64,000 nt of DNA from Idiomarina loihiensis (GTDB lineage Bacteria; Pseudomonadota; Gammaproteobacteria; Enterobacterales; Alteromonadaceae): positions 1,178,001 to 1,242,000 of the forward strand of contig NZ_CP074112.1 in NCBI RefSeq assembly GCF_024584785.1. Direction: 5' to 3'. The position numbers and the translations under genes were made by a program. Within the stretch, counting starts at the first letter, position 1, and every line of letters starts with the position of its first letter. Of this stretch, positions 1-64,000 are shown in pieces. The notes beneath the pieces are model-generated. The model was not told the DNA's origin. It saw nothing but the letters and a program-made list of their open reading frames with translations, and ran no database searches.

Positions 1-152
1 CCAACCTACTCTCGCCCTTCAATCCAGTAAATGTTCAGTCAGGGTTTCATGACGACATGTTCACGCACAGATTGAGTGATGACGGCATCTTCAATAGCAG
101 TATCAATAATGACTCATTCAGCTCATTTGACTCACATAGCCCATTTGATTAA
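1..152 (+). CDS. C-terminal end of an unidentified protein (partial)
   Basis: An open frame runs without a stop from base 3 to a TAA at 150-152 (49 codons) and enters from beyond the left edge of the window. The translated end is rich in Ser, Asn, Asp and Phe (it closes with SSFDSHSPFD), a low-complexity tail with no recognisable domain. I could not identify the family. The absence of stops over 49 codons is only moderate support for coding. Confidence 0.35.
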   Translation, partial: NLLSPFNPVNVQSGFHDDMFTHRLSDDGIFNSSINNDSFSSFDSHSPFD

Positions 153-260
153 CCGCCCTGCAGCGCCCTACTTTTTGGCCCTGCCAATCAGTAGCGCCAA
201 TATCGAAACATGCTAGCGTGGTTCTGCATAAGTTATTTTAATCACCAAGGAGCCACAACT

Positions 261-971
261 ATGCACTACTCAAAAACCGTATTCGATAAGGCATTCGCTA
301 ATGCTGACAATGTCCAATGCCTGTTTGATATGCAGCATCAACTGATTGCGTTGGTCGACAACCACCAGCAAATTTTAGGCGCGCTTCTGTTCGAGCTACG
401 CGATGACAAATACGCTCAAATCGAAGCCCTTGCGACTGCTACCGAGAAAAAGGGTTATGGCTACCGTTTATACCTGTCTGCACTTGCTGCTCTTGCACCT
501 GGCATGCAGCTTATACCTCAGGCGCTCCAAGACAGCGATGTCTGCTTAGATATTTGGTACAAGCTTTACATGGAGCCGGATACCATCAAGACATCGCTCA
601 ACGGCACCAAGCATTATCATTTTGACTGGGATGCCACCTACTCTCACGAACTTGCGGGCCTAAATCCCGATATTATTTGCGAGCAATGGGAGGCTTGGGA
701 GCTCACCGACGATATCTACACCCAAGTGCACTCAGGTGAATTGAATCCACATCCATCCAATGTCTCATTTACACTGCCTGAGCAACGCCGCGCACAAATT
801 GTCAAAACGGTAACGCCTTATGTGTTTACCGCAGCGCAAATTACCGCGCTAAACGGTTGCTTACAGCTCGACTACGAATCGCTTGGCAGCCCCAAAGCAG
901 ATACCTTACGACAAGGCGTGACACTACCTGGCAGCAGCGTTACTTCTGCGTTAAAAGTGTGTGCTGCTTAA
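261..971 (+). CDS. hypothetical protein, weakly GNAT-like N-terminus
   Basis: A 236-residue soluble protein. The ATG at 261 is preferred over the upstream ATG at 210 because AAGGAG lies just before it. Residues about 35-80 (GALLFELRDD, then ALATATEKKGYGYRLY) resemble the strand/helix region of GNAT acetyltransferases where acetyl-CoA binds, but the Q/RxxGxG/A motif is not clean, so the assignment is weak. The C-terminal half has no recognised domain. The gene stands alone and is followed by a good terminator hairpin. Function unknown. Confidence 0.6.
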   Translation: MHYSKTVFDKAFANADNVQCLFDMQHQLIALVDNHQQILGALLFELRDDKYAQIEALATATEKKGYGYRLYLSALAALAPGMQLIPQALQDSDVCLDIWYKLYMEPDTIKTSLNGTKHYHFDWDATYSHELAGLNPDIICEQWEAWELTDDIYTQVHSGELNPHPSNVSFTLPEQRRAQIVKTVTPYVFTAAQITALNGCLQLDYESLGSPKADTLRQGVTLPGSSVTSALKVCAA

Positions 972-995
972 TTTTCGCCATCCGATACAAACAAA

Positions 996-1019
996 AAACG
1001 GAGGCAGTCGCCTCCGTTT
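996..1019. terminator. bidirectional rho-independent terminator
   Basis: A perfect 10-bp stem (AAACGGAGGC pairs with GCCTCCGTTT) around a four-base loop, flanked by A-rich and T-rich tracts. It lies between the convergent 236-residue gene on its left and the small minus-strand gene on its right, so it can end both transcripts. Confidence 0.8.
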
Positions 1020-1041
1020 CATATTAAATTCATGCACGCAA

Positions 1042-1206
1042 CTATGACGTTGCCTCTTGCCGTTCAATGACTTCGTTCTGTGCCTCAATGGCTTTATCAA
1101 TTACCCGAGCATACACACGCTTCTTCTCACGCGATTTTGCATTTCGCACGAATTCTGACAGGTTCGAGTTATAAGTTGCTCTCGGTTTTGGTAGCCAACT
1201 GAACAT
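1042..1206 (-). CDS. small basic protein, 54 residues
   Basis: A short minus-strand frame from ATG at 1206 to TAG at 1042. A purine-rich GGGGGGATTGG stretch sits just upstream of the ATG as a ribosome binding site. The product starts MFSWLPKPRATYNSN and continues as a charged, probably helical segment (SREKKRVYARVIDKAIEAQNEV). No family was recognised. A clean terminator lies right behind it and two operator-like palindromes lie about 120-170 bp upstream, so this is likely a real, regulated small gene. Confidence 0.55.
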   Translation of the reverse strand: MFSWLPKPRATYNSNLSEFVRNAKSREKKRVYARVIDKAIEAQNEVIERQEATS

Positions 1207-1324
1207 CACCAATCCCCCCATTTTATGTCGTCAACTGGTGCTAATTATAGCACTCAACAATGCACTAACAGATCGCAACTAACCCACAAATCTGCATACC
1301 TATGCAAACCCCAAAAATACAAAT

Positions 1325-1373
1325 AGCATGAAATCATGCTTTTTCAGCACTCAAATTAGCATGATTTCATGCC
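1325..1373. promoter_or_regulatory. paired palindromic sites, candidate operator
   Basis: Two near-palindromes, AGCATGAAATCATGCT at 1325-1340 and AGCATGATTTCATGC at 1358-1372, are reverse complements of each other. They start 33 bp apart, close to three helical turns. They lie upstream of the minus-strand 54-residue gene. This geometry suits a pair of dimer-binding sites on one face of the DNA, but the regulator is unknown. The rest of 1207-1552 shows no gene. Confidence 0.45.
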
Positions 1374-1552
1374 AAAACCATGTGACCAAGTTTGCCGCGA
1401 CCATGCTAATTTACCTTAATTGATCTTAACTGGCGTTCGGGGTCGATATCGCTGAAAGCCTTATATATCAAGGGTTGCAAAGCAACGTACATTAAGGTAT
1501 AAATACAGAAATTACCCCAGACTACCTTGACATGGTAGGAGTTACTTAATTA

Positions 1553-1825
1553 TTAAGGCCACTTCATAGCCGCATGTAGGATTCGTAAAATTCTAAGGGC
1601 GTCCTTACTGAAATCGTACACGACAATATAGTTTGCATGCACTACAAGCTCTCGAGTTCCAAGAACCCGTCCTTCACGGCCTATTTCTGGATATTCAGAC
1701 AGATTTGCTACGCTTGACGAGACTTGATTATCTAGTTGAAGCGCCGCTACTGGGTTATCATTTTCGATAAAGTCATAAATTTGCTCACGATCCCGAATAG
1801 CTTAAGGAGTCCATTGCACAATCAT
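1553..1825 (-). pseudogene. ParE/RelE-family toxin, killed by an early stop
   Basis: Read on the minus strand from ATG at 1825, the frame gives MIVQWTP, then TAA (1804-1802, codon 8), then an uninterrupted 82-residue ParE/RelE-superfamily sequence (AIRDREQIYDFIENDNPVA, EYPEIGREGRVLGTREL, YIVVYDF, RILRILHA) ending at TAA 1555-1553. The family normally has Lys or Leu at the stop position, so a single substitution is the simplest cause. No later ATG would restore the N-terminal helix. The ATG overlaps the antitoxin stop as ATGA, showing that the two genes were an operon. Confidence 0.8.
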
Positions 1826-2109
1826 CGTTGCTTATCGATGTTACGCTGCGTTAACGCTCTGCGTGCCGCAAACTTAGCCTCAACGTCACCCGCTGGAACC
1901 AAATTCCCAGCGTTAGCAGAATCAAGCCCTTGCTTCACTTGCTCCCTAAACCAGCTATCGTGCTCAGCCAACCGCTCTTGTTGCTGAACGTACTCACGCA
2001 TAAAGTCACGTAGCAATTGCGCACTACTGCGATCGCGCGAGCGTGCGGCTTTTGAAAATTCACTTTTCAACTCATCGTTAACGCGGAACGTAAATGTTGC
2101 ATCGCTCAT
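1822..2109 (-). CDS. ribbon-helix-helix antitoxin (RelB/ParD-like)
   Basis: A 95-residue protein. The start MSDATFTFRVNDELK at 2109 is chosen because it begins with the amphipathic strand typical of ribbon-helix-helix DNA-binding domains and is preceded by a GGGGGTGA-type ribosome binding site. The upstream in-frame ATG at 2178 would add 23 residues unlike the family. The C-terminal part is charged and probably disordered until bound by toxin. It precedes and overlaps a ParE-like gene that carries a nonsense codon, so it now lacks a local partner. It may still repress its own promoter. Confidence 0.8.
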   Translation of the reverse strand: MSDATFTFRVNDELKSEFSKAARSRDRSSAQLLRDFMREYVQQQERLAEHDSWFREQVKQGLDSANAGNLVPAGDVEAKFAARRALTQRNIDKQR

Positions 2110-2213
2110 ATCACCCCCTTGTGTTACATTATTAGTACAATGTAGCACCCGATCTTTGCTCCGTCTAGCTGAAGTCATTCTTTCCTATAAAGCGGATGAT
2201 TTTAGATAAAAAA

Positions 2214-2783
2214 CTAGTTTGTTGGTTTTCGCGCCAACATAGTCGCAAACTTCAATCGCGCCCCATTGTGCATAGTGCCCAGATCTTCATTGTATTTAAC
2301 TAGCTCCCAACCTTGGTAGGCATCCCGTAATTCGCTTTCGTCAAAAGTGAACGGAAACGGCATGGGGCACGGGTACTCGGCTGTGCTCATGGCGCATACA
2401 ATTAAGTTGTAGCCGCCAGGCAACGTATGCTCTTGCATGTCAGCTAACACTGCCGCAACACGCTCTGGGTCTAAAAACATCAAAGTTACTGTGCACGCAA
2501 TAAACCCGAAGTTATCGCTCAATTGCGCGTTGTTAATGTCGTATACCTGCGAATTAATGTTCGCAATGCCCTCTTCGGCTGCAATTTGCTGCAACATCGC
2601 AATGGCACTGGGGTTGCTATCTACAGCGGTGACATCGAAGCCAAGCTGACTCAGGAACAGCGCGTTACGCCCGTTAGAGCAACCCATATCAAGAGCTTTG
2701 CAAGGCTCTATCACCGAACAGGCTTCAACAACTTCACTATGTGGTGGGTTTAATCCATAACGGCTATTTAAATCAGCTGACAT
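2214..2783 (-). CDS. tehB: TehB-like SAM-dependent methyltransferase
   Basis: A 189-residue class I methyltransferase of the TehB type, which in E. coli detoxifies tellurite by methylation. Motif I is visible as LDMGCSNGRNALFLSQLG (about residues 31-48), followed by an acidic residue closing strand 2 (VTAVDSNP). The length fits the family (about 190-200 residues). The gene stands alone. Another small-molecule methyltransferase activity cannot be excluded. Confidence 0.82.
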   Translation of the reverse strand: MSADLNSRYGLNPPHSEVVEACSVIEPCKALDMGCSNGRNALFLSQLGFDVTAVDSNPSAIAMLQQIAAEEGIANINSQVYDINNAQLSDNFGFIACTVTLMFLDPERVAAVLADMQEHTLPGGYNLIVCAMSTAEYPCPMPFPFTFDESELRDAYQGWELVKYNEDLGTMHNGARLKFATMLARKPTN

Positions 2784-2806
2784 TCTATTTCCTGCCCTGT
2801 CTATTC

Positions 2807-2830
2807 ACGAATAACGAATAACGAATAACG
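2807..2830. repeat. 7-bp tandem repeat, 3.4 copies
   Basis: The unit ACGAATA is repeated three times, followed by ACG, in the interval between the divergent tehB-like gene and the secreted-protein gene. It may affect the spacing of one of their promoters. No protein is encoded. Confidence 0.8.
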
Positions 2831-2897
2831 CGCATTATACTTGCACTTTCAGAGTTAACAATCATAATAAATGCATGTTTAACAAGGAGCACGATCT

Positions 2898-3245
2898 ATG
2901 CGTCAGTTATTACTTATTAGTTTTTTCAGTGTATTCATGATCGCGGCGGCTACGCCGGTACAAGCGCAAGACAAATCGCAGCCGTGGTTACCTAGTTTAA
3001 TTACCGAAACCCCGCAGCAAGGTTTTGAGCTTGCCGTCAAACTGGCTCGCAAAGGGGTGACAAGCACACAGTCGAACAAAGAAGTGTTGTTTCGCGAACG
3101 CGATAAATATTCCAACAATGCAGAAGATTTAATGATGGCATCGCAGGTGATCGCCCTGCACTATCAAACCATCGCAGCGGCTAATAATTATTGGCGTTCA
3201 ACGAGCTTGTTGTTAGTGCCCAGTAAAGGTGCGCCGCCAAACTGA
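2898..3245 (+). CDS. small secreted protein of unknown function
   Basis: A 115-residue protein with a Sec signal peptide (MRQLLLISFFSVFMIAAATPVQAQ, probable cleavage after AQA at about residue 23). The mature part is helical and has no recognised domain. An AAGGAG sequence precedes the start. Its 3' end overlaps the convergent GlxA-type regulator gene by about 33 bp. A degenerate copy of its segment SQVIALHYQ...ANN is found at 5779-5843, so a paralogue once lay nearby. Confidence 0.65.
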   Translation: MRQLLLISFFSVFMIAAATPVQAQDKSQPWLPSLITETPQQGFELAVKLARKGVTSTQSNKEVLFRERDKYSNNAEDLMMASQVIALHYQTIAAANNYWRSTSLLLVPSKGAPPN

Positions 3246-4166
3246 AGGGCTTACCTGATGGCGGCGCTGAAAGTGCTGGCGAAACGACACGGTGTTATTA
3301 AAACCACAAAGCTCCGCAATCCTTTCAATAGAATGCGAGCCGGCTTCTAGCAATTCGCAACTGCGCTGTATGCGCTCATCATTTAGCCAGTTGATCAACG
3401 ACTTACCGGTTGCTTTTTGAAAGTGACGCGTGAAAGTACGGCGACTCATCGACAAGCGTTCTGCCAACTCATCGATACGATGCGGTTGCTCAAGATGCTG
3501 ACGCAGGTAGTCCAATAGCTTGTTGATGGTGATATCTTTGGTTGAATGAGCCACCGGCTGTTCAATATACTGCGCTTGCCCGCCCTCACGGTGCGGCGGC
3601 ACCACCATCACGCGCGCAATTCGGTTTGCCGCCCGCACACCGCAGAATTTGCGAACAATATACAAGCAGCAATCAAGCCCCGCCGCAGTACCAGCTGAAG
3701 TAATCAACCCCGAATCTTCAATGTATAACGCATTGGTATCGAGTCTAACGTGCGGAAAGCGCTCCCTGAAATCCTGCTCGGCTAGCCAATGCGTTGCAGC
3801 GCGGCGATTATCTAGCAAACCGGCGTAGGCCAACGCATAGGCCCCATAACACAACCCCACCACCAAAGCGCCACGTTGGTGAGCTTGGTGCAACGCATGC
3901 AATAACTCAGTACTCGGTCGAGCATTCAAATCATGCCAGCCCGGCACAATCACAATGTCCGCACTAGTAATGAGTTCAAGCCCACCATCAGATGCCACTT
4001 GAAAACCATGGTTAGCGGTATCGGCAATATGCGCTTCGGCCGCTACTTTTAATTCGAACAAAGGCTGCTCAGTAAATATTGGACTGAACACGGTATAGGG
4101 CACCGAATAATGAAACGGCGTTATTTCGGGGTAGAGCAATAAAGCAATGCGTGGAATAGTTTTCAT
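3213..4166 (-). CDS. GlxA-type AraC-family transcriptional regulator
   Basis: 317 residues. The N-terminal DJ-1/PfpI-like domain has a nucleophile-elbow-like GLCYGAYALA at about residue 104. The C-terminal AraC helix-turn-helix pair occupies about 215-315 (IDELAERLSMSRRTFTRHFQKATG, then IERIAELCGFNNTVSFRQHFQRR). Family members sense small metabolites or amines through the DJ-1 domain and usually activate neighbouring genes. It is transcribed divergently from the metallo-hydrolase lipoprotein gene, the most likely target, with a 97-bp shared intergenic region. Confidence 0.88.
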   Translation of the reverse strand: MKTIPRIALLLYPEITPFHYSVPYTVFSPIFTEQPLFELKVAAEAHIADTANHGFQVASDGGLELITSADIVIVPGWHDLNARPSTELLHALHQAHQRGALVVGLCYGAYALAYAGLLDNRRAATHWLAEQDFRERFPHVRLDTNALYIEDSGLITSAGTAAGLDCCLYIVRKFCGVRAANRIARVMVVPPHREGGQAQYIEQPVAHSTKDITINKLLDYLRQHLEQPHRIDELAERLSMSRRTFTRHFQKATGKSLINWLNDERIQRSCELLEAGSHSIERIAELCGFNNTVSFRQHFQRRHQVSPSVWRRTFTGH

Positions 4167-4263
4167 GGCCCAATTATTTCGTTAAATGACATTTAGGTCA
4201 ATCGTTTACCTAGTCAAAACCAACCATAATAGTTAGCGTTCAATCACTCAAAGGAAGCAACAC

Positions 4264-5160
4264 ATGAAACACAGTCTAAAAACACTTATTATGGCATCAG
4301 CCCTAATCGCCACAACTGCTTGCACCGGTGTTGGCGACACCACCCAACACCAAACGACTACAACAACCACCGAGGTAAGCGTTCAGCATATTCGCAACGC
4401 CACCGTAAAAATAACCTATGGCGAAACTACCTTCTTAGTTGACCCCATGTTAGCGGGAAAAGGCGCCTACCCTGGTTTTGAAGGCACCTACAACAGCCAT
4501 TTACGCAACCCGCTGGTTGACTTACCCATCCCAACCGAGCAGCTTTTAGCAAATGTTGATGCGGTAATCGTTACACACACCCACTTAGACCACTGGGACG
4601 ACGCAGCGCAACAAGTGATACCAAAAGCATTACCGTTATTTGTACAAAATGAAGCAGACGCAAAAACGGTACGGGACCAAGGCTTTACCGACGTTCGCGT
4701 GTTAGATCAAAGCGCTGAATTTGCCGGTGTTACCCTACAAAAAACTGGCGGCCAACATGGCGAAGATAGCGTGTATGCGGTGCCTCCGGTTGCGCAAATG
4801 CTCGGCGAAGTAATGGGCGTATTATTTAGTGCTCCTAACGCCAAGCAAGTGTACTTAGCTGGCGACACCGTATGGCGCCCAGAAGTTGAGCAAGTGCTTA
4901 AGGCTGAACAGCCAGAAGTGATCATTCTGAACACCGGTGCGGCAGTGATAAATGGGTTTGAACAAGCACCTATACTTATGGGTACATCAGACACCTTGCG
5001 CGTTCATCAAATGCTACCTAACGCCAGTATTGTTGCCGTGCATATGGATGCTGTGAACCACATGACTGTTAGCCGCGCTGACTTACAGCAGTTTGTGGAC
5101 ACCCAAGAAATTAGCGCAGCGGTTCGTATTCCTGCTGACGGTGAAACCTTATCGTTTTAA
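4264..5160 (+). CDS. MBL-fold metal-dependent hydrolase, lipoprotein
   Basis: 298 residues with a lipoprotein signal (LIATTACTG, lipidated Cys at about residue 20) followed by a Thr-rich linker. The metallo-beta-lactamase fold shows THTHLDHWDD as metal motif 2 (about residue 103), a motif resembling UlaG/UPF0173 proteins (VSVQHIRNATVKITYG), and later Asp/His ligands (LAGDTVW, VHMDAVNHM). Members hydrolyse varied esters, lactones or phosphodiesters, and the substrate here is unknown. AAGGAAG precedes the ATG. The divergent GlxA-type gene probably regulates it. Confidence 0.82.
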   Translation: MKHSLKTLIMASALIATTACTGVGDTTQHQTTTTTTEVSVQHIRNATVKITYGETTFLVDPMLAGKGAYPGFEGTYNSHLRNPLVDLPIPTEQLLANVDAVIVTHTHLDHWDDAAQQVIPKALPLFVQNEADAKTVRDQGFTDVRVLDQSAEFAGVTLQKTGGQHGEDSVYAVPPVAQMLGEVMGVLFSAPNAKQVYLAGDTVWRPEVEQVLKAEQPEVIILNTGAAVINGFEQAPILMGTSDTLRVHQMLPNASIVAVHMDAVNHMTVSRADLQQFVDTQEISAAVRIPADGETLSF

Positions 5161-5212
5161 ATAAACTTAGGCGCTGCGACACGCCGTGGCGCCTTCACTT
5201 CCATCCGTAAGA

Positions 5213-5725
5213 CTATTGCGCCTTCAACTGCTGCAACATACCCACAAGCAACTGGCCGACAGTGTGAACTTCACTATGCAGCGAATGATTATCGTCAACA
5301 AGCACCAAGCGTACATTATGGCGCTGCGCCCAAGTGATAGCATTGTCTACCGGCACCACCTCGTCATGCCAGCCGTGCACGGCCGCAACTTGGCTAGCGA
5401 CTGGGGCTGGGTAATGATTTGGGTAATCGGGTAAGCCAAACGCCGGCGCCATAAGTAATAAGCCATCGGGTTTTAAATGTGCTGATGCCGTGGTGCTGAC
5501 GTAACCACCCATACTGGAGCCTACTAAAATCAGGCCGTTGTGTTCTGGCAGCTTGGTATTCAGCAGAATGTTCACGCGCTCGGTGGGATCATACGTTGAG
5601 GTATAATCCACGCTGATTGTCTGTGCGCCCTGCGCTTCGGCAATTTCTTGTAATTTCCTAATTTTACGGCCATGAGGGCCGGTTTCTTTACCGTGACTAA
5701 ATACCACGAGTGGTTTGGTTGGCAT
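5213..5725 (-). CDS. small alpha/beta hydrolase
   Basis: 170 residues with VFSHGKETG near the start (oxyanion region), nucleophile elbow GSSMGG (about residues 68-73), and late Asp (HDEVVP) and His (DDNHSL) positions that complete a Ser-Asp-His triad. Size and layout fit YqiA/RBBP9-like serine hydrolases. Substrate unknown. It stands alone, convergent with the metallo-hydrolase gene. Confidence 0.78.
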   Translation of the reverse strand: MPTKPLVVFSHGKETGPHGRKIRKLQEIAEAQGAQTISVDYTSTYDPTERVNILLNTKLPEHNGLILVGSSMGGYVSTTASAHLKPDGLLLMAPAFGLPDYPNHYPAPVASQVAAVHGWHDEVVPVDNAITWAQRHNVRLVLVDDNHSLHSEVHTVGQLLVGMLQQLKAQ

Positions 5726-5778
5726 GAGAAGTCCTTATCTAGTTATCGTTGAGTGGTGCCAAGCATTACGTCATTCGG

Positions 5779-5843
5779 CTTCATCGCAAGTCATCGCCCT
5801 GCACTATCAAGCGATTGCAGTGGCAAATAATGACAGAGATTAA
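5779..5843 (+). pseudogene. fragment of a paralogue of the 2898-3245 secreted protein
   Basis: The frame reads SASSQVIALHYQAIAVANNDRD then stop. It closely parallels MASQVIALHYQTIAAANN in the 115-residue secreted protein at 2898-3245, and the DNA is also clearly similar. Only the C-terminal piece remains. It lies just outside the left end of the IS605-group element, so insertion-associated deletion is a plausible cause of the loss. Confidence 0.6.
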
Positions 5844-5859
5844 CCTTTAAACAAAGGTT

Positions 5860-5925
5860 CCCAAAGTGACTGCTCCCCGCCCTAAGCGCTAAAGCGCCAC
5901 GGGCGAGGCTTCCAACTTCTCAGGC
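5860..5925 (-). ncRNA. candidate omega RNA (3' end of tnpB plus element end)
   Basis: In IS200/IS605-group elements the guide RNA of TnpB is transcribed across the tnpB 3' end into the element end. Here the segment just after the tnpB stop is GC-rich and can fold (GCCC...GGGC arms around 5878-5904). The position matches the known arrangement, but I infer the RNA from position only. Confidence 0.35.
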
Positions 5926-7110
5926 AGCAACTGGTACGTGACCAGATTGACGCTTGCCTCCATTGGCAGAAACCGACAGTCCTGCGGCCTTTAATTTTAA
6001 AATACCTTGCGCCTTGATATTTAAGGCTGCATTGATGTCCCGATCACGCTGTGTTGAGCAGGATGGACACTGCCAGTCACGCACGTTCAGTGACAAGTAT
6101 TCCAGCTTGTGTCCACAGCAAGAGCAGGTTTTTGAGCTGGCAAACCATTGATCAATTTTAACCAGATGCTTGCCTTGCTCTTTGGCCTTGTATTCCAGCT
6201 TTTGGAGCAAGCCTGACCAACTCGCATCGGCAATGTGCTTGGACAATTTCCTGTTCTTCAGCATGTTTTTGACTTTCAGTGTCTCGACAATTACCGCTTG
6301 GTTTTCGTCAATAACGTGTCGAGACAGCTTGTGCTGAAAATCAGCACGAGCATTCGCCAGGCGCTGATGCGCCTTAGCGAGTTTAAGTCGGGCTTTTGCA
6401 CGACCTTTGCTGCCTTTTTTGCAGCGTGATAAGGCTTTTTGTTTACGGCGCAGATTGGCACTGGCTTTCTTCAAAAAGCGTGGATTCGGTTTTTTCGTGC
6501 CGTTTGAATCTATGGCAATATGTGTTAAACCCATATCCAATCCGAGAACTTGAACAGCATTCAGGCTTTGAATGGGCGCAGGAGCTTCTTGCCCATCTTC
6601 ATGCAGTAGCGAGGCATAGTATTTACCTGTCACAGTGCGGGACAGGGTGATGCTTTTCAGTTTTCCTTCAACCTTGCGATGAATACGCGCTTTAATGGGC
6701 TGCTTTAACTTCGGCACTTTAATCCAGTCATCACCACAATCAACGCTCATGCAATGATAGCTGGACTGCCTGCCGTGCTTGCGCTTGAACTTGGGATAAC
6801 GAGAAGGCAGTTTGGGATCAAAGAAATGTTGAAAGGCTTTATCCAGATTGATACATGCCTGCTGGAGTGCAATCGAATCAAAATCTTTGAGCCAGTGATA
6901 CTTGCGAGATTTCTTCGCAACAGCCAACAGCGGCTTGAGGTCTTTTTTGGCCTTCAATTTCAGGCCGTGACGCTTGTACTGGCTGCTAATGATGTGCAAA
7001 GCCTTGTTATACGCAAAGCGCACAGCACCGAACTGGCGGTTTAAAAATTCCGCCTGCTCAGGTGTGGGATAAATGCGTACTTTCGTGGCCTTTAACATTT
7101 CAGCGCTCAT
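5920..7110 (-). CDS. tnpB: TnpB, RNA-guided endonuclease of IS200/IS605 group
   Basis: 396 residues, usual length for TnpB. It has the N-terminal Arg/Lys-rich wedge and helix-turn-helix region (KATKVRIYPTPEQAEFLNRQFGAVRFAYNKAL), RuvC-like catalytic Asp in LGLDMGLTHIA (about residue 194), Glu in VIVETLKVKNM (about 271), a zinc ribbon (CSCCGH...CPSC, about 334-354) and the last Asp in RDRDINAALNIK. All key residues are present, so the nuclease is probably functional. It is divergent from tnpA. Confidence 0.93.
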   Translation of the reverse strand: MSAEMLKATKVRIYPTPEQAEFLNRQFGAVRFAYNKALHIISSQYKRHGLKLKAKKDLKPLLAVAKKSRKYHWLKDFDSIALQQACINLDKAFQHFFDPKLPSRYPKFKRKHGRQSSYHCMSVDCGDDWIKVPKLKQPIKARIHRKVEGKLKSITLSRTVTGKYYASLLHEDGQEAPAPIQSLNAVQVLGLDMGLTHIAIDSNGTKKPNPRFLKKASANLRRKQKALSRCKKGSKGRAKARLKLAKAHQRLANARADFQHKLSRHVIDENQAVIVETLKVKNMLKNRKLSKHIADASWSGLLQKLEYKAKEQGKHLVKIDQWFASSKTCSCCGHKLEYLSLNVRDWQCPSCSTQRDRDINAALNIKAQGILKLKAAGLSVSANGGKRQSGHVPVAA

Positions 7111-7153
7111 TGATATAATTCATTCATTATAAGCTATTAATGTCATATTTCAA

Positions 7154-7582
7154 GTGAGTGTGCATCATAAAGAATTGCTATCAGATTACCTTAGAAAACG
7201 TCACAGCGTCACCAAGCTGGTTGTTCATCTGGTCTTTACCACCAAGTACCGACGAAAACTGTTCGATGGCTTTATGATTGAGCAGCTGCGTGAAGCATTT
7301 GAGTCTGCTTGCGAGAAACTGGAATGTAACCTGCTGGAAATGGACGGTGAAGAAGATCATGTTCATCTGTTGATGGCCTACCCACCGAAACTGGCGATCA
7401 GCGTTATGGTGAACAACCTGAAATCGGTTTCATCTCGCCGGATACGTAGACTCAATACCCACGTACCCCGGCAAAGCAAGAGCGCAGCGCTCTGGTCGCG
7501 CTCCTATTTTGCCTGTAGCGCAGGTGGTGCAACGATTGAAACGCTGAAAGAATATGTACAAAGTCAGGCCACACCTGACTAG
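7154..7582 (+). CDS. tnpA: TnpA, Y1 (HUH) single-strand transposase
   Basis: 142 residues, the usual size for IS200/IS605 TnpA. The HUH motif is seen in EEDHVHLLMAYPP (about residues 71-83) and the catalytic Tyr in ETLKEYVQSQ (about residue 135). The core TKYRRKLFDG and SVMVNNLKSVSSRRIR segments match the family. It should cut and rejoin single-stranded element ends. It is the only tnpA in the window, so it may also mobilise the tnpB-only element at 20.7-22.0 kb. Confidence 0.92.
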   Translation: MSVHHKELLSDYLRKRHSVTKLVVHLVFTTKYRRKLFDGFMIEQLREAFESACEKLECNLLEMDGEEDHVHLLMAYPPKLAISVMVNNLKSVSSRRIRRLNTHVPRQSKSAALWSRSYFACSAGGATIETLKEYVQSQATPD

Positions 7583-7630
7583 AAACGCTTCGCGTTTCCC
7601 GCTTATATCCCCGCCCGATTGGGCGAGGGT

Positions 7631-8347
7631 TTACGCGGGTTTTGCTAAATCATTCATCACTTGAAAAGTTTGATCGGCAAAGTAACAAACCCCGCGATCC
7701 GCACCATGTTCTTCATCCAGTGCCGTAATGGGCACCCAACCGCACTGATAAGTACCCTCTGGCGCAATTCCTCCCGCGGTTGTATCGATCGGGTAAGGCG
7801 CACCATCAAGATAACCGGCAAAATAATCCCAGCCTAAATCACGCATGGCGCTGTCACCAAGGGCATGGTTATCTGGCCCTAAATCAGACCCTGTTAGATG
7901 CATTTTACCGATAAGTGCGCTCACGTAGCCGGCCTCTGAACGCAGTAATTCAGGTACCGAAACCGCGTAGGGAGACATTTGGGAGTTGGCTAAATCCGTT
8001 GAAACAATTGCGTTTCGAACACCATTTCTGAAGGGGTAGCGACCATCAAAAAACGTCACCCGGGTGGGCGAACAGGTAGGCATCGTCCAAGTATTACGAA
8101 AACGCACCCCAGCTTCAGCAATAGCATTAATCGACATGGTATTTGCCGGTACCGCACCGCCATACCCAAAAGCCGAAAACTGATCGATACCTGCATCATC
8201 GATAACAATAAACAGGATGTTGGGTGGCGTTTCTGCCAGCGGCGGCTCTGGTGGCGGAGGTACTGGAGTTGCCACCCCAGAATCATTATTGCATGCGCTC
8301 AACAACACCGCTGATGATAAAACGAACATTCTAACAAGGTGCCACAT
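7631..8347 (-). pseudogene. sulfatase, C-terminally truncated by the IS element
   Basis: The 238 remaining residues begin with a lipoprotein signal (VLLSACNN) and a Pro-rich linker, then the sulfatase core ILFIVIDDAG (metal-binding Asp pair) and CSPTR, whose Cys would become formylglycine. Family members run to 450-600 residues. Here the last codons and the TAA lie in the right end of the IS605-group element (7630-7634), and no sulfatase sequence is found on its far side. The C-terminal metal and substrate residues are lost, so activity is very unlikely. Confidence 0.82.
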
Positions 8348-8476
8348 AGGTTTCTTTCCCTAGCTACGTAACCACTAAGTAAAGACCCATTACTCGCTTA
8401 AGTCAAAGCTAGTGCTGCTCATATGGAAGTTATTTATACCATTGCTCCGCCAACCTGGATGTAAGATAATGCCCCT

Positions 8477-9469
8477 ATGACAACATTATCCCTACTAGAA
8501 CTGGTGCGTGTGACCACCGCAGCTGATGCTGGCACTGCCATTAATCACGCTCGTGATCTTGGTCATCACGCCGAACAATGGGGCTACCAACGAATTTGGG
8601 TAGCTGAACATCACAACATGCCGGGTATTGCTAGTGCGGCAACCGCATTGGTGGTTGCACACATCGCTGGCGGCACGCAATCCATTCGGGTCGGCGCAGG
8701 CGGTATCATGCTACCCAACCATGCGCCCTACATTATTGCGGAGCAATTTGGTACGCTCGCTCAATTGTATCCGGGCCGTATTGATTTAGGTTTAGGCCGA
8801 GCCCCTGGCACGGACCCCGTCGCTATTCGTGCTATGCGCCGTCCGGCTCATGCATCTGAGCAATTTCCACAAGATATCTTGGAGTTACAGAGCTACTTAG
8901 CACCAGCTAGCGAGTCACCAGCGATCTTGGCGGTACCAGCTACCGGTACGGAAGTGCCTTTGTGGATTTTAGGTTCGAGCATGTACGGCGCCAGTTTAGC
9001 CGCTGAACTTGGCTTGCCCTATGCCTTTGCCTCCCATTTTGCACCTGAAATGCTTCTGCCTGCGCTGCAACTTTATCGCAGTAAGTTCAAGCCCAGCAAG
9101 CAACTAGCCGAGCCCTACGCGATGGCGGGCATTAATGTGATTGCTGCTGACACGGATGCCGAAGCTACGCGTTTAGCCACCACTCAGCAGATGTCTTTTG
9201 CTGATTTAGCCGGCGGTCGCCAGCGCTTAAGTCAGCCACCCATAGACGACATTGAGAGCTATTGGTCACCAAGAGAGAAGGCAACCGCAGAACGCATGTT
9301 AGCGCGGTCCGTGATTGGCGCTCCTGATACGGTGCGACAAGGCTTACAGAGCTTCATCAAGGAAACCGGTGTCGATGAACTCATGATTGTATCGGACGTG
9401 TATGACCATCAAGCCCGCTTGCGCTCCGTCGAGCTTATTGCGCAAGCAATGCAAAATGACGAGCTGTAA
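8477..9469 (+). CDS. LLM-class flavin-dependent oxidoreductase
   Basis: 330 residues of the luciferase-like monooxygenase superfamily. The family-typical start (LSLLELVRVT), the RIWVAEHHNMPGIASAAT segment (about residues 41-58) and GRIDLGLGRAPGTD (about 98-111) are present. The enzyme would use reduced FMN, delivered by a separate reductase, to oxidise an unknown small substrate. The reading frame is intact. The VOC-family gene follows within about 30 bp, suggesting a small operon. Confidence 0.88.
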   Translation: MTTLSLLELVRVTTAADAGTAINHARDLGHHAEQWGYQRIWVAEHHNMPGIASAATALVVAHIAGGTQSIRVGAGGIMLPNHAPYIIAEQFGTLAQLYPGRIDLGLGRAPGTDPVAIRAMRRPAHASEQFPQDILELQSYLAPASESPAILAVPATGTEVPLWILGSSMYGASLAAELGLPYAFASHFAPEMLLPALQLYRSKFKPSKQLAEPYAMAGINVIAADTDAEATRLATTQQMSFADLAGGRQRLSQPPIDDIESYWSPREKATAERMLARSVIGAPDTVRQGLQSFIKETGVDELMIVSDVYDHQARLRSVELIAQAMQNDEL

Positions 9470-9497
9470 CCAGCCACAATCACCAGAGAGGCCCCAC

Positions 9498-9914
9498 ATG
9501 CAGCCAAGTATTTCGGTCATTACCTTAGCGGTTGACGATTTAGAACGTGCACTAGTTTTCTATCGCGATGGTTTAGGCTGGCCTACTGCTGGCATTGTGG
9601 GCACCCAATACGAATACGGTGCGGTGGTGTTTTTTGATATTAATCCCGGGCTTAAACTTGCCCTGTGGCCGCGTGCTAGCTTAGCTCGCGACACAGGGTT
9701 GTCACTTGCTGAGCCCACCTCAACCAACATGCTGCTCAGCCACAATGTGGCTGAGCGCGACCAAGTAGATGCTGTATTTGCGCAAGCACTTGCCGCCGGA
9801 GCCAGCCAAGTGAAAGCGCCACAAACGGTGTTTTGGGGCGGCTACGCTGGTTATTTTAGCGACCCCGACGGCCATTTGTGGGAAGTGGTGTTCAACCCCG
9901 CTTGGCCAAGCTAA
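9498..9914 (+). CDS. VOC-family protein (glyoxalase/bleomycin-resistance fold)
   Basis: 138 residues from the ATG at 9498, preceded by AGAGAGG. The open frame extends upstream to 9387 but that part overlaps the LLM gene. The paired beta-alpha-beta-beta-beta modules begin ISVITLAVDDLERALVFYRDGLGW and end YFSDPDGHLWEVVFNP, where the Glu is the usual metal ligand. The reaction is not predictable from sequence. Probably co-transcribed with the flavin oxidoreductase. Confidence 0.85.
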   Translation: MQPSISVITLAVDDLERALVFYRDGLGWPTAGIVGTQYEYGAVVFFDINPGLKLALWPRASLARDTGLSLAEPTSTNMLLSHNVAERDQVDAVFAQALAAGASQVKAPQTVFWGGYAGYFSDPDGHLWEVVFNPAWPS

Positions 9915-10015
9915 CGCAGCCAGCTATTGCGCATCACACACAGTTCCTACAGCCGCTTCTATCAGCTGGAGATCGAGCTCGTTGGTTTGTGCATCAAAAT
10001 TAACATCGTACCAAC

Positions 10016-10543
10016 TTGAACCCTGCCAGCCAGCCGCATCATATTGGCCATGGTGATATTAAAGTACGCCCCGATATTCGCCGGCTCACACCCAGCGGCG
10101 CAGATTTTGTCGATGGCCAACAGGCCGATTACGATCTGATCTTGCAAGCCACAGGTTACCAACTGCATTACCCTTTTATTGCAGCCGAACACTTGAATTG
10201 GCACGGTCACGCACCGCAGTTGTACCTTAATATATTCAGTCCGCGCCATGCCAATCTGTTTGTGATGGGCATGGTCGAGGCTTCGGGGCTTGGCTGGCAA
10301 GGTCGTGATGAGCAAGCTCAATTAGTGGCGGCGGTGATTCGTCTGCAACAGGATAACCCCAGCGCTGCGCAGAGTTTTTTCGACAAAGTACAGCAACATG
10401 CCAATCAGCGTATTGATGGCGGCATGAACTATTTGCAACTCGAGCGCATGGCTTATTACGTGCACAAAGAGAGCTACTTAAAAGCCCTGGCAACCGAGCG
10501 CCAAGCCCTCGCCTCTATGGCTGATAACCGCTCAAATCGCTAG
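10016..10543 (+). pseudogene. flavin-containing monooxygenase, C-terminal remnant
   Basis: An open frame with no credible start encodes the last 170 or so residues of an FMO/Baeyer-Villiger-type monooxygenase. The signature DYDLILQATGYQLHYPF is the family ATGY motif, followed by the usual C-terminal helices. Full enzymes have 440-500 residues. The FAD- and NADP-binding Rossmann segments are absent, and the 100 bp upstream (9915-10015) do not continue the gene. A 5' deletion is the simplest explanation. Confidence 0.75.
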
Positions 10544-10600
10544 GAGCACCTATGTCTGCGAGTTCGTTGTTGCTGCTAAATGGCATCCTTGCGGGTGAGC

Positions 10601-10720
10601 ATGACAGCGCTCTTTAAAGCGAAACGGTTGCCCGCCTGGTTATTGCGTGCGGCCCTGCATATCGGCCAACGCTTAAAGTTAACCCGCTACAGCGCCGAAC
10701 AAGTAGATTTTCTACGCTAA
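10601..10720 (+). pseudogene. short remnant of a gene downstream of the monooxygenase
   Basis: A 39-codon frame (ALFKAKRLPAWLLRAALHIG, ending QVDFLR) reads like the C-terminus of a longer enzyme and lies where the next operon gene would be. A second stub starts at 10553 after AGGAGC and stops within about 22 codons. Both indicate decay of the operon. The family is not identified. Its stop overlaps the convergent jetD gene by four bases. Confidence 0.4.
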
Positions 10721-11532
10721 CGACAACGGGCCCAATGCAGGGGAATATCCTGCAGCCATTGTTGTAACATGGCGCGTTGTTCACGTTGCAATAGTTGATG
10801 ATACCCAGCTAAATCGCCACCACCAGCAAGCTGCTCAGCAAACACCTGCTGTTTGGCCGGATAAGCATGTGCTGTGGCATGCTCACAAAACCACGCTAAC
10901 TCAGGCACCGCAATATGGCTAAAACCTTCTTGCTGCGCGATATGAAAGCCCTTGGCATCCAAATCACCAAAGTAGCATAGCGGTTTAGCGCTGCTGCGCC
11001 AGCGTTGCAACAATGCCGCCCGGCCTTGGCTGTAAGCCACGTCGCCGCGGTAAACCACTAACATGGGTGCAGGCGTAGACGGCAACTGAAATTGCTGCAA
11101 CTGATAAAAGCAATCTAGATTCTCCACCACCACCAACGCCGCATAGTTATCGAGATCTAAGTTGCGTTGGTCGACATCCAAGATCTCCTGCTGCCGAGCC
11201 ATCAACACCCGCTGCGCCCGCGGCTTGCTGCGGACACTCTTATGTTCAGCTTGCCCTTGTTTGGCTTGGGCCAGACTGCTACCGCTAAGGTCCGTACCAA
11301 GCGGCGCCAACTGTTGTTGCTGCAGGCGCGTACTAATGCCCTTGAGCAGCTCTTGGCTGTAGGCAAATTGTGGCTGCTGAGCCGCATGACTAGCAATCAG
11401 ATCTTGCTCCACACACCATTCAAGCACAGCTTGGTCGGTAGCCCGCACGGTTCGCACCACTCTCAACTGGCGTTGCAATTGCGCCGCAATAGTTTGCAGT
11501 AACTTACGCTCACGGGGCTTTAAATCAGACAT
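10717..11532 (-). CDS. jetD: Wadjet JetD / MksG-like toprim nuclease subunit
   Basis: 271 residues, last gene of the SMC operon. The N-terminal half is helical and Gln-rich. The C-terminal half shows a topoisomerase-type toprim pattern: catalytic Glu in VVVENLDCFY (about residue 138) and the Asp pair in CYFGDLDAKGF (about 192-196). In Wadjet systems JetD cleaves plasmid DNA trapped by the SMC complex. It starts 18 bp after jetA ends, so it is in the same operon. Sequence divergence from type I JetD means the family assignment rests on motifs plus context. Confidence 0.82.
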   Translation of the reverse strand: MSDLKPRERKLLQTIAAQLQRQLRVVRTVRATDQAVLEWCVEQDLIASHAAQQPQFAYSQELLKGISTRLQQQQLAPLGTDLSGSSLAQAKQGQAEHKSVRSKPRAQRVLMARQQEILDVDQRNLDLDNYAALVVVENLDCFYQLQQFQLPSTPAPMLVVYRGDVAYSQGRAALLQRWRSSAKPLCYFGDLDAKGFHIAQQEGFSHIAVPELAWFCEHATAHAYPAKQQVFAEQLAGGGDLAGYHQLLQREQRAMLQQWLQDIPLHWARCR

Positions 11533-11550
11533 ACGTAGGGCACCATCGAC

Positions 11551-12843
11551 CTAAGCCGCCGATTGAGGCTGATAACGCACAGCAATATCAGCAATCAGAT
11601 ACAGGTGGTTAAAACGACTGGCGGGCTGCTCTTGCCGATACAACTCAAATAACTGCTGCTCGTGACGAGGCAAACCGTTGTACTCGCCCAACACCTGAAA
11701 TAACCACACCTCGGGTGGCCATGACAATTGTTGTTGCTGCAAGTAATCAAGCGCAGACAAGGGCTCAGCGTCATGGGCCTGGGTATCTTGGGCCCGCTCA
11801 CAGACCGCAATAAAGTATTGCATCGCATCTTCTTTGAGCTGCTGCTGACGTGCCTCAACGGCTTGTTGCTTGGCATTCACCTCAATGCTATTGCTATTAG
11901 AACTGGCCGTATCCACTTTGGCTTTCAGCGCCAACTCTTTGTACAAGCTATGAATTAACGGCACCAAGGCCGGCTGCTGCTCGCGTTTATCCAGCGCTAC
12001 CCCCGCACTTGCCAGCACCGGAGCGGCATGGTTCACCAATCTGGGCACCTGAGTACGGTAGGAATAATCGCCGATGGCAAAGCTTGGATGCTCGCGCAAA
12101 AAACCCGCCATATTCACCACCAACAAGCTGCGTTCTTGCTGCTCTCGGAAGCGTGTCATCAGCTCAACTAAGCGTTTTTGAACTTCGAGCAAACTGCCAT
12201 GGTGGGTGTTAATTTGTTGCTGCAGACGGCTCACCAATAGTTTACGCAGCCCCGGATGTCCCTCCGCCAGCTCAATAAACTCATCAAAATCAATCAGCGA
12301 CAACCCTTCAATAAGACGCTTGATTTGCTGCTGAGCACGACCGTTTTCACGAATTTTATCGCTTAAATTGCTAACGAAACCAAAGTTACTGTTCAAGCGG
12401 TGCCATAAACTAAAAATGGCTTCTTCAAATTGTGAGGTTAAATCATAAACCGCCTCTTCTATACGCAGCATCTGGCTATCAACACGTACGCCATCGCCCA
12501 TACGCTGGGCCTCACGCATGCCTTCTACGTAACCACGAATCGCCACCAGTTTATCGGCCACACCGGCATCAATTTGCCGACGACTTTCGTCAGTCACCAA
12601 AGCCGCGACTAATTGCGTTACCGGATGTCGTAATTTAACTTCGGTGCTAGCGTCAGGTTGATACAGAATTCGCGCTGCTATCAAGCGCTTTAAACTGCGC
12701 TCGGATACTGCAGCCACGTCAATGCTACCGCGTAAATAACCCTGCATCAGTAGCTTCGCATGGTCGCCTATCAATTTGAGACGCTCTGCTCCTACCTCAA
12801 ACAAGCCACTCAGCAGCTGTGATTCGCGCTCTTGTCCAGCCAT
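11551..12843 (-). CDS. jetA: Wadjet JetA / MksF-like kleisin subunit
   Basis: 430 residues, mostly helical, with a winged-helix-like N-terminus and long helices in the middle, as expected of the kleisin that bridges SMC heads. There is no enzymatic motif. The start overlaps the jetB stop as TAATG. Genes like this are often mis-annotated, so the call rests on position between the MksE-like and JetD-like genes, size and helical pattern. Confidence 0.78.
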   Translation of the reverse strand: MAGQERESQLLSGLFEVGAERLKLIGDHAKLLMQGYLRGSIDVAAVSERSLKRLIAARILYQPDASTEVKLRHPVTQLVAALVTDESRRQIDAGVADKLVAIRGYVEGMREAQRMGDGVRVDSQMLRIEEAVYDLTSQFEEAIFSLWHRLNSNFGFVSNLSDKIRENGRAQQQIKRLIEGLSLIDFDEFIELAEGHPGLRKLLVSRLQQQINTHHGSLLEVQKRLVELMTRFREQQERSLLVVNMAGFLREHPSFAIGDYSYRTQVPRLVNHAAPVLASAGVALDKREQQPALVPLIHSLYKELALKAKVDTASSNSNSIEVNAKQQAVEARQQQLKEDAMQYFIAVCERAQDTQAHDAEPLSALDYLQQQQLSWPPEVWLFQVLGEYNGLPRHEQQLFELYRQEQPASRFNHLYLIADIAVRYQPQSAA

Positions 12844-13460
12844 TAGAGTAACTCCACTTGGCTCTGACTTTCATCCAACGGAATGTTTTCTTCATCTTTA
12901 ATAAAGCGCACCAAATCAAGCAAATAATCTATTTTACCAGTGACGGTAAAATACAACCGATTGGCATGAGGCTGCAGCAAATAACCATGCTCAACCAAGC
13001 GCTTAGCCACTTGCTTGGCTTGGGCATCTACCGCATCTGCATTCGAGTTAAAAAACTTATCATTTGCTAGGGCTTGCAGGCGCTGACGCAAACTTGGGTT
13101 GTCTTCAGTTTTTACCATCAACTCTTGCAGTTTAATGGTATCGCCAGCCGTCAAAATCGCGTCGCTACCCATGGCTTCTTGCACATAGGTTAACCACTCC
13201 AACAAGGGCAACATCGAACTCATCACCACACTGAGCTGTTGTTTTAAGTGCTCGCGTGCGGGTTCGTCGATATCGCGATAGGCCAAGAAAAAGACGGTTT
13301 GTTCATCATTGGTGGCCACCCGGCGGTTCAGTGGGCGTAAATAATCATCCAAGCCTTCACGCACCTCGTCGCGCTGCAACTTGGTAAAGTAATCTTCGTT
13401 GGTGATTGCACAAATGTACTGCCCCGCTAACAAGGCTTCTAGTAAAGGTCCGTGTGGCAT
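12843..13460 (-). CDS. jetB: Wadjet JetB / MksE-like subunit
   Basis: 205 residues with tandem winged-helix character and the acidic C-terminus usual for MksE-like KITE proteins, which bind the kleisin. No catalytic motif is expected or seen. Its ATG overlaps the jetC stop (TAATG) and its own stop overlaps the jetA start, so three genes are translationally coupled and stoichiometry is likely controlled that way. Confidence 0.8.
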   Translation of the reverse strand: MPHGPLLEALLAGQYICAITNEDYFTKLQRDEVREGLDDYLRPLNRRVATNDEQTVFFLAYRDIDEPAREHLKQQLSVVMSSMLPLLEWLTYVQEAMGSDAILTAGDTIKLQELMVKTEDNPSLRQRLQALANDKFFNSNADAVDAQAKQVAKRLVEHGYLLQPHANRLYFTVTGKIDYLLDLVRFIKDEENIPLDESQSQVELL

Positions 13461-16400
13461 TAGGCGGTACCTCCTGTCACCTGATGAGCAGGCTGCAACT
13501 GCTGTAACTTTTTCGTAAGCTCAGACACGCGTGGTTTAATCCGCTTTAACTGGCCTTTGTTAGGTTGCTGCGCATGAGGTTCAATCAAATACCTATGCTT
13601 AAACAGCAACAACACATCACTTTCAGGGTTAGGAAAGGCCCCCACAATATCAATGTTGTTGTGATTACAGGCATCAAATAACTTTTCAACGTTGTGATAT
13701 GCCAAGGTACCAATCTCATCGATCGGCCAATGAATGGTCACGTCCGCTTGCGGTGGTCGTAATAACCGCGTAAAGGCCAATAAGAACTTACATAAAATAA
13801 GATAAGCCATACCATGGCTCGACGAGTCCGTTAATTGGCGATCGTTACGAATCACCACCGGCTCACCGTTTTCTATCAGGTTTAATTGTAATTTCAATAA
13901 GCTTTCGATGGTGTATTCCTGATTCGCTTTCAGTAAATCAGCCACCTCAGTTAAATGTTCAATATATTCCGCAGGTGGTAACAATTCGCCAGAACTATTC
14001 CACACCTTGTATTGATAGGTCATTTCTTTAAGCGGCTTCCAAAAGCTTAATTCATCAATAGTTGAACTGATTTTAACTTCGGCTTTATCAATACCATCTA
14101 AAGTTAGTTCATCAGTAACCGCTTGGGTTAAGCGCCGGCTGTAATCACTCACGCGTTTATGAATATCATTAAACACGGTAAAGAATTCAAACAAGCCTTT
14201 ACCGATGGTTCGACCTTGATCAATGGTTTGCTCTTGTTTGGCTTCCAGCACTTTTAACAATTCAGCTAAGGTAGTAACTTGCGCTTGTAGATCTGGGGCT
14301 TCGCCCAACTGCCCCAATGATTGCTCAATAAAGCTCATAAATTGGCTATCGGCATCTTGGCGTAAATCACTCTCTAAGCGTGGAACGCGCTGTTCCAGAT
14401 CTTTATCAAGCTTCTGCTTATCATCCAACAGCTGGTGAGCTCGCGCCACGTGCTCGCTAACATCGCCGGCATTAAAATCAGTATCAAGCGCAGCTATGGT
14501 TGCTACCGGCAAATCCGCCATGCGTTGCACCAAAGCCTGTAAATTCAGCACCTGGCGCTCAATTTTCTCCAACTGCTCTTTCACTTCGTTGGCTTGGCGT
14601 TGCAGCAGTTGCTTCTGATCACGGTACTTATTTTCGTGCAGCTCTAACTCTGCGCCTATTTCGCGCAGTTGTTGTTTTGCACGTTGCTCAGCAGCCAACC
14701 ATTGCGGCCTTAGGCCCTGCCAAGTCACCTGCATGAACTGCTGATACTTGGCAAAATGATCACGTTGAGCCTCGGTATCACGAATATGTTCGCTACGTTG
14801 TAAGCGCTCCTGCTTTAGCTCGGCTAAGCGTTTCGGGTCCACCCCTTCGTCAGCCAGCTTGGCACTAAAGCTTCGCTCTAAGTCAGCCATTTGCTCAGCC
14901 GTTTGTGCCTTGGCGCGCTCGAGTTCGCTGCTTAAATCAGCCACGGCATCGTCAAGGATTTGCAACTGCTCCTGAAATTCCGCCGTTTGCTCCAGCGCCA
15001 GCGTTTGCTGCTCCGATTCCACCTCAGCTAGGGCCTGCGCTCGCTGCTCTTTAGTTTTCTGCAGTTGTTGCTGTAACTGCTCTAACCGCTGCCGCAGTTG
15101 CCCTTTACGCTCCTGCTCTAATTGGCGCTGGGTATGCAGTAAGCGTTGCTTGTTGTCGCGGGCAAACTCCACATCTTGGCTACTGCTGCGTAACTGCTGT
15201 TGCAACCTATCTAATTGTTGTTGCTGCAATTTCGCATGCTCAACTGCCTTCGCAAAAGCCTTTTCTGTTTCCTGCACCTGTTGCTGGGTGCGCTGCCACT
15301 GCTCGCTGGCTTGCTCGAGTTGCTCCTGCAAACGCTCGTCGGTACTGGCGTAATCGGGCAATTCAACGGCGCTTAAATCTAGCTGAATGCCATACAAACT
15401 GGGCTGCTCTTGGTGATTGACCTGTTGCGGCGCTAAATCAGTACGCTGCAATAAAGGTTCGGCTAGTACTTTCCCCAAGCTCTGTTGCCAATCATCCACA
15501 TGCTGCCCTAAAAACTGGCGGAGACTGCCAGGAGCCGGCGCCAACTGCTGTTGCAATTGCTCCACCCGACTCGCAGCTTGAGCACTGCGGCTACGCGCGT
15601 CACGCACATCCGCATCAGCGCGCTCGCGCTCACGCAACGCTACATTCAGCTGCTCCTGTTGCTTGGTCACCAATGTTTGCTGCTGATTCAGGCGTTCTTG
15701 CGCTTCATCTACCCGCGCTTCAGCTACTCGCATCGCCTCGTGCTCGTCGCTATTAAGCATCGACAAGCCCGCTTGAGCTTGCTTAGCCGCCAACTCGTTT
15801 TGCAGCGCTTCTAACTGCGCCTCAAACTGTTCACGCACTCGTTGCAACTCTTGCTGCAACTGCAGACTCTGCTGCTTGGCGGCATCCAGTTGCGTCTGCA
15901 TCAATTGTTCACGCAAACCCGCTTTAACTTGCATCTGCGCACGTAATTTTTGACTCTTATGCTCTAGCGCATCGCGCAATTTCAGTTTGTGACTATTTAA
16001 TTGCTGTTCCGCATCTTGGTGCTTTTCCATCAGCAAGTGATAATGCTGCTCTAACTCTTGCAGTTCGGCGCGGCGTTCAGGTAACAACTCCAGCTCACGC
16101 CCCAGCCGCTCTACATCTTGCTCGCGATAATCATCATACTCGCGCTGGGCACTGCTCAAACGCTGTTCAGCTTGATCCAAATCAGCTTGTGCATCACCTT
16201 GTTGTTGGCGTAATTGGCCTCGTACCTGCTCGTAATGAGCTTGCGCCTCTGCAAGTTCCCGCTTTAAAAGTTGTAACCGCTGTTCAGCATCTGCCTTCGC
16301 TATTTTTTGCTGACTAAAATCGCTCTCAATCACCTTTTTTAATTGCCATAATGCCGCCACATTATTATTGCGTTCGGCACTTACGCGCTCAATTTCAGCT

Positions 16401-17149
16401 AGACTCTTTTGCAAGCGTTCAACTTTCATGAACTGCTTCATATCACGCAGCCAGCTTTTAATTTTATCGCCCGTAAACGTATTGGCTGGGCGCTGATAGC
16501 CGTCTTCTTCTAATATGGCCGCCAGCATGCTTTTCAGCGTATCCATTTTGCCTTCTTTGGCATGCACCGCAGACACCAGTTTCTCAATATGGCGCAACCT
16601 ATGATTATCTTGGGCTAGCGCATAACGCGCTGCTAATTGCCGATATTTTAAACTCTCGCTACGCTGGCTACGGTCATTTTTAATATCGTTAAGAATAATA
16701 TTGCGGTATTCCGTGGTGGTCGAGATCTTGGCCGACATATCAATCGACAGCCCACGCATAAAGTGCGCCCAATCTTGATATTCTTTAGCCACCACGCCAT
16801 CGGTTTTTTCTAATAAATAATGCTGTGGATCATAGCCGGCATCCACAAACCGATAATCAATCCCATCGGCGCGCTTAGTTAAAACCACTTGCGCCAAACC
16901 ATGGCGAGGTCGCTCGTATTCATAAATCACGTAACTATTTTTGTACGGCAAATAATACTTATCAAAACTTAGTCGAGTGCGCGGCACCACCCGATTAGGA
17001 AGCTCACCATAAAAAACCGGAATCATCCGTTGCAACGTGGTTTTACCCGATGCATTGCTACCACAAATATTGGTATGGCCATCCAGTTCCAACTCCACCA
17101 CACCCGGCAGATGCCCATTAATCATGATTATCTTTAACAGCTTCGCCAT
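13460..17149 (-). CDS. jetC: Wadjet JetC / MksB-like SMC ATPase
   Basis: 1229 residues. Walker A is GSNASGKT at residues 30-37. Long Gln/Glu-rich coiled coils fill about 230-530 and 590-920. The C-terminal head carries DSSSHGMAYLILCKFLL (signature-like) and HWPIDEIGTL (Walker B with catalytic Glu), then IVGAFPNPE. This is the motor that extrudes loops and senses small circular DNA in Wadjet defence. It is the first gene of the operon, whereas jetA comes first in the classical order. The frame is intact. Confidence 0.9.
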   Translation of the reverse strand: MAKLLKIIMINGHLPGVVELELDGHTNICGSNASGKTTLQRMIPVFYGELPNRVVPRTRLSFDKYYLPYKNSYVIYEYERPRHGLAQVVLTKRADGIDYRFVDAGYDPQHYLLEKTDGVVAKEYQDWAHFMRGLSIDMSAKISTTTEYRNIILNDIKNDRSQRSESLKYRQLAARYALAQDNHRLRHIEKLVSAVHAKEGKMDTLKSMLAAILEEDGYQRPANTFTGDKIKSWLRDMKQFMKVERLQKSLAEIERVSAERNNNVAALWQLKKVIESDFSQQKIAKADAEQRLQLLKRELAEAQAHYEQVRGQLRQQQGDAQADLDQAEQRLSSAQREYDDYREQDVERLGRELELLPERRAELQELEQHYHLLMEKHQDAEQQLNSHKLKLRDALEHKSQKLRAQMQVKAGLREQLMQTQLDAAKQQSLQLQQELQRVREQFEAQLEALQNELAAKQAQAGLSMLNSDEHEAMRVAEARVDEAQERLNQQQTLVTKQQEQLNVALRERERADADVRDARSRSAQAASRVEQLQQQLAPAPGSLRQFLGQHVDDWQQSLGKVLAEPLLQRTDLAPQQVNHQEQPSLYGIQLDLSAVELPDYASTDERLQEQLEQASEQWQRTQQQVQETEKAFAKAVEHAKLQQQQLDRLQQQLRSSSQDVEFARDNKQRLLHTQRQLEQERKGQLRQRLEQLQQQLQKTKEQRAQALAEVESEQQTLALEQTAEFQEQLQILDDAVADLSSELERAKAQTAEQMADLERSFSAKLADEGVDPKRLAELKQERLQRSEHIRDTEAQRDHFAKYQQFMQVTWQGLRPQWLAAEQRAKQQLREIGAELELHENKYRDQKQLLQRQANEVKEQLEKIERQVLNLQALVQRMADLPVATIAALDTDFNAGDVSEHVARAHQLLDDKQKLDKDLEQRVPRLESDLRQDADSQFMSFIEQSLGQLGEAPDLQAQVTTLAELLKVLEAKQEQTIDQGRTIGKGLFEFFTVFNDIHKRVSDYSRRLTQAVTDELTLDGIDKAEVKISSTIDELSFWKPLKEMTYQYKVWNSSGELLPPAEYIEHLTEVADLLKANQEYTIESLLKLQLNLIENGEPVVIRNDRQLTDSSSHGMAYLILCKFLLAFTRLLRPPQADVTIHWPIDEIGTLAYHNVEKLFDACNHNNIDIVGAFPNPESDVLLLFKHRYLIEPHAQQPNKGQLKRIKPRVSELTKKLQQLQPAHQVTGGTA

Positions 17150-17187
17150 CTCGTTTCCGTCAGTTATTTTAGTTTTTAAGTAGGGAG

Positions 17188-17487
17188 TTAAAGCGGAGCT
17201 TTAGTAATCGTTGATAACTCGCTGTTTACATCAAAGATGCGGCCACGTACGGATGGCACCCCAAACGACTTCAACCGGGCACTATGCATCTCTAAATAAG
17301 CTTGTGCTGAGGCCTCGTCAGTAAAAGCATAAAGACCGCCCGCTTCACCATTAGCTTGGTTTTCTGTCCAGATCTTCCACAAAAAGCCTGGCTCTTGGGT
17401 AATAGATTCTGCCAACTGTTGCATCTGTGCCGCCATCTCAGCACCAAACGGCCCTGCATACGGAAAATCCACCTGCAATATCTTCAT
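17188..17487 (-). CDS. YdhR-family putative monooxygenase
   Basis: 99 residues, starting at the ATG at 17487 after GGTGGAGG. The open frame extends two codons further to a [34 protein letters not shown] and [19 protein letters not shown] match the YdhR-type ferredoxin-like dimeric alpha-beta barrel, proposed to be an aromatic monooxygenase. Activity is unproven even in E. coli. Single gene. Confidence 0.85.
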
Positions 17488-17560
17488 CACCAACCTCCAC
17501 CTTTTATAGCAACAAACCTAGCCATTATTAAACCATGATACCGCGCTTACAACAATTCAT

Positions 17561-17620
17561 TGAGGAACTTGCAGACCCACCTCCGTAGCTGGGTCCGTAG
17601 CTGGGGCCGCAAGTTCCTCA
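17561..17620. repeat. palindromic intergenic repeat (copy 1)
   Basis: Perfect 12-bp arms (TGAGGAACTTGC at 17561-17572 and GCAAGTTCCTCA at 17609-17620) enclose a GC-rich centre with two CCGTAGCTGGG units. A related element lies inverted at 59164-59221. It can act as a terminator-like hairpin behind the photolyase gene, but there is no T-run. Confidence 0.65.
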
Positions 17621-17624
17621 CGGG

Positions 17625-19160
17625 TTAGTCAAACAGGCTGAGTTGGTTATCGGGTGGGGTGTTTTTGCGTGAGCGTGAGCGTGAGCCGGTGCGCGAGCGG
17701 CGCTCATTGAAGCCGCGGGCGGGGCGAAGGTTGTGTTCTTTGCGTAGCTGGCTCACGTCATTTTTGAGTTGTCGATGGGCCAGCTCAAAGTCGACTAATG
17801 GCAGCGGGTAATCGATGCCCTGCTGTTGTTTTAGATGCACCGGCATCAGCCAAGGCTCAAACAGCCACATCGCATCGATAGAACGCAGTTCTGGCACCCA
17901 GCGGCGCACAAATTGCCCTTGTGGATCAAGTTTTTGCGCCTGCATCACCGGGTTATAAATGCGTAGAATCGAATTACTGGCGTGGCCACTTTGCATCTGC
18001 ACCTGCGGAAAGTGAATCCCTGGCTCGTAGTCCACAAACAGTTGCGCTAACCACTCGGCCACCGGGCGCCATGGTAATGACAGTGAATAGGTTGCCGCAG
18101 AAACCAACATGGCGCGCATCCGAAAATTTATCCAGCCGTGCACATGCAAATAACGCATGCAGGCATCCACCATCGGCCAGCCGGTACGGCCATGCTGCCA
18201 CGCAGCAAAACGCTCGGCATCAAAAGGCCGCGGCAACTTATCCGTAGCCGGCACCAACGCCTGAAACTCAATTCGATGATGGCTTTCAAAGCGCTGAATA
18301 AAATAACAATGCCACCATAATCGTTGGCTAAAATCCGCTAGGCTTTTACGCCAATGCAAGGGCACGGTTTTGGCACGGCTGCTCTCGGTGGCTTGCACAA
18401 TTTCTTTCAAACTCAAGCAGCCATAAGCTAAATAAGGGCTCAATCGCGAGCAGCTTGAAACCGCCGTCAAAGGTGAACTAATCGAACCTCGATAACGCTC
18501 ACTACGGCGAGTTAGAAAACTCTCCAATAATGCCAAACCCTCGCGGCGTCCGCCTTGCTGGCGCGATCGCAACAGGTAAGCATCAGTGCCTAAATTGGTG
18601 GGCAGTAACTCAATCGCCAACGGCCGCAACGAGGTAGATTCCAACCACGCCGGCGGCACAAAAGCGATGTGCTCGGGCAGGGTCTGCTGCGCTTGCTGCA
18701 TCCAATCAAACCAATGCTCATGAAAGCGACCAACACGGCGCTGTACTGGCCGCACCACCCCAAACTGGGGATACTCATGCCAAGTTAGCTGGTGCCCACG
18801 ACAAAACCGCCCCACTGCTTGGTCGCGCTTAAAGGTCCATAAATTACCGTGCTCTTGATGACTATGCAGGACAAACTGCGGCAGCACTTGATGTAACTCG
18901 CTTAGCGCCTCCAGTACATGCCCGTGAGCTAACCACAATTGTCCGCCCAGCGCCGCCAGCTGCTGCTGCAAATCCACCAAGGCATCACGCACAAACATCC
19001 ACTGGCGGTTACTGGTATCAGAGAGCTGCCAATAATTCGGCTCAATCACATACAAAGCCAGCACCGGCCCAGCTTTAGCGGCTGCAGCCAACGCCGCATG
19101 GTCGACACAACGAAGGTCGCGTTTAAACCAAACCACCTGAACGCTTGTCGACATCTTCAT
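17625..19160 (-). CDS. cryptochrome/deoxyribodipyrimidine photolyase family protein
   Basis: 511 residues. The N-terminal Rossmann domain begins VVWFKRDLRCVDHAAL and the C-terminal FAD-binding helical domain holds LSPYLAYGCLSLKEIV, GRTGWPMVDACMRYLHVHGWINFRMRAMLVS and DYEPGIHFPQVQMQSG, all typical of photolyases and cryptochromes. The product would repair UV photoproducts or sense blue light. A basic tail (RRSRTGSRSRSRK) is unusual. The ATG overlaps the stop of the DUF429 gene (ATGA), so the two are translated together. Confidence 0.9.
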   Translation of the reverse strand: MKMSTSVQVVWFKRDLRCVDHAALAAAAKAGPVLALYVIEPNYWQLSDTSNRQWMFVRDALVDLQQQLAALGGQLWLAHGHVLEALSELHQVLPQFVLHSHQEHGNLWTFKRDQAVGRFCRGHQLTWHEYPQFGVVRPVQRRVGRFHEHWFDWMQQAQQTLPEHIAFVPPAWLESTSLRPLAIELLPTNLGTDAYLLRSRQQGGRREGLALLESFLTRRSERYRGSISSPLTAVSSCSRLSPYLAYGCLSLKEIVQATESSRAKTVPLHWRKSLADFSQRLWWHCYFIQRFESHHRIEFQALVPATDKLPRPFDAERFAAWQHGRTGWPMVDACMRYLHVHGWINFRMRAMLVSAATYSLSLPWRPVAEWLAQLFVDYEPGIHFPQVQMQSGHASNSILRIYNPVMQAQKLDPQGQFVRRWVPELRSIDAMWLFEPWLMPVHLKQQQGIDYPLPLVDFELAHRQLKNDVSQLRKEHNLRPARGFNERRSRTGSRSRSRKNTPPDNQLSLFD

Positions 19161-19945
19161 ACTGCGCGCGGCACCCAGATCGCATCATCCTGTGCCACCT
19201 CTCCAAACACCTGTAATCGATGCGGTGCGTGCACTTTCAAGCCAGCAACCCAAGCCGCACTGTAGGCGTCAACTTTATCGTGGGTGCTGCCAAAACTAAT
19301 TTGCGGTAGCTGTTGCCACTCGTTTTCTGTGGCTGGCCAACCGCTGTGCTGTGCAATGGCAGCCAATTGCTGCTCAGGCACACCCAGGGCGGTCTTATGC
19401 GGAGTTTGCGGGAGTAGTTGCCGAATCGTTGCCTGCGGAAAAACTTCAATCAACGGCGCCAGCTCTGCTAACTGTTCGGCCAACGCAAAACCAGCAAGCA
19501 TCCACAATTGCATCACATGAGGCATGTTCGCAACGGGCTTTCGAGCGGCCAAGTGCTGCCGCGCTTTGTCCACAATAGCCCTGAATTCTGTGGCCGACGG
19601 TGTTTTGTAACAACGAATGCCAGCGTCGGCTAACGCCTGTTCAGCCAACCGAAATGAGAGCTGCTCAGCGCGCGGGCGGAGCGGCGCATCGATACCAATA
19701 CACGCAATCTGCAACTGGTAATGGTCACACACGGCATCGATATAAGCGCGCACTTGCTCGGCGTAACTCGCCGTATAGGCGTCATCAATAACGCGTCTGT
19801 TGCCCTGTCCAAACGGAGGTTGTACCGCCAACTGTCGCACCGGCAACGGCACCAACCGCGCCCCTTGCCACTGCGCAAAAACAATCGGAATACGCTTCTG
19901 TCGTGAACATGCCACATCCACGCCTACCACCACCGACGCCATCAC
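19157..19945 (-). CDS. DUF429 protein (predicted RNase-H-like fold)
   Basis: About 261 residues; the second of two adjacent ATGs (19942) may be the true start. VVVGVDVACSR near the N-terminus and IGIDAPLRPR (about residue 84) provide the acidic positions of DUF429, which is predicted to adopt an RNase-H-like nuclease fold. HDKVDAYSAAWVAGL near the C-terminus supplies a third acidic site. It is coupled to the photolyase by ATGA, which hints at a role in DNA repair, though no biochemical function is known to me. Confidence 0.8.
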   Translation of the reverse strand: MMASVVVGVDVACSRQKRIPIVFAQWQGARLVPLPVRQLAVQPPFGQGNRRVIDDAYTASYAEQVRAYIDAVCDHYQLQIACIGIDAPLRPRAEQLSFRLAEQALADAGIRCYKTPSATEFRAIVDKARQHLAARKPVANMPHVMQLWMLAGFALAEQLAELAPLIEVFPQATIRQLLPQTPHKTALGVPEQQLAAIAQHSGWPATENEWQQLPQISFGSTHDKVDAYSAAWVAGLKVHAPHRLQVFGEVAQDDAIWVPRAV

Positions 19946-20024
19946 ATTTCTCCTGCCTAACCTTAAACTCTCATTACTGTCTATTCGGTGGTTTTAGATC
20001 ATGATGAGCTGCGACAACAAGATG

Positions 20025-20426
20025 TTATTCAGGTAAACCTTGAAACGTTGGGCTTGTCTCTAAAGCCTTACACCAGGTAGGTTCACTGGCGGTAAAAAGA
20101 CGAGCTGTAGGTGATAGATTGATGGGCGAATCCAAACACCCAGCAGGAACCATCAACATAGATGCACTCGGTTGATTAGGTAAAGCCGAGCCACAGTGTC
20201 TGCAGAAGCTCTTGCTGTGTCGGGTATTGGGCAGGGTAAATGAAGTGACTGCCTCAACTCCAGCAAGCCAGTTTAACGTGGCTGAACTCGCAAAAAGATT
20301 AGCGGCATGAGCCGAGCCGGTATCTTTTTGGCAGTAACGGCAGTGACACACATAAAAACTGTCAAATTCGCCCTGAACTTCAAAGGTGACGGCGCCGCAT
20401 AAACACGACCCTCTATGAGTTGCCAT
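20025..20426 (-). CDS. GFA-family zinc protein (CENP-V/GFA domain)
   Basis: 133 residues from ATG 20426 (MATHRGSCLCGAVTFEV). The open frame goes further upstream but lacks family sequence. Zinc ligands are visible in CLCG, CHCRYCQ and CRHCG. Family members were linked to S-hydroxymethylglutathione formation from formaldehyde, but many have unknown roles. Single gene with no formaldehyde-pathway neighbours. Confidence 0.85.
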   Translation of the reverse strand: MATHRGSCLCGAVTFEVQGEFDSFYVCHCRYCQKDTGSAHAANLFASSATLNWLAGVEAVTSFTLPNTRHSKSFCRHCGSALPNQPSASMLMVPAGCLDSPINLSPTARLFTASEPTWCKALETSPTFQGLPE

Positions 20427-20543
20427 AGTCCTATCCTTTTTTGAGTTACGTTGAGTTAAATTGAGATAATAAACAACTACTCTACTCAAGAATAAGAATT
20501 CCGCCACCTTGGATTGGTTCGTTAACCTTTCGGAGTGGCTAAC

Positions 20544-20699
20544 TTACGCTTGGCTAGCTGAGCGCCCAGTAAGCTTGTGCCAGAGCATCTTACGGGCATC
20601 AACCATGGCCATGCCAAATAGTAGCGCTGTGATCCAAAATGCTACTTCGGTGATAACCGCAGCAGCCGTTAGCGCAATAATGCCAATCGTTTCGTCGTC
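20544..20699 (-). pseudogene. C-terminal remnant of a membrane protein cut by an IS element
   Basis: On the minus strand an open frame ends at TAA 20546-20544 and reads DDETIGIIALTAAAVITEVAFWITALL...MVDARKMLWHKLTGRSASQA, including one clear membrane helix. Upstream it runs into the left end of the tnpB-only element (about 20700), and no matching N-terminal part was found beyond 22032. The intact gene is not identified. Confidence 0.5.
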
Positions 20700-22032
20700 A
20701 CGTGACTTCTCACCGCCCTATCGGGCGATGCTTCTTACTTCATTAGCCGTTGCTCGATAGTATCGAGGCTTACGCAGCTTCCATAAGCAGAGACGACCGT
20801 CCAGCCGCCTTTAATTCCAGAATGCCTTTATCACGGATATTGAAGGCGGCATTTAAGTCGCGATCTATACCCATCGTTCCGCATGAGGGACAATCCCATG
20901 AGCGAACCGATAAGGGCATTACTTCCATTTTATGACCGCAACAATGGCAAGTCTTAGAGCTGGCGTACCACTGGTCGAGCTTGACTAGGTATTTGCCTTG
21001 CTCTTTCAGTTTGTACTCCAGTTTGTTGACAAAGCTATGCCATGAGGCATCGGCTATGTGTTTTGCCAGTTTACGGTTTTTCATCATATTGGCCGATTTC
21101 AATGTCTCAACTATCACCGCTTGGTTTTCGTCAACGAGAGTTCGAGAGAGTTTGTGTTGAAAGTCGGCACGAGCGTTTGCTGCTTTTTCGTGGCATTTAG
21201 CAACCAACAAACGAGCCTTTGCTCGGTTGGCGCTCCCTTTAGCCTTACGAGACAACTGACGCTGCTTACGTCTGAGATTTTTCTCAGCGCGTTTTACAAA
21301 TCGAGGGTTGGCAGTCTTTCTGCCGTTTGATTCGATGGTGAAGTGAGACAGCCCCAAATCAACACCTGTAACCTTGCTTATAGTGTGAAGTAATGCAGGC
21401 GCTTTAACTCCATCATCCACAAGGATAGAGGCGTAGAATTTGCCAGTTTTACTCAGGCTCACTGTAATGCTTTTAACTGCTCCCGAAATTTCACGATGAA
21501 TATTTGCCTTTACAGGCTGCATCTTGGGCAACTTAACAGCCCCATCCAGCACTTTTACACCCACACAGTGATAGCTCGACTGTTTGCCGTGCTTGCGTTT
21601 AAATTGCGGAAATTTGGCTTTTAACTTCGGGTTGAAGAAGTTGTCAAAGGCTTGATGCAGATTGATAACCGCCTGCTGTAAGGCGATTGAATCATATTGT
21701 TTCAACCAGTGGTATTTTCGTGATTTCTTAGCAACTGCAAGCAGCGGTTTTATGTCTTTTTTGGGGTTCAGCGTAACCCTGTGCTTGCGATACATATGAG
21801 ACTTTAAATGCAGAGCCTTGTTGTACGCGAAACGCACAGCGCCAAACTGAGCTATTAAAAACACAGCCTGGTCTTGAGTTGGGTAAATGCGTACTTTTGT
21901 CGCCCTTAACATTTAAATTATACCACTGTATAAATAACCAGTATTCTCCTGATATGGCTTTGCTTGTCAAGGAAGAAGTTGAGGCTTCGCCTCAATCGCC
22001 TTATATCCCCGCCCGATTGGGCGAGGGTTTAC
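20700..22032. mobile_element. IS605-group element with tnpB only
   Basis: It shares both ends with the element at 5860-7634: left CCGCCCTATCGGGCGA hairpin, right CCCGCCCGATTGGGCGAGGGTTTAC (ends 22032). The hairpin next to the right end is TTGAGGC/GCCTCAA, whereas the other element has GAAACGC/GCGTTTC. Both keep a TTC loop, so base pairing rather than sequence is conserved. tnpA is absent: only about 90 bp separate tnpB from the right-end hairpin. Movement would need a transposase in trans. Confidence 0.78.
20770..21912 (-). CDS. tnpB: TnpB, RNA-guided endonuclease, without tnpA
   Basis: 380 residues, clearly related to the 396-residue TnpB at 5920-7110 but diverged along the whole length. 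Catalytic Asp in TGVDLGLSHF, Glu in VIVETLKSANM, zinc ribbon CHCCGH...CPSC and final Asp in GIDRDLNAAFNI are all present. Retention of an intact nuclease in an element without transposase fits the idea that TnpB favours maintenance of the element by cutting empty sites. Confidence 0.92.
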   Translation of the reverse strand: MLRATKVRIYPTQDQAVFLIAQFGAVRFAYNKALHLKSHMYRKHRVTLNPKKDIKPLLAVAKKSRKYHWLKQYDSIALQQAVINLHQAFDNFFNPKLKAKFPQFKRKHGKQSSYHCVGVKVLDGAVKLPKMQPVKANIHREISGAVKSITVSLSKTGKFYASILVDDGVKAPALLHTISKVTGVDLGLSHFTIESNGRKTANPRFVKRAEKNLRRKQRQLSRKAKGSANRAKARLLVAKCHEKAANARADFQHKLSRTLVDENQAVIVETLKSANMMKNRKLAKHIADASWHSFVNKLEYKLKEQGKYLVKLDQWYASSKTCHCCGHKMEVMPLSVRSWDCPSCGTMGIDRDLNAAFNIRDKGILELKAAGRSSLLMEAA

Positions 22033-22050
22033 GGCGAAATTGCTAATTGC

Positions 22051-22211
22051 TGCACTAGTTGTATGGATGAGATTTGAATCCTTATCCTTAAACTAGTGCA
22101 TGCGGCCACTCAAGGTAAGTGCTGAGCAGCAGAAACCGTCAAACCAACTTCGGCAAGTTTTGCCGTGGCTTCAGCTTTATTCAGTTACGACACTAAGTGT
22201 CGCCACGGCAA
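22051..22211. repeat. two inverted repeats upstream of sbcDC
   Basis: TGCACTAGTT (22051-22060) pairs perfectly with AACTAGTGCA (22091-22100). TTGCCGTGGC (22160-22169) pairs with GCCACGGCAA (22202-22211), with an inner GACACT-A-AGTGTC stem. No T-run follows, so these are not standard terminators. The interval 22033-22269 holds no gene. The second hairpin ends about 58 bp before the sbcD start and may lie in its leader or promoter. Confidence 0.55.
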
Positions 22212-22269
22212 GCTATGGTACTATCCTTGAATTGACAGCACAGTCATGCAGCAACATCAGGACGGTTCC

Positions 22270-23433
22270 ATGAAAATTTTACACACCTCAGATTGGCATC
22301 TTGGCCGGATCTTTAACCAGCAATCGCTGCTTGAAGATCAGGCCCACATCCTTCAACAAATCATTGCCTGCGCCGTTGCCGAGCAGGTTGATGTGGTGAT
22401 TGTTGCCGGCGATGTTTATGATCGGGCATTACCGCCAGCTGAGGCTGTCACCCTACTTGACCGTACCTTGAACACCCTTATCAGCGAACATCAGATTCCG
22501 GTAGTGATGATTTCAGGGAATCACGATGCGGCGAAACGGCTTGGCTTTGGCGCGAATTTACTCAAGCACAGCGGCTTACATCTATTCACCTCCTTTGAAC
22601 AGTTACTCACACCCGTAACACTGACAACCGACACCGGCGAATTAGTCATTTGGGGAATACCTTATTGCGATCCTGAGCACGTGAATGACTTCTACGGGGT
22701 GAAGACAACGGATCATCAAAGCGCCCAAGAGCACGTCACCAAACTGCTTAAGCAACATCTAGCAGACCATCCTAACCAGCAAGCTACCCACGTTGTGGTA
22801 AGTCATAGCTTTATTGCCGGAGCAAGTGTGAGCGACTCAGAGCGTCCCCTCAGTATCGGTGGGGCCGAATGCGTTGATGCCAATCTGTTTAAAGATTTTC
22901 ATTACACCGCCCTTGGCCACCTGCACCAAGCCCAGTATCGGGGCTACCAGCACGTGCGTTATAGCGGCTCACCGTTAAAATATAGTTTTTCTGAAGTGAA
23001 CCATAAGAAGAGCGTCACCTTGGTGAAATTTACTGCCGACCAGCAGGCTTATATCAGCCAATACCCACTGAAGCCGTTACGTGATGTACGCATTATCGAA
23101 GGCGCTTTTGCTGAGATTCTCGAGCAGGGCAAAAACGACCCCTATCACCAAGATTATGTACAAGTAAAACTCACCGACAAAGAAGCCCTGTTAGACCCCA
23201 TGGCAAGGTTACGGCAGGTGTATCCCAATATTCTCGATCTCACCAAGCGAGTGCTAGAACGCAGCGACAGCGAGGTCGTCAAGGTGCACAGCAAAGAGCA
23301 ACTGGCACGCACAGAGTTAGACATCATCGATGACTTTTTTCATGCCATGACCGATGACCATCTCAGTGCTGAACAACGCCAAGTACTGAACGATGTAGTG
23401 CAAGACGTGCTTAACAAACAGAAGGAACTGTAA
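22270..23433 (+). CDS. sbcD: SbcD, exonuclease subunit of SbcCD
   Basis: 387 residues from the ATG at 22270 (MKILHTSDWHLGR, the conserved Mre11-type start). The eight upstream codons of the open frame are not family-like. Phosphoesterase motifs are clear: DWHLG, VIVAGDVYDRALPP, MISGNHDAAKR, VVSHSFIAG and ALGHLHQAQ. With SbcC it forms the Mre11/Rad50-like complex that opens hairpins and trims DNA ends. The sbcC ATG follows after two bases. Confidence 0.96.
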   Translation: MKILHTSDWHLGRIFNQQSLLEDQAHILQQIIACAVAEQVDVVIVAGDVYDRALPPAEAVTLLDRTLNTLISEHQIPVVMISGNHDAAKRLGFGANLLKHSGLHLFTSFEQLLTPVTLTTDTGELVIWGIPYCDPEHVNDFYGVKTTDHQSAQEHVTKLLKQHLADHPNQQATHVVVSHSFIAGASVSDSERPLSIGGAECVDANLFKDFHYTALGHLHQAQYRGYQHVRYSGSPLKYSFSEVNHKKSVTLVKFTADQQAYISQYPLKPLRDVRIIEGAFAEILEQGKNDPYHQDYVQVKLTDKEALLDPMARLRQVYPNILDLTKRVLERSDSEVVKVHSKEQLARTELDIIDDFFHAMTDDHLSAEQRQVLNDVVQDVLNKQKEL

Positions 23434-23435
23434 CC

Positions 23436-26400
23436 ATGAAGCCTATTTACCTTGAAATGAGCGCCTTCGGCCCCTTTGCTGACACACAGTGCATCCACTT
23501 TAATGAGCTTGGCGACAATCCGCTGTTTTTAATTAATGGCCCCACTGGCGCGGGTAAAACCACCCTGCTAGATGCCATGACTTTCGCACTTTTTAACAGC
23601 ACCACGGGTGACCGCAGCGGGCAAAACATGCGCTGCGATCACGCCCCTAATGACCAAGAAACGTCCGTCGTGCTGATTTTTAGCTGCGGTGCCCACACCT
23701 ATAAAGTAGAGCGCAGCCCCACCCAAACTGTCAAAGCCAAACGCGGTGACGGCGAAACTACCCGTGCAGCCAGCGCCACCCTCTGGCGAGTGCAGCCAGA
23801 TGCCGCCACGCACGATGCCACCCAGTGGCAAACCAGCGAGCTACTAGCCAATAAAGTAAACGATGTCAGCCAACAGGCACAAACCTTGCTGGGCCTTAAT
23901 GCCGACCAGTTCCGCCAAGTTGTAGTGCTGCCGCAAGGCCGTTTTCGTGAATTTTTGTTGGCGAAATCAAGCGAACGTGAAAACGTTCTTGAAAGCTTAT
24001 TTCAAACCCAGCGCTTCAAGCTTATCGAAGAGGCCTTAAGCCAACGCGCCCTTGCCGTTAACCGCGATTACACCACCTTAAAAAACGAGCTTGAGCAACG
24101 CTTAAAAGACATGGGACACCCGACCATCGAGGCCGCTCTAGCGCATCTTGATGAATTGCAGCCCCCGTTGGCAGACGCACAAGCTGAGCATGAGCACGCT
24201 AAACAACAATTCAGCCTAGCGCAAACTCACTACACCCAAGCCGAAGAGCTTAACAAGCGCTTCGTGAACCTTGCCGAGTTACAAAACAAACTCAAACACT
24301 TGGCTGAACAGCATAACGAGATGCAGCAACATCAGCAGCAACTCAAAGCCCATGCTCAAGCACTCCATCTGCAACCGTTTTGGCAAACATTTACCCAGAG
24401 TAAAGACGCACTCGGCCATCGTCAGCTGGCATACAACAAAGCGCAAGCACAGGCAGAGCAAGCCACGGCAGCGCTGAACCAAACCCAAGCTGAACTCAAA
24501 ACAGTAGCCGACCACCCGGCACGTATAGAGCAGTTGAACTTGCGCCTTGATGAGCTCAGTCGGTTAGTAGCAACAGTGCAGCAGTTACAGCAGCTAATGG
24601 CAAAGCTCCAGCAACAAGCCCAAGCGGTAACCCAAGCGAGTACACAGAAGACTGTGGCTGCTGAGAATCTGGCGCAGCTCAAAACCAACCATAACCAAGT
24701 AACCAGCGAGCTCACCGCACTTCGCGAACGGATTAAACAGCACACCAACACCGAGGCGCAGCGCACCCAATTAGCGCATCATCAACAGTTGCACGATGAA
24801 CTTAATAAGCGTCATGCCGACGTGCTAACCGCCCAGCACGCATGGCTTGCCGCGCAAGCCCCATTATCTGCAGCCCAAGCTGCTACCGAACAAGCCCAAC
24901 AGGCGCGCGACAGCCTCTTTTTACGCTGGTACCAAGAACAAGCCGCAGCATTGGCGCAAAAACTGCAGGCCGGCCAGCCCTGTCTGGTCTGTGGCAGCAC
25001 AGAGCACCCGGCTCCAGCCCATCTAGCACGCCAGCAAGACTTGGTGAGCCAAGAACAATTAGATGCCGCTGAAGCTCTCGCCCAGACAAAACGCCGTGCT
25101 GAACACCAAGCTCAAACAGCACTTGAACTTGCGGCCAACAACCACACCAAAGCGGAGCAGGCCCGCAACGAAATTGCTAAACGCGTCAGCCAGGTGATTG
25201 ACACCTTGGCTAAGCCAGTTGCGTGCTCTGCCACTCAACACGCTGCCAGTGAGCCGTCGGCCAACCAGCAGTCTGATAGCACGCACTCTGTTAGCAAGCA
25301 CTCTGTTAGCAACAAAGCGCCCGCACAAGACACTGAAGAATTACTACAAGAATTAGCAGCACAGTTACAGCTGGTGCAAACGCAGTTACGTGAGTTCGAG
25401 CAACGCCAGCATCGCGAGCGCACGCAAGAAACAGAACTTGAGGCCACGCAAGCCAATCTTGTCAAGCAGATCGCCCAACAAGAGCAGGCCCTAGCCGAGG
25501 CCAATACCCAGCTACAAGATGCCACCCAGGCGCATAGCAACAGCGCAAGCCAGCTCGCCGCCCTCGATAAAGATGGCGAGCTGCGCAAGCGTGAGGTGAC
25601 GCAAATAACCAATGAACGCCAACAAATTCAGACCGAACGCGACAACTTACGTCTTGCCCACGACAAGGCCCAAGCTCAATTAAAACAAGCTGAAAACCAT
25701 CACACCACGGCGCAAAGTGCGCTCGCCAGCGCTCTCACAGAATTAACCACAGCAACGCAAACCTTAAACCAAGCCGAACGCCGTTGGCACGAAAAACTCA
25801 GCGCCTCAACCTTTGCCGATACCGAGGCCTTTAGCCAAGCCCTGCTAGACCAAGCAACCGCCGACACACTGCAACAGCAGGTGGAGACCTATAAAAACCA
25901 TGTAACCCAAGTGCAAATGGGCATCGACTCCGAAACCAAAGCCATCGGCAACCAGGCCCAGCCTGATCTCGCTCAACTTGCTGAACAACGCTCTCAGGCC
26001 GCAACGCTCGAGCATGAAAAACTGCAAGCTTGGCAGAGCTTGTATACCGAGCACAAGCAGCTCAAAGACAATATCGATAAGTACCAAAGACGCGCCGCGC
26101 AAAGCGCCGACTTAGAACGTAATTACGCCGTACTAGGACGCCTCGCACAAACCTTAGCCGGCAACAACAGTAGCCGCATCAGCCTGAATCGCTTTGTTTT
26201 GGCTATCTTATTGGATGATGTACTCCACGAAGCCTCGCAGCGCTTAGCACAAATGACCCAAGGGCGTTATCAACTCGTCCGTCGACGTGAAGGAGGTGAC
26301 GCCCGCAGTCACGGAGGCCTTGAGCTAATGATCGACGATAGCCACACCGGCAAACAGCGCGAGGTCAACACCCTCTCGGGCGGCGAGAGTTTTATGGCCG

Positions 26401-26663
26401 CCCTCGCCCTAGCATTAGGCCTATCCGATGTAGTACAAAGCTACGCCGGTGGCATAAAAATCGATACCCTGTTTATTGACGAAGGCTTTGGCAGCCTCGA
26501 TAGCGAAGCACTCGACCAAGCCATCAACGTCCTCGCTCACCTACGCGATAACGGCCGCACCATCGGCATCATCTCGCACGTAAGCGAGCTCAAACAGCGC
26601 ATCACCAAACGCATTGATGTGGTGCGAGGTATTGGCGGAAGTTCGTTGCGGGTGGGATTGTAA
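23436..26663 (+). CDS. sbcC: SbcC, ATPase subunit of SbcCD
   Basis: 1075 residues. Walker A is GPTGAGKTT (35-43), Q-loop region VVVLPQGRFREFLLA, long coiled coils, and a zinc hook CLVCG (about residue 514) at the apex. The C-terminal head has NTLSGGESFMAALALALGLS (signature) and DTLFIDEGFGSLD (Walker B and D-loop). Intact and of usual length. A Ser/His/Asn-rich insert (about 595-630, with a near-repeat DSTHSVSKHSVSNK) lies after the hook and is not conserved in the family. Confidence 0.96.
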   Translation: MKPIYLEMSAFGPFADTQCIHFNELGDNPLFLINGPTGAGKTTLLDAMTFALFNSTTGDRSGQNMRCDHAPNDQETSVVLIFSCGAHTYKVERSPTQTVKAKRGDGETTRAASATLWRVQPDAATHDATQWQTSELLANKVNDVSQQAQTLLGLNADQFRQVVVLPQGRFREFLLAKSSERENVLESLFQTQRFKLIEEALSQRALAVNRDYTTLKNELEQRLKDMGHPTIEAALAHLDELQPPLADAQAEHEHAKQQFSLAQTHYTQAEELNKRFVNLAELQNKLKHLAEQHNEMQQHQQQLKAHAQALHLQPFWQTFTQSKDALGHRQLAYNKAQAQAEQATAALNQTQAELKTVADHPARIEQLNLRLDELSRLVATVQQLQQLMAKLQQQAQAVTQASTQKTVAAENLAQLKTNHNQVTSELTALRERIKQHTNTEAQRTQLAHHQQLHDELNKRHADVLTAQHAWLAAQAPLSAAQAATEQAQQARDSLFLRWYQEQAAALAQKLQAGQPCLVCGSTEHPAPAHLARQQDLVSQEQLDAAEALAQTKRRAEHQAQTALELAANNHTKAEQARNEIAKRVSQVIDTLAKPVACSATQHAASEPSANQQSDSTHSVSKHSVSNKAPAQDTEELLQELAAQLQLVQTQLREFEQRQHRERTQETELEATQANLVKQIAQQEQALAEANTQLQDATQAHSNSASQLAALDKDGELRKREVTQITNERQQIQTERDNLRLAHDKAQAQLKQAENHHTTAQSALASALTELTTATQTLNQAERRWHEKLSASTFADTEAFSQALLDQATADTLQQQVETYKNHVTQVQMGIDSETKAIGNQAQPDLAQLAEQRSQAATLEHEKLQAWQSLYTEHKQLKDNIDKYQRRAAQSADLERNYAVLGRLAQTLAGNNSSRISLNRFVLAILLDDVLHEASQRLAQMTQGRYQLVRRREGGDARSHGGLELMIDDSHTGKQREVNTLSGGESFMAALALALGLSDVVQSYAGGIKIDTLFIDEGFGSLDSEALDQAINVLAHLRDNGRTIGIISHVSELKQRITKRIDVVRGIGGSSLRVGL

Positions 26664-26755
26664 TCCCACCCAGATTGGGTGGAGCTTCAGCTAAACATCT
26701 GTCTCCTTGTTCAGAAAAATTTGATACGCGATTACTGTTGCTATTCAAGCGTTCG

Positions 26756-27178
26756 TTAGGAGAGCATTTTCGACATGTTATAAAACCTTTCATCTTCACT
26801 ATCGACAACAAAACCTGACCTAACATAAAGCTTGTAAGCTGGACTAATTCTAAACACCCGTAATTTAAGACGATTTGTACCCGAATTAATTGCTAAACGT
26901 TCACATTCAGCGAGGGCTGCTGCTCCAAACCCTTTATTTTGATGATGATGGCTAACCTGTAAATCACGGACATAGCAGCTATCATTATCAAATGCTAATC
27001 GTATTGCACCGACAACTTCACCTTTCAACAATAGGTCGAAATTGACCAAATCACGGATTTGTTCTTCAATTTTTGAACAATCCCAATCAACAGCATAGTG
27101 CTCGTAATATGAGCGCATATTTTCATAAGTCATCAGAGCTGAAGCTGATAAATTTTCTGTTCGCTGAAATGAAATCAT
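26756..27178 (-). CDS. GNAT-family N-acetyltransferase
   Basis: 140 residues from ATG 27178. The acetyl-CoA signature is in VRDLQVSHHHQNKGFGAAALAECERLA (Q/RxxGxG/A seen as QNKGFG), followed by LKLRVFRISPAYKLYVRSGFV, typical of the C-terminal strands. Substrate unknown. Its stop codon lies in GTTAGGA, which resembles an attC core site, so it may be the last cassette of the array that begins at 34 kb. I could not find a convincing partner core or stem. Confidence 0.82.
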   Translation of the reverse strand: MISFQRTENLSASALMTYENMRSYYEHYAVDWDCSKIEEQIRDLVNFDLLLKGEVVGAIRLAFDNDSCYVRDLQVSHHHQNKGFGAAALAECERLAINSGTNRLKLRVFRISPAYKLYVRSGFVVDSEDERFYNMSKMLS

Positions 27179-27296
27179 GGAATCTTCTATCGCTCGCGTA
27201 AAGCGCGCCAACTTGAGAGCGTCTCAGGCTCCGAATGAAGAGGCATGCTATGTGTTTGAGTAGTATGCAATTGAGCTACCCTCGTTTAATTAAAAC

Positions 27297-27737
27297 CTAA
27301 ACAGCTAGTTTCCACTGTCGATCAATTTCCTCAAGTAAAATTTCATGTGCAGCCTGCTCGGCCTCGTAGTTGGCGAGTAAATCCAAGAAATAACTAACCG
27401 AATTATTTTGCTTAATACTTTCCATGTATAACGACCGTAATGCAGCATCTGTTGTACGTGGAATATCTGACTGGCCTTTCTCATAACGAGCAATTGTTTG
27501 CTCAGAAACACCAAACCGTTTGCCCAAAATACGTTGTGAAAGGTTTAGTTCAATTCGTAAGAATTTAAATTCGGCTTTGGTTAGCGGCATCGCTTTACTT
27601 GCGATTGTTCTAGCCAAAACTCGATGGAGCCCCTCTAAATCATCGATACTGGTATATTCTTCATCATCAATCACATCAATCGAATAGCCATTTTTCAGGT
27701 ACACGTTGGGCAAGCCGCTTTCGCTGTAATGGTACAT
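27297..27737 (-). CDS. helix-turn-helix antitoxin/regulator paired with a DUF4258 protein
   Basis: 146 residues. The Cro/cI-type helix-turn-helix is at about 66-96 (LNLSQRILGKRFGVSEQTIARYEKGQ). The N-terminus is acidic (SIDVIDDEEYTSIDD) and lacks zinc cysteines, unlike MqsA. It follows the DUF4258 gene by 9 bp, toxin gene first, the order of MqsRA and HigBA systems. A role as antitoxin and autorepressor is likely but inferred from context. Confidence 0.75.
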   Translation of the reverse strand: MYHYSESGLPNVYLKNGYSIDVIDDEEYTSIDDLEGLHRVLARTIASKAMPLTKAEFKFLRIELNLSQRILGKRFGVSEQTIARYEKGQSDIPRTTDAALRSLYMESIKQNNSVSYFLDLLANYEAEQAAHEILLEEIDRQWKLAV

Positions 27738-27746
27738 GATTATCTC

Positions 27747-28028
27747 CTACTCTACCCAAACTGTAACAAGTACCGAACTCGGTGAATCTTGATGCTTTTT
27801 AAGCACTACCGTCAACTCGATTATTTTCCCCGCGGCAAGTCCTTTAAGGTTAAATTTCCAATCGCCATTCAGCTCTTGGTAAGGTCCCTCTCTAAACACT
27901 GAATACTTACTTCTTAAAAGTGTGAGAATTTGACGCGAGGTAACGCCTCGCTCAAGCATTCGTTGTTTCACATGCCGACTCCAGCGAATTCGACAATTCC
28001 CTTTGGAGTGTTCTCGTCCATGAGCCAC
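27747..28028 (-). CDS. DUF4258 protein, probable toxin
   Basis: 93 residues with IRWSRHVKQRMLERGVTSRQILTLL, the DUF4258 signature, then a beta-rich half (DWKFNLKGLAAGKIIELTVVLKK). The family resembles RelE-like fold toxins. It lies directly upstream of a helix-turn-helix gene in the same direction. Whether it cleaves RNA is not shown by sequence alone. Confidence 0.72.
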   Translation of the reverse strand: MAHGREHSKGNCRIRWSRHVKQRMLERGVTSRQILTLLRSKYSVFREGPYQELNGDWKFNLKGLAAGKIIELTVVLKKHQDSPSSVLVTVWVE

Positions 28029-28108
28029 CTATCATTTTGATAGGAAATTTTGAGCTGGAACTTAGAAAATGTCAAGCGGGTGTTGGCTGACCGTTCGGTG
28101 CGATAATA

Positions 28109-28314
28109 TATTATTGTGGGCGTTAAGTAGCAAAATTATCATGAGGTCATGATGATATGGACATACTGAATTAATGCGGTATAGCCATAATCGGTACTCC
28201 CTCCCATTTGAATTACCGTGTTACCGTTTATTTCCGTCTGCGCGAGGCGACCCAGTAACCAGCGATCGTTCGCTTTCGTGAACGCATCATTCAGCGAATT
28301 TTCAGGTAAAAAGC
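28109..28314 (-). pseudogene. 206-bp fragment of the serine hydrolase gene
   Basis: This stretch is nearly identical to 34971-35174, inside the serine hydrolase gene (about codons 275-342), in the same orientation. It has a 2-bp length difference and several substitutions. It has no start and is out of frame after the indel. It lies just beyond the distal end of the cassette array. The remaining bases 28029-28108 and 28315-28363 hold nothing recognisable. Confidence 0.85.
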
Positions 28315-28363
28315 ACTAGGTCCTGCTGAAGGTTATTGAGGTCTGCTTCGTGCCAATTGCGGA

Positions 28364-28436
28364 CGTTAACGCCGCAAGCAAAGGCGCGCGTTAGCGCGTC
28401 CAGCCCGCAGGGCGATTTTGCCTTGCCTTGTTAAAT
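28364..28436. repeat. attC site (73 bp)
   Basis: Core sites CGTTAAC on the left and GTTAAAT on the right enclose an imperfect palindrome (GCCGCAAGCAAAGGCGCGCG...). It directly follows the stop of the 124-residue minus-strand gene, as expected for that cassette's attC. This is the most distal clear attC of the array. Confidence 0.75.
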
Positions 28437-28438
28437 GC

Positions 28439-28813
28439 TTACGCACGAGCTCCACCAGAATAGAGATGGTTAACACAGTAAGCACTACCTTTTACTTGCT
28501 TGATGTCACAGCCTGACCACATGCATGATTCGTTGGTAAGACCGCCGTGATTTTGAACAATTTTATCTTTTATGAGTGACTCACTATCAAATGCTTCCCA
28601 GTTTTCGGATGAGGGTATTTTTACTGCATAGCAGGTTTGATATTTATCCCACTCATCGACTTTGTAGAGTTGCTTGCAATCGGGACATTGCATTAACAAA
28701 ACCCAATTACCAACATCCAGTTGGTTTAGCTTTGATTTGAAATCAGAGTGATTGTTGCTGATATCAATTAAAGCGGGTTGTTCTTTGCAATTGCACATAG
28801 CTTCCCTTGGCAT
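28439..28813 (-). CDS. cassette-encoded hypothetical, Cys-rich
   Basis: 124 residues with CxC near the N-terminus (MCNCKEQP), CPDCKQLYKVDEW (about residues 43-55) and CMWSGCDIKQVKGSAYCVNHL (about 97-117), suggesting one or two zinc sites. No known family was recognised. It lies in a complete cassette between attC sites at 28364-28436 and 28812-28881, and its stop abuts the downstream core site. Confidence 0.65.
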   Translation of the reverse strand: MPREAMCNCKEQPALIDISNNHSDFKSKLNQLDVGNWVLLMQCPDCKQLYKVDEWDKYQTCYAVKIPSSENWEAFDSESLIKDKIVQNHGGLTNESCMWSGCDIKQVKGSAYCVNHLYSGGARA

Positions 28814-28881
28814 TTAACGTTTGAATTCACCGGTGCTGCGCGGCTTTATCGCGCAGCGTCCGGTGGAATGATGGGTTGGGC
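28812..28881. repeat. attC site (70 bp)
   Basis: Core TTTAAC (28812-28818 region) and GTTGGGC (28875-28881) flank a strong stem (CACCGGTGCTGCGCGG with GCGCAGCGTCCGGTG). Its sequence style differs from its neighbours and resembles attC sites of mobile integrons. It belongs to the ferric-reductase-like cassette. Confidence 0.8.
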
Positions 28882-28926
28882 ATTCAGTGGATAAACCTCA
28901 TCGGATAAGCTGCATTAGGGCTGCCA

Positions 28927-30261
28927 TCAACGCATCTGAAACAGTTCTTGATGGAAACGCTCTGGTGGCAGGCCGTGGGCGAGGAAGTCCTCGCGCAGCG
29001 CCTGACCAAACCTCGGCGGGCCGCAGAACCAGATGCTGGCGGACTGCCATTCCGGAATGACGGCACGGATGCGCTCGCCATTCAATCGTCCATCCTTGCC
29101 ATCGACCAGCAGGTGCAGACGCACGCTTGCAGCTTCGGCATCTGCCGTGAGACGGTCGATGGCGGCCTGATCGAACTCGGCAGTCGGATGAAAGAGATCA
29201 ATCGTCTTTGCGTCCGGGGTGGCGGCGCGTTGCTTGAGGCGGGCGATAAACGGCGTGATGCCGATGCCCGCACCCACCCAAATCTGATGTGGCTGCGCAT
29301 CCTCGAAGTCGAAACAGCCGTAAGGGCCTTCCACCGTAACCGGCATGCCGATCTTCAATCTTTCCCGCAAGCGGCTGGTGTGGTCGCCCAGCGCCTTGGC
29401 GATGAAGACGAGCCGACGGTCAGCGGGGTTCCAGGCGGAGGCGATGGTGTACGGATGCGCGCCTTCGTTTTTGTCCGAGGTGACGAAGGCGAACTGCCCG
29501 GCGGCATGGCCGCGCCAGCCGTCCTCTAGCACGACGGCGGTCTCGAGCACGCGCAGCGCGGGATAATCGATCAGACCCGCGATGGTTCCCGTAACCTTGC
29601 GGCCGGTGCCGATCCGCCCCGTCAGGGTCAGCAGCGCGGTCACGGTGCCGCCCAGCAGCAAGGCCGCCATTAGCCAGCCGACCGGCTGCGTCCAATACTC
29701 CACCTTGGTGAGCACGGCGGAGTGATAGGCCAGGGCAAGGTAGGCGACTGCGATCCATTTGTGGGTTTTGACGAACCAGTGGTAGGGGAAGCGCTTGACC
29801 AAAGCCAGAACGATCAGCACGACGGCGGCGTAGAACGCCCATTCGCCGACGGATTCGGCAAACCCCCGCTGGCTGCGCAGCCAGCCTTCGATGTTGCCGA
29901 GGGTTTCTCCGGCCACCGGTTTGCGCGCGGGCTTTTCCAGCCAGCCCCAACCCACCATCCATTTGGTGCCTTTTCCCCACCACCAGTGAACGATGGCGAC
30001 CACCAAGGCGGCGATGCCCAACCACTTGTGCAGGCGATACATCTTGTCCAGCCCGTCCAGATGCGGCTCCAGCCATTTCGGGCGCAGCGCCAGCAGCATG
30101 GCCACGCTCATCAAGCCGATGCCGATCACCCCGCTGTACTGCATGAACACGGTGCGAAACGAGAAGTACGTGAACGGCTCGGGCAACAGCGTATCGGCGG
30201 CGAGCCATAGCGCAGTCAGCAGTAGCAGGACAACCAGAAGTGAAACCTTAATGCGCTTCAT
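28927..30261 (-). CDS. ferric reductase-like flavocytochrome in a cassette
   Basis: 444 residues. The first half has six or so membrane helices of the ferric-reductase type with paired His (YRLHKWLGIAALVVAIVHWWW; VKTHKWIAVAYLALAYH) for two hemes. The second half has an FAD-binding barrel (HPYTIASAWN) and an NAD(P) domain (VGAGIGITPF; WFCGPP). Such proteins move electrons from cytosolic NAD(P)H across the membrane. The DNA is much more GC-rich than its neighbours, and the gene sits in an attC-bounded cassette (28812-28881 and 30291-30377), so it is clearly acquired. There is a 45-bp gap between its stop and its attC. Confidence 0.9.
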   Translation of the reverse strand: MKRIKVSLLVVLLLLTALWLAADTLLPEPFTYFSFRTVFMQYSGVIGIGLMSVAMLLALRPKWLEPHLDGLDKMYRLHKWLGIAALVVAIVHWWWGKGTKWMVGWGWLEKPARKPVAGETLGNIEGWLRSQRGFAESVGEWAFYAAVVLIVLALVKRFPYHWFVKTHKWIAVAYLALAYHSAVLTKVEYWTQPVGWLMAALLLGGTVTALLTLTGRIGTGRKVTGTIAGLIDYPALRVLETAVVLEDGWRGHAAGQFAFVTSDKNEGAHPYTIASAWNPADRRLVFIAKALGDHTSRLRERLKIGMPVTVEGPYGCFDFEDAQPHQIWVGAGIGITPFIARLKQRAATPDAKTIDLFHPTAEFDQAAIDRLTADAEAASVRLHLLVDGKDGRLNGERIRAVIPEWQSASIWFCGPPRFGQALREDFLAHGLPPERFHQELFQMR

Positions 30262-30290
30262 GGATCATCTCCGATGCAATTTCGTATGTA

Positions 30291-30377
30291 GCCCAACGCC
30301 CGCAGCACAGGCCGAAACTCGCGCAGCGGTTGAGGTCCAGGCCACGCAGTGGCCGATTGTGACTGCGTTTGTTATGC
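30291..30377. repeat. attC site (87 bp)
   Basis: Core sites GCCCAAC (30291-30297) and GTTATGC (30371-30377) enclose a palindrome with complementary GGCCACGCAGTGGCC. It follows the stop of the small membrane-protein cassette gene. Confidence 0.82.
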
Positions 30378-30716
30378 ATTTTTATGCTCGCTGAGCTTTT
30401 TGTCGGAAAACGCAAACAGCAGTATTGGAAACCATACTAGTACTGCAATTATCAACGCTCGAATACTAAAAACGGCTGAAATTGGTGCATATAGTAACCA
30501 CAACGGCCAATTCAGCCATGCTGCAACAACATTGCTGCCCAGAAAACCTTGGCATTCGAACCCAATTAGCATTGCGTCATACGCGTAGCATCCGACAAAG
30601 TTAGAACCTTTACTGCCATATTCCACAGTTAGAAATATCAAAATGTCTGCTACTACTGCCAGAGCTAAAGCGGCTATAAGAACCAATGATATTTTTTTAC
30701 ACAGTTGCCAGTTCAT
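30372..30716 (-). CDS. cassette-encoded small membrane protein
   Basis: 114 residues from ATG 30716 (MNWQLCKKISLVLIAAL). The 13 upstream codons of the open frame would run through the neighbouring attC site, so they are not used. Three hydrophobic segments (about 9-29, 60-75 and 80-103) predict an inner-membrane protein. No family recognised. The stop overlaps the right core of its attC. Confidence 0.6.
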   Translation of the reverse strand: MNWQLCKKISLVLIAALALAVVADILIFLTVEYGSKGSNFVGCYAYDAMLIGFECQGFLGSNVVAAWLNWPLWLLYAPISAVFSIRALIIAVLVWFPILLFAFSDKKLSEHKNA

Positions 30717-30722
30717 AGTGAT

Positions 30723-30848
30723 GCATAACGCTCTGTTAAGGGGTGAGCAACGCAATACCGAAGTCGCCGTAAACCACCTTAATCACTAAATTTAACGCAT
30801 AGCAAAAATGCCACGCGTTGCGAATCCCTCTTAAACAGCTTGTTATGT
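30723..30848. repeat. attC site (126 bp)
   Basis: Cores GCATAAC (30723-30729) and GTTATGT (30842-30848) with long complementary arms (GCTCTGTTAAGGGGTGAGCAACGC against GCGTTGCGAATCCCTCTTAAACAGC, with bulges). This is a large attC of the chromosomal-integron size class. It ends the YbjQ-family cassette. Confidence 0.85.
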
Positions 30849-31160
30849 TCGAAGCTTCACTGCTGTACCAAACACTAGTATTTCTGACGCACCATCAGTA
30901 ACAGAGCTAGTTGTAAAACGTATGCCCACTATCGCATCTGCATTTAACTTTTCAGCATCTTCTATTAGTCGTTGTACCGCTATATTTCTAGCTTCCATCA
31001 ACATCTCGGTATATCCTTTGAGCTCTCCTCCGACAATACCTTTCAATCCCGCCATGATGTCTCGGCCAACATGTTTAGATTGCACCACATTTCCATTCAC
31101 AATGCCCAACACAGCTTCGATTTCCTTGCCAGGAACCGTTTCAGTCGTCGTATAAATCAT
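30843..31160 (-). CDS. YbjQ/UPF0145 family protein
   Basis: 105 residues: EAVLGIVNGNVVQSKHVGRDIMAGLKGIVGGELKGYTEML then ADAIVGIRFTTSSV, the full pattern of the UPF0145 (YbjQ, heavy-metal-binding-like) family of small pentameric proteins. Function unknown. Complete cassette. Confidence 0.88.
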   Translation of the reverse strand: MIYTTTETVPGKEIEAVLGIVNGNVVQSKHVGRDIMAGLKGIVGGELKGYTEMLMEARNIAVQRLIEDAEKLNADAIVGIRFTTSSVTDGASEILVFGTAVKLRT

Positions 31161-31174
31161 AATTTACTCCTAGA

Positions 31175-31243
31175 ACATAACGCCCCAATATGCCGACGAA
31201 ACGAGCGCAGCGAGTTGAGGTCGGAATAATTGGCTTGTTAGCT
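31175..31243. repeat. attC site (69 bp)
   Basis: Cores ACATAAC (31175-31181) and GTTAGCT (31237-31243) around GACGAAACGAGCGCAGCGAG. It ends the DUF1851/Tdi1-like cassette, whose stop falls in the right core. Confidence 0.78.
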
Positions 31244-31687
31244 TTCACTTCTACCAACTTGTTTTGCTATTTGCCCACTCAAAGAAAAATGAACCTCGAT
31301 GTCTGTTGGGTTAATATTGCTAATTTTATATTCACCACCTAACAACCAAGGTTGTATTAAACTATATATTTGGCCGTTAGATAATACTTTGCCAGATTGA
31401 ATTAAATCACCGACCATTTGTATAGCAAAACATTCAACAACAAATTCTTTGTCTGATAGAAGTTCGTTAAACTGTTCAGGTGACTCAGCTACCTTAGAAA
31501 ATTCTGCTCCGCCAGTATCTAACCACCAAACTTCTCTATTTTCGACATGCTGTACAAATGCGTCACCAGACGCTGACATCAGAATTGGTAAGAATTTACC
31601 CTCTAAAAGCCACTCCCAATCACTGAGTAAAGAGTCTCGATTTAGATGAGAAAAATTTACGGTTAAATCATTCAGAGTCATCGACAC
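31238..31687 (-). CDS. DUF1851 / Tdi1-like immunity protein
   Basis: 149 residues. The C-terminal region LPILMSASGDAFVQH...VWWLDTGGAEFSKVAESPEQFNELL and NGQIYSLIQPWLLGGEY matches the T6SS immunity Tdi1 C-terminal (DUF1851) family. Such proteins can protect against toxic effectors from competitors, so the cassette may be an orphan immunity gene. No matching effector is present. Confidence 0.72.
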   Translation of the reverse strand: MSMTLNDLTVNFSHLNRDSLLSDWEWLLEGKFLPILMSASGDAFVQHVENREVWWLDTGGAEFSKVAESPEQFNELLSDKEFVVECFAIQMVGDLIQSGKVLSNGQIYSLIQPWLLGGEYKISNINPTDIEVHFSLSGQIAKQVGRSES

Positions 31688-31697
31688 TTCCTGTGAA

Positions 31698-31796
31698 AGC
31701 TAACGCCTTGCTAATTGGCTGCCGCAGCGCAGCGTAGGCAGTCCAGTGGAGGCCACGCTTTTTGTGGCCGGAACGAAATTAAGCAACTTGTTAAGT
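31698..31796. repeat. attC site (99 bp), type shared with array B
   Basis: Cores AGCTAAC (31698-31704) and GTTAAGT (31790-31796). The arms are GCTGCCGCAGCG...GGAGGCCACGC with a TTTTTGTGGCC return. It is almost identical to the attC at 52746-52844, 21 kb away, indicating a shared source array. Confidence 0.88.
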
Positions 31797-32303
31797 GGCT
31801 TTGATTTTAGCTTTAATATCATCATAGCTCTGTGCGCGTACATTGATTTTACTGCCAGTATGGATCAAAACTTCCCTTGCTCCCATACCACTTGCAAGTT
31901 CACGTAAGACTCGCTCCTCTATATCGCTTAGCCCACCATCAGTTTTTTCTAGTTGATGCATGATTACTCTCGGCGCGGCTCTTAACTTTGAGCTATTCAA
32001 AGTAAAAATACCATGCTGCAATATCTTTTCAGCCAGCGTGAAATTTCCGATAAAACTTCTAGTGTGTGAAAAAGGGTTCGTTGTCTGAATAGTTGGCCCC
32101 GATAACGATTTAGCTTCTCGACCAATAGCCTTAATCTTTTCTTTTCCCTTCCCGCCTTCTAGCGATATCCAAGGTTCAATTTCAATAAATTGCCCGGTTG
32201 AAAATTTTTGCATTGTGATTTTATTTTCACTCAACTCAACCAGCAGGTCGAAGGAAAACAGGCTTCTAATGAATTCGAATATCAAATGCGGCCTCCAAGC
32301 CAC
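31791..32303 (-). CDS. MreB-like N-terminal-domain protein in a cassette
   Basis: 170 residues. From about residue 14 the sequence follows bacterial actin MreB: RSLFSFDLLVEL parallels the MreB start, AIGREAKSLSGP (59-70) parallels its VGHEAKQMLGR, NFTLAEKILQHGI (87-99) its DFxVTEKMLQHFI, and EERVLRELASGMGAREV (129-145) its ERRAIRESAQGAGAREV. The nucleotide-binding DLGTANT loop is replaced by ELSENKI, and everything after the GAREV helix (phosphate 2 and adenosine motifs, about half of MreB) is missing. It cannot be a normal ATPase. It could bind to or interfere with MreB filaments. Its stop lies in the attC core, so this is a complete cassette gene and not a cut one. Confidence 0.72.
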   Translation of the reverse strand: MAWRPHLIFEFIRSLFSFDLLVELSENKITMQKFSTGQFIEIEPWISLEGGKGKEKIKAIGREAKSLSGPTIQTTNPFSHTRSFIGNFTLAEKILQHGIFTLNSSKLRAAPRVIMHQLEKTDGGLSDIEERVLRELASGMGAREVLIHTGSKINVRAQSYDDIKAKIKAT

Positions 32304-32379
32304 TTAACGCCCGAGCACAGCGGCACGAACAACGTGAGTGTCCAGCACCGCAGGTGCGTGCTGATGCGTCTTGTTATGC
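32302..32379. repeat. attC site (78 bp)
   Basis: Cores ACTTAAC (32302-32308) and GTTATGC (32373-32379), stem CAGCACCGCAGGTGCGTGCTG. It ends the HigBA cassette. Confidence 0.82.
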
Positions 32380-32670
32380 AGCTGTAAGCTCAACCTTCTG
32401 CACTTTATCTAAACTCAAATTTTTGCCAGCATGCCATAAATCGTAAGCATCCTGCATTGCCAACCAACTCTCAGGGCTTCTGCCTAACGCTTTCGATAAA
32501 CGAAGTGCCATTTCGGGGCTGATGCCACTTTGACATTTCAAAACTCTGTTCAAAGTAGACGGCGAAACGTCTAGTTTTGCCGCCAGATAACGGCAACTCA
32601 AGCCGAAAGGCTCCATATAAGTTGCTGTTATAAATTCGCCCGGATGGGCTGGGTTAAACATTACAGACAT
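32374..32670 (-). CDS. higA: HigA-family antitoxin
   Basis: 98 residues. HPGEFITATYMEPFGLSCRYLAAKLDVSPSTLNRVLKCQSGISPEMALRLSKALGRSPESWLAMQ is the classic HigA/VapI helix-turn-helix with its dimerisation region. It binds HigB and represses the operon. The start overlaps the HigB stop. Cassette-borne toxin-antitoxin pairs stabilise long arrays. Confidence 0.93.
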   Translation of the reverse strand: MSVMFNPAHPGEFITATYMEPFGLSCRYLAAKLDVSPSTLNRVLKCQSGISPEMALRLSKALGRSPESWLAMQDAYDLWHAGKNLSLDKVQKVELTAA

Positions 32671-32948
32671 CAGTGATAATCCTCATAATCAAGCAAATAC
32701 ACATGCCCATCACGAAACTCAAAGGTCAAACGCCAGTTGCCACTGACCGTGATCGACCAAATGCCTTTTCGGTCACCTTTTAACGGATGGAGTTTGTATC
32801 CTGGAATGTCGAGATCTGAAACTTCCATCGCAGTATTCAGCGCCGTTAATTGCAAACGCAATCTGCTAGCATGTTTCACCTGAATACCGCGGGTACTTCC
32901 TGTTTCGAAGTAAAGCCTCAGTCCTTTGTGCTTGAAAGTTCTAATCAT
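32670..32948 (-). CDS. higB: HigB-family (RelE-like) toxin
   Basis: 92 residues: IRTFKHKGLRLYFETGSTRGI, then LHPLKGDRKGIWSITVSGNWRLTFEFRDGHVYLLDYEDYH. Conserved basic and aromatic positions of ribosome-dependent mRNA interferases of the HigB type are present, with the terminal DYEDYH pattern. The frame is intact, unlike the two other toxin genes at 1.6 and 57.5 kb. Toxin precedes antitoxin, as usual for higBA. Confidence 0.93.
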   Translation of the reverse strand: MIRTFKHKGLRLYFETGSTRGIQVKHASRLRLQLTALNTAMEVSDLDIPGYKLHPLKGDRKGIWSITVSGNWRLTFEFRDGHVYLLDYEDYH

Positions 32949-32986
32949 GGATTATAGTGTAGCGCGTTGCGCAATAGTGTCAAGCT

Positions 32987-33070
32987 GCATAACGCCGCCA
33001 GCACGCGCGGCCTTGTAGTGAAGGCGCAGCCGCAACGAAAAAGACGTCGCCGTGCCTGGCCTTGTTAAGC
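32987..33070. repeat. attC site (84 bp)
   Basis: Cores GCATAAC (32987-32993) and GTTAAGC (33064-33070), with CCGCCAGCACGCGCGGCC opposed to GACGTCGCCGTGCCTGGCC. It ends the 203-residue hypothetical cassette. Confidence 0.82.
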
Positions 33071-33676
33071 AAAGCATTTCGGAACCCGAATCTTCTGGTA
33101 ATCAATGGTAAGCGGCTCTATAACCCATGCAAGTTTCTCAAGTGCATGCATCTTTTCAATTACCGATGAAACCACCAAGTGATGCCGGAGTGAATCATTA
33201 ACTTTCTCTCGAATGCTTGCAAGACTCTGAATTACAGCTTTATCTCGAACATGAAAAACATCAGCGTTAAAAGTCAAGTCAATTAACTCTTCAGTAGAAA
33301 CATCGCTATATTTAGTTGATTTGTCTGAGCGTTGCCAATGCTTCTTAATGGACTCCAAACAGTTTACAGCTGGCGATTCATGAGCGTATGACTGCACAAG
33401 ATTTCGAACTTTATAGAAACAAACTAAGTCCTTTTCTAGAATAAAATGACGAAAGTCTACATAGAGGCCTTTCAGCCTATGAATATCGACGCCTAGGCCT
33501 GTACTCGACTTTTTCCCCTCTTGGTCGAGCCCCACCCATCCAGAGAGATTAGCTCCGCTCATTTCAAGGGATAGCCAATTTTCCCTAAGCTGGCCATATT
33601 TACTCTTGAATAGATCTAATTGATCAATCTGTTCTTCTCCAATTGGACGGCTTAATTCAACCTCAAGAGTATCCAT
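33065..33676 (-). CDS. cassette-encoded hypothetical protein
   Basis: 203 residues, soluble, alpha/beta mixed, with no membrane segment and no motif I recognise (for example LEVELSRPIGEEQIDQLDLF at the start). Complete frame bounded by attC sites at 32987-33070 and 33687-33785. Function unknown. Confidence 0.65.
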   Translation of the reverse strand: MDTLEVELSRPIGEEQIDQLDLFKSKYGQLRENWLSLEMSGANLSGWVGLDQEGKKSSTGLGVDIHRLKGLYVDFRHFILEKDLVCFYKVRNLVQSYAHESPAVNCLESIKKHWQRSDKSTKYSDVSTEELIDLTFNADVFHVRDKAVIQSLASIREKVNDSLRHHLVVSSVIEKMHALEKLAWVIEPLTIDYQKIRVPKCFA

Positions 33677-33686
33677 CTATTCTCCT

Positions 33687-33785
33687 ACTTAACGCCCACA
33701 TTAACAGGCAAAAAATAGTTGGGTAAAATTGGCGACGCAGGAGCAAAACCAACTGTTTTTTGTCCTGTTGAATTGTTTGTTATAT
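33687..33785. repeat. attC site (99 bp)
   Basis: Cores ACTTAAC (33687-33693) and GTTATAT (33779-33785). The arms CAACAGGAC and AAAACAGTTGG are AT-rich with TTAACAGGCAAAAAATAGTTGG opposite. It ends the 81-residue membrane-protein cassette. Confidence 0.8.
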
Positions 33786-34025
33786 GTACTTTTTACCATT
33801 GTCTTTTCTGAATTTTAAGTAACACGCTAAAAATAAAAAAGGGAAGCCTACCCACGGGTAAAACAACATCTTGAGCATTGGTATTAATTCACCTTTTTCT
33901 GCAGCATATACCCAAAAAGATGAAGATAAGGAAACCTGAAAATAGATTTCAGCCCATAACGCGCATATTGATGAAATAACAAAGAACCCAATAAGGTTTA
34001 ACTTTAGAGATTTTAGTAATTCCAT
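33780..34025 (-). CDS. cassette-encoded small membrane protein, 81 residues
   Basis: Two hydrophobic helices (about 9-30 and 50-68) and a basic C-terminus (KFRKDNGKKYI). No family recognised. It is the most proximal cassette of array A, and its start lies about 27 bp from the left edge of the 360-bp repeat. Confidence 0.55.
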   Translation of the reverse strand: MELLKSLKLNLIGFFVISSICALWAEIYFQVSLSSSFWVYAAEKGELIPMLKMLFYPWVGFPFLFLACYLKFRKDNGKKYI

Positions 34026-34052
34026 TTAATTTAAAACACCATACTCTAGGTA

Positions 34053-34412
34053 CATATAACATTTGTATATTGTGCGTGCGCGTTTAGCAACTCGTCCAAT
34101 TCATGGTTTTCAGCTCTTAACTTACTGAGCAAGCAGGCATTCCTAACTTGAAAGAATCCGAGTTAGCAAAGGCAATTTGAGCATGCTCAGTTACGCTCTA
34201 CCGAGCGCACAATATCCAACCTTTATTTTTGTTATGTCATTGACAGTAAACGACTTAAACACACAACACAATAACAAAACACGCAATATCGCCGAAGTGA
34301 ATGTGCCGTACATCGCTGGCGACACCATCACTTACTAATAACGTGACGGCTAGTCACTAGTTGCAGTAACCTGAAAGTCCAATGTCCGCAATTCGCTCAA
34401 ACCAGACATTAC
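34053..34412. repeat. long direct repeat R, copy A, with attC-like hairpin
   Basis: 360 bp, about 97 percent identical over most of its length to 53184-53544. The first 185 bp (34054-34237) have attC-like cores ATATAAC and GTTATGT and outer arms ATATTGTGCG (34067-34076) / CGCACAATAT (34206-34215). The rest has a 34-codon plus-strand frame and ends in a GTCCGC...CGCTCAAA...GACATTAC element. No integrase frame is found on either strand. Confidence 0.85.
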
Positions 34413-34726
34413 CGCCTTACTTGCTGCGACTCGATTTCCACAACTTTATTGCCGGAAAATAGTACCGTTAAGTAGTATTCACCTCCGATATCACCTTTCA
34501 CAACATAAGACCATGCTTCGGCTGATCTGCCACCGCGACCAAATCCAGTGTTGACGCCGATAGTCTGGCGATCGCGCATATCGGGATTGCCTATTTTGTT
34601 CATCACTTCGATTTTGGTCATGCCGCAGCGGATAAGTTCTCCACCGCTAATCCGAAACGAACAGGCTTTTGCTGTTGGTGAGTATGAAATCACCATGCTG
34701 GCAAAGATCATTAACAGCCACTTCAT
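34409..34726 (-). CDS. DUF2845-like periplasmic protein
   Basis: 105 residues with a signal peptide (LLMIFASMVISYSPTAKA, cleavage near AKA). The mature part CSFRISGGELIRCGMTKIEVMNKIGNPDMRD resembles the DUF2845/BamE-like fold, with a two-Cys arrangement that can form a disulfide. Function unknown. Not in an obvious cassette: it has no attC downstream other than repeat R, which it overlaps by four bases. Confidence 0.65.
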   Translation of the reverse strand: MKWLLMIFASMVISYSPTAKACSFRISGGELIRCGMTKIEVMNKIGNPDMRDRQTIGVNTGFGRGGRSAEAWSYVVKGDIGGEYYLTVLFSGNKVVEIESQQVRR

Positions 34727-34896
34727 AACAGAAGCTCCTGTGAGACATGAAACTTTAACTTAACTTCTTAGTAACGTGAGCGCAATTACACAAAAGCTAT
34801 AATAAAGTCGCCATGCATGAATTTCGCCCTTGATTGCCTGATTGCCCCATACACATGCAACCAAATCAAAATAGTTGTTGTAGAAAATAGACGAGC

Positions 34897-35997
34897 CTAT
34901 TCAAACTCTCGCAATAGTATTGGCAGGATATGCTTTCTGCTTAATTGATGGTGGGTAGCATTTCGGTATTTATTATTGTGGGCGTTAAGTAGCAAAATAA
35001 TCATGAGGTCATGATGAGGGACAAACTGAATTAATGCGGTATAGCCATAATCGGTACTCCCTCCCATTTGAATTACCGTATTACCGTCTATTTCTGTCCG
35101 CGCGAGGCTACCCAGTAACCAGCGATCGTTCGCTTTCGTGAACGCATCATTCAGCGAATTTTCAGGTAAAAAGCGTCCACTCCTTAGTGCTGAGAACCAA
35201 GTTGCTAAATCATCTATTGAAGTGACCATGCCACCGGCACCCATTAATGCCCACGTTAATTCTTTTTCAAACGTCGTTTGGCCGGGATCATCACCACCGT
35301 ATCCTCGAGCAATCTTGCTATCAATCAAGCGGCCATCTTGATAAAACCCAGTTTTATACAGATGCAACGGAGAAAGGATTTGAGTTTGAATGTATTCCTG
35401 AAATGGTTGATGGCTCACCTTTTCTACGATGGCTGCCAATAATGTATAAGCCGCATTCGAATAAGCCGTTTTATCACCTGGTTTGGCAATCAATGGCATG
35501 GATAAAATTCGCCGTTCAGCCTCTGCTTTATCCATGAATTCAAAATCGGAATCATTATGAAAGTTATCCAATCCACTGGTATGGCCCAATAGCTGAGTGA
35601 TTGTTATCAGCTTTAATTCATCGGGTGCATTTGGATAAAATTCGACGAGGGTTTGAGTCAGTTCTATTTTATTATTGGCTGCTAATTGAAGCACCGCAGC
35701 CGCGGTAAAGGTTTTTGCAATAGAGCCCATATCATATACAACGTCAGCATCGTTTTTACGCATTTGCTGTCTATCAGCGAGACCAAATGCCGCTTCGAGT
35801 AGTGTTTCACGTTCATGAACTACTAACACCATGCCATCGAACGTACCGGCGATATGCTCACGCTCAAGCTCGTGCATTAAATCAGTAACAACTATTGAAT
35901 TACTCTGAGTTATTACCGTAACACTGCTAACATTCGGCGAGCTGCTACAACCAATGAATACGAACGTTATTAGAATAAGCCCTATTTGGCGCATCAT
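34897..35997 (-). CDS. serine hydrolase, class C beta-lactamase family, lipoprotein
   Basis: 366 residues from ATG 35997 (MMRQIGLILITFVFIGCSSS, lipobox FIGC), preceded by GGTGAGGG. The 51 upstream codons are ignored because they overlap the preceding gene and lack family sequence. SxxK is SIAK (about residue 97), YxN is YSN, and MGGST occupies the KTG-like position. This suggests a D-peptidase or esterase anchored to the outer membrane and not a true beta-lactamase. A fragment of it is duplicated at 28109-28314. Confidence 0.85.
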   Translation of the reverse strand: MMRQIGLILITFVFIGCSSSPNVSSVTVITQSNSIVVTDLMHELEREHIAGTFDGMVLVVHERETLLEAAFGLADRQQMRKNDADVVYDMGSIAKTFTAAAVLQLAANNKIELTQTLVEFYPNAPDELKLITITQLLGHTSGLDNFHNDSDFEFMDKAEAERRILSMPLIAKPGDKTAYSNAAYTLLAAIVEKVSHQPFQEYIQTQILSPLHLYKTGFYQDGRLIDSKIARGYGGDDPGQTTFEKELTWALMGAGGMVTSIDDLATWFSALRSGRFLPENSLNDAFTKANDRWLLGSLARTEIDGNTVIQMGGSTDYGYTALIQFVPHHDLMIILLLNAHNNKYRNATHHQLSRKHILPILLREFE

Positions 35998-36019
35998 GCC
36001 CTCACCTGCCTCACCATTG

Positions 36020-36532
36020 CTATTGAACTTTTGCCATGATGTACTGTTTTTTTGTTTTTCGCCAAATATAGATACCTCCGAGCAGAAACAAAGCAACGAT
36101 AATTGGCATGAGCTTATTGTCGGATCGCCAAGCTTTTTCTGATTCTGCATAGGAACGAACTAACAAACCATCCACCGATAACTGAAAGAAATCATGATAG
36201 ACCTTTGAGGAATAGATAGGTGAATGAGTGTCTGTAGCGTCGTACAGAATCGTCACAATCTTACCTTCTGAATTCATCAGTGAATCTTTAACAACGTCTT
36301 GCCCATCAGCCTTTGATGGATAATTAAAATTCATTGACTCATTAACGAAACCAAAACGTATTCCGTATTTGTGTTTCTGGACCCAACTGACTAGCCCACT
36401 TTTTTCTCGTAGTTCTTCTTTGAAAGGAAAGCCGCTATTAACCTGAGTTAACTGGAAGAATCCAATGCAAAGTCCTAGCACCATCGATACTGCTGCTAGC
36501 AACAAATTCCGATAGTAGGTGATTTTTGACAT
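36020..36532 (-). CDS. hypothetical membrane protein, DUF3592-like layout
   Basis: 170 residues with an N-terminal helix (about 9-30), an extracytoplasmic central domain with YPSKADGQDVVKDSLMNSEGKIVTILYDATD, and a C-terminal helix (about 142-158) followed by a basic tail. The layout resembles DUF3592 proteins. It ends 22 bp before the serine hydrolase start and is probably co-transcribed with it. Function unknown. Confidence 0.6.
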   Translation of the reverse strand: MSKITYYRNLLLAAVSMVLGLCIGFFQLTQVNSGFPFKEELREKSGLVSWVQKHKYGIRFGFVNESMNFNYPSKADGQDVVKDSLMNSEGKIVTILYDATDTHSPIYSSKVYHDFFQLSVDGLLVRSYAESEKAWRSDNKLMPIIVALFLLGGIYIWRKTKKQYIMAKVQ

Positions 36533-36671
36533 ACCGGCTCTCTATTTAAAACTTCTAAAGTTAGTGTTGATTAAACAGCAATACCAGTGGCAGCCAAGTG
36601 AATAATTCCGGATGCACTGTTCGGAATCTCCGAAATACACAGCCACTTTTTCGCTGAAATCTGGATGTAAC

Positions 36672-38177
36672 TCAGGAGGTCACGAACTGCTCTCGAAGCC
36701 GTTTCGATTCAAAATACTCCTCAGCCGCAATTGTTGTTCTGAAATCTACATCCACACCACCAATTTGGTGCACAGCATGACGAATTCTAGCCAACTCAAC
36801 ATTGAAGAATTCTTTACGTAAATTGACGGCATTAACTCGATGCTGGCTAAATTCGCGATGTAAAGCGGTTTCTAATGCTGGGGCATCATCGGCGAATATA
36901 ATCGCATGCACATCAAAGGAAAACGGAACACTCGCATCGCCAAGCTCTCGAACCCTATCCATTGGATCTAAGCGTCTGGTCATTCCGATTTTATAAACAT
37001 TCTCCCCAAATGAGCCAACATTACTGATCACGTAAACGTGTCCACGACGGGTTTGCTCTGCGAGGCTTTTTACACGTTGCTCCTTGGCCTCTGCTTCGGC
37101 TAATTGTTGTTCCAAGGCTGCAATTTTTGCTTCCGCAAGTGCCCGCTCTTCTTGTGACAATCCGGTCAATTCCTGTCGAGCCTTTTCAAGCAACTCACGA
37201 TACAGTTTTTCTTCCCTTTCTGCGGCAGCCAAAGCTTCACGATACTCTCGTTCTGCCTTTGCTTCTTCACGCATTTGCTCGCGGATTAGACGCTGTTCTT
37301 CGAGTTCATCTTTCTTCTTAAGCGAATATTCGTATTGAATACGGCATTCCTGAAACTTTAATTCAACATAATCGTTATTAAAGCCACATCGTTTAGATGC
37401 TACTGATTTTTCAAGGTCATTGGCGAGTTTCTCTATTTGTGACAGGGTTCGCTCGAAGGTAGCAGGGCTTACTTTACCTATCAACATATCGCATTCTGTA
37501 TTGAACGCTTTCAGTAATAACTTTATTTGACCATCAATGATGCTCTTATCAATCGACACTACGCCAGAGTCTGTCAATTTCCCTTCGATTCTGATGGCTT
37601 GTTTATCCTTAATCAATTGCTTCTGTTGCTCGCGCACTAGTTTAATCTCAGCGGCATAACGTTCACCAGTCTGAAAAAGGTACTCAGGCATCTCAAAGTG
37701 TCCAAAGTCAACAAACTCCTCAATCCGACTGTAGAGATCAACCTTAGACATTACCTCGTGCAACTCTGACTCTTTCTCTAGTCGTTTCTCTTGCAGGCTT
37801 GTTATTTCGGTTTTTATATTTGTTTGATCGAGGATAAGCTTTTCGATAGCTTGTTCTAAGTCTTGTTCGCGATGTCTAAGCTCTTGGAGCGCTTTGGTCT
37901 CACGATCAACTGCTGTAAGTTCATATTGTGCGTTGCTTAATTTATCTTTTACTACGTTGACTTCACTCAGCAACTTGTCGAGCTCAAGTTCCTTTTGCCG
38001 GATACTTGTAGTGTGCTCTTTTAATACCTCTTCGAGCCGTTGTCTACGTTCTTCATATTCAGCGACTGCGTTTTTCAGGTTGCCAAATGATTCAATCTTG
38101 TTATCTACGCGACGAGAGAGCGATCGATAGATAAAGATTACCGCTATCGCATTAAGCAAAATCAACAAAACTTCCAT
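36672..38177 (-). CDS. membrane-anchored DUF4041 + GIY-YIG nuclease, SNIPE-like
   Basis: 501 residues. An N-terminal membrane helix (about 2-19, VLLILLNAIAVIFIY) is followed by coiled coil (about 25-150), a DUF4041-type helical region (about 165-300), a second Glu/Arg-rich coil (about 295-370), and a C-terminal GIY-YIG nuclease of the T5orf172 type: HVYVI at 380-384, VYKIGMTRR at 394-402, ALETALHREF with the metal-binding Glu near 436. This domain order matches the SNIPE anti-phage protein, thought to cut phage DNA as it enters at the membrane. The start follows the small coiled-coil gene by 3 bp. Antiviral role is inferred from architecture and location. Confidence 0.85.
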   Translation of the reverse strand: MEVLLILLNAIAVIFIYRSLSRRVDNKIESFGNLKNAVAEYEERRQRLEEVLKEHTTSIRQKELELDKLLSEVNVVKDKLSNAQYELTAVDRETKALQELRHREQDLEQAIEKLILDQTNIKTEITSLQEKRLEKESELHEVMSKVDLYSRIEEFVDFGHFEMPEYLFQTGERYAAEIKLVREQQKQLIKDKQAIRIEGKLTDSGVVSIDKSIIDGQIKLLLKAFNTECDMLIGKVSPATFERTLSQIEKLANDLEKSVASKRCGFNNDYVELKFQECRIQYEYSLKKKDELEEQRLIREQMREEAKAEREYREALAAAEREEKLYRELLEKARQELTGLSQEERALAEAKIAALEQQLAEAEAKEQRVKSLAEQTRRGHVYVISNVGSFGENVYKIGMTRRLDPMDRVRELGDASVPFSFDVHAIIFADDAPALETALHREFSQHRVNAVNLRKEFFNVELARIRHAVHQIGGVDVDFRTTIAAEEYFESKRLREQFVTS

Positions 38178-38180
38178 GTC

Positions 38181-38561
38181 TTACCTCATATAATTTTCAA
38201 TAAATTTAAGCTTGAGTTTAGAGCGCTCGGCTTGACGCCGCTCCATTAAAATTTTTGCGTTGACCTGTTCCTTTTTAATTTTTTCAATTCTCGCCTTCGC
38301 TTTCATCTGCTCCTGCATTTCAGCTCTTTTACTTGCGGCCTCCCGTTGAGCGGCGTGCTCCTTTTGCCGTCTTGCCAATTCAGCTCGAGCCTGTTTTTCG
38401 TGTTTTTGCTGCTCTCGCAAATATTGAGCTTGCTGACGTTTTTCTTCACGCTCCCAAGCCTTAATTTGTTGTTGATGCTCGCGATTCGCTTTTTTCGACG
38501 CCTTATCGATAGCTTTAATAACTTTTATTACACCACCTAACCCACTGCTTCTTCTGGCCAT
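38181..38561 (-). CDS. small basic coiled-coil protein upstream of the SNIPE-like gene
   Basis: 126 residues from ATG 38561 (MARRSSGLGGVIKVIKAIDKASKK); the longer frame to 38624 adds 21 unlikely residues. Almost entirely Lys/Arg/Glu/Gln-rich coiled coil. It ends 3 bp before the GIY-YIG nuclease start, so the two are probably translated together. It may be a partner or DNA-binding accessory. No named family recognised. Confidence 0.65.
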   Translation of the reverse strand: MARRSSGLGGVIKVIKAIDKASKKANREHQQQIKAWEREEKRQQAQYLREQQKHEKQARAELARRQKEHAAQREAASKRAEMQEQMKAKARIEKIKKEQVNAKILMERRQAERSKLKLKFIENYMR

Positions 38562-38664
38562 AACCGTTCCATTTAGCTGAGTATAAAACGTGCCACTTTC
38601 TTCAACTTTTGACGCATACAGCAAAGCAGCTTTATGCGTTTTTATAGAGTTTTACAATCGTTTG

Positions 38665-40275
38665 TCACACTGGCGGGAGATTCAGCTCTCTTAGATATTG
38701 GTTATGTTTGTCTGACGCCTCGGCGATGCGCTTTTCTATCTCAGCTAATTGTTTATGTACAGCGGCCAGATCGATCTCCGGCTCCGGCTTGGCGGTGCTG
38801 ACATAGCGGGAGATATTGAGGTTATATTCATTCTTCTCAATTTCCGCCATGCTCACCCGGCGAGCGTAACGTTCTTCTTCCTTGCGGTATTGATAAGTCT
38901 CTACGATCTTGTCGATGTGATCAGGTAAAAGCAGGTTCTGGCGTTTACCTTTCTCGAAGTTGTCTTCTGCGCTTGCGTTTATAAAGAGCACATCATCCGA
39001 CTTCTTGCACTTTTTTAATACCAGAATACACACCGGGATACCGGTGGAGAAAAACAGATTGGCCGGCAGGCCGATCACGGTGTCAATATGGCCGTCCTTG
39101 AGCAACTTGGTACGAATCCGGCTTTCAACACCACCACGGAACAACACGCCGTGGGGCAGAATAATGGCCATAGTGCCCTCATCACCGAGGAAGTGAAAAC
39201 CGTGCAGCAGGAAGGCAAAATCCGCTGCAGACTTGGGCGCGAGGCCGTAGTTTTTGAAGCGAAAGTCCTCGCCAAGCGCCTCGCTCGGCTGCCAGCGGTA
39301 GCTGAATGGAGGGTTGGCTACTATCGCATCACACTGTAACTTTCTGGCCGGATTCATCTCGTTGAGTAAATCCCAGTCATTGGTCAGCGAATCGCCGTGA
39401 TGGATCTCAAACTCACTGTCCTTAACACCATGCAGCAGCATATTCATCCGCGCTAGGTTATAAGTAGTAATATTATTTTCCTGCCCGTAGATTTTACCAA
39501 TACCATGCGGGCCCATTTGGTTTCGGACGTTCAGGAGTAATGAACCTGAGCCGCAGGCAAAGTCCAGTACACTGGTGAGCTTTTTCTTTTTCCCTGAGGC
39601 GGGATCCTGGCTGTCCAACGTGACGATGCGTGAGAGAATAGTCGAAACGCTTTGTGGGGTGTAGAACTCCCCAGCCTTCTTGCCGGAACCGGCGGCAAAC
39701 TGACCGATCAGGTATTCATAAGCGTCACCCAGAATGTCGCTATCGGTGGAGAATTGTGCAATGCCCTCGGCGATCTTGGTGATGATGGTGCAAAGCTTAT
39801 CATTACGTGCCTTGGGAGTTTTACCCAACTTTTCCGAGTTCAGATTGATCTCGGAAAAGAGCCCCTGAAAGGTGCTGGCAAAGGATTCATTCTCAATGTA
39901 ACTGAAGCCGCTCTCCAGTGTTTGCAACAGCTCTGCGTCTTGGGTGCGGGCTCGTTCGTAGATACTACTCCACAGGTAGTCAGGGTGAACCACATAGTGC
40001 ACCTTACGGCGCATCTGCTTTTCAAAAGCAGGCACATCTCCAGCATTATCTGTATACCAGATTGCCAGCGGAGCCCGACGGTCGCCCTGAACAAGCTTGG
40101 GATAATCCGCCCCCAATTCCTTCGCCGCAGCAGCCTCGTAGTTGTCGGAGAGGTAGCGCAGAAACAGGAACGACAACATATAGTCGCGGAAGTCGTCGGC
40201 ATTCATCGCACCGCGAAGCTCGTCGGCAATCGCCCAGAGGGTCTTGCCCAGTTGGCCCAGTTGTTCTTTAGTCAT
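38665..40275 (-). CDS. hsdM: HsdM, type I restriction-modification methyltransferase subunit
   Basis: 536 residues. The N-terminal HsdM domain (LGKTLWAIADELRGAMNADDFRDYMLSFLFLRYLSD) precedes the N6-adenine methyltransferase core with VLDFACGSGSLLLNV (SAM motif I, about residue 237) and NPPF (motif IV, about 317). Closest in style to type IC enzymes such as EcoR124I. AAGGAAAG precedes the start. It is the last gene of the operon, 45 bp after the AlbA_2 gene, an unusual place for the protective methylase. Confidence 0.96.
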   Translation of the reverse strand: MTKEQLGQLGKTLWAIADELRGAMNADDFRDYMLSFLFLRYLSDNYEAAAAKELGADYPKLVQGDRRAPLAIWYTDNAGDVPAFEKQMRRKVHYVVHPDYLWSSIYERARTQDAELLQTLESGFSYIENESFASTFQGLFSEINLNSEKLGKTPKARNDKLCTIITKIAEGIAQFSTDSDILGDAYEYLIGQFAAGSGKKAGEFYTPQSVSTILSRIVTLDSQDPASGKKKKLTSVLDFACGSGSLLLNVRNQMGPHGIGKIYGQENNITTYNLARMNMLLHGVKDSEFEIHHGDSLTNDWDLLNEMNPARKLQCDAIVANPPFSYRWQPSEALGEDFRFKNYGLAPKSAADFAFLLHGFHFLGDEGTMAIILPHGVLFRGGVESRIRTKLLKDGHIDTVIGLPANLFFSTGIPVCILVLKKCKKSDDVLFINASAEDNFEKGKRQNLLLPDHIDKIVETYQYRKEEERYARRVSMAEIEKNEYNLNISRYVSTAKPEPEIDLAAVHKQLAEIEKRIAEASDKHNQYLRELNLPPV

Positions 40276-40320
40276 GCTCTTTCCTTAAAATTATCTACCG
40301 AGGATTCCTCGGCAGTTGAT

Positions 40321-41865
40321 TCATTCTTTTTGTGTTTTTAACAAGGTTTGGCCTTTCTTTGTCAATCGGTATTTCTGAAGACGGCTCCGCGGTTTGTCGG
40401 GGATGGTCATTTCTACTAGCCCCTGGCCAATCGCTGTTTGCTGATAATGTTCCCGGAAATGCTTTTCATCTTTCAGACCCAAGGCTTCCATTAGCTCTGC
40501 ACGTCCCATCTCGCCCTGTAGCACCTCAAGCAGTCGACCAACTTCGGGGGTGACTTCGGGGGTGACTTCGGGGTGACTTCGGGGGACTTCGGGATCATCT
40601 TCCTCAAAGAACCCCTCATGCACCAGTAAACGAATCAAAAACGAACTACGCTCTTCGTTCGTTTCAAAACTCGGCAGCGGCGAGCCGTTGGCTTGCATCA
40701 CCCGCAGAATCTTGGGAATACCGGTGGAACGACCTTCGGTGAGATCCAGCTCTTTCAGAAACTCGCCAATGCGGCGGTTGCGATAGCGACGGCTTACCGC
40801 GCGACCTGCCTGAAGGTCTTCCATTTTAATCGAGCGATCCGGGCCGGGGAAGCTTAATACTATCAACTCCTGCGGAGTAATACGCACTTCAATTGGCTCG
40901 CGAATCTCGTAAGAGCGATGGTACACCGCATTCACTACTGCTTCTTCTATGGCCGCCAGCGGGTAGTTCCAGAAACGCTCTGCTTGGGGGCGATCCGGGT
41001 GCTTGATAACGGTTTCTTTCAGGTAGTTACGGGCAATGTAGTCCACCGCATCGCGGGTAATGCGCCCCAGCGGGCCACGAAACTCTTTTTCCTCGAAGCG
41101 GTTACCGCCCGGGCCATCGGGGAAATACACCACGTCAATCTGGGTCGCCGGAAAAAACCGCTCCGGATGCTCGTTGAAGAATAGCAGCCCGACATTCTTG
41201 GGAAATGCCATCTCTGCCGGACCCCCCACCACATTCATGCGGCGGCCTAGCGCCTCGACATCCAGATCGGCCGCTTCGCCCGCCAGCTCACTGCCAATTT
41301 CCTGCAGAAATTCGCGAATTAGATGGGGCGATAAATCGGTAAGACTGGCGCTCTGCTGATAGCGATCATCGAAGGGCACGGTTGCGGCCAGCGACAACAG
41401 CTCGTGCTCATCTGCCCCCTTGGCACGCACCGTGCTGGTGTGCTTACGCAGATAAAACGCCCAATCAGCCTTTTTATCACCCAGACTAGTGCGCGCTTTA
41501 TATGGCCGTGTCTCTCCTCCAGGTACCCAGAGTACCAGAATCAGCTTACCCTGAACTTCATAGGTCGCGGTAAGCGGGTGGTAAGCTGGTTGAATTGCCG
41601 CATTACCAAGATTCAGCAGTTCTTTTTGTATGCGGTCAATCTGCTCTGGTTGCAAACCTGCAGGCGGTAAGACTGGTTGCCCATTTTGTTCTGCGACACC
41701 CACCACCACATAGCCTCCACCCAGATTGTGAAAATCATTAGCAAAAGCGCAGATGCTATGCAGCACCGCCTCTGGGTTCCAGCCCGCCTTATATTCCACC
41801 CGCTCGCTTTCGATGGTTCGCTGGTGAAGCAGGGAATCGATGTTGATGGGAAGTTTCGGCGTCAC
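40321..41865 (-). CDS. AlbA_2-domain ATP-binding protein (RloF-like)
   Basis: 514 residues, GTG start overlapping the prrC stop as GTGA. ESERVEYKAGWNPEAVLHSICAFANDFHNLGGGYVVVGV (about 18-56) is the AlbA_2/divergent AAA-4 signature. The middle holds a GHKL-like ATP-binding region (AIEEAVVNAVYHRSYE), and the C-terminus has a winged helix after a VTPEVTPEV repeat. Such proteins often accompany type I R-M genes. Their function is not settled; regulation of the locus is one possibility. Confidence 0.85.
   Translation of the reverse strand: MTPKLPINIDSLLHQRTIESERVEYKAGWNPEAVLHSICAFANDFHNLGGGYVVVGVAEQNGQPVLPPAGLQPEQIDRIQKELLNLGNAAIQPAYHPLTATYEVQGKLILVLWVPGGETRPYKARTSLGDKKADWAFYLRKHTSTVRAKGADEHELLSLAATVPFDDRYQQSASLTDLSPHLIREFLQEIGSELAGEAADLDVEALGRRMNVVGGPAEMAFPKNVGLLFFNEHPERFFPATQIDVVYFPDGPGGNRFEEKEFRGPLGRITRDAVDYIARNYLKETVIKHPDRPQAERFWNYPLAAIEEAVVNAVYHRSYEIREPIEVRITPQELIVLSFPGPDRSIKMEDLQAGRAVSRRYRNRRIGEFLKELDLTEGRSTGIPKILRVMQANGSPLPSFETNEERSSFLIRLLVHEGFFEEDDPEVPRSHPEVTPEVTPEVGRLLEVLQGEMGRAELMEALGLKDEKHFREHYQQTAIGQGLVEMTIPDKPRSRLQKYRLTKKGQTLLKTQKE
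40549..40599. repeat. tandem 12-bp repeat inside the AlbA_2 gene
   Basis: Units of ACTTCGGGGGTG (12, 12, 11 and 10 bp versions) with G runs of four to five lie where the protein reads VTPEVTPEV. Length change by slippage would shift the frame ahead of the winged-helix domain. Confidence 0.7.
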
Positions 41866-42968
41866 GACTGCATCTCCTCCATGACAGGAAACAGTTCTGG
41901 GTTAAAACGGTAGTTATTCATAAAGTCACGCAGGATCTTGCGAAAATATTCCTTGTTCTCCGGCAGCATTTCCCGTGGCTCATATAAAGAATAGTTGCCA
42001 TGGCTGAGCACATTGACCAAGCGGGCGTGCAGAATGCCTTCAGGGTCGTCACTATCTTGCTTGATGCAGGCGGAGAAATTGCGAAAACCATGGAAGCTAG
42101 CCGTTTTTTCCAGAATGTTGCGCAGAATATTGAAATGGTAAGTATAAATCTCGCCTGACTCGGCCACCTGATGCAGCTGTTTCAGCAGGGCGACATGGTG
42201 GTACCGCGGTGTCTCACCGGTATCCGCCAGTCGTAAGTGGTCGGCCTCTTTGCTCAGGAAAGCTTTGACTGCATTGCCCAGTTCATTACACATCACGTTG
42301 AAGAATAGATGGTGGTGTGTGGAGATCACGGTTTTAATTTGCCCGTTAGCATTCTTCAGCAGTTGCGCCAAGTGGCTGGCCACAGCGATGGCGTTATTGT
42401 CGTCCAGCGATGAGATCGGGTCATCGATATACAGGTACTTCACCCAGGCATAGGGTGAACCCTCCTCCTGATCCACCGCCAACTGGGCTACGGCGAGAAA
42501 AAAGCACCAGACGAAGATATTTTCCTCGCCGCGTGAGACCTTGATGGGGATGGGTGCCCCCTCGTCGTCTTGTTGCCGGAAAAAGGTGATTTCCCAGGTC
42601 TCGTAGTCGATTAGGAAGTCAAAGTCCGCATAACGGGCCAGCAGCGGGCCGATGCGGTTTTCCATCTCCAGCTCTTGCAAGCCGTCGAAGAAGTGGGAAT
42701 CACGGTTCAGGCGCAGCACCCGCTTGGCATCATGCTCCAGGTCGTTATCCCAGTAGAACAGGTCTTCGGTGAAGGCATTGAAGTAGAGAGTGTCGCGTGT
42801 TTCTTCCTCACCCTCGCTTTGCTTGCCCAGTTCTTTGAAAGCCATGGACAAGCGAGTCTTTCCTGTGCCGTTGAAGGCGAATAGAAGGACATATTTCTTC
42901 GTATCCAACCGTTCGCGCAGGTGCATCGCAAGCTCGGGGAGATTCCCGAATGTACGGTTGGGGGTCAT
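41862..42968 (-). CDS. prrC: PrrC-like anticodon nuclease
   Basis: 368 residues from ATG 42968, which overlaps the hamB stop as ATGA. Walker A FNGTGKTRLS (32-41), NAFTEDLFYWDND (64-76), SRGEENIFVW (ABC signature position, about 145) and YIDDPISSLDD (180-190) correspond closely to E. coli PrrC. The C-terminal nuclease region keeps the known triad: Arg283 and Glu287 in LRNILEKTASF and His323 in NVLSHG. PrrC is held silent by a type IC R-M complex and, when phage antirestriction disturbs that complex, cuts the anticodon loop of tRNA-Lys. Size (396 in E. coli) and linkage to hsd genes agree. Confidence 0.9.
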   Translation of the reverse strand: MTPNRTFGNLPELAMHLRERLDTKKYVLLFAFNGTGKTRLSMAFKELGKQSEGEEETRDTLYFNAFTEDLFYWDNDLEHDAKRVLRLNRDSHFFDGLQELEMENRIGPLLARYADFDFLIDYETWEITFFRQQDDEGAPIPIKVSRGEENIFVWCFFLAVAQLAVDQEEGSPYAWVKYLYIDDPISSLDDNNAIAVASHLAQLLKNANGQIKTVISTHHHLFFNVMCNELGNAVKAFLSKEADHLRLADTGETPRYHHVALLKQLHQVAESGEIYTYHFNILRNILEKTASFHGFRNFSACIKQDSDDPEGILHARLVNVLSHGNYSLYEPREMLPENKEYFRKILRDFMNNYRFNPELFPVMEEMQS

Positions 42969-45900
42969 TCCTCCACCCCATCCATGATTTGCCACGCCTT
43001 GCGATAGACGCTCCCATCAGGACCGAGCGCATTAGACCAGTCTTGTTGTGATAATGCCGCGAGTCTCTGCCGTATCTTTGGTAAGGACTCTCCACCTTCA
43101 AGCTCCAAAGCTCGCGCTAGCGGCGTTGCCGCTCGACGGGGCACACCAAGCAAGCGTAAGGTAATAGCCTCGTCAGTGGAAACGCCATAGAAAACCTGCG
43201 AAGGCAAGTTGGCCAACCGATTGCGTTCTTCCTCCGGCAGGTCGGAAGCTGTGATCGCCATCAAGGCATTCAACCCCCAAGAAGAGGTTTGTGCGAGCTT
43301 ACCAAAAAGGTTCTGCCCGCACTTGGTCAAGGCAGTAACCTCATCTTCTCCGTCTTTACGGAAATGGCGGTCAGCGATGGTGGTGATCTCTTCGCCATTC
43401 ACCCAGTCTTTCAGGATAAGTGCGAGTTTGTTGCCGTCAGACACTTTTCCTCCGAGAACAGTCTCCAGATTGCCTCGCAACTCAGGAACGCGCAGAAGCA
43501 CGCCCATCATGTCTTGAAGTGTTCTGTCGCCTTGACTGAATAGACGCTCACGATCCCAGGAGCTCGGCCCAATATCGCCGCGATGGGTCATCACTGTGCG
43601 GATGCTTTGCAGCGAAAACCCTGTGCTATCGACCAGCTTTAGTGGCTGCCCCGGGCCGGCAATATAAGAGACATAATTCCGAATACCTCCCAGCAACTGA
43701 CTGGCAATTCGACTGTTCGATGTTCGGAGCTTTTCAAAGCCCAGCGTTCCTCGCAAGACTTGTTCAATCTGGTCGGCAAAGTTTGCTGGCGCGCCCAACT
43801 GTCGATAGGTGTGCACGAGGTATTGAAGAAAACTTGACCACTCTGGGTGACGATAAACGATCATACCTAGGTCGGAAAGCTCATCAGCAGCTGCTTGTGC
43901 AAGCTTTATCAACGCAGAGTTCAAATCTCCGGTGACGCGACCAATAAACTCTCGACGTTGCGCAACTTCAACTTCGCTTTTTGCTACTAGTGCCACTACA
44001 CCTAGCTGCCCTTGCGAGACTCGGCCCGCCCGACCCGCTATATTCCAGAAATCCTCGGGCGGCATTGGGACTGAGCTGCGTCCCTGAGGGTAGTGAGTCG
44101 ATGCCATTACCACACCACTAACAGGAAAGTTAACGCCCTGAGCAATGGTTGTCGTCGCCGCGAGGACATCAAGCCGTCCTTTCTCAAACAGCCATTCCAT
44201 CAGCATGCGTATTTCTTCAGGCAACCCGCCGTGATGTACTCCCACACCATAGGAAAGCAGGTCCACCAAAGGAAACTGTGCACCTAGTTCAGCAGCAACA
44301 TACTTCTGAACAAACCGAACATCCTCAGACAGGTTAGGTAGCCGATCTGATTTGATCTTCTCGGCTAGTGACCACACAAAGTCTGGTCGGCTGTGCATGG
44401 CAATTACGGGACCACGCACCTGAAGTTTGCGTGCCGTGATCGCAGCCAAGGTGCCGACCTCTCGCGACTTCGAGAGCGTCGCAGCAAGCGCATCCTCTTT
44501 ACCGAGCGAGAAGGTATCATCCAAGTCGATGGTATTACGAGAGGTATGGACTATCTGGAAGTCCAGTCGATAGTTGCGACTACGGCCATTAAGGGCACCA
44601 TCATCCACCGGACTAACGACACCAATGGCCCGATCATTGGGCTGCCAGTCTACCCCGAGGCTGATATCTTCCGCATTCTGCCCACCCAGCCAGCGGGCAA
44701 CCTCTCGGGCATTCTGGATGAAGGGCGTTAATAGCAGGAACTGCGCCTCTCGGCATTCACGGTTGATTGTTGCCAATAGCAGTTCCAGCCGCAGGCCCCG
44801 TTCACCCTCCTGAATAGTGTGTGCTTCATCGACCACCACCAGCGACAAGGGGCGGCCAATTCTCTCTTCCCAACCCTGGCGTAGCATCAGATCAAATTTC
44901 TCTGGGGTGGCCACCAGAATGCGGAACTGTGTCTCGTCGTGGGGCTCCTTCAGCATGTCTGCTTCAACGCCGTCGATTTCCATGGCCGGGCTGACTCGTT
45001 CAATCTGTAGCCCCAAAGGCTCGAAATCTCGGCGCAACTGTCGCGTCACCTGATTGACCAAGGCGCGAGTAGGTGCCAGATAAACCACCCAGCCTTTACG
45101 GTCCTCGAATTGGTTAAGTGCCTGCAACATACGGAACTGGGCTATCAATGTCTTGCCGCTGGAAGTGGGTAAGCTGACCACCACCGCCCTGCGGCTGGAC
45201 CCCAAAAGGCCCTGCTCGGCGAGAGTCCGGCGCTGCGGTGGCAGCACATCGAACAAAGCGCGATCCCCCCGACCACGATTGACTAATTCGCGCACGAACT
45301 CGGTAACACGGGAATTTACCGCGCGCGTGACCGTCCACAGGGCATTGTCCGCCATTTGCTGAGCGGCGCGCGCCAGCAGCCGCGTCAGAGGCCCCAATTC
45401 GATCAATTGCGCGGTATCGCAGGCTTCGATAGCTCGGTCGAAATGAGAATCAAGCACTGGCTGGATCTGGTGGCTGCCGTCCACCACGCCATCGGTGATG
45501 TAATGGGCCAAGACATCCGCCGCTTTTGCCAGATGGTAAATTGCGATCAGTTCCAGTGCTGATCGTTTTGCGTGCAAAGGCTCAATAGCGTGGAGATATT
45601 CCCGTTCAAAGGTTTGTTGGGCGCTGCGCAGTGAGGCAACGCGCTCCAGAACGGCATCGCGGTCAGACCAGCCCCTTTTGCGTATCAGCCGCAGCCAGAC
45701 ATCCGTAAGGGTGGCCCGACAGCGCTCTCCCCAATCGGCGGCATCCAGCGGCAAATCGGGCCAATGTTGCGACTCATCCAAACTGCGTAACCATCTTGCG
45801 GCATCCGCACCGCGATCACCCAGAACCGCCAGTACCGAGGCCCGCAACAAACTAGTGCCCGCATCCATGGGATTGGTGGGCAGAGGCAGCATCCGCAGGA

Positions 45901-46138
45901 GTCGGAAGGCATCTTCGGCAGACTGACGCAAAAGTGTGCGTTGCTCTGGGTCGTCGGCGAGCCGATCCACCTCCAAGTCCAGCACGGCAATTTCAAGAGC
46001 GGCAGCCACTTCGCGCAAGGCCTCCTCATCGACATCTGTCACCTCCCGCCCCATCTCGCGGTAGAACTGCAAGCGGTCGGCTTCTCGCAACGCCAAGCGC
46101 CGTTTATCTGCCATCGTATCCAGCAACCAATGACTCAT
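42965..46138 (-). CDS. hamB: HamB-like SF2 helicase (Hachiman)
   Basis: 1057 residues from ATG 46138, which overlaps the hamA stop as ATGA. The longer open frame to 46213 is rejected for that reason. Walker A PTSSGKT (324-330), VVVDEAHTIQEG (DEAH 437-440), LLLTPF (motif III), VAATTTIAQGVNFP and NIAGRAGR (motifs V and VI) define a Ski2-like superfamily 2 helicase with a long helical N-terminus of about 300 residues. Pairing with a DUF1837 protein identifies it as HamB/AbpB type, which scans DNA and controls the nuclease. Confidence 0.86.
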   Translation of the reverse strand: MSHWLLDTMADKRRLALREADRLQFYREMGREVTDVDEEALREVAAALEIAVLDLEVDRLADDPEQRTLLRQSAEDAFRLLRMLPLPTNPMDAGTSLLRASVLAVLGDRGADAARWLRSLDESQHWPDLPLDAADWGERCRATLTDVWLRLIRKRGWSDRDAVLERVASLRSAQQTFEREYLHAIEPLHAKRSALELIAIYHLAKAADVLAHYITDGVVDGSHQIQPVLDSHFDRAIEACDTAQLIELGPLTRLLARAAQQMADNALWTVTRAVNSRVTEFVRELVNRGRGDRALFDVLPPQRRTLAEQGLLGSSRRAVVVSLPTSSGKTLIAQFRMLQALNQFEDRKGWVVYLAPTRALVNQVTRQLRRDFEPLGLQIERVSPAMEIDGVEADMLKEPHDETQFRILVATPEKFDLMLRQGWEERIGRPLSLVVVDEAHTIQEGERGLRLELLLATINRECREAQFLLLTPFIQNAREVARWLGGQNAEDISLGVDWQPNDRAIGVVSPVDDGALNGRSRNYRLDFQIVHTSRNTIDLDDTFSLGKEDALAATLSKSREVGTLAAITARKLQVRGPVIAMHSRPDFVWSLAEKIKSDRLPNLSEDVRFVQKYVAAELGAQFPLVDLLSYGVGVHHGGLPEEIRMLMEWLFEKGRLDVLAATTTIAQGVNFPVSGVVMASTHYPQGRSSVPMPPEDFWNIAGRAGRVSQGQLGVVALVAKSEVEVAQRREFIGRVTGDLNSALIKLAQAAADELSDLGMIVYRHPEWSSFLQYLVHTYRQLGAPANFADQIEQVLRGTLGFEKLRTSNSRIASQLLGGIRNYVSYIAGPGQPLKLVDSTGFSLQSIRTVMTHRGDIGPSSWDRERLFSQGDRTLQDMMGVLLRVPELRGNLETVLGGKVSDGNKLALILKDWVNGEEITTIADRHFRKDGEDEVTALTKCGQNLFGKLAQTSSWGLNALMAITASDLPEEERNRLANLPSQVFYGVSTDEAITLRLLGVPRRAATPLARALELEGGESLPKIRQRLAALSQQDWSNALGPDGSVYRKAWQIMDGVEE

Positions 46139-46947
46139 GCTGCGCCTCCTTGGCCGATGGCTTGTGGAAGTTGGGCAATAGGCCAGGGCAGATATAGTGC
46201 AATAAGACAGCAACGGGTTGGAGCAGTCAGGCTGCTCGCCAACTTACCACCACGCACCTTCAAGTCGGCTTCACGAGGTTCTTGGTCGCGAACCAGAATG
46301 CCGAACAGCGCTAGGTCGCGTCGCCCGGAATTGAGGTAGCGGGTGCATGCTGCTCTAAAGGATGATTCAAATTCGGTGCCCTGGACCCGAGGCAGCAGCC
46401 ACCTGAGTAACTGATGGATCGTTCCGAGATTAGTCGCCAAATTGTCGATCTGATGGCCCAAGCCGCCACTTCGACCGCTCATCACTTGCGGTGGCCACTT
46501 GGCTTCCGACGAACATTTAACTTCACCGAGAGCCAGACGATGGGAGCCTCCATCGCGCTGAAAGCCGACGATATCCGCGCCCGGCAAAGAGGCAAAGGGG
46601 TTGCGCTTGTCGCGCTCATTGTTCCACGGAAGTTCCACATCGTGATGCACCTCCAGAACCGCTTCGGCCAGTGCCTCGCCCACTGCCCAGTCACGAGTTT
46701 CCGGAACTTCGGCGGCAAGCACCTCTTCCAGTGTATCCTGCCCCATGCCGGTGAGGCTAAGCCCTCGGAGGTGCTCATGCAGCGCTTCACCGCCCTCTGT
46801 ATCATGCAGACGAGCGGCCACCGGACCCTGCATAAACGCCGTCAGCTCGGCGCCATCATTGGCGCATTCGCCCTGCCAAACCACGCAACCCTGGGTTGAG
46901 TTGTAGGCGGTTTTAGACGGAAATGACAAGGGCGTCTCTTGGCTCAT
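46135..46947 (-). CDS. hamA: HamA-like DUF1837 nuclease (Hachiman)
   Basis: 270 residues. The core has GEALAEAVLE (90-99), PGADIVGF with Asp125, and LGEVKCS with Glu142 and Lys144, a PD-(D/E)xK nuclease site as in DUF1837 proteins HamA and AbpA. The start overlaps the hsdS stop (ATGA) and its own stop overlaps hamB (ATGA). In Hachiman systems HamA is held inactive by HamB until DNA damage or phage replication structures appear, then degrades DNA. Confidence 0.84.
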   Translation of the reverse strand: MSQETPLSFPSKTAYNSTQGCVVWQGECANDGAELTAFMQGPVAARLHDTEGGEALHEHLRGLSLTGMGQDTLEEVLAAEVPETRDWAVGEALAEAVLEVHHDVELPWNNERDKRNPFASLPGADIVGFQRDGGSHRLALGEVKCSSEAKWPPQVMSGRSGGLGHQIDNLATNLGTIHQLLRWLLPRVQGTEFESSFRAACTRYLNSGRRDLALFGILVRDQEPREADLKVRGGKLASSLTAPTRCCLIALYLPWPIAQLPQAIGQGGAA

Positions 46948-48257
46948 ACGCCAACCGCCTCCCGGCTGGGGAAAAGCTTTTGCATCAAGCCTTTCTTGTG
47001 GGTCTTGAGGGCGTCGAGTTTCTCCGTGTGCGTGGCGATCAGTGCGCCGAGGGACGAGAGGCAGTCAGCGATTTTTTGTTGTTCTTCCTTCTTTGCGGGC
47101 AACAGGATTGGCAGCTTCTTTAGGTCATCCAAACCAATTCGCTTTCTTGTTGATCCGGTAGCAGCTTTCTCAACTTTCGAACGAAAGTTAGGCGAATTAA
47201 TCACCAGATAAACGAAGTACTTATGATTTGAATTCTCATCAACAACCAAGCGAATTCCATCAGAGCACATGACATATCGGTCATGAATATCTGGAATTAG
47301 ACAAGCGCGGCCTACAGGATCGCCCATCTTAGACAAGATAATTTCACCGGAATATATATTGTTGCTTAGCAGCTCATCAGCCTTTTCTTTCGACGTGAAT
47401 ATCTTGTAGTCGTTAAAAAACTCACCATCTCCAATATTCTGGAGCTGAATTACTCGAATACCTTCTGGAACAAAATCTGAGGATTTGAGATTAGACCCAA
47501 ATGGTCCGCCAATAAAACTCCACTTGATTTTCTTATCAGTGGTATCAATTAGCTGCTTCTTCTCCCACTCCCCCGCATCACGAAATTCGGGGAAGCGCAG
47601 GCGGGGGACGGTTTCGCCTTCGCGGGGGAAGAGTTGCTGCATCAGCCCTTTTTTATGGTCCTTGAGAGCGTCGATCTTGTCCGCCTGGGCGGCGATAAGT
47701 GCATCGAGGGACGAGAGGCAGTCGGCGATTTTTTGTTGCTCTGTCTGTGCGGGAAACGCGATTGGGAGGCTTTTAATAATTTCAGCATTGAGATTCAGGA
47801 CCCCGCTACCAGCAGCGTTATCCAAAAAGTATGATTGGCTAGCTGGGGAAAAAATGAGGTAATAGAGATACTCTCTTTCTACTGACTCTTCAATTTCGGT
47901 TATCGCAATCCATCCATCATGAATACATGATTTTATCTTCATCAAATAGGGACGACCAAAACTCATGGAGTTAGATAAGATAAGATCGTCTGGGTGAACC
48001 TCCCTTGTTTTACTGAGCGCCTCTACTCTAACCTTTTCCTGGGTTTTAGTTACGTACTTATCGTCTTTGTTTACGTCACCAATTTTTAGCCAATTTAGGC
48101 CACTATTATCTTTTGTTATAAATCCATCAATGGGACGAGGCGAACCACCACGCACAACTGTAGAGATGTCGCCTAGATTACAATTATCCCACCCCCCTGT
48201 ATCCCGAAACTCAGGAAACCGCAACCGGGGCACCAATGCTTGTTTCTCATCCATCAC
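46944..48257 (-). CDS. hsdS: HsdS, type I R-M specificity subunit
   Basis: 437 residues in two halves. Each half starts PRLRFPEFRD-G-W and ends EQQKIADCLSSL-ALIA...LF, separating two target recognition domains (about 25-165 and 230-380) that differ from each other and would read the two parts of a bipartite site. The start is GTG at 48257 (GTGA overlap with the preceding stop) or the ATG three bases later. The near-identical half-boundaries can recombine and switch specificity. Confidence 0.94.
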   Translation of the reverse strand: MMDEKQALVPRLRFPEFRDTGGWDNCNLGDISTVVRGGSPRPIDGFITKDNSGLNWLKIGDVNKDDKYVTKTQEKVRVEALSKTREVHPDDLILSNSMSFGRPYLMKIKSCIHDGWIAITEIEESVEREYLYYLIFSPASQSYFLDNAAGSGVLNLNAEIIKSLPIAFPAQTEQQKIADCLSSLDALIAAQADKIDALKDHKKGLMQQLFPREGETVPRLRFPEFRDAGEWEKKQLIDTTDKKIKWSFIGGPFGSNLKSSDFVPEGIRVIQLQNIGDGEFFNDYKIFTSKEKADELLSNNIYSGEIILSKMGDPVGRACLIPDIHDRYVMCSDGIRLVVDENSNHKYFVYLVINSPNFRSKVEKAATGSTRKRIGLDDLKKLPILLPAKKEEQQKIADCLSSLGALIATHTEKLDALKTHKKGLMQKLFPSREAVGV

Positions 48258-48523
48258 TCTTCCAGCCCATCAGGATTTTTAAGTGCTTTTTTTTCATCTG
48301 ACGCCAGGCGTCGTTCAACCTTTTTCACATCTTCCGCGGGTGGCAGGCTTTCCGGACGAATGCCCTGGCTTAGCAAAGTCTGGTGCACTGCTTCGTTATT
48401 AGTAACATGCTCCTGCGAGATTTGATGCTCTTGGCTCATGGCCTGCTCACGGGCATTGTAGATGGTGATTTCGGTGGCAAAGTCTTTGGCCTTCACTAAA
48501 ACACGAGCCAGATCATTTTTCAT
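48254..48523 (-). CDS. DinD C-terminal-domain protein, stand-alone
   Basis: 89 residues. ARVLVKAKDFATEITIYN, QEHQISQEHVTNNEAVHQTLL and IRPESLPPAEDVKKVERRL match the C-terminal part of DNA-damage-inducible protein D. The large N-terminal BRO-type domain of DinD (about 180 residues) is missing, and hsdR ends 18 bp upstream. It has its own AAGGAGAAG ribosome binding site and a clean overlap with hsdS, so it is translated and not just debris. E. coli DinD inhibits RecA filaments; whether this fragment does is unknown. Confidence 0.78.
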   Translation of the reverse strand: MKNDLARVLVKAKDFATEITIYNAREQAMSQEHQISQEHVTNNEAVHQTLLSQGIRPESLPPAEDVKKVERRLASDEKKALKNPDGLEE

Positions 48524-48541
48524 TGCTCACTTCTCCTTGTG

Positions 48542-51500
48542 TTATTCATACGCTGCCAACCCCGATATCTCACGCCCGCTGGCATGTTTTTTCAAAAACG
48601 GCACCAGCTCTTCCATCAGCGCCAACTCCGCTTGGCTACGCGTCTTCCAGCCCAGATTCAACGGTTCGAATAGGTCACTTAATTGCTCGCCGTCGAAGAT
48701 CATGCGGTCCAGAATGCCTTCCACGAAGCCTTGCAGGGCATCGCGGTCCAGCCCGTGGCGTTTGGCCAGAGCGGTGATTTCGCTGTGGGCTTTCTGTGCC
48801 TTGAATGCCTGGTAGCCGCGTTTGATGTCCTGCTCTTTCAGCCCTTCGCCCGCTTGAAGGGTGTTGATGTAGTCAATGATATCCTCACGCTCTTCCATCA
48901 GGTTGCTGCTGGCGCTGAGCATATTCACCAACTGTTCGCGGCTTACAGTTTGTTTGCCGGGCTTTTCCTGACTGAAGCGGGCGGCTAGGCCCATGATGTA
49001 GTCATAATCGATCAGTGCCGAGGAGAAGAGCACAAATTCAAAATCCAGTTGTTCTATGGCTTCCTGATCTGGTGAAGCTTGCTCGCCAGTTTTGCCCTGC
49101 TGTTCCTTGAGGCGCTGTGCGGTCTCCAGATAGGCGCCGCGCAGGGAGCGCAGATCGTCTTCGGGCAGTACGCTGTTGATGCGTGCTTTTTGCTCTTCGT
49201 CCAGGTCGGTGTACTGATCGAGCTGGGTCTTGAGGCGCTGGACTTCCTTGAAGCGGTTGACGAACTCGATGCGAGCAGTATCGCCCTTGAGGTTGTAAAC
49301 GCCCTTGGGTTCGGCCACCACATCTTTTTCGGTAAGAAAGTGTTCGATAGCGGCCACGGCCTGCTCGTATTTTTCGATGACCGTAGGGGCCGGGTCCACC
49401 AGCCAGATTTCGCGGGAGCGGTTAATGTCCTCGCCAGAGAAGAGCGCGATGGCGTCGTCCACCGCCTGCTCTTGATCGCGAAAGTCAAGGATGTTGCCGT
49501 AGGGCTTAGTGTCATTAAGCACGCGGTTGGTACGAGAGAAGGCCTGAATCAGACCGTGGTGCTTGAGGTTCTTGTCCACGTAGAGGGTGTTGAGGTACTT
49601 GGCGTCGAAGCCAGTGAGCAGCATATCTACCACGATGGTGATGTCGATCTTGTTTTTGTGCGGCAGGTCGCTGTTAGGGTATTGCTGATCCTTGATGCGC
49701 TGCTGAACATCTTGGTAGTAGCGGTCGAACTCGCTCACCGTATGACTGGTGCCGTACTGCGTGTTGTAGTCGGCAATGATTTCTTGCAGCGCGGCTTTCT
49801 TCTGCTCCGGCTCCTGCTGGTTGTCGGCCATTTCCTGCGGCAGGTCTTCCTGCAGCTGTCTCACATCCTTGTCGCCATTGGCTGGTGGTGAAAAGACACA
49901 GGCAAGGTTGAGCGGCACGAAGTCCGGATCTTGCGCTTGCATTTCAGACTGGATCTCTTTGAACAGCCGGTAATAGGCAATCGCATCATTGATGGAAGCA
50001 GTGGCCAGCAGGGCGTTGAAACGGCGCTGGTTAGTGGCGGCTTCATGCTTGCTGAGAATGGCATCCACCACTGCGCGCTGAGCCAGAGCCTGATCAGGTC
50101 TGGCTTTTGCATGCGTTGTCTCGGGCTTGTAATAGTCGATATGAAAGCGCAGCACATTGCGATCATCAATGGCGTGGGTGATGGTGTAGGCGTGCAGCTG
50201 CTTCTCAAAAATATCCCGGGTGGTGCGGTAGCTGCCCACAGTGCCATCGATCTGCTTGTAGCTGGCGTTGTCATCAAAAATGGGCGTGCCGGTAAAACCG
50301 AACAATTGCGCTTTTGGGAAAAAGCCCTTGATGGCCTGGTGGTTGTCGCCAAACTGAGAGCGGTGGCATTCATCAAAGATGATAGCGATGCGCTTGTCGC
50401 GCAGCGGAGCTAGGCGTTCCTTATAGGTCTGCCTACCCTTGTCTTTGTGCCGTTGGGCTTTTTTGCTTGTTTCATCCAGCGCCAGACCCAGCTTTTGAAT
50501 GGTAGTGACAATCACCTTGTCGGCATAGTCCTCGGAGAGCAGGCGGCGCACCAGGGTTTCGGTGTTGGTATTTTCCTCCACGCAGCCTTCCTGGAAGCGG
50601 TTGAATTCCTCGCGGGTCTGGCGGTCGAGGTCCTTGCGGTCTACCACAAACAGGCATTTTTCAATATCCGGGTTATCCTTGAGCAGGGTGGAGGCCTTGA
50701 ATGAGGTGAGTGTTTTGCCACTACCGGTCGTGTGCCAGATGTAGCCGTTACCTCGATTCTGGTGGATACAATCAACAATCGCCTTGACCGCATAGATTTG
50801 GTACGGGCGCATGATCATCAGCTTCTGCTCACTGGCCACCAGCACCATGTAGCGGCTGATCATCCGGCCCAGGGTACATTTGGCCAGGAAGGCGTCGGCG
50901 AAGTCATCCAGGTGGGTTATCTTGCGGTTGTCTTCATCGGCCCACTGGTAAATGGGCAAAAAACGCTCGTCGGCGTTGAAGGCGAAGTGCTGGCTCTGGT
51001 TGTTAGCGAAGTACCAGGTGTGGTCACGGTTGCTGACGATAAACAGCTGCATGAAGCACAGCAGCGTGTTGGCGTAGCCGTTACCGGGCTCGTTGCGGTA
51101 CTCGACGATTTGTTCCATCGCCCGGCGCGGGTTGATGCCCAGCGTCTTCAGCTCGATTTGCACCATCGGCAAGCCGTTGATGAGCAGAATCACATCGTAC
51201 CGGTGGTGGCTATTGTCGGTGTTGATACGCAGCTGGCTGATGACTTCGAAGTCGTTTTTGCACCAGTCCTTGAGGTTGACCAGCATGTAGTGAAGCGGGG
51301 TGCCGTCCTCCCGCTGGAAATAACCGTATTCGCGCAGGGTCTTGGCGGCCTGGAAGGCATCGGCGTTGATAATCTCGTCGCGCAGGCGGGCAAATTCGGC
51401 ATCGGTCAGGCGGACGCGGTTCAGTGTCTCGAATTTGTCGCGGAAGTTACGCTCCAGTGTGACCTTGTCGCGAATATCTGAGCGGTAGGTGTATTTGAGC

Positions 51501-51553
51501 TCTTCGAGTTTATTGATCAGCTTTTGCTCGATCTGACTTTCTTTCAAGGACAT
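48542..51553 (-). CDS. hsdR: HsdR, type I restriction subunit (type IC-like)
   Basis: 1003 residues. Nuclease site: Asp120 in RYDVILLINGLP, Glu134 and Lys136 in VQIELKT. Translocase: TTGSGKT at 275-281, DECH at 394-397, later VVDMLLTGFDAKYLNTLYVDK and IQAFSRTNRV. Length and the C-terminal helical region fit EcoR124I-type HsdR, the class that PrrC associates with. It is the first gene of the eight-gene operon, so restriction would be made before the methylase gene at the far end. Confidence 0.96.
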   Translation of the reverse strand: MSLKESQIEQKLINKLEELKYTYRSDIRDKVTLERNFRDKFETLNRVRLTDAEFARLRDEIINADAFQAAKTLREYGYFQREDGTPLHYMLVNLKDWCKNDFEVISQLRINTDNSHHRYDVILLINGLPMVQIELKTLGINPRRAMEQIVEYRNEPGNGYANTLLCFMQLFIVSNRDHTWYFANNQSQHFAFNADERFLPIYQWADEDNRKITHLDDFADAFLAKCTLGRMISRYMVLVASEQKLMIMRPYQIYAVKAIVDCIHQNRGNGYIWHTTGSGKTLTSFKASTLLKDNPDIEKCLFVVDRKDLDRQTREEFNRFQEGCVEENTNTETLVRRLLSEDYADKVIVTTIQKLGLALDETSKKAQRHKDKGRQTYKERLAPLRDKRIAIIFDECHRSQFGDNHQAIKGFFPKAQLFGFTGTPIFDDNASYKQIDGTVGSYRTTRDIFEKQLHAYTITHAIDDRNVLRFHIDYYKPETTHAKARPDQALAQRAVVDAILSKHEAATNQRRFNALLATASINDAIAYYRLFKEIQSEMQAQDPDFVPLNLACVFSPPANGDKDVRQLQEDLPQEMADNQQEPEQKKAALQEIIADYNTQYGTSHTVSEFDRYYQDVQQRIKDQQYPNSDLPHKNKIDITIVVDMLLTGFDAKYLNTLYVDKNLKHHGLIQAFSRTNRVLNDTKPYGNILDFRDQEQAVDDAIALFSGEDINRSREIWLVDPAPTVIEKYEQAVAAIEHFLTEKDVVAEPKGVYNLKGDTARIEFVNRFKEVQRLKTQLDQYTDLDEEQKARINSVLPEDDLRSLRGAYLETAQRLKEQQGKTGEQASPDQEAIEQLDFEFVLFSSALIDYDYIMGLAARFSQEKPGKQTVSREQLVNMLSASSNLMEEREDIIDYINTLQAGEGLKEQDIKRGYQAFKAQKAHSEITALAKRHGLDRDALQGFVEGILDRMIFDGEQLSDLFEPLNLGWKTRSQAELALMEELVPFLKKHASGREISGLAAYE

Positions 51554-51903
51554 CCCGTGTTCTCTTTTTTTATTTTATGACACCGTGCGTTAATACCCTG
51601 TTCAACACTGCAATGTACCATACCGACCAATCAGCCTCCAACTTTTAAGCGACACTTCGCTCAAAAACGACCAAGGCTGTAAATCTTGTCTTTCTAGCCC
51701 GTATAGGTGCGTGAAAAGCTTTAAGTTAGAGTTTTTCTGATAGTTGCTCAGTGCCGCCAAAAGTGAGCACTCTGTTGTACGCCACCAACAGCCAACTATA
51801 ATCGGTCAAGTAGCCCTACTGGTTCAAAGTAGTTGATATTTTCGGCTCGCACAGCAGCGAATAAAAAATTATTGCCTTAGGACGCAACAAAAGCTCATAG
51901 GTG
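51554..51903. promoter_or_regulatory. intergenic region upstream of the hsd operon
   Basis: 350 bp without a gene. It must hold the promoter of the hsdR-to-hsdM operon on its left side, but no box was clear enough to mark. GTTAGCC at 51902-51908, at the stop of the next cassette gene, looks like a lone attC right core. No matching left core or stem was found, so the cassette end appears cut off by the island. Confidence 0.4.
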
Positions 51904-52224
51904 TTAGCCTTGCAGTGCGTCATATAAATCTAATGCCCATGATCTAAATTTAATTGCCATGAAGGCTCCAAACCCAAGAATACCGAGTAGAAATAACAAG
52001 TTAACCTCAATGAATTGACTCAGATATTCTAAAGATGGTAATTCACTATCAACCTCGAACATTGTTTTCACGACACCTGCAACTGGTAGTGCAACGAACG
52101 AAACATAAATTGCCGCCCAAATCTTGTTGGATAAGTCCATAAACGAATCGGCAGTTTTTTCAATACTCTTATTCGATCTATTTCTTAAAAAAGGAAACTT
52201 CTTCATCAATTTGTCTCGAACCAT
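51904..52224 (-). CDS. array B cassette: small membrane protein, 106 residues
   Basis: Two hydrophobic helices (about 35-58 and 70-94) with a basic N-terminus (MVRDKLMKKFPFLRNRSNK). No family recognised. Bounded upstream by attC 52242-52358. Its own downstream attC is incomplete where the defence island begins. Confidence 0.55.
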   Translation of the reverse strand: MVRDKLMKKFPFLRNRSNKSIEKTADSFMDLSNKIWAAIYVSFVALPVAGVVKTMFEVDSELPSLEYLSQFIEVNLLFLLGILGFGAFMAIKFRSWALDLYDALQG

Positions 52225-52241
52225 GACGACTCCTCAGTGAA

Positions 52242-52358
52242 TGCTAACGCTGCTGTAACCGGACCGAATTACGGAGCGGTTGTTTGTGCGACAGTGAGCA
52301 AAGCGGATGCACAAACTGCCGCGTAGTAATTTGGGTCCGGTTTACAGCCTTGTTATAA
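52242..52358. repeat. attC site (117 bp)
   Basis: Cores TGCTAAC (52242-52248) and GTTATAA (52352-52358) with long arms: GTAACCGGACC against GGTCCGGTTTAC, and GCGGTTGTTTGTGC against GCACAAACTGCCGC. A strong, nearly continuous stem; one of the clearest attC sites here. Confidence 0.9.
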
Positions 52359-52736
52359 GCTGACATTTTTACGCACATAGTTCCATGCAGTAACGGCACA
52401 CGCTGCACCGAATAGACCATAAAGACCCAGAAAAGTGGCTGATTGAAAACTGAACTCGGTGCCAGCCACGCCAAACATTAAAACCGGTGTGAGCGCACCA
52501 AATATAAAACCAACCGCTAAGTAAATTACAAAATACGCATATTCCGGAAGTTGATATTTCTGACGAATCTTAATCAATGGGTACGCCAACACAATGCACC
52601 AGAACACCGCTATAGGAAATGCAATAAAGCCAAATATTGTTGCTGCACCGCCATACGCAGGCAGGCTAACCAATACAAGTAGAACAGCCCCCACAAAGGC
52701 GGCTTGAATACTTGATGTTATTACATGCTTCCACAT
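52353..52736 (-). CDS. array B cassette: four-helix membrane protein
   Basis: 127 residues with four hydrophobic segments (about 10-28, 32-55, 66-88 and 98-120), small-residue rich. No family recognised. Complete cassette between attC 52242-52358 and 52746-52844. Confidence 0.6.
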   Translation of the reverse strand: MWKHVITSSIQAAFVGAVLLVLVSLPAYGGAATIFGFIAFPIAVFWCIVLAYPLIKIRQKYQLPEYAYFVIYLAVGFIFGALTPVLMFGVAGTEFSFQSATFLGLYGLFGAACAVTAWNYVRKNVSL

Positions 52737-52745
52737 TGCATTGCC

Positions 52746-52844
52746 TTATAACGCTTAGCTAATTGGCTGCCGCAGCATAGCGTAGGCAGTCCAGTGGAGG
52801 CCACGCTGTTTGTGGCCGGAACGAAATTAAGCAACTTGTTATAT
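52746..52844. repeat. attC site (99 bp), near-copy of 31698-31796
   Basis: Cores TTATAAC (52746-52752) and GTTATAT (52838-52844). Between the cores it differs from the attC at 31698-31796 by only a few bases. It ends the cassette of the 52861 gene. Confidence 0.88.
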
Positions 52845-52860
52845 GCCAAACACACCCCGC

Positions 52861-53154
52861 CTAGTAGTACCAAACAAAAAAAGCAGCGCATAAAAACATG
52901 ATTATGTATGGTGCAAGACAAATACACTTCAACGACTTCTTTATTGCTGGTTTAGGCCACAAATAGTAGTAAATAAATACCGGGAGAAAAAGGCTGCTGG
53001 CATAGGTCGAAATTGCAATGATATAGCCACCCTCGTATGCAAAGTAACCACCAAAGTAAAGCCAATAAATACCAAATAGGGACACCGCACTCAACACGGC
53101 TAATAGCGTAGAATACCCAATTAAAACCCAGCTTTTTGGTGCTAGCGCGTCCAT
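52861..53154 (-). CDS. array B cassette: membrane protein, about 97 residues
   Basis: The start at ATG 53154 (MDALAPKSWVLIGY) is preferred. The open frame reaches 53193, but that would begin in the repeat-R core site. Three hydrophobic segments (about 8-30, 38-58 and 76-97) and the aromatic C-terminus FFVWYY. Unknown function. First cassette of array B, abutting repeat R copy B. Confidence 0.5.
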   Translation of the reverse strand: MDALAPKSWVLIGYSTLLAVLSAVSLFGIYWLYFGGYFAYEGGYIIAISTYASSLFLPVFIYYYLWPKPAIKKSLKCICLAPYIIMFLCAAFFVWYY

Positions 53155-53183
53155 TCTATGTTTTAACCTCTGTCCTTTCTGAG

Positions 53184-53544
53184 CATATAACATTTGTATA
53201 TTGTGCGTGCGCGTTTAACAACTCGTCCAATTGATGGTTTTCAGCTCTTAACTTACTGAGCAAGTAGGCATTCCTAACTTGAAAGAATCCGAGTTAGCAA
53301 AGGCAATTTGAGCATGCTCAGTTACGCTCTACCGAGCGCACAATATCCAACTTTTATTTTTGTTATATCATTGACAGTAAACGACTTAAACACACAACAC
53401 AATAACAAAACACGCAATATCGCCGAAGTGAATGTGCCGTACATTGCTGGCGACACCATCACTTACTAATAACGCGACGGCTAGTCAATAGTTGCAGTAA
53501 CCTGAAAGTCAAAAGGTCCGGTGTTCGCTCAAAGCGGACGTTAC
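53184..53544. repeat. long direct repeat R, copy B, with attC-like hairpin
   Basis: 361 bp matching 34053-34412 in the same orientation, offset 19131 bp. The attC-like part is 53185-53368 (cores ATATAAC and GTTATAT). The 34-codon frame of copy A has ATA instead of ATG here. The two copies diverge only in the last 30 bases, where this copy has the GGTCCG...CGGACGTTAC palindrome. The bases from 53545 to 53695 show no gene. Confidence 0.85.
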
Positions 53545-53695
53545 ATTCCCAACAACCTAAAGCAAAAGCACGCATCCATAAAAATCCCATGCCCCATCTC
53601 AAATAATAACTTTTGAATGAATTATGACCTAAATTTGCAATCATGACAAAAAACAATTAACTTTGAATATACAATACTAGCACGGAGTTAACAAA

Positions 53696-55075
53696 ATGGA
53701 ATTACAGAATATTTTGGCGGCGCTCGACCAAAACAAAGCTGCCGAAAATGCAAATGTGGCCCGCCTAATCCCGCACGTTAATCTCAAACAAAATGAAGAA
53801 CGTTTAACGTCCATAGTATTAGCATCTGTTAAAATCGTCCCTGAATTCGCGGACGTGCTACTCGCGTCGCTCGGTCAGCGTATTGGAACACGTTCAAAAA
53901 TTGATTGCTTTGTTGAATTGCAGTTAGAACGTAATGCTAAGACGAATAAAGCATCGGAGCGACCTGATGGCCTGATAGTTCATCGGACTGGACGCAGTCA
54001 ATGGATTTGTTTGATTGAAGCTAAATCAGGAAATGATAAGTTAGATCTTGCTCAAGTTGAAAAATATATAAAGCTCGCAGAACGGCATAACGGTCAGCAC
54101 TCTACCCAAAAGAATCCAGTCCCCAATATTGATGCCTTTCTAACTATCACTAATGATTTTGTTGCCGTTCCCGAGCATCATCCACTGGCAAAAGAACTTC
54201 CTAAGAAACTAAAAGCAAGTCCTGACGTTTACCACTGGTCTTGGACATACATTTTAACTCAAGCAGAGCTACTTCTTTCACAGGATGATTTCACCGACTT
54301 AACGAAACGAGCCGTTATCAAAGAACTCGTTGAATACATGGAGTCTGCAAACTCTGGTGTACAACAATTTACACAAATGAATGACGGATGGAGGCAATTC
54401 ATTCAGCTTAGCCAAAAGAGAGAAATTACTAATAAGACAAAGGATGGTCAGGAATTACTAGAAAATTGTGTTTCTGCCTGGCATCAGGAATGCCGCGATA
54501 TTGTTCTTTTACTATCGCGTGAAGTTCGCGCCCCGGTTGCGTTAAAGCTCTCGAGAGCGCATACCAAGGATGCACGCAAACGATTAGACGACGATATTAA
54601 GAAGGTACTTAACGAGTTCGTATTAGAATGTGAAATAGAAGTTCCTAAAGCGGCTTCGTTGATATCGATTAAAGCGGATACTTACGGTCGACGTTTAGCA
54701 CTCAGTATTACGTTAGATTGCAATGGGGTGAGAAAATCGCCAGAAGCCACATTAAATTGGTTTTTGAAGCAACTCGATATTAAATCTGAATGGCCATTAT
54801 CGCTGATTTGTATTGGTCCTCGAAATAAACGATATCCAACTAGTTTCAAATGCTCAGAAATACTCAAGGATTACAGTCACGTTGTTGGTGATAAATTGGA
54901 TTTCACACCTGAACGTTTAGAATTTACGTGGGAAGTGAACATGTCGTCTGATATGGATAAAAGTCGTAAATTTATTGAACGTCTTGAAGATAGCGTTCGT
55001 GATTTTTATCGGAATGTTGTGCAAAACATGAAGTCAGCCCCTCCCATCCCACCCAAGATGCAAGAGACTGAATGA
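53696..55075 (+). CDS. PD-(D/E)xK nuclease-like protein
   Basis: 459 residues, plus strand, opposite to the island. RPDGLIVHRTGRSQWICLIEAKSGN (about 98-122) has the Asp ... Glu-Ala-Lys order of a restriction-type nuclease site, followed by QVEKYIKLAERHN. The C-terminal half is an alpha/beta domain with no recognised family. A lone nuclease at the edge of a defence island is plausibly protective, but no partner gene or methylase is adjacent in the same direction. Confidence 0.65.
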   Translation: MELQNILAALDQNKAAENANVARLIPHVNLKQNEERLTSIVLASVKIVPEFADVLLASLGQRIGTRSKIDCFVELQLERNAKTNKASERPDGLIVHRTGRSQWICLIEAKSGNDKLDLAQVEKYIKLAERHNGQHSTQKNPVPNIDAFLTITNDFVAVPEHHPLAKELPKKLKASPDVYHWSWTYILTQAELLLSQDDFTDLTKRAVIKELVEYMESANSGVQQFTQMNDGWRQFIQLSQKREITNKTKDGQELLENCVSAWHQECRDIVLLLSREVRAPVALKLSRAHTKDARKRLDDDIKKVLNEFVLECEIEVPKAASLISIKADTYGRRLALSITLDCNGVRKSPEATLNWFLKQLDIKSEWPLSLICIGPRNKRYPTSFKCSEILKDYSHVVGDKLDFTPERLEFTWEVNMSSDMDKSRKFIERLEDSVRDFYRNVVQNMKSAPPIPPKMQETE

Positions 55076-55132
55076 TTGAGGGCCTTTCCTTTCACTGTAA
55101 TCACTGGCGAAATACCGATATACGATAGTTAA

Positions 55133-55684
55133 TCATTGATTAAGAGTAGCCCTCCAGCGCCCCGCTGCATACTCCCCTATCCCACAGCCGGGTTCATCCG
55201 CCATCAGTTTGAGCAGGCCCTCATACATGAGCTTAGCTAAATCTTCTCGACCGAGTAGCTTTAAACTCGTTAGCACGCGCGTAATGCGTGCATTGTTGTG
55301 CGAGTCAAAGGTAAACCAATCCGTTTTGCGCTCTGCAAAATTATCGCCTATGGCTAATTGCGGGCCCTGCTCGGTGTTGATCACCTTAAGGCCTAACAGC
55401 GCACAAAAACGGACAAAGCTGCGTACGAGATTGTCTTGGGCACGGGCGTTGTTGCGCAAAAAATTGATGGTCGGTTCATCTAGAACCGGCGCGTACATAT
55501 TGCCTGCGCTGGCGGTGGTTAACGGAAACATCCATTGAATAAACATATGGCTGCGCTCCAGCCAGCTGTCGGGCTTACTCCATAAATCGAACAGCGTATA
55601 ACCACGATCATTCGCTGCGCCTGCAGTATAAAAGGCCTTCAACTGTTCGAGGCGTTGCTGGTTGGTGCTAGCTGTATCAGGCAT
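55133..55684 (-). CDS. opioid growth factor receptor (OGFr) conserved-domain protein
   Basis: 183 residues. YTLFDLWSKPDSWLERSHMFIQWMFPL (about 29-55) and DEPTINFLRNNARAQDNLVRSFVRFCALLGL match the OGFr conserved region, known from eukaryotic receptors but common in bacterial proteins of about this size. Bacterial function is unknown. Its start overlaps the end of the next gene upstream by 8 bp. Confidence 0.8.
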   Translation of the reverse strand: MPDTASTNQQRLEQLKAFYTAGAANDRGYTLFDLWSKPDSWLERSHMFIQWMFPLTTASAGNMYAPVLDEPTINFLRNNARAQDNLVRSFVRFCALLGLKVINTEQGPQLAIGDNFAERKTDWFTFDSHNNARITRVLTSLKLLGREDLAKLMYEGLLKLMADEPGCGIGEYAAGRWRATLNQ

Positions 55685-56126
55685 GTGTATCTCCGGCTAG
55701 TTCAACCGCAGCCACCGGCATGCCAACCAATAAGGCGATGACGTTTTCGATGTGTTCGCCACGCACCATGTCTTCGTCAAAACTGCTGCTCAATGCCTGA
55801 TAGAGCGCGGCCTCCATGGCAAAGCCTTGCTGCGCAAGTTTGAACGCATGTGCGGCAATGAGCATGTACTCATCCTTGCAGTCGTTCTCAACGCAGCAGG
55901 TATGCATGGGGTCGGTGTTGAACAACGCCAGGTTGATATCCTCCACCCGTAAGCGTTTTAGTTGTCGGCTTGGCCTTGGGCCGCTGTAACCACGCCGATC
56001 CAGCTCGGCATGCAATTCATCAAACTGTTTTTGCCGACCCCACATCGACATCCAGTTGATGTAGGGCGTACTCTGTATGCGTGTTAACAAGTGCACCAGT
56101 TGGCACGTCGATAAGCATGTTGTCAT
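55677..56126 (-). CDS. hypothetical protein upstream of the OGFr-domain gene
   Basis: Up to 149 residues; a start at MSMWGRQKQFDEL about 25 codons in is possible. Helical, with RVEDINLALFNTDPMHTCCVENDCKDEYMLIAAH. No family recognised. Overlap with the OGFr-domain gene indicates one operon. Confidence 0.55.
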   Translation of the reverse strand: MTTCLSTCQLVHLLTRIQSTPYINWMSMWGRQKQFDELHAELDRRGYSGPRPSRQLKRLRVEDINLALFNTDPMHTCCVENDCKDEYMLIAAHAFKLAQQGFAMEAALYQALSSSFDEDMVRGEHIENVIALLVGMPVAAVELAGDTHA

Positions 56127-56231
56127 CTGTCATCCCCTGTTACTTATTCTAAGTAATATCCACTAATCTTTTCTCCACGAATGCCATTGTGAAGCTTAGG
56201 GATGACGGTTTGTGTCGCACTTGCATGATTA

Positions 56232-56816
56232 TTATTTCATCAGCGCTACTTCTCCCCAAGGCATGCGCTTACGGCCCTGCGGAGCAATCACCCAAAGTAC
56301 CGGTTGTGATGGCGGCTGTGGTGGTAAATCCACGTGGCCGTCGGTAAAGAATACGAGGGCTTGGGTTGGATTGCTGCGAACATAGTCAAACACTTCATGA
56401 AAAGCCGTGCCGCCGAAACCCCTCACCTGATAATCACTGATGGTTAGTGGCCGATCGGGGCTTACTTGGCGAATATCCTGAATTTTGCTGTCACATTGCA
56501 ATATAGTCACTTGATATGAGGCGAAACTCCCTAGCAAGTGCCGCAATTGCTCCAAGAATTGGCCAAGATAAGGAATGCAGCTACCCGATGTGTCCAACGC
56601 TAAGGTCAGATCAATGTGTTCGCTGCGCTGCCGTGGTAAATACAGCCCGCGGTGAATGTGCCGGCGTGAAGGCGGAAACCATTGCCGTTCGCCGCGTAAT
56701 TGACGCTGAATATAACGCCGCAACAGCTGTTGCCAGGGCATGGGTGGTGTGACAATACCTTTGATGCGCTGGGTTAAATGCCCGGGTAAATTGCCAATGC
56801 CCCTGCCACTGGCCAT
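56232..56816 (-). CDS. DUF2201/VWA-like protein, C-terminal part only
   Basis: 194 residues. MASGRGIGNLPGHLTQRI, WQQLLRRYI, FPPSRRHIHRGLYLPR and LTLALDTSGSCIPYL (metal-ion-dependent adhesion site DTSGS) match the C-terminal VWA-like half of DUF2201 predicted metallopeptidases. Full family members have about 400 residues with an N-terminal metallopeptidase-like domain, absent here. The usual MoxR-type AAA ATPase partner is not in the window. Start overlaps the upstream stop (TAATG). Confidence 0.7.
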   Translation of the reverse strand: MASGRGIGNLPGHLTQRIKGIVTPPMPWQQLLRRYIQRQLRGERQWFPPSRRHIHRGLYLPRQRSEHIDLTLALDTSGSCIPYLGQFLEQLRHLLGSFASYQVTILQCDSKIQDIRQVSPDRPLTISDYQVRGFGGTAFHEVFDYVRSNPTQALVFFTDGHVDLPPQPPSQPVLWVIAPQGRKRMPWGEVALMK

Positions 56817-57283
56817 TAGCTGCTGGCCCGACTGTTAGCCTGATAAATGATCACCAGACTTCGCTCGCACAACTGTTGCAGTTGTGCGGCGACGTTGGGG
56901 TTATCTAACACCGTAAACGGCACTACCAACAGCTGCTTATAATCAGTTTTTAGGCTTCGTTGATGCAAATAGTCCCCGCCCTGCCAGCTTAAGTCAACGT
57001 GGTTTATTGGCCCTTCGATATGGATGCTAGCAGCGGCTGTTTGTTTTTTTGCATGGAGATCAAGGTGCAGCACCAGTGGCACCTGCGCAGGGTTAGTAAT
57101 ACGCTGTAACAACGGCATATCACGCAGGCTAATATGATGCTTCTGTGACGCAGACTGACGTAAATTAATGGTGTGCGTTTGTTCGCATTTAATCAAATCA
57201 GTCCACACCGCTTGCGGGTCTGTTAAATCAATAACGGGCGTGACTTGCTGATGAAGAAAATTTCCAGAGGTACGATCTTGCAT
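56816..57283 (-). CDS. hypothetical protein upstream of the VWA-like gene
   Basis: 155 residues, mixed alpha/beta, not recognisable as the missing N-terminal half of the VWA-like protein. Coupled to it by a one-base TAATG overlap. Perhaps a substitute partner or a rearranged remnant. Function unknown. Confidence 0.5.
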   Translation of the reverse strand: MQDRTSGNFLHQQVTPVIDLTDPQAVWTDLIKCEQTHTINLRQSASQKHHISLRDMPLLQRITNPAQVPLVLHLDLHAKKQTAAASIHIEGPINHVDLSWQGGDYLHQRSLKTDYKQLLVVPFTVLDNPNVAAQLQQLCERSLVIIYQANSRASS

Positions 57284-57457
57284 ACAGGGCTCCTTAGCTT
57301 GAGCTCAAGTATGCCTGCCGCGGGTGACAACTTGTGTCGCCTGCTTTAATGTGGGTTATTTCGTATTTTTCACACGCGCTGCAAAGCATCGATTATAGTT
57401 AAATCATGAGTAAAACAAGGTCTTTAAATCTTTTGCATTGCGGATATCCCTTCATAA

Positions 57458-57484
57458 TTTTGCAATTATTTTTTAATTGCAAAA
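57458..57484. promoter_or_regulatory. inverted repeat upstream of hicAB, candidate operator
   Basis: Perfect 11-bp arms TTTTGCAATTA (57458-57468) and TAATTGCAAAA (57474-57484) with a T5 spacer, 33 bp before the hicA ATG. HicB-type antitoxins bind such palindromes. It could equally act as a weak hairpin. The rest of 57284-57517 is AT-rich with no gene. Confidence 0.55.
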
Positions 57485-57517
57485 ATTATTAAATTGACTA
57501 GAATCAAGGACGATTTC

Positions 57518-57678
57518 ATGACCAAGGCAGAGAAATTACGCGCACGCATACTTGAATACCCAACGCGCAGTGACATTCGCCATGACGAGTTAAGGCAATT
57601 TTTACTGAATCTTGGCTTGATCGAAATGCTTTACGCGACGTCATTGCCAAAATTAAAAAACTAGGGCTATTAAAGTGA
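57518..57678 (+). pseudogene. hicA: hicA toxin with internal deletion and frameshift
   Basis: The first 35 codons (MTKAEKLRARILEYPT...LRQFLLNLGLI) read as a HicA N-terminus. In the next frame the end NALRDVIAKIKKLGLLK and TGA (57676-57678) read as a HicA C-terminus. The middle, about 30-35 codons including the catalytic-His GSHH-type segment, is missing, and the deletion changes the frame. The resulting toxin cannot act. The TGA overlaps the hicB GTG (GTGA), preserving the original operon join. Confidence 0.82.
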
Positions 57679-58022
57679 GTTTCGAGACCATGCAAAAATT
57701 ACTTAAACACAAAGGTTACCAAGGCACTGTTGAGGTCGACTTTGACAAAGGTGTGCTCTACGGCAAAGTTCTGTTTATCAATAGCTTGATTACGTATGCC
57801 GGCGCTACGCCCGCTGAGCTACAGCTTAGTTTTGCTCAAGAAGTCGACGACTACATTAGTGACTGCGCAGAACTTGGTGTTGAACCAGAAAAACCGTTTA
57901 GCGGCACCTTCCAAATACGTTGCTCGCCTTCATTGCATAAAGAGCTGACCGCTCAGGCGCTTAGCGCCGGTATTTCGTTTAACAAGTACGTGGTTTCGGT
58001 GCTTGCGGGTGAACACTCTTAA
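57675..58022 (+). CDS. hicB: HicB-family antitoxin, orphan
   Basis: 115 residues from GTG 57675, or 110 from ATG 57690. YQGTVEVDFDKGVLYGKVLFINSLITYAGATPAELQLSFAQEVDDYISDCAELGVEPEKPFSGTFQIRCSPSLHKEL is the partial RNase-H-like HicB fold followed by a ribbon-helix-helix DNA-binding end (FNKYVVSVL). Intact, although its toxin is deleted. It may repress from the palindrome at 57458-57484. Confidence 0.9.
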   Translation: MSFETMQKLLKHKGYQGTVEVDFDKGVLYGKVLFINSLITYAGATPAELQLSFAQEVDDYISDCAELGVEPEKPFSGTFQIRCSPSLHKELTAQALSAGISFNKYVVSVLAGEHS

Positions 58023-59084
58023 CTAAAACGTTCGCTCTTGCGGTAATTCCACGTGCTCGGCGGTGTCGTGCTGCAGGGCACGCGCCACTTCTTTGTAGAA
58101 TTTCTGCCGAAAATCAGCCGGTGCCTTTACTTTTAAGTAGGGCGCGCGGGCCAGTAGCCACTGAATCAGGTTCAGTGTGTATGGCACGGTAACCGTCATG
58201 TTGAACACCGTGTTGTAGCCTTTTATTGGTGTGATTTTCTGGTTGTCGCCCAAATGCGAATCTTCTACTTCGCGGCGCACTGAATTAAAGATCTCCAGGT
58301 GCAGCTCAAACGGCTCGCCGTAACGAAAGGCCAACTCACCATTCTTTTCATATTCGGCCAGATTGAAGTTTTGCACGCGAGGTTCATCAAACAGTGTTTG
58401 TTTTACCGCACTGATGCGTGAAAAAGGAAGCTGGCGAATTTTATCTTGGTGTGCTGGGTCGCTGCTGTGCATGCGGCAAATGAGGTATGGCACGCTGCCG
58501 CGATAGAAAATACTCAAGGCGGTGACGGTTAATTGCTTGGCGGCGTCACCTTGATGGCTGTGATAATCCACTTTGAGCACTTCTTGGCTGAGAGCTGCGT
58601 TAATCAGCCGCTGGTAAATGGTCTTGTTGATTTTAGGCGGCTTTAGGTGGTGTGACGCTGGTGCCACACGCACCCGCTTGCTCCAGTTCGCCGCGGCGGT
58701 GTCGCTGTTATTGAGTTTGGCTTGGGCGCGTTTAAACAAGCCGTTAAGTGGCTCTAGGATATGGCTGGGGGTGATATGTGCCAGTTGCTTTTCAGCCACC
58801 AGTAGCGCCAGTGCCACCGAGTCTTCAATATCAAACAGTTTGTCGAAGTCGCTACGGTCGATGTGCCACACGTTGTCGTCGTCGCGATACACCCCGAAGT
58901 AGCCTTCTAGCGCTGCCATATCGCGCTGCACGCTGCGGCGCACCTTGCTGCTTACGGCGCCTTGACCGTCGAGGGATTCCATCAGTTGGCTGATGGTTTT
59001 GGGCCCTTGATACAATGCCTGCAAATGCAGTAGCAGCCGGATGGCGCCTTCTTTGCTTGAACCCTTTTGATTATTAGTTGGCAT
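58023..59084 (-). CDS. WYL-domain transcriptional regulator
   Basis: 353 residues. A winged helix at the N-terminus (GPKTISQLMESLDG...RRSVQRDMAALEG, about 31-70), then the WYL domain (VLKVDYHSHQGDAAKQLTVTALSIFYRGSVPYLICRMH, about 165-210) and a C-terminal extension. WYL regulators bind nucleic-acid-type ligands and often control defence genes. It abuts hicB convergently, so its targets are not evident. Confidence 0.86.
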   Translation of the reverse strand: MPTNNQKGSSKEGAIRLLLHLQALYQGPKTISQLMESLDGQGAVSSKVRRSVQRDMAALEGYFGVYRDDDNVWHIDRSDFDKLFDIEDSVALALLVAEKQLAHITPSHILEPLNGLFKRAQAKLNNSDTAAANWSKRVRVAPASHHLKPPKINKTIYQRLINAALSQEVLKVDYHSHQGDAAKQLTVTALSIFYRGSVPYLICRMHSSDPAHQDKIRQLPFSRISAVKQTLFDEPRVQNFNLAEYEKNGELAFRYGEPFELHLEIFNSVRREVEDSHLGDNQKITPIKGYNTVFNMTVTVPYTLNLIQWLLARAPYLKVKAPADFRQKFYKEVARALQHDTAEHVELPQERTF

Positions 59085-59163
59085 GCCTTCGCCCCATTCC
59101 TTGTTGTTTCTGCTACAAGATAATGCGACGATCGCTTACGCTTTGCAAGCTTGGAAAGCGGTG

Positions 59164-59221
59164 CGGCCCCACCTACGGAGCTAAGGCCGGAGCCGGGTCC
59201 GGAGGTGGGTCTGCAAGTCCT
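59164..59221. repeat. palindromic intergenic repeat (copy 2)
   Basis: On the opposite strand this matches the element at 17561-17620: the shared parts are CTTGCAGACCCACCTCCG and GGTGGGGCCGC around a variable centre. It lies between the WYL gene start and the stop of the universal stress protein gene. Confidence 0.6.
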
Positions 59222-60073
59222 TCAGCGCAGTACGAGCGTGGGGGTGCGGCTTTCTTTTAGCATCGCCATGGTGGTGCTACCCACCAGAAATTGGCGAATG
59301 CGCGAGTGGCCGAAAGCGCCCATCACCATCAAGTCGATGTTGTGTTCGGTTTGATACTGGTGCAAGGTGGCTTCCACGTCGCCGGCGCGCAGTGCCACTA
59401 TCACTTCATGGCCAGCGGCCTGCAGAGCTTGTTCAGCCCACTTAAGTTTATCCCAGTTGTTGGCGGTATCGGCATCCACCATCACCACGTGAATCGGCAT
59501 GCCTTTAAACAACGGGCTTTGCGCCAACATCTCGACGCCCTTTTGCGTGGTTTTGCTGCCATCAAAAGCCAGCATCGCTGAACCTGGCTCGCTGTAGGTA
59601 TCGGGGGTTAGCAATAGCGGTCGGTGCACCGTGCGAATCACGGTTTCTAGCTGGCTGCCAACTTGTTGCAAGGTATTCGCTGAGGCCTCGCCGTGCAAAC
59701 CTAACACGGCTAATCTTACGTCACCTTCAAGTGCTCGTAGGTTCTCGGCTAACTCGCCATGGCGCTGACGTTGCACCACCTCGGTTACCCCCAGTTTGTG
59801 CAGCTTGTCTTCTGCCAGTTGCAACATTACATGACCGTGCTCAAGTGCTACTTTTGCGCGCTGGGCATCTAGGTCTGCTAGTTGTTCGAGCAAATGCTCG
59901 CGCGTGCCTAGGCCAATGTTGCCCGATAATTCCGTTGTAGCTTGCGATTTCAGCTCATCTAGCACATGCAACAACATCACCGGAGCCGCTAATTGTTTGG
60001 CGGCCCAAGCCGAATAGTCACTTACCGCGGTGTTGCGCGAGGCACCATCAATACAGCTAATCACGTATGACAT
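59222..60073 (-). CDS. tandem universal stress protein (UspA/UspE type)
   Basis: 283 residues with two Usp domains (about 1-145 and 150-283). The second has the ATP-binding pattern MGAFGHSRIRQFLVGSTTMAML (G-2x-G-9x-G-S/T). Cytosolic stress protein. It starts 21 bp after the SulP permease gene ends, forming a common SulP-Usp operon. Co-occurrence suggests a role in anion or pH stress. Confidence 0.92.
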   Translation of the reverse strand: MSYVISCIDGASRNTAVSDYSAWAAKQLAAPVMLLHVLDELKSQATTELSGNIGLGTREHLLEQLADLDAQRAKVALEHGHVMLQLAEDKLHKLGVTEVVQRQRHGELAENLRALEGDVRLAVLGLHGEASANTLQQVGSQLETVIRTVHRPLLLTPDTYSEPGSAMLAFDGSKTTQKGVEMLAQSPLFKGMPIHVVMVDADTANNWDKLKWAEQALQAAGHEVIVALRAGDVEATLHQYQTEHNIDLMVMGAFGHSRIRQFLVGSTTMAMLKESRTPTLVLR

Positions 60074-60094
60074 CAGTTTTCCCTTATTATTGTT

Positions 60095-61585
60095 TTAATG
60101 GCCGCCCATAATGCTATCAGCGGCGTCGGGTTTATCGTGCACGCCAAAGCGGTCGACGATGGTGGCGCTGGCTTCGCTTAGACCTCGTACTTCAACTTCG
60201 GCGCCTTCGCGACGGAATTTAATCACCACTTTGTCGAGCGCACCTACGGCAGTGATGTCCCAAAAATGAGCTTTGGTGAGATCAATCACAACCTTATCAA
60301 TGGCTTCTTTAAAATCAAACGAGTCTATGAACTTGTCGGCCGAGGAGAAAAATACTTGACCCACCACGGTATAAATACGCTCGGTGCCCGCTGCATCTAT
60401 GCTCGAAGATACATTCATAAAGTGACCGATCTTATTGGCAAAGAACATGGCGGCTAGTAACACACCAACGCCCACACCAATAGCAAGGTTATGAGTCGCC
60501 ACCACCACGATCACCGTGGTGACCATCACAATGTTGGTAGATAACGGGTGTTTTTTGAGGTTGCGAATAGAATCCCAACTGAAAGTACCAATAGATACCA
60601 TGATCATCACTGCAACTAGGGCCGCCATGGGGATTTGCGTGAGCCACTCGTCCAGCACCAAGATCAGTACCATTAAGAACACCCCTGCGGTGAGGGTAGA
60701 TAAGCGCGTCCGCCCACCTGATTTAACGTTTATCACCGACTGCCCAATCATCGCACAACCAGCCATACCGCCCATCAAGCCAGCCCCGATGTTGGCAATG
60801 CCTTGGCCTTTGCATTCACGGTTTTTGTCGCTGGGAGTATCGGTTAGGTCATCAACGATAGTCGCTGTCATTAAAGATTCTAATAAACCTACCACGGCTA
60901 ATCCGGCTGAATAAGGGAAGATAATCGCCAGCGTTTCTAGGTTAAGAGGTACATCCGGCCACAAGAAAATAGGTAAGGTATCGGGTAAGTCGCCCATATC
61001 GCCTACGGTGCGAATATCGATGTTCCAGAAAATGGCGACCAGCGTTAACGAGATGATACAAACCAGCGGCGATGGCAGCATTTTGCCGATCACAGGTACG
61101 TACGGGAATAGATAAATGATACCTAAGCCTGCCGCGGTCATGGCGTACACATGCCAAGTTACGTTGGTTAACTCCGGTAGTTGCGCCATAAAAATCAAAA
61201 TTGCTAGCGCGTTAACAAAGCCGGTTACCACCGAACGCGACACAAACCGCATCAACGAACCGAGTTTTAAGTAGCCTGCCCCAATCTGCAACACCCCGGT
61301 TAATAAGGTTGCGGCTAATAAATATTCCAGTCCGTGGTCGCGTACTAGGGTCACCATCAATAACGCCATCGCGCCCGTTGCGGCTGAGATCATGCCTGGA
61401 CGCCCTCCCGTAAAGGCGATGATTACCGCGATACAAAACGAGGCATAAAGACCAATTTTAGGGTCCACACCGGCGATGATAGAAAAGGCAATAGCCTCGG
61501 GAATAAGAGCTAGGGCAACCACAATACCCGCTAACAAATCGCCACGGATATTTGAAAACCACTGGTTCTGAATGGTTTTGAGCAT
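60095..61585 (-). CDS. SulP-family anion transporter with STAS domain
   Basis: 496 residues. About 10-12 membrane helices, starting [34 protein letters not shown] (the SulP signature), and a C-terminal STAS domain ([36 protein letters not shown], about 410-460). Likely substrates are sulfate or bicarbonate. First gene of the operon with the universal stress protein. Confidence 0.93.
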
Positions 61586-62046
61586 AAATAAGGTTTCGCT
61601 TTTCAGTTAATTTGCTTATTAATTAAAAAATCAAGGCTAGTTCAAGCGTACAGAAATGAGCTGCATTTAAGTTTAAATGCAACCTAGGATACTTGCGATT
61701 GGTTGGGTGCTATGGCGGCGTAAGGTTAGACAAACCCTTGAGTCTCCGTAAGTCGTTATTGGTTGTGTGCTTGGGCGCGGATTATAACCCTATCAACTTA
61801 TGAACGCAAAACCGCGAGGTCAGGCGAGACATTCAGGCTTGCCCAGAAAATAACCTTTGACTTATGTGAGAATAAGCGTAGAGTAAGCGGCGTTGGTTAA
61901 GAAACAGCAAGTTAAATCTCCTCTACGTAGCATTATTAGCAGTAAATCTTCGTCCTGTAGTTTTAAATTTCCATTTTTTACCCGCATTACTCTGTTCATA
62001 GCAGCTTGCTATGGCAGCAAACTTTTTAAATTTCAGGATTAATATT
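61586..62046. promoter_or_regulatory. intergenic region with probable cold-shock leader
   Basis: 461 bp between divergent genes. The right part (about 61900-62046) is a gene-free leader in front of the CspA-like gene, as is typical for cold-shock mRNAs whose long 5' leaders control translation. I saw no exact cold-box sequence. The left part should hold the SulP promoter. Confidence 0.4.
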
Positions 62047-62256
62047 ATGTCTAATACAGTAACTGGTACCGTAAAGTGGTTTAACGAAGCAAAAGGTTTT
62101 GGTTTTATTGAGCAACAAGGTGGCGCAGACGTATTTGCTCACTTTAGCGCCATTGCTAGCACCGGTTTCAAAACTTTAGCCGAAGGCCAACGTGTATCGT
62201 TCACGATCACTCAAGGTCCTAAAGGCCCACAAGCTGAAAACATCGTTGCCGTATAA
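62047..62256 (+). CDS. CspA-family cold shock protein
   Basis: 69 residues from ATG 62047; the frame upstream to 62011 is not family-like. [31 protein letters not shown] contains RNP1 (KGFGFI) and RNP2 (DVFAHF). An RNA chaperone that melts structures in mRNA. Long leader and strong terminator frame it as a single gene. Confidence 0.95.
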
Positions 62257-62281
62257 TTATACGTTAGCGTTGGTTTAAATG

Positions 62282-62310
62282 AAAAAGAGCGACTTAGTCG
62301 CTCTTTTTTT
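62282..62310 (+). terminator. rho-independent terminator of the csp gene
   Basis: AAAAAGAGCGAC and GTCGCTCTTTTT form a 12-bp stem around TTA, followed by a T run. Confidence 0.92.
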
Positions 62311-62427
62311 ATGCCTGTCGCTCACCTCTAAGCTTTTTCAACAAGCAACTTGATTTATCCACTCCTTCACTCCATATTGTTTATCATGTTACTTTAGTAA
62401 ATTCTAAATAATAAGGAGGTGTGACCT

Positions 62428-62856
62428 ATGAGCACCATCATTGCTGCCTGCCCTAGTTGCCATAAAAAGAATCGCGTCGCTAACGATAAGCCGCGAGCCG
62501 AGGCGAAATGCGGCGCCTGTAAAGCCCCCCTGTTTAACGGCGAGGCCTTTGCCGTAAACGCCGATCAGTTTCGGGCCCACCGCGACAGTGACTTACCCTT
62601 GGTGGTGGATTTTTGGGCCAGTTGGTGCGGCCCCTGCCAGCAATTTGCGCCGGTATTTGCGCAAGTAGCTAAGCAATATGCCAATCAAGCCAGGTTTGTG
62701 AAAATCAGTACCGAAACCGAGCCTCATCTAGCTCAGCATTTTATGATTCGTAGTATTCCTACCTTGATGTTGATTAAGAATGGGCAAGAAGTTGCACGCC
62801 AAGCAGGTGCCATGGGGCCAGCCCAATTAACTCAATGGTTAAATCAGCATCTTTAA
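62428..62856 (+). CDS. trxC: thioredoxin 2
   Basis: 142 residues. The N-terminal zinc module has CPSC and CGAC (about residues 9-12 and 30-33), then the thioredoxin fold with WCGPC (about 66-70) and cis-Pro in SIPTLMLI. A zinc-containing thioredoxin of the cytosol, in E. coli under OxyR control. A near-perfect AAGGAGGTG ribosome binding site lies upstream, so expression can be high. The last codons overlap the convergent dgkA gene by four bases. Confidence 0.95.
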   Translation: MSTIIAACPSCHKKNRVANDKPRAEAKCGACKAPLFNGEAFAVNADQFRAHRDSDLPLVVDFWASWCGPCQQFAPVFAQVAKQYANQARFVKISTETEPHLAQHFMIRSIPTLMLIKNGQEVARQAGAMGPAQLTQWLNQHL

Positions 62857-63224
62857 AAGCCAGCGACAGCGAATAAGACACTGCCCCATACTACGGCCAT
62901 CAGTACTAACGCAAAAAACACAGCAGCCGAGGCGATATCTTTCGCACGGCCGCTGAGTTCATGAAACTCCGCCCCCACTCTGTCAACGACGGCTTCTACC
63001 GCTGAATTTAAGAGCTCAGTAATCAGTAAAATAAAGACCGTGAGAATCAGCAATAAGCGTTCGCTCAAGGTTATTTCTAAGCTAACTGCAATGACCACTA
63101 ATACCGTAGCTAATAGCAAGTCTTGCCGAAACGCAGCTTCATAGCGCCACGCCATTTTAATGCCACGAAGTGAATTAAAAGTGGCGTGAATAATTCTTGC
63201 GATGCCTGTTTTATTTGATTTCAT
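62853..63224 (-). CDS. dgkA: diacylglycerol kinase
   Basis: 123 residues from ATG 63224 (MKSNKTGIARIIHATFNSLRGIKMAWRYEAAFRQD); the longer frame to 63275 is unlikely. Three membrane helices and the catalytic-site signature ELLNSAVEAVVDRVG (about 67-81) are present. It recycles diacylglycerol to phosphatidate in the inner membrane, useful where lipid head groups are transferred by the neighbouring LTA-synthase-like enzyme. Confidence 0.94.
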   Translation of the reverse strand: MKSNKTGIARIIHATFNSLRGIKMAWRYEAAFRQDLLLATVLVVIAVSLEITLSERLLLILTVFILLITELLNSAVEAVVDRVGAEFHELSGRAKDIASAAVFFALVLMAVVWGSVLFAVAGF

Positions 63225-63359
63225 AAGCCACGGGTACCCGCACGTGAATGAATGGTTGCTCAATTGTGTAAGCAAGCTTATCTGGTTTTTCTTAAGCTTG
63301 CCTTAAGCCAACAAAAATAATCTAGAAAGCATGTTTTTAGCTAGATAGTAAGGCTTACC

Positions 63360-64000
63360 ATGCAGACGTTAAAACACCCCCACGCATTGATGGTGTTGCG
63401 TCCACTCGCCTATTTTTATGGGATAAATTTAGTTTTACTGGGTGCTTTTAGACTGGCGTACTGGTATCTGTATCACGAGCGGGCATCGGCAGCTACCCAA
63501 CTGAGTCATTATTTACTGAGTGGCGTACGTGCTGATTTCATTATGCTTGGCTATGGCGCTTTACTGGTGCTGTTGGTGTTACCTATCTTCCTACTAGCCC
63601 ATGCACAGCAAGCGTGGCAGCGCTTTAGTGTATGGCTGCTCACGCTTTTTAGCTTTTTTATGCTGTTTATGGAACTAGCAACACCTGCCTTCATCGCCCA
63701 ATACGATACCCGCCCTAACCGCCTTTTCTTTGAATATTTGGCTTATCCAGCAGAAGTATTTGCTACCCTTTGGCATGGGTTTCGGGGCTGGTTAATCCTC
63801 TCCATCGTGGCATCAATGGCCTTAGGCTGGGGTTTATTTCGTGTCAGCCAATATCAACTACGTCAACCCAGTCATACGGTATCCCGTTGGCAAATCGCTC
63901 TGATACTTCCGTTAGCACTCGCAGTGGCGCTGATAGGAGTGCGCTCCACTTGGTCTCATCGTCCCGCTAATCCGGCTTTTTTCGCCACCACGGCAGATCC
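63360..64000 (+). CDS. LTA-synthase-like sulfatase family membrane protein (partial)
   Basis: ATG at 63360, open to the right edge (213 codons so far). Four to five membrane helices. The segment ATPAFIAQYDTRPNRLFFEYLAYPAEVF (about 100-127) and LIGVRSTWSHRPANPAFFATTAD (about 189-211) are typical of the region just before the catalytic domain in gram-negative LTA-synthase-family proteins, which transfer phosphoglycerol or phosphoethanolamine groups. The catalytic domain lies outside the window. Divergent from dgkA. Confidence 0.82.
   Translation, partial: MQTLKHPHALMVLRPLAYFYGINLVLLGAFRLAYWYLYHERASAATQLSHYLLSGVRADFIMLGYGALLVLLVLPIFLLAHAQQAWQRFSVWLLTLFSFFMLFMELATPAFIAQYDTRPNRLFFEYLAYPAEVFATLWHGFRGWLILSIVASMALGWGLFRVSQYQLRQPSHTVSRWQIALILPLALAVALIGVRSTWSHRPANPAFFATTAD

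Follow-up and report, generated by a model that had tools for sequence, protein, structure and literature searches.

Why should a Hachiman-like nuclease-helicase pair and the anticodon nuclease PrrC lie between the genes of a type I restriction-modification (RM) system, and do they act together with the restriction enzyme or only share its operon? The question is raised by the window, i.e. the whole 64,000-nucleotide stretch of Idiomarina loihiensis DNA analysed here, which lies within a 2.9-Mb single-contig genome. The first-pass annotation had read the arrangement as a layered defence from one transcript, in which the pair and PrrC are co-translated with HsdS and may be set off by failure of restriction.

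The operon and its transcript

Eight open reading frames on the minus strand follow each other in the order hsdR, a dinD remnant (dinD'), hsdS, hamA, hamB, prrC, an AlbA_2 gene and hsdM, see Table 1. Both this order and the shared strand, as first annotated, are confirmed from the reading frames and the family matches. The type I RM system is complete, as hsdR, hsdM and hsdS are all present, and it appears to be type IC-like, where the letter IC rests on the EcoR124_C domain and on PrrC. The start codon of hsdS is GTG; an alternative ATG at 48254 is possible. The 89-aa fragment before it shares 78% identity with the C-terminal end of a full-length DinD (281 aa) that occupies the same slot in Halomonas salicampi (L015).

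Table 1. Features of the operon and of the genes behind it (window positions).
Feature	Position	Strand	Evidence
hsdR, 1003 aa	48542..51553	-	TIGR00348 399 bits, over cut-off; PF12008 EcoR124_C, HSDR_N, SWI2_SNF2
DinD C-terminal remnant, 89 aa, 4-base overlap with hsdS	48254..48523	-	NF008573 positions 206-287, E 1.3e-20
hsdS, two target-recognition domains	46944..48257	-	Methylase_S, 2 stretches; PADLOC Specificity_I
hamA-like nuclease (PDC-M23A), 270 aa, D125 / G141-E142-x-K144	46135..46947	-	PADLOC PDC-M23A 330 bits
hamB-like Ski2/Hel308-type helicase (PDC-M23B), 1057 aa	42965..46138	-	PADLOC PDC-M23B 1373 bits
prrC anticodon nuclease, 368 aa, Walker A intact	41862..42968	-	PADLOC PrrC 468 bits
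Schlafen AlbA_2 / HATPase_c_4 / Fic-like_C protein, 514 aa	40321..41865	-	PF04326, PF13749, PF21247 over cut-off
9-bp hairpin and weak T run, AlbA_2/hsdM gap	40295..40315	-	-14.8 kcal/mol, z -2.5
hsdM methyltransferase, 536 aa	38665..40275	-	TIGR00497 371 bits, over cut-off; N6_Mtase, HsdM_N
147-aa (or shorter) ORF, read-through possible	38181..38624	-	ORF call; no family over cut-off
PD-Lambda-1 defence gene, DUF4041 and T5orf172/MUG113, read-through possible	36672..38177	-	PADLOC 530 bits; PF13250, PF13455, PF10544

The five 4-base overlaps noted earlier are all present: GTGA between DinD' and hsdS and between prrC and the AlbA_2 gene, and ATGA at the hsdS/hamA, hamA/hamB and hamB/prrC junctions. 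The remaining two gaps are 18 bases (hsdR to the DinD remnant) and 45 bases (AlbA_2 gene to hsdM). Judged by the overlaps, a single transcript is likely. However, read-through into hsdM is uncertain because of the hairpin and weak T run in the second gap, which may split the transcript and is possibly an attenuator. Beyond hsdM, the 147-aa ORF and the PD-Lambda-1 gene lie on the same strand and could extend the run past the eight genes first listed; the PD-Lambda-1 gene is perhaps a further member of it. An Rfam scan of window 26-60 kb gave one match, at chance level.

This operon family commonly has overlaps of four bases, or similarly tight ones, whether hamAB is present or not; thus this is an ordinary tight operon, with nothing particular to Hachiman. 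The 4-base overlaps are rejected as a sign of a special Hachiman coupling, as hsdS/prrC and prrC/hsdM overlap likewise in operons without hamAB.

A remote Hachiman-like pair

The two genes behind hsdS had been called hamA and hamB. Going by predicted structures, this name holds only for a remote relation at the level of structure: it stands for both folds and fails by sequence for HamA. For the HamB-like protein, the top three Foldseek matches are HamB (best E 4e-30) with a full-length alignment, and the protein is a Ski2-like helicase with HamB architecture. The HamA-like protein has the HamA fold, but HamA surfaced only in a VIA second look at the predicted structure, while Foldseek alone found nothing below E 0.001. 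By sequence, it has no Pfam match at E<0.1 (HamA is PF08878) and no PADLOC HamA match at 1e-3, its profile reaches E 0.25 against the HamA of the PDB, and a PF08878 match is absent from the whole genome of the strain. Membership of PF08878 is thus rejected and the protein is referred to as Hachiman-like.

The best family match by far is PDC-M23 of PADLOC, a candidate system only, whose two profiles are matched by adjoining genes; the PADLOC HamB profile gives 209 bits against 1373 for PDC-M23B. Compared with the Hachiman HamAB of E. coli (PDB 8vx9, 8vxa, 8vxy), the pair shares the two-gene nuclease-helicase layout, near-full-length folds and the D-GExK catalytic motif named in excerpts of PMC12799240, but the identity is only 14-19% (14% for HamA). 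In the alignment of 80 loci and the window (A2; L009, L013, L052, L069 and L084 excluded from the 84 hamA matches), D125, E142 and K144 are invariant in all 81 sequences and G141 is conserved in at least 90%. No match to PDC-M23A was found on plasmids, and one scan of viral contigs with a single PDC-M23A protein returned no relative.

PrrC and its neighbours

The prrC gene lies within the type IC-like operon, between hsdS and hsdM, together with an HsdR that carries EcoR124_C. R283, E287, H323 and the Walker A motif are invariant in 11 aligned PrrC sequences, including that of L098, an hsdM-hsdS-prrC-hsdR operon with an annotated anticodon nuclease; we take the three residues to be the EcoPrrC triad R320/E324/H356. 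Read from these alignments, the catalytic motifs of both the HamA-like nuclease and PrrC look intact. A search by sequence for a PrrC relative with a solved structure gave one match, at chance level.

As in EcoprrI/PrrC (type IC, with the gene order of L098), PrrC stands beside hsdS and has the R-E-H residues conserved, but the order in the window differs (hsdR-dinD'-hsdS-hamAB-prrC-albA-hsdM). According to excerpts of PMC3874165 and PMC12707154, the type IC enzyme holds PrrC, which becomes active upon inhibition of that enzyme by T4 Stp, and the first of these papers traces prrC in a type IC operon to 1994. The guardian role named in the first-pass annotation is published for EcoprrI; this does not extend to the restriction-failure trigger that had been proposed for the window operon.

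Relatives of the AlbA_2 protein recur in other type I operons, and its position between prrC and hsdM is found in the window only, among the operons read. PDC-S06-type AAA_13 ATPases lie directly upstream of hamA in two hsdS-containing loci (L025, 1126-3315; L028, 6721-9096). They are presumably RloC-like, and the one in L025 matches PrrC weakly. A PrrC/RloC-type partner for PDC-M23 Hachiman may thus recur.

How often the pair lies within type I operons

Genome contigs of 84,980 species were scanned, yielding 167 hamA relatives, and the best 80 of these were analysed. Together with the window and the loci from sampled genomes, and excluding L009, which duplicates L033, and the weak L013, 85 loci were scored for same-strand hsd genes within 10 kb of hamB: 27 have them on both sides, 15 on one side and 43 on neither. 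When at least 3.5 kb of flank is required on each side of hamB (n=51), the counts are 21, 5 and 25. The order is hsdR..hamAB..hsdM in 8 of the 21 two-sided loci, hsdM..hamAB..hsdR in 12 and another in one. These figures hold for the best 80 of 167 relatives, many of them on MAG contigs, and two seeds of the search are themselves embedded.

The control consisted of 21 classical Hachiman loci (PF08878) from two samples, of 369 and 398 genomes, that overlap in part; the hamB model used here recognised hamB in 18 of these loci. None has hsd genes on both sides (0/21, and 0/16 under the equal flank rule) and four have some hsd gene nearby. The difference (21/51 vs 0/21) has a Fisher p of 1.7e-4, or 3.1e-4 without the window, with related loci taken as independent. 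In the genome samples, excluding the strain's own genome and the weak G047, two of five PDC-M23 loci are embedded compared with 0/21 (p 0.03, loci again taken as independent). The hsd models were built from PDC-M23 loci and may favour them; they still detected the hsd genes near the four controls.

Of 84 loci, 26 have hsdS as the gene directly upstream of hamA, and 20 show an overlap of exactly four bases. The 27 two-sided loci span all three large groups of the HamB tree (alignment A3, 45 of 75 rows and the window; L009, L012, L013 and fragments under 900 aa excluded from the tree). By tree names they belong to nine phyla: Pseudomonadota, Verrucomicrobiota, Myxococcota, Nitrospirota, Schekmaniibacteriota, Bacillota, Thermodesulfobacteriota, Gemmatimonadota and Cyanobacteriota (L050, with the hsd genes distant). 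On this tree the hsdM..hamAB..hsdR state changes 15 times, a scatter no different from chance (mean of the shuffles 14.9), and clustering is confined to the hsdR..hamAB..hsdM state (a count as low in 2 of 500 shuffles); thus the tie between hsd and hamAB is labile. PADLOC on eight proteins flanking hsd-free hamAB (L019, L022, L055) gave one match, of ankyrin type, in L019.

The recurrence of the pair in type I operons suggests that the defences may work together. It provides a bench-testable evolutionary case, in which an abortive system that senses DNA damage is repeatedly paired with type I restriction.

Gain and loss in one slot

A search for hamA-hamB between hsdS and prrC or hsdM, proposed with the original reading, found the order hsdR-(extra gene)-hsdS-hamA-hamB-prrC-hsdM in four more genomes: Billgrantia (L014), Halomonas (L015), Methylococcus (L016) and Lautropia (L024). 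A one-off insertion is rejected, since these four share the order of the window and related orders occur in more genomes. The window HamB falls in a supported group of 12, which contains these loci, two without prrC (L026, L027) and one without prrC and hsdS (L020). The group also includes L021, with hsdS upstream on a short contig, as well as L019, L023 and L022 (short flank), which have no recognised hsd genes. In L020 the RM genes are decayed (hsdR reduced to a 431-aa fragment, hsdM broken in two and no space left for hsdS) and hamAB is whole, while L052 is the reverse case, with hamA interrupted by a stop and hsd genes present.

The same backbone is also found without hamAB, in operons identified by HsdR or PrrC likeness from E. 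coli (L094, L097), Prosthecochloris (L095), Hymenobacter (L096) and Methylomonas (L100). The E. coli operons, hsdR-TrlF-AlbA_2-hsdS-PrrC-hsdM on a Tn7-like element and an IncC plasmid, share the backbone, the overlaps and prrC after hsdS, but lack hamAB and thus serve as an empty-site comparison. When E. coli genomes were searched for the whole window operon, none covered 80% of it. In the class sample, 21 of 369 genomes, the strain's own included, have an HsdR match at E 1e-150. Stretches were compared for 15 of the 20 others, and nine reach past hsdS (L169, L171-L174, L176-L179; hsdS unrecognised in L171). None of these nine type IC operons contains hamAB and five contain prrC.

In the HsdR tree of 18 rows, which excludes L177 (misframed) and L098 (far outgroup) as well as L154, L170 and L175 (contig ends before the slot), the seven hamAB operons do not group, and the supported branches imply at least four gains or losses. 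The HsdM tree of 16 rows implies at least three. The one-clade test included L154, L170 and L175, and the tested group was named after the trees had been seen. From these changes it follows that one hamAB lineage entered or left the same slot repeatedly.

Such turnover within one backbone would be expected if the junction behind hsdS were a passive hotspot taking any defence gene, which is then co-transferred and co-expressed without a functional link between restriction and HamAB. The slots of the relatives indeed hold DinD, AlbA_2, TrlF plus AlbA_2, a YhcG-type PDDEXK, RhuM or PrrC, and the scattered state on the HamB tree fits as well. Unrelated two-gene defence modules embedded in type I loci are also published, DarTG2 in an EPEC type I RM island (excerpts of PMC12255303) and TgvAB in the Vibrio VPI-2 type I operon (excerpts of PMC11411939), although the modules described there are not Hachiman or PrrC. 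TgvAB protects without need for HsdR activity, and tgvAB alone is weaker than the whole cluster (same excerpts). However, classical Hachiman is never embedded in the control, though it is commoner than PDC-M23 in the phylum sample (15/398 vs 2/398 genomes) and equally common in the class sample (6/369 each). Slot entry is therefore not indiscriminate, and the exact 4-base coupling repeated in 20 of the 84 loci also argues against a passive hotspot, which we regard as unlikely.

A proposed working of the operon

We suggest, with a probability of roughly 0.6, that the locus is a modular type IC-like operon with a divergent Hachiman pair and PrrC after hsdS, in which HamAB is complementary to restriction and ungated. 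The build would be hsdR - slot - hsdS - slot - hsdM, and the slot behind hsdS would hold two suicide-type modules, the PDC-M23 HamAB and the RM guardian PrrC. HsdRMS would form the first line. HamAB would patrol DNA and be triggered by accumulating breaks or 3' single strands, which could arise when a phage replicates or when other nucleases widen the ends left by restriction, whereupon HamB would free HamA and the DNA would be destroyed. PrrC, bound by the HsdRMS complex, would cut tRNA once the restriction enzyme is inhibited by a phage. Their joint expression behind hsdS would keep the three systems in step and mobile as one package.

HamAB most likely functions independently, with no physical gating by HsdRMS, as hamAB occurs without hsd in 25 of the 51 well-flanked loci and is whole beside the decayed RM genes of L020. 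In excerpts of PMC12278908, HamB of Hachiman senses DNA with a preference for 3' single-strand overhangs and activates HamA upon damage, and the cell dies; AbpAB, called a Hachiman variant by the authors of that paper, responds to DNA damage and to a phage ssDNA-binding protein (PMC10732053). Of the layered operon first proposed, the overlaps joining HamAB and PrrC to hsdS and their recurrence hold, but the published trigger of HamAB is DNA damage and 3' ends, with no HsdRMS needed. That the layers sense one another is an inference.

A tighter coupling would have HamAB held or licensed by HsdS/HsdM, or fired by ends that HsdR makes, as a second guardian beside PrrC. The hsdS-hamA overlap is repeated in two operon orders, no classical Hachiman locus is embedded, prrC stands beside hamAB in the window and four other loci, and the two AAA_13 ATPases beside hamA also fit. 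The Hachiman authors moreover count damage by other defence systems among the phage-genome stresses that add to the possible signal (excerpts of PMC12278908). Against this, neither HamB nor HamA has an extra domain for docking to Hsd proteins, the HamB architecture is unchanged, the hsd-free loci and L020 keep the pair, and other defence pairs occupy type I operons, so that the slot itself may be the attractant. We consider such gating improbable. It is likewise doubtful that a Hachiman lineage is a built-in second restriction stage, in which HamAB co-translated with HsdS fires on the ends or stalled complexes left by HsdR after failed or blocked restriction, and PrrC on direct inhibition of the enzyme; if it were true, one operon would combine three ordered layers that sense each other, namely DNA cutting, DNA destruction and translation arrest.

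A functional pairing would answer how bacteria back up restriction against escaping phages, and the PADLOC candidate PDC-M23 would gain a predicted mechanism, that of a Hachiman-type nuclease-helicase. PDCs were reportedly introduced in a 2024 preprint by Payne, and PDC-M23 may be described there. The arrangement as a whole had been thought undescribed, and a literature search (titles and abstract openings) found no paper describing Hachiman in a type I operon, nor did the literature searched contain one with the term PDC-M23. However, embedded defence pairs are published, as is the PDC class from a 'guilt-by-embedding' preprint (Payne et al., named in excerpts of PMC12988326), and the novelty is smaller than first assumed.

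Surroundings of the operon

The operon is flanked by attC-like palindromic sites between small same-strand ORFs (window 30725-34235 and 52244-56838). Seven sites on the minus strand reach a score of at least 18, with none in each of five shuffles. Going by these sites, what looks like a chromosomal integron cassette array encloses the 18-kb block that contains the RM operon. An integron-integrase model gives a split match just over the cut-off and several partial matches in the strain's genome.

Direct repeats of 361 bp (95%; 34053-34412 and 53184-53544), which contain attC-like sites, and of 93 bp (95%; 31701-31793 and 52749-52841) bracket the defence block. Recombination between repeats could delete the whole block or exchange it.

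Elsewhere in the window, a four-gene set at 10717-17149 encodes a DUF3584 SMC-like protein (750 bits) and has a weak JetD match; the set is putatively Wadjet-like and barely recognised by the PADLOC models. Two OrfB/IS605-type transposase (TnpB-like) genes, with 65% DNA identity to each other, lie on the minus strand at 5920-7110 and 20770-21912.
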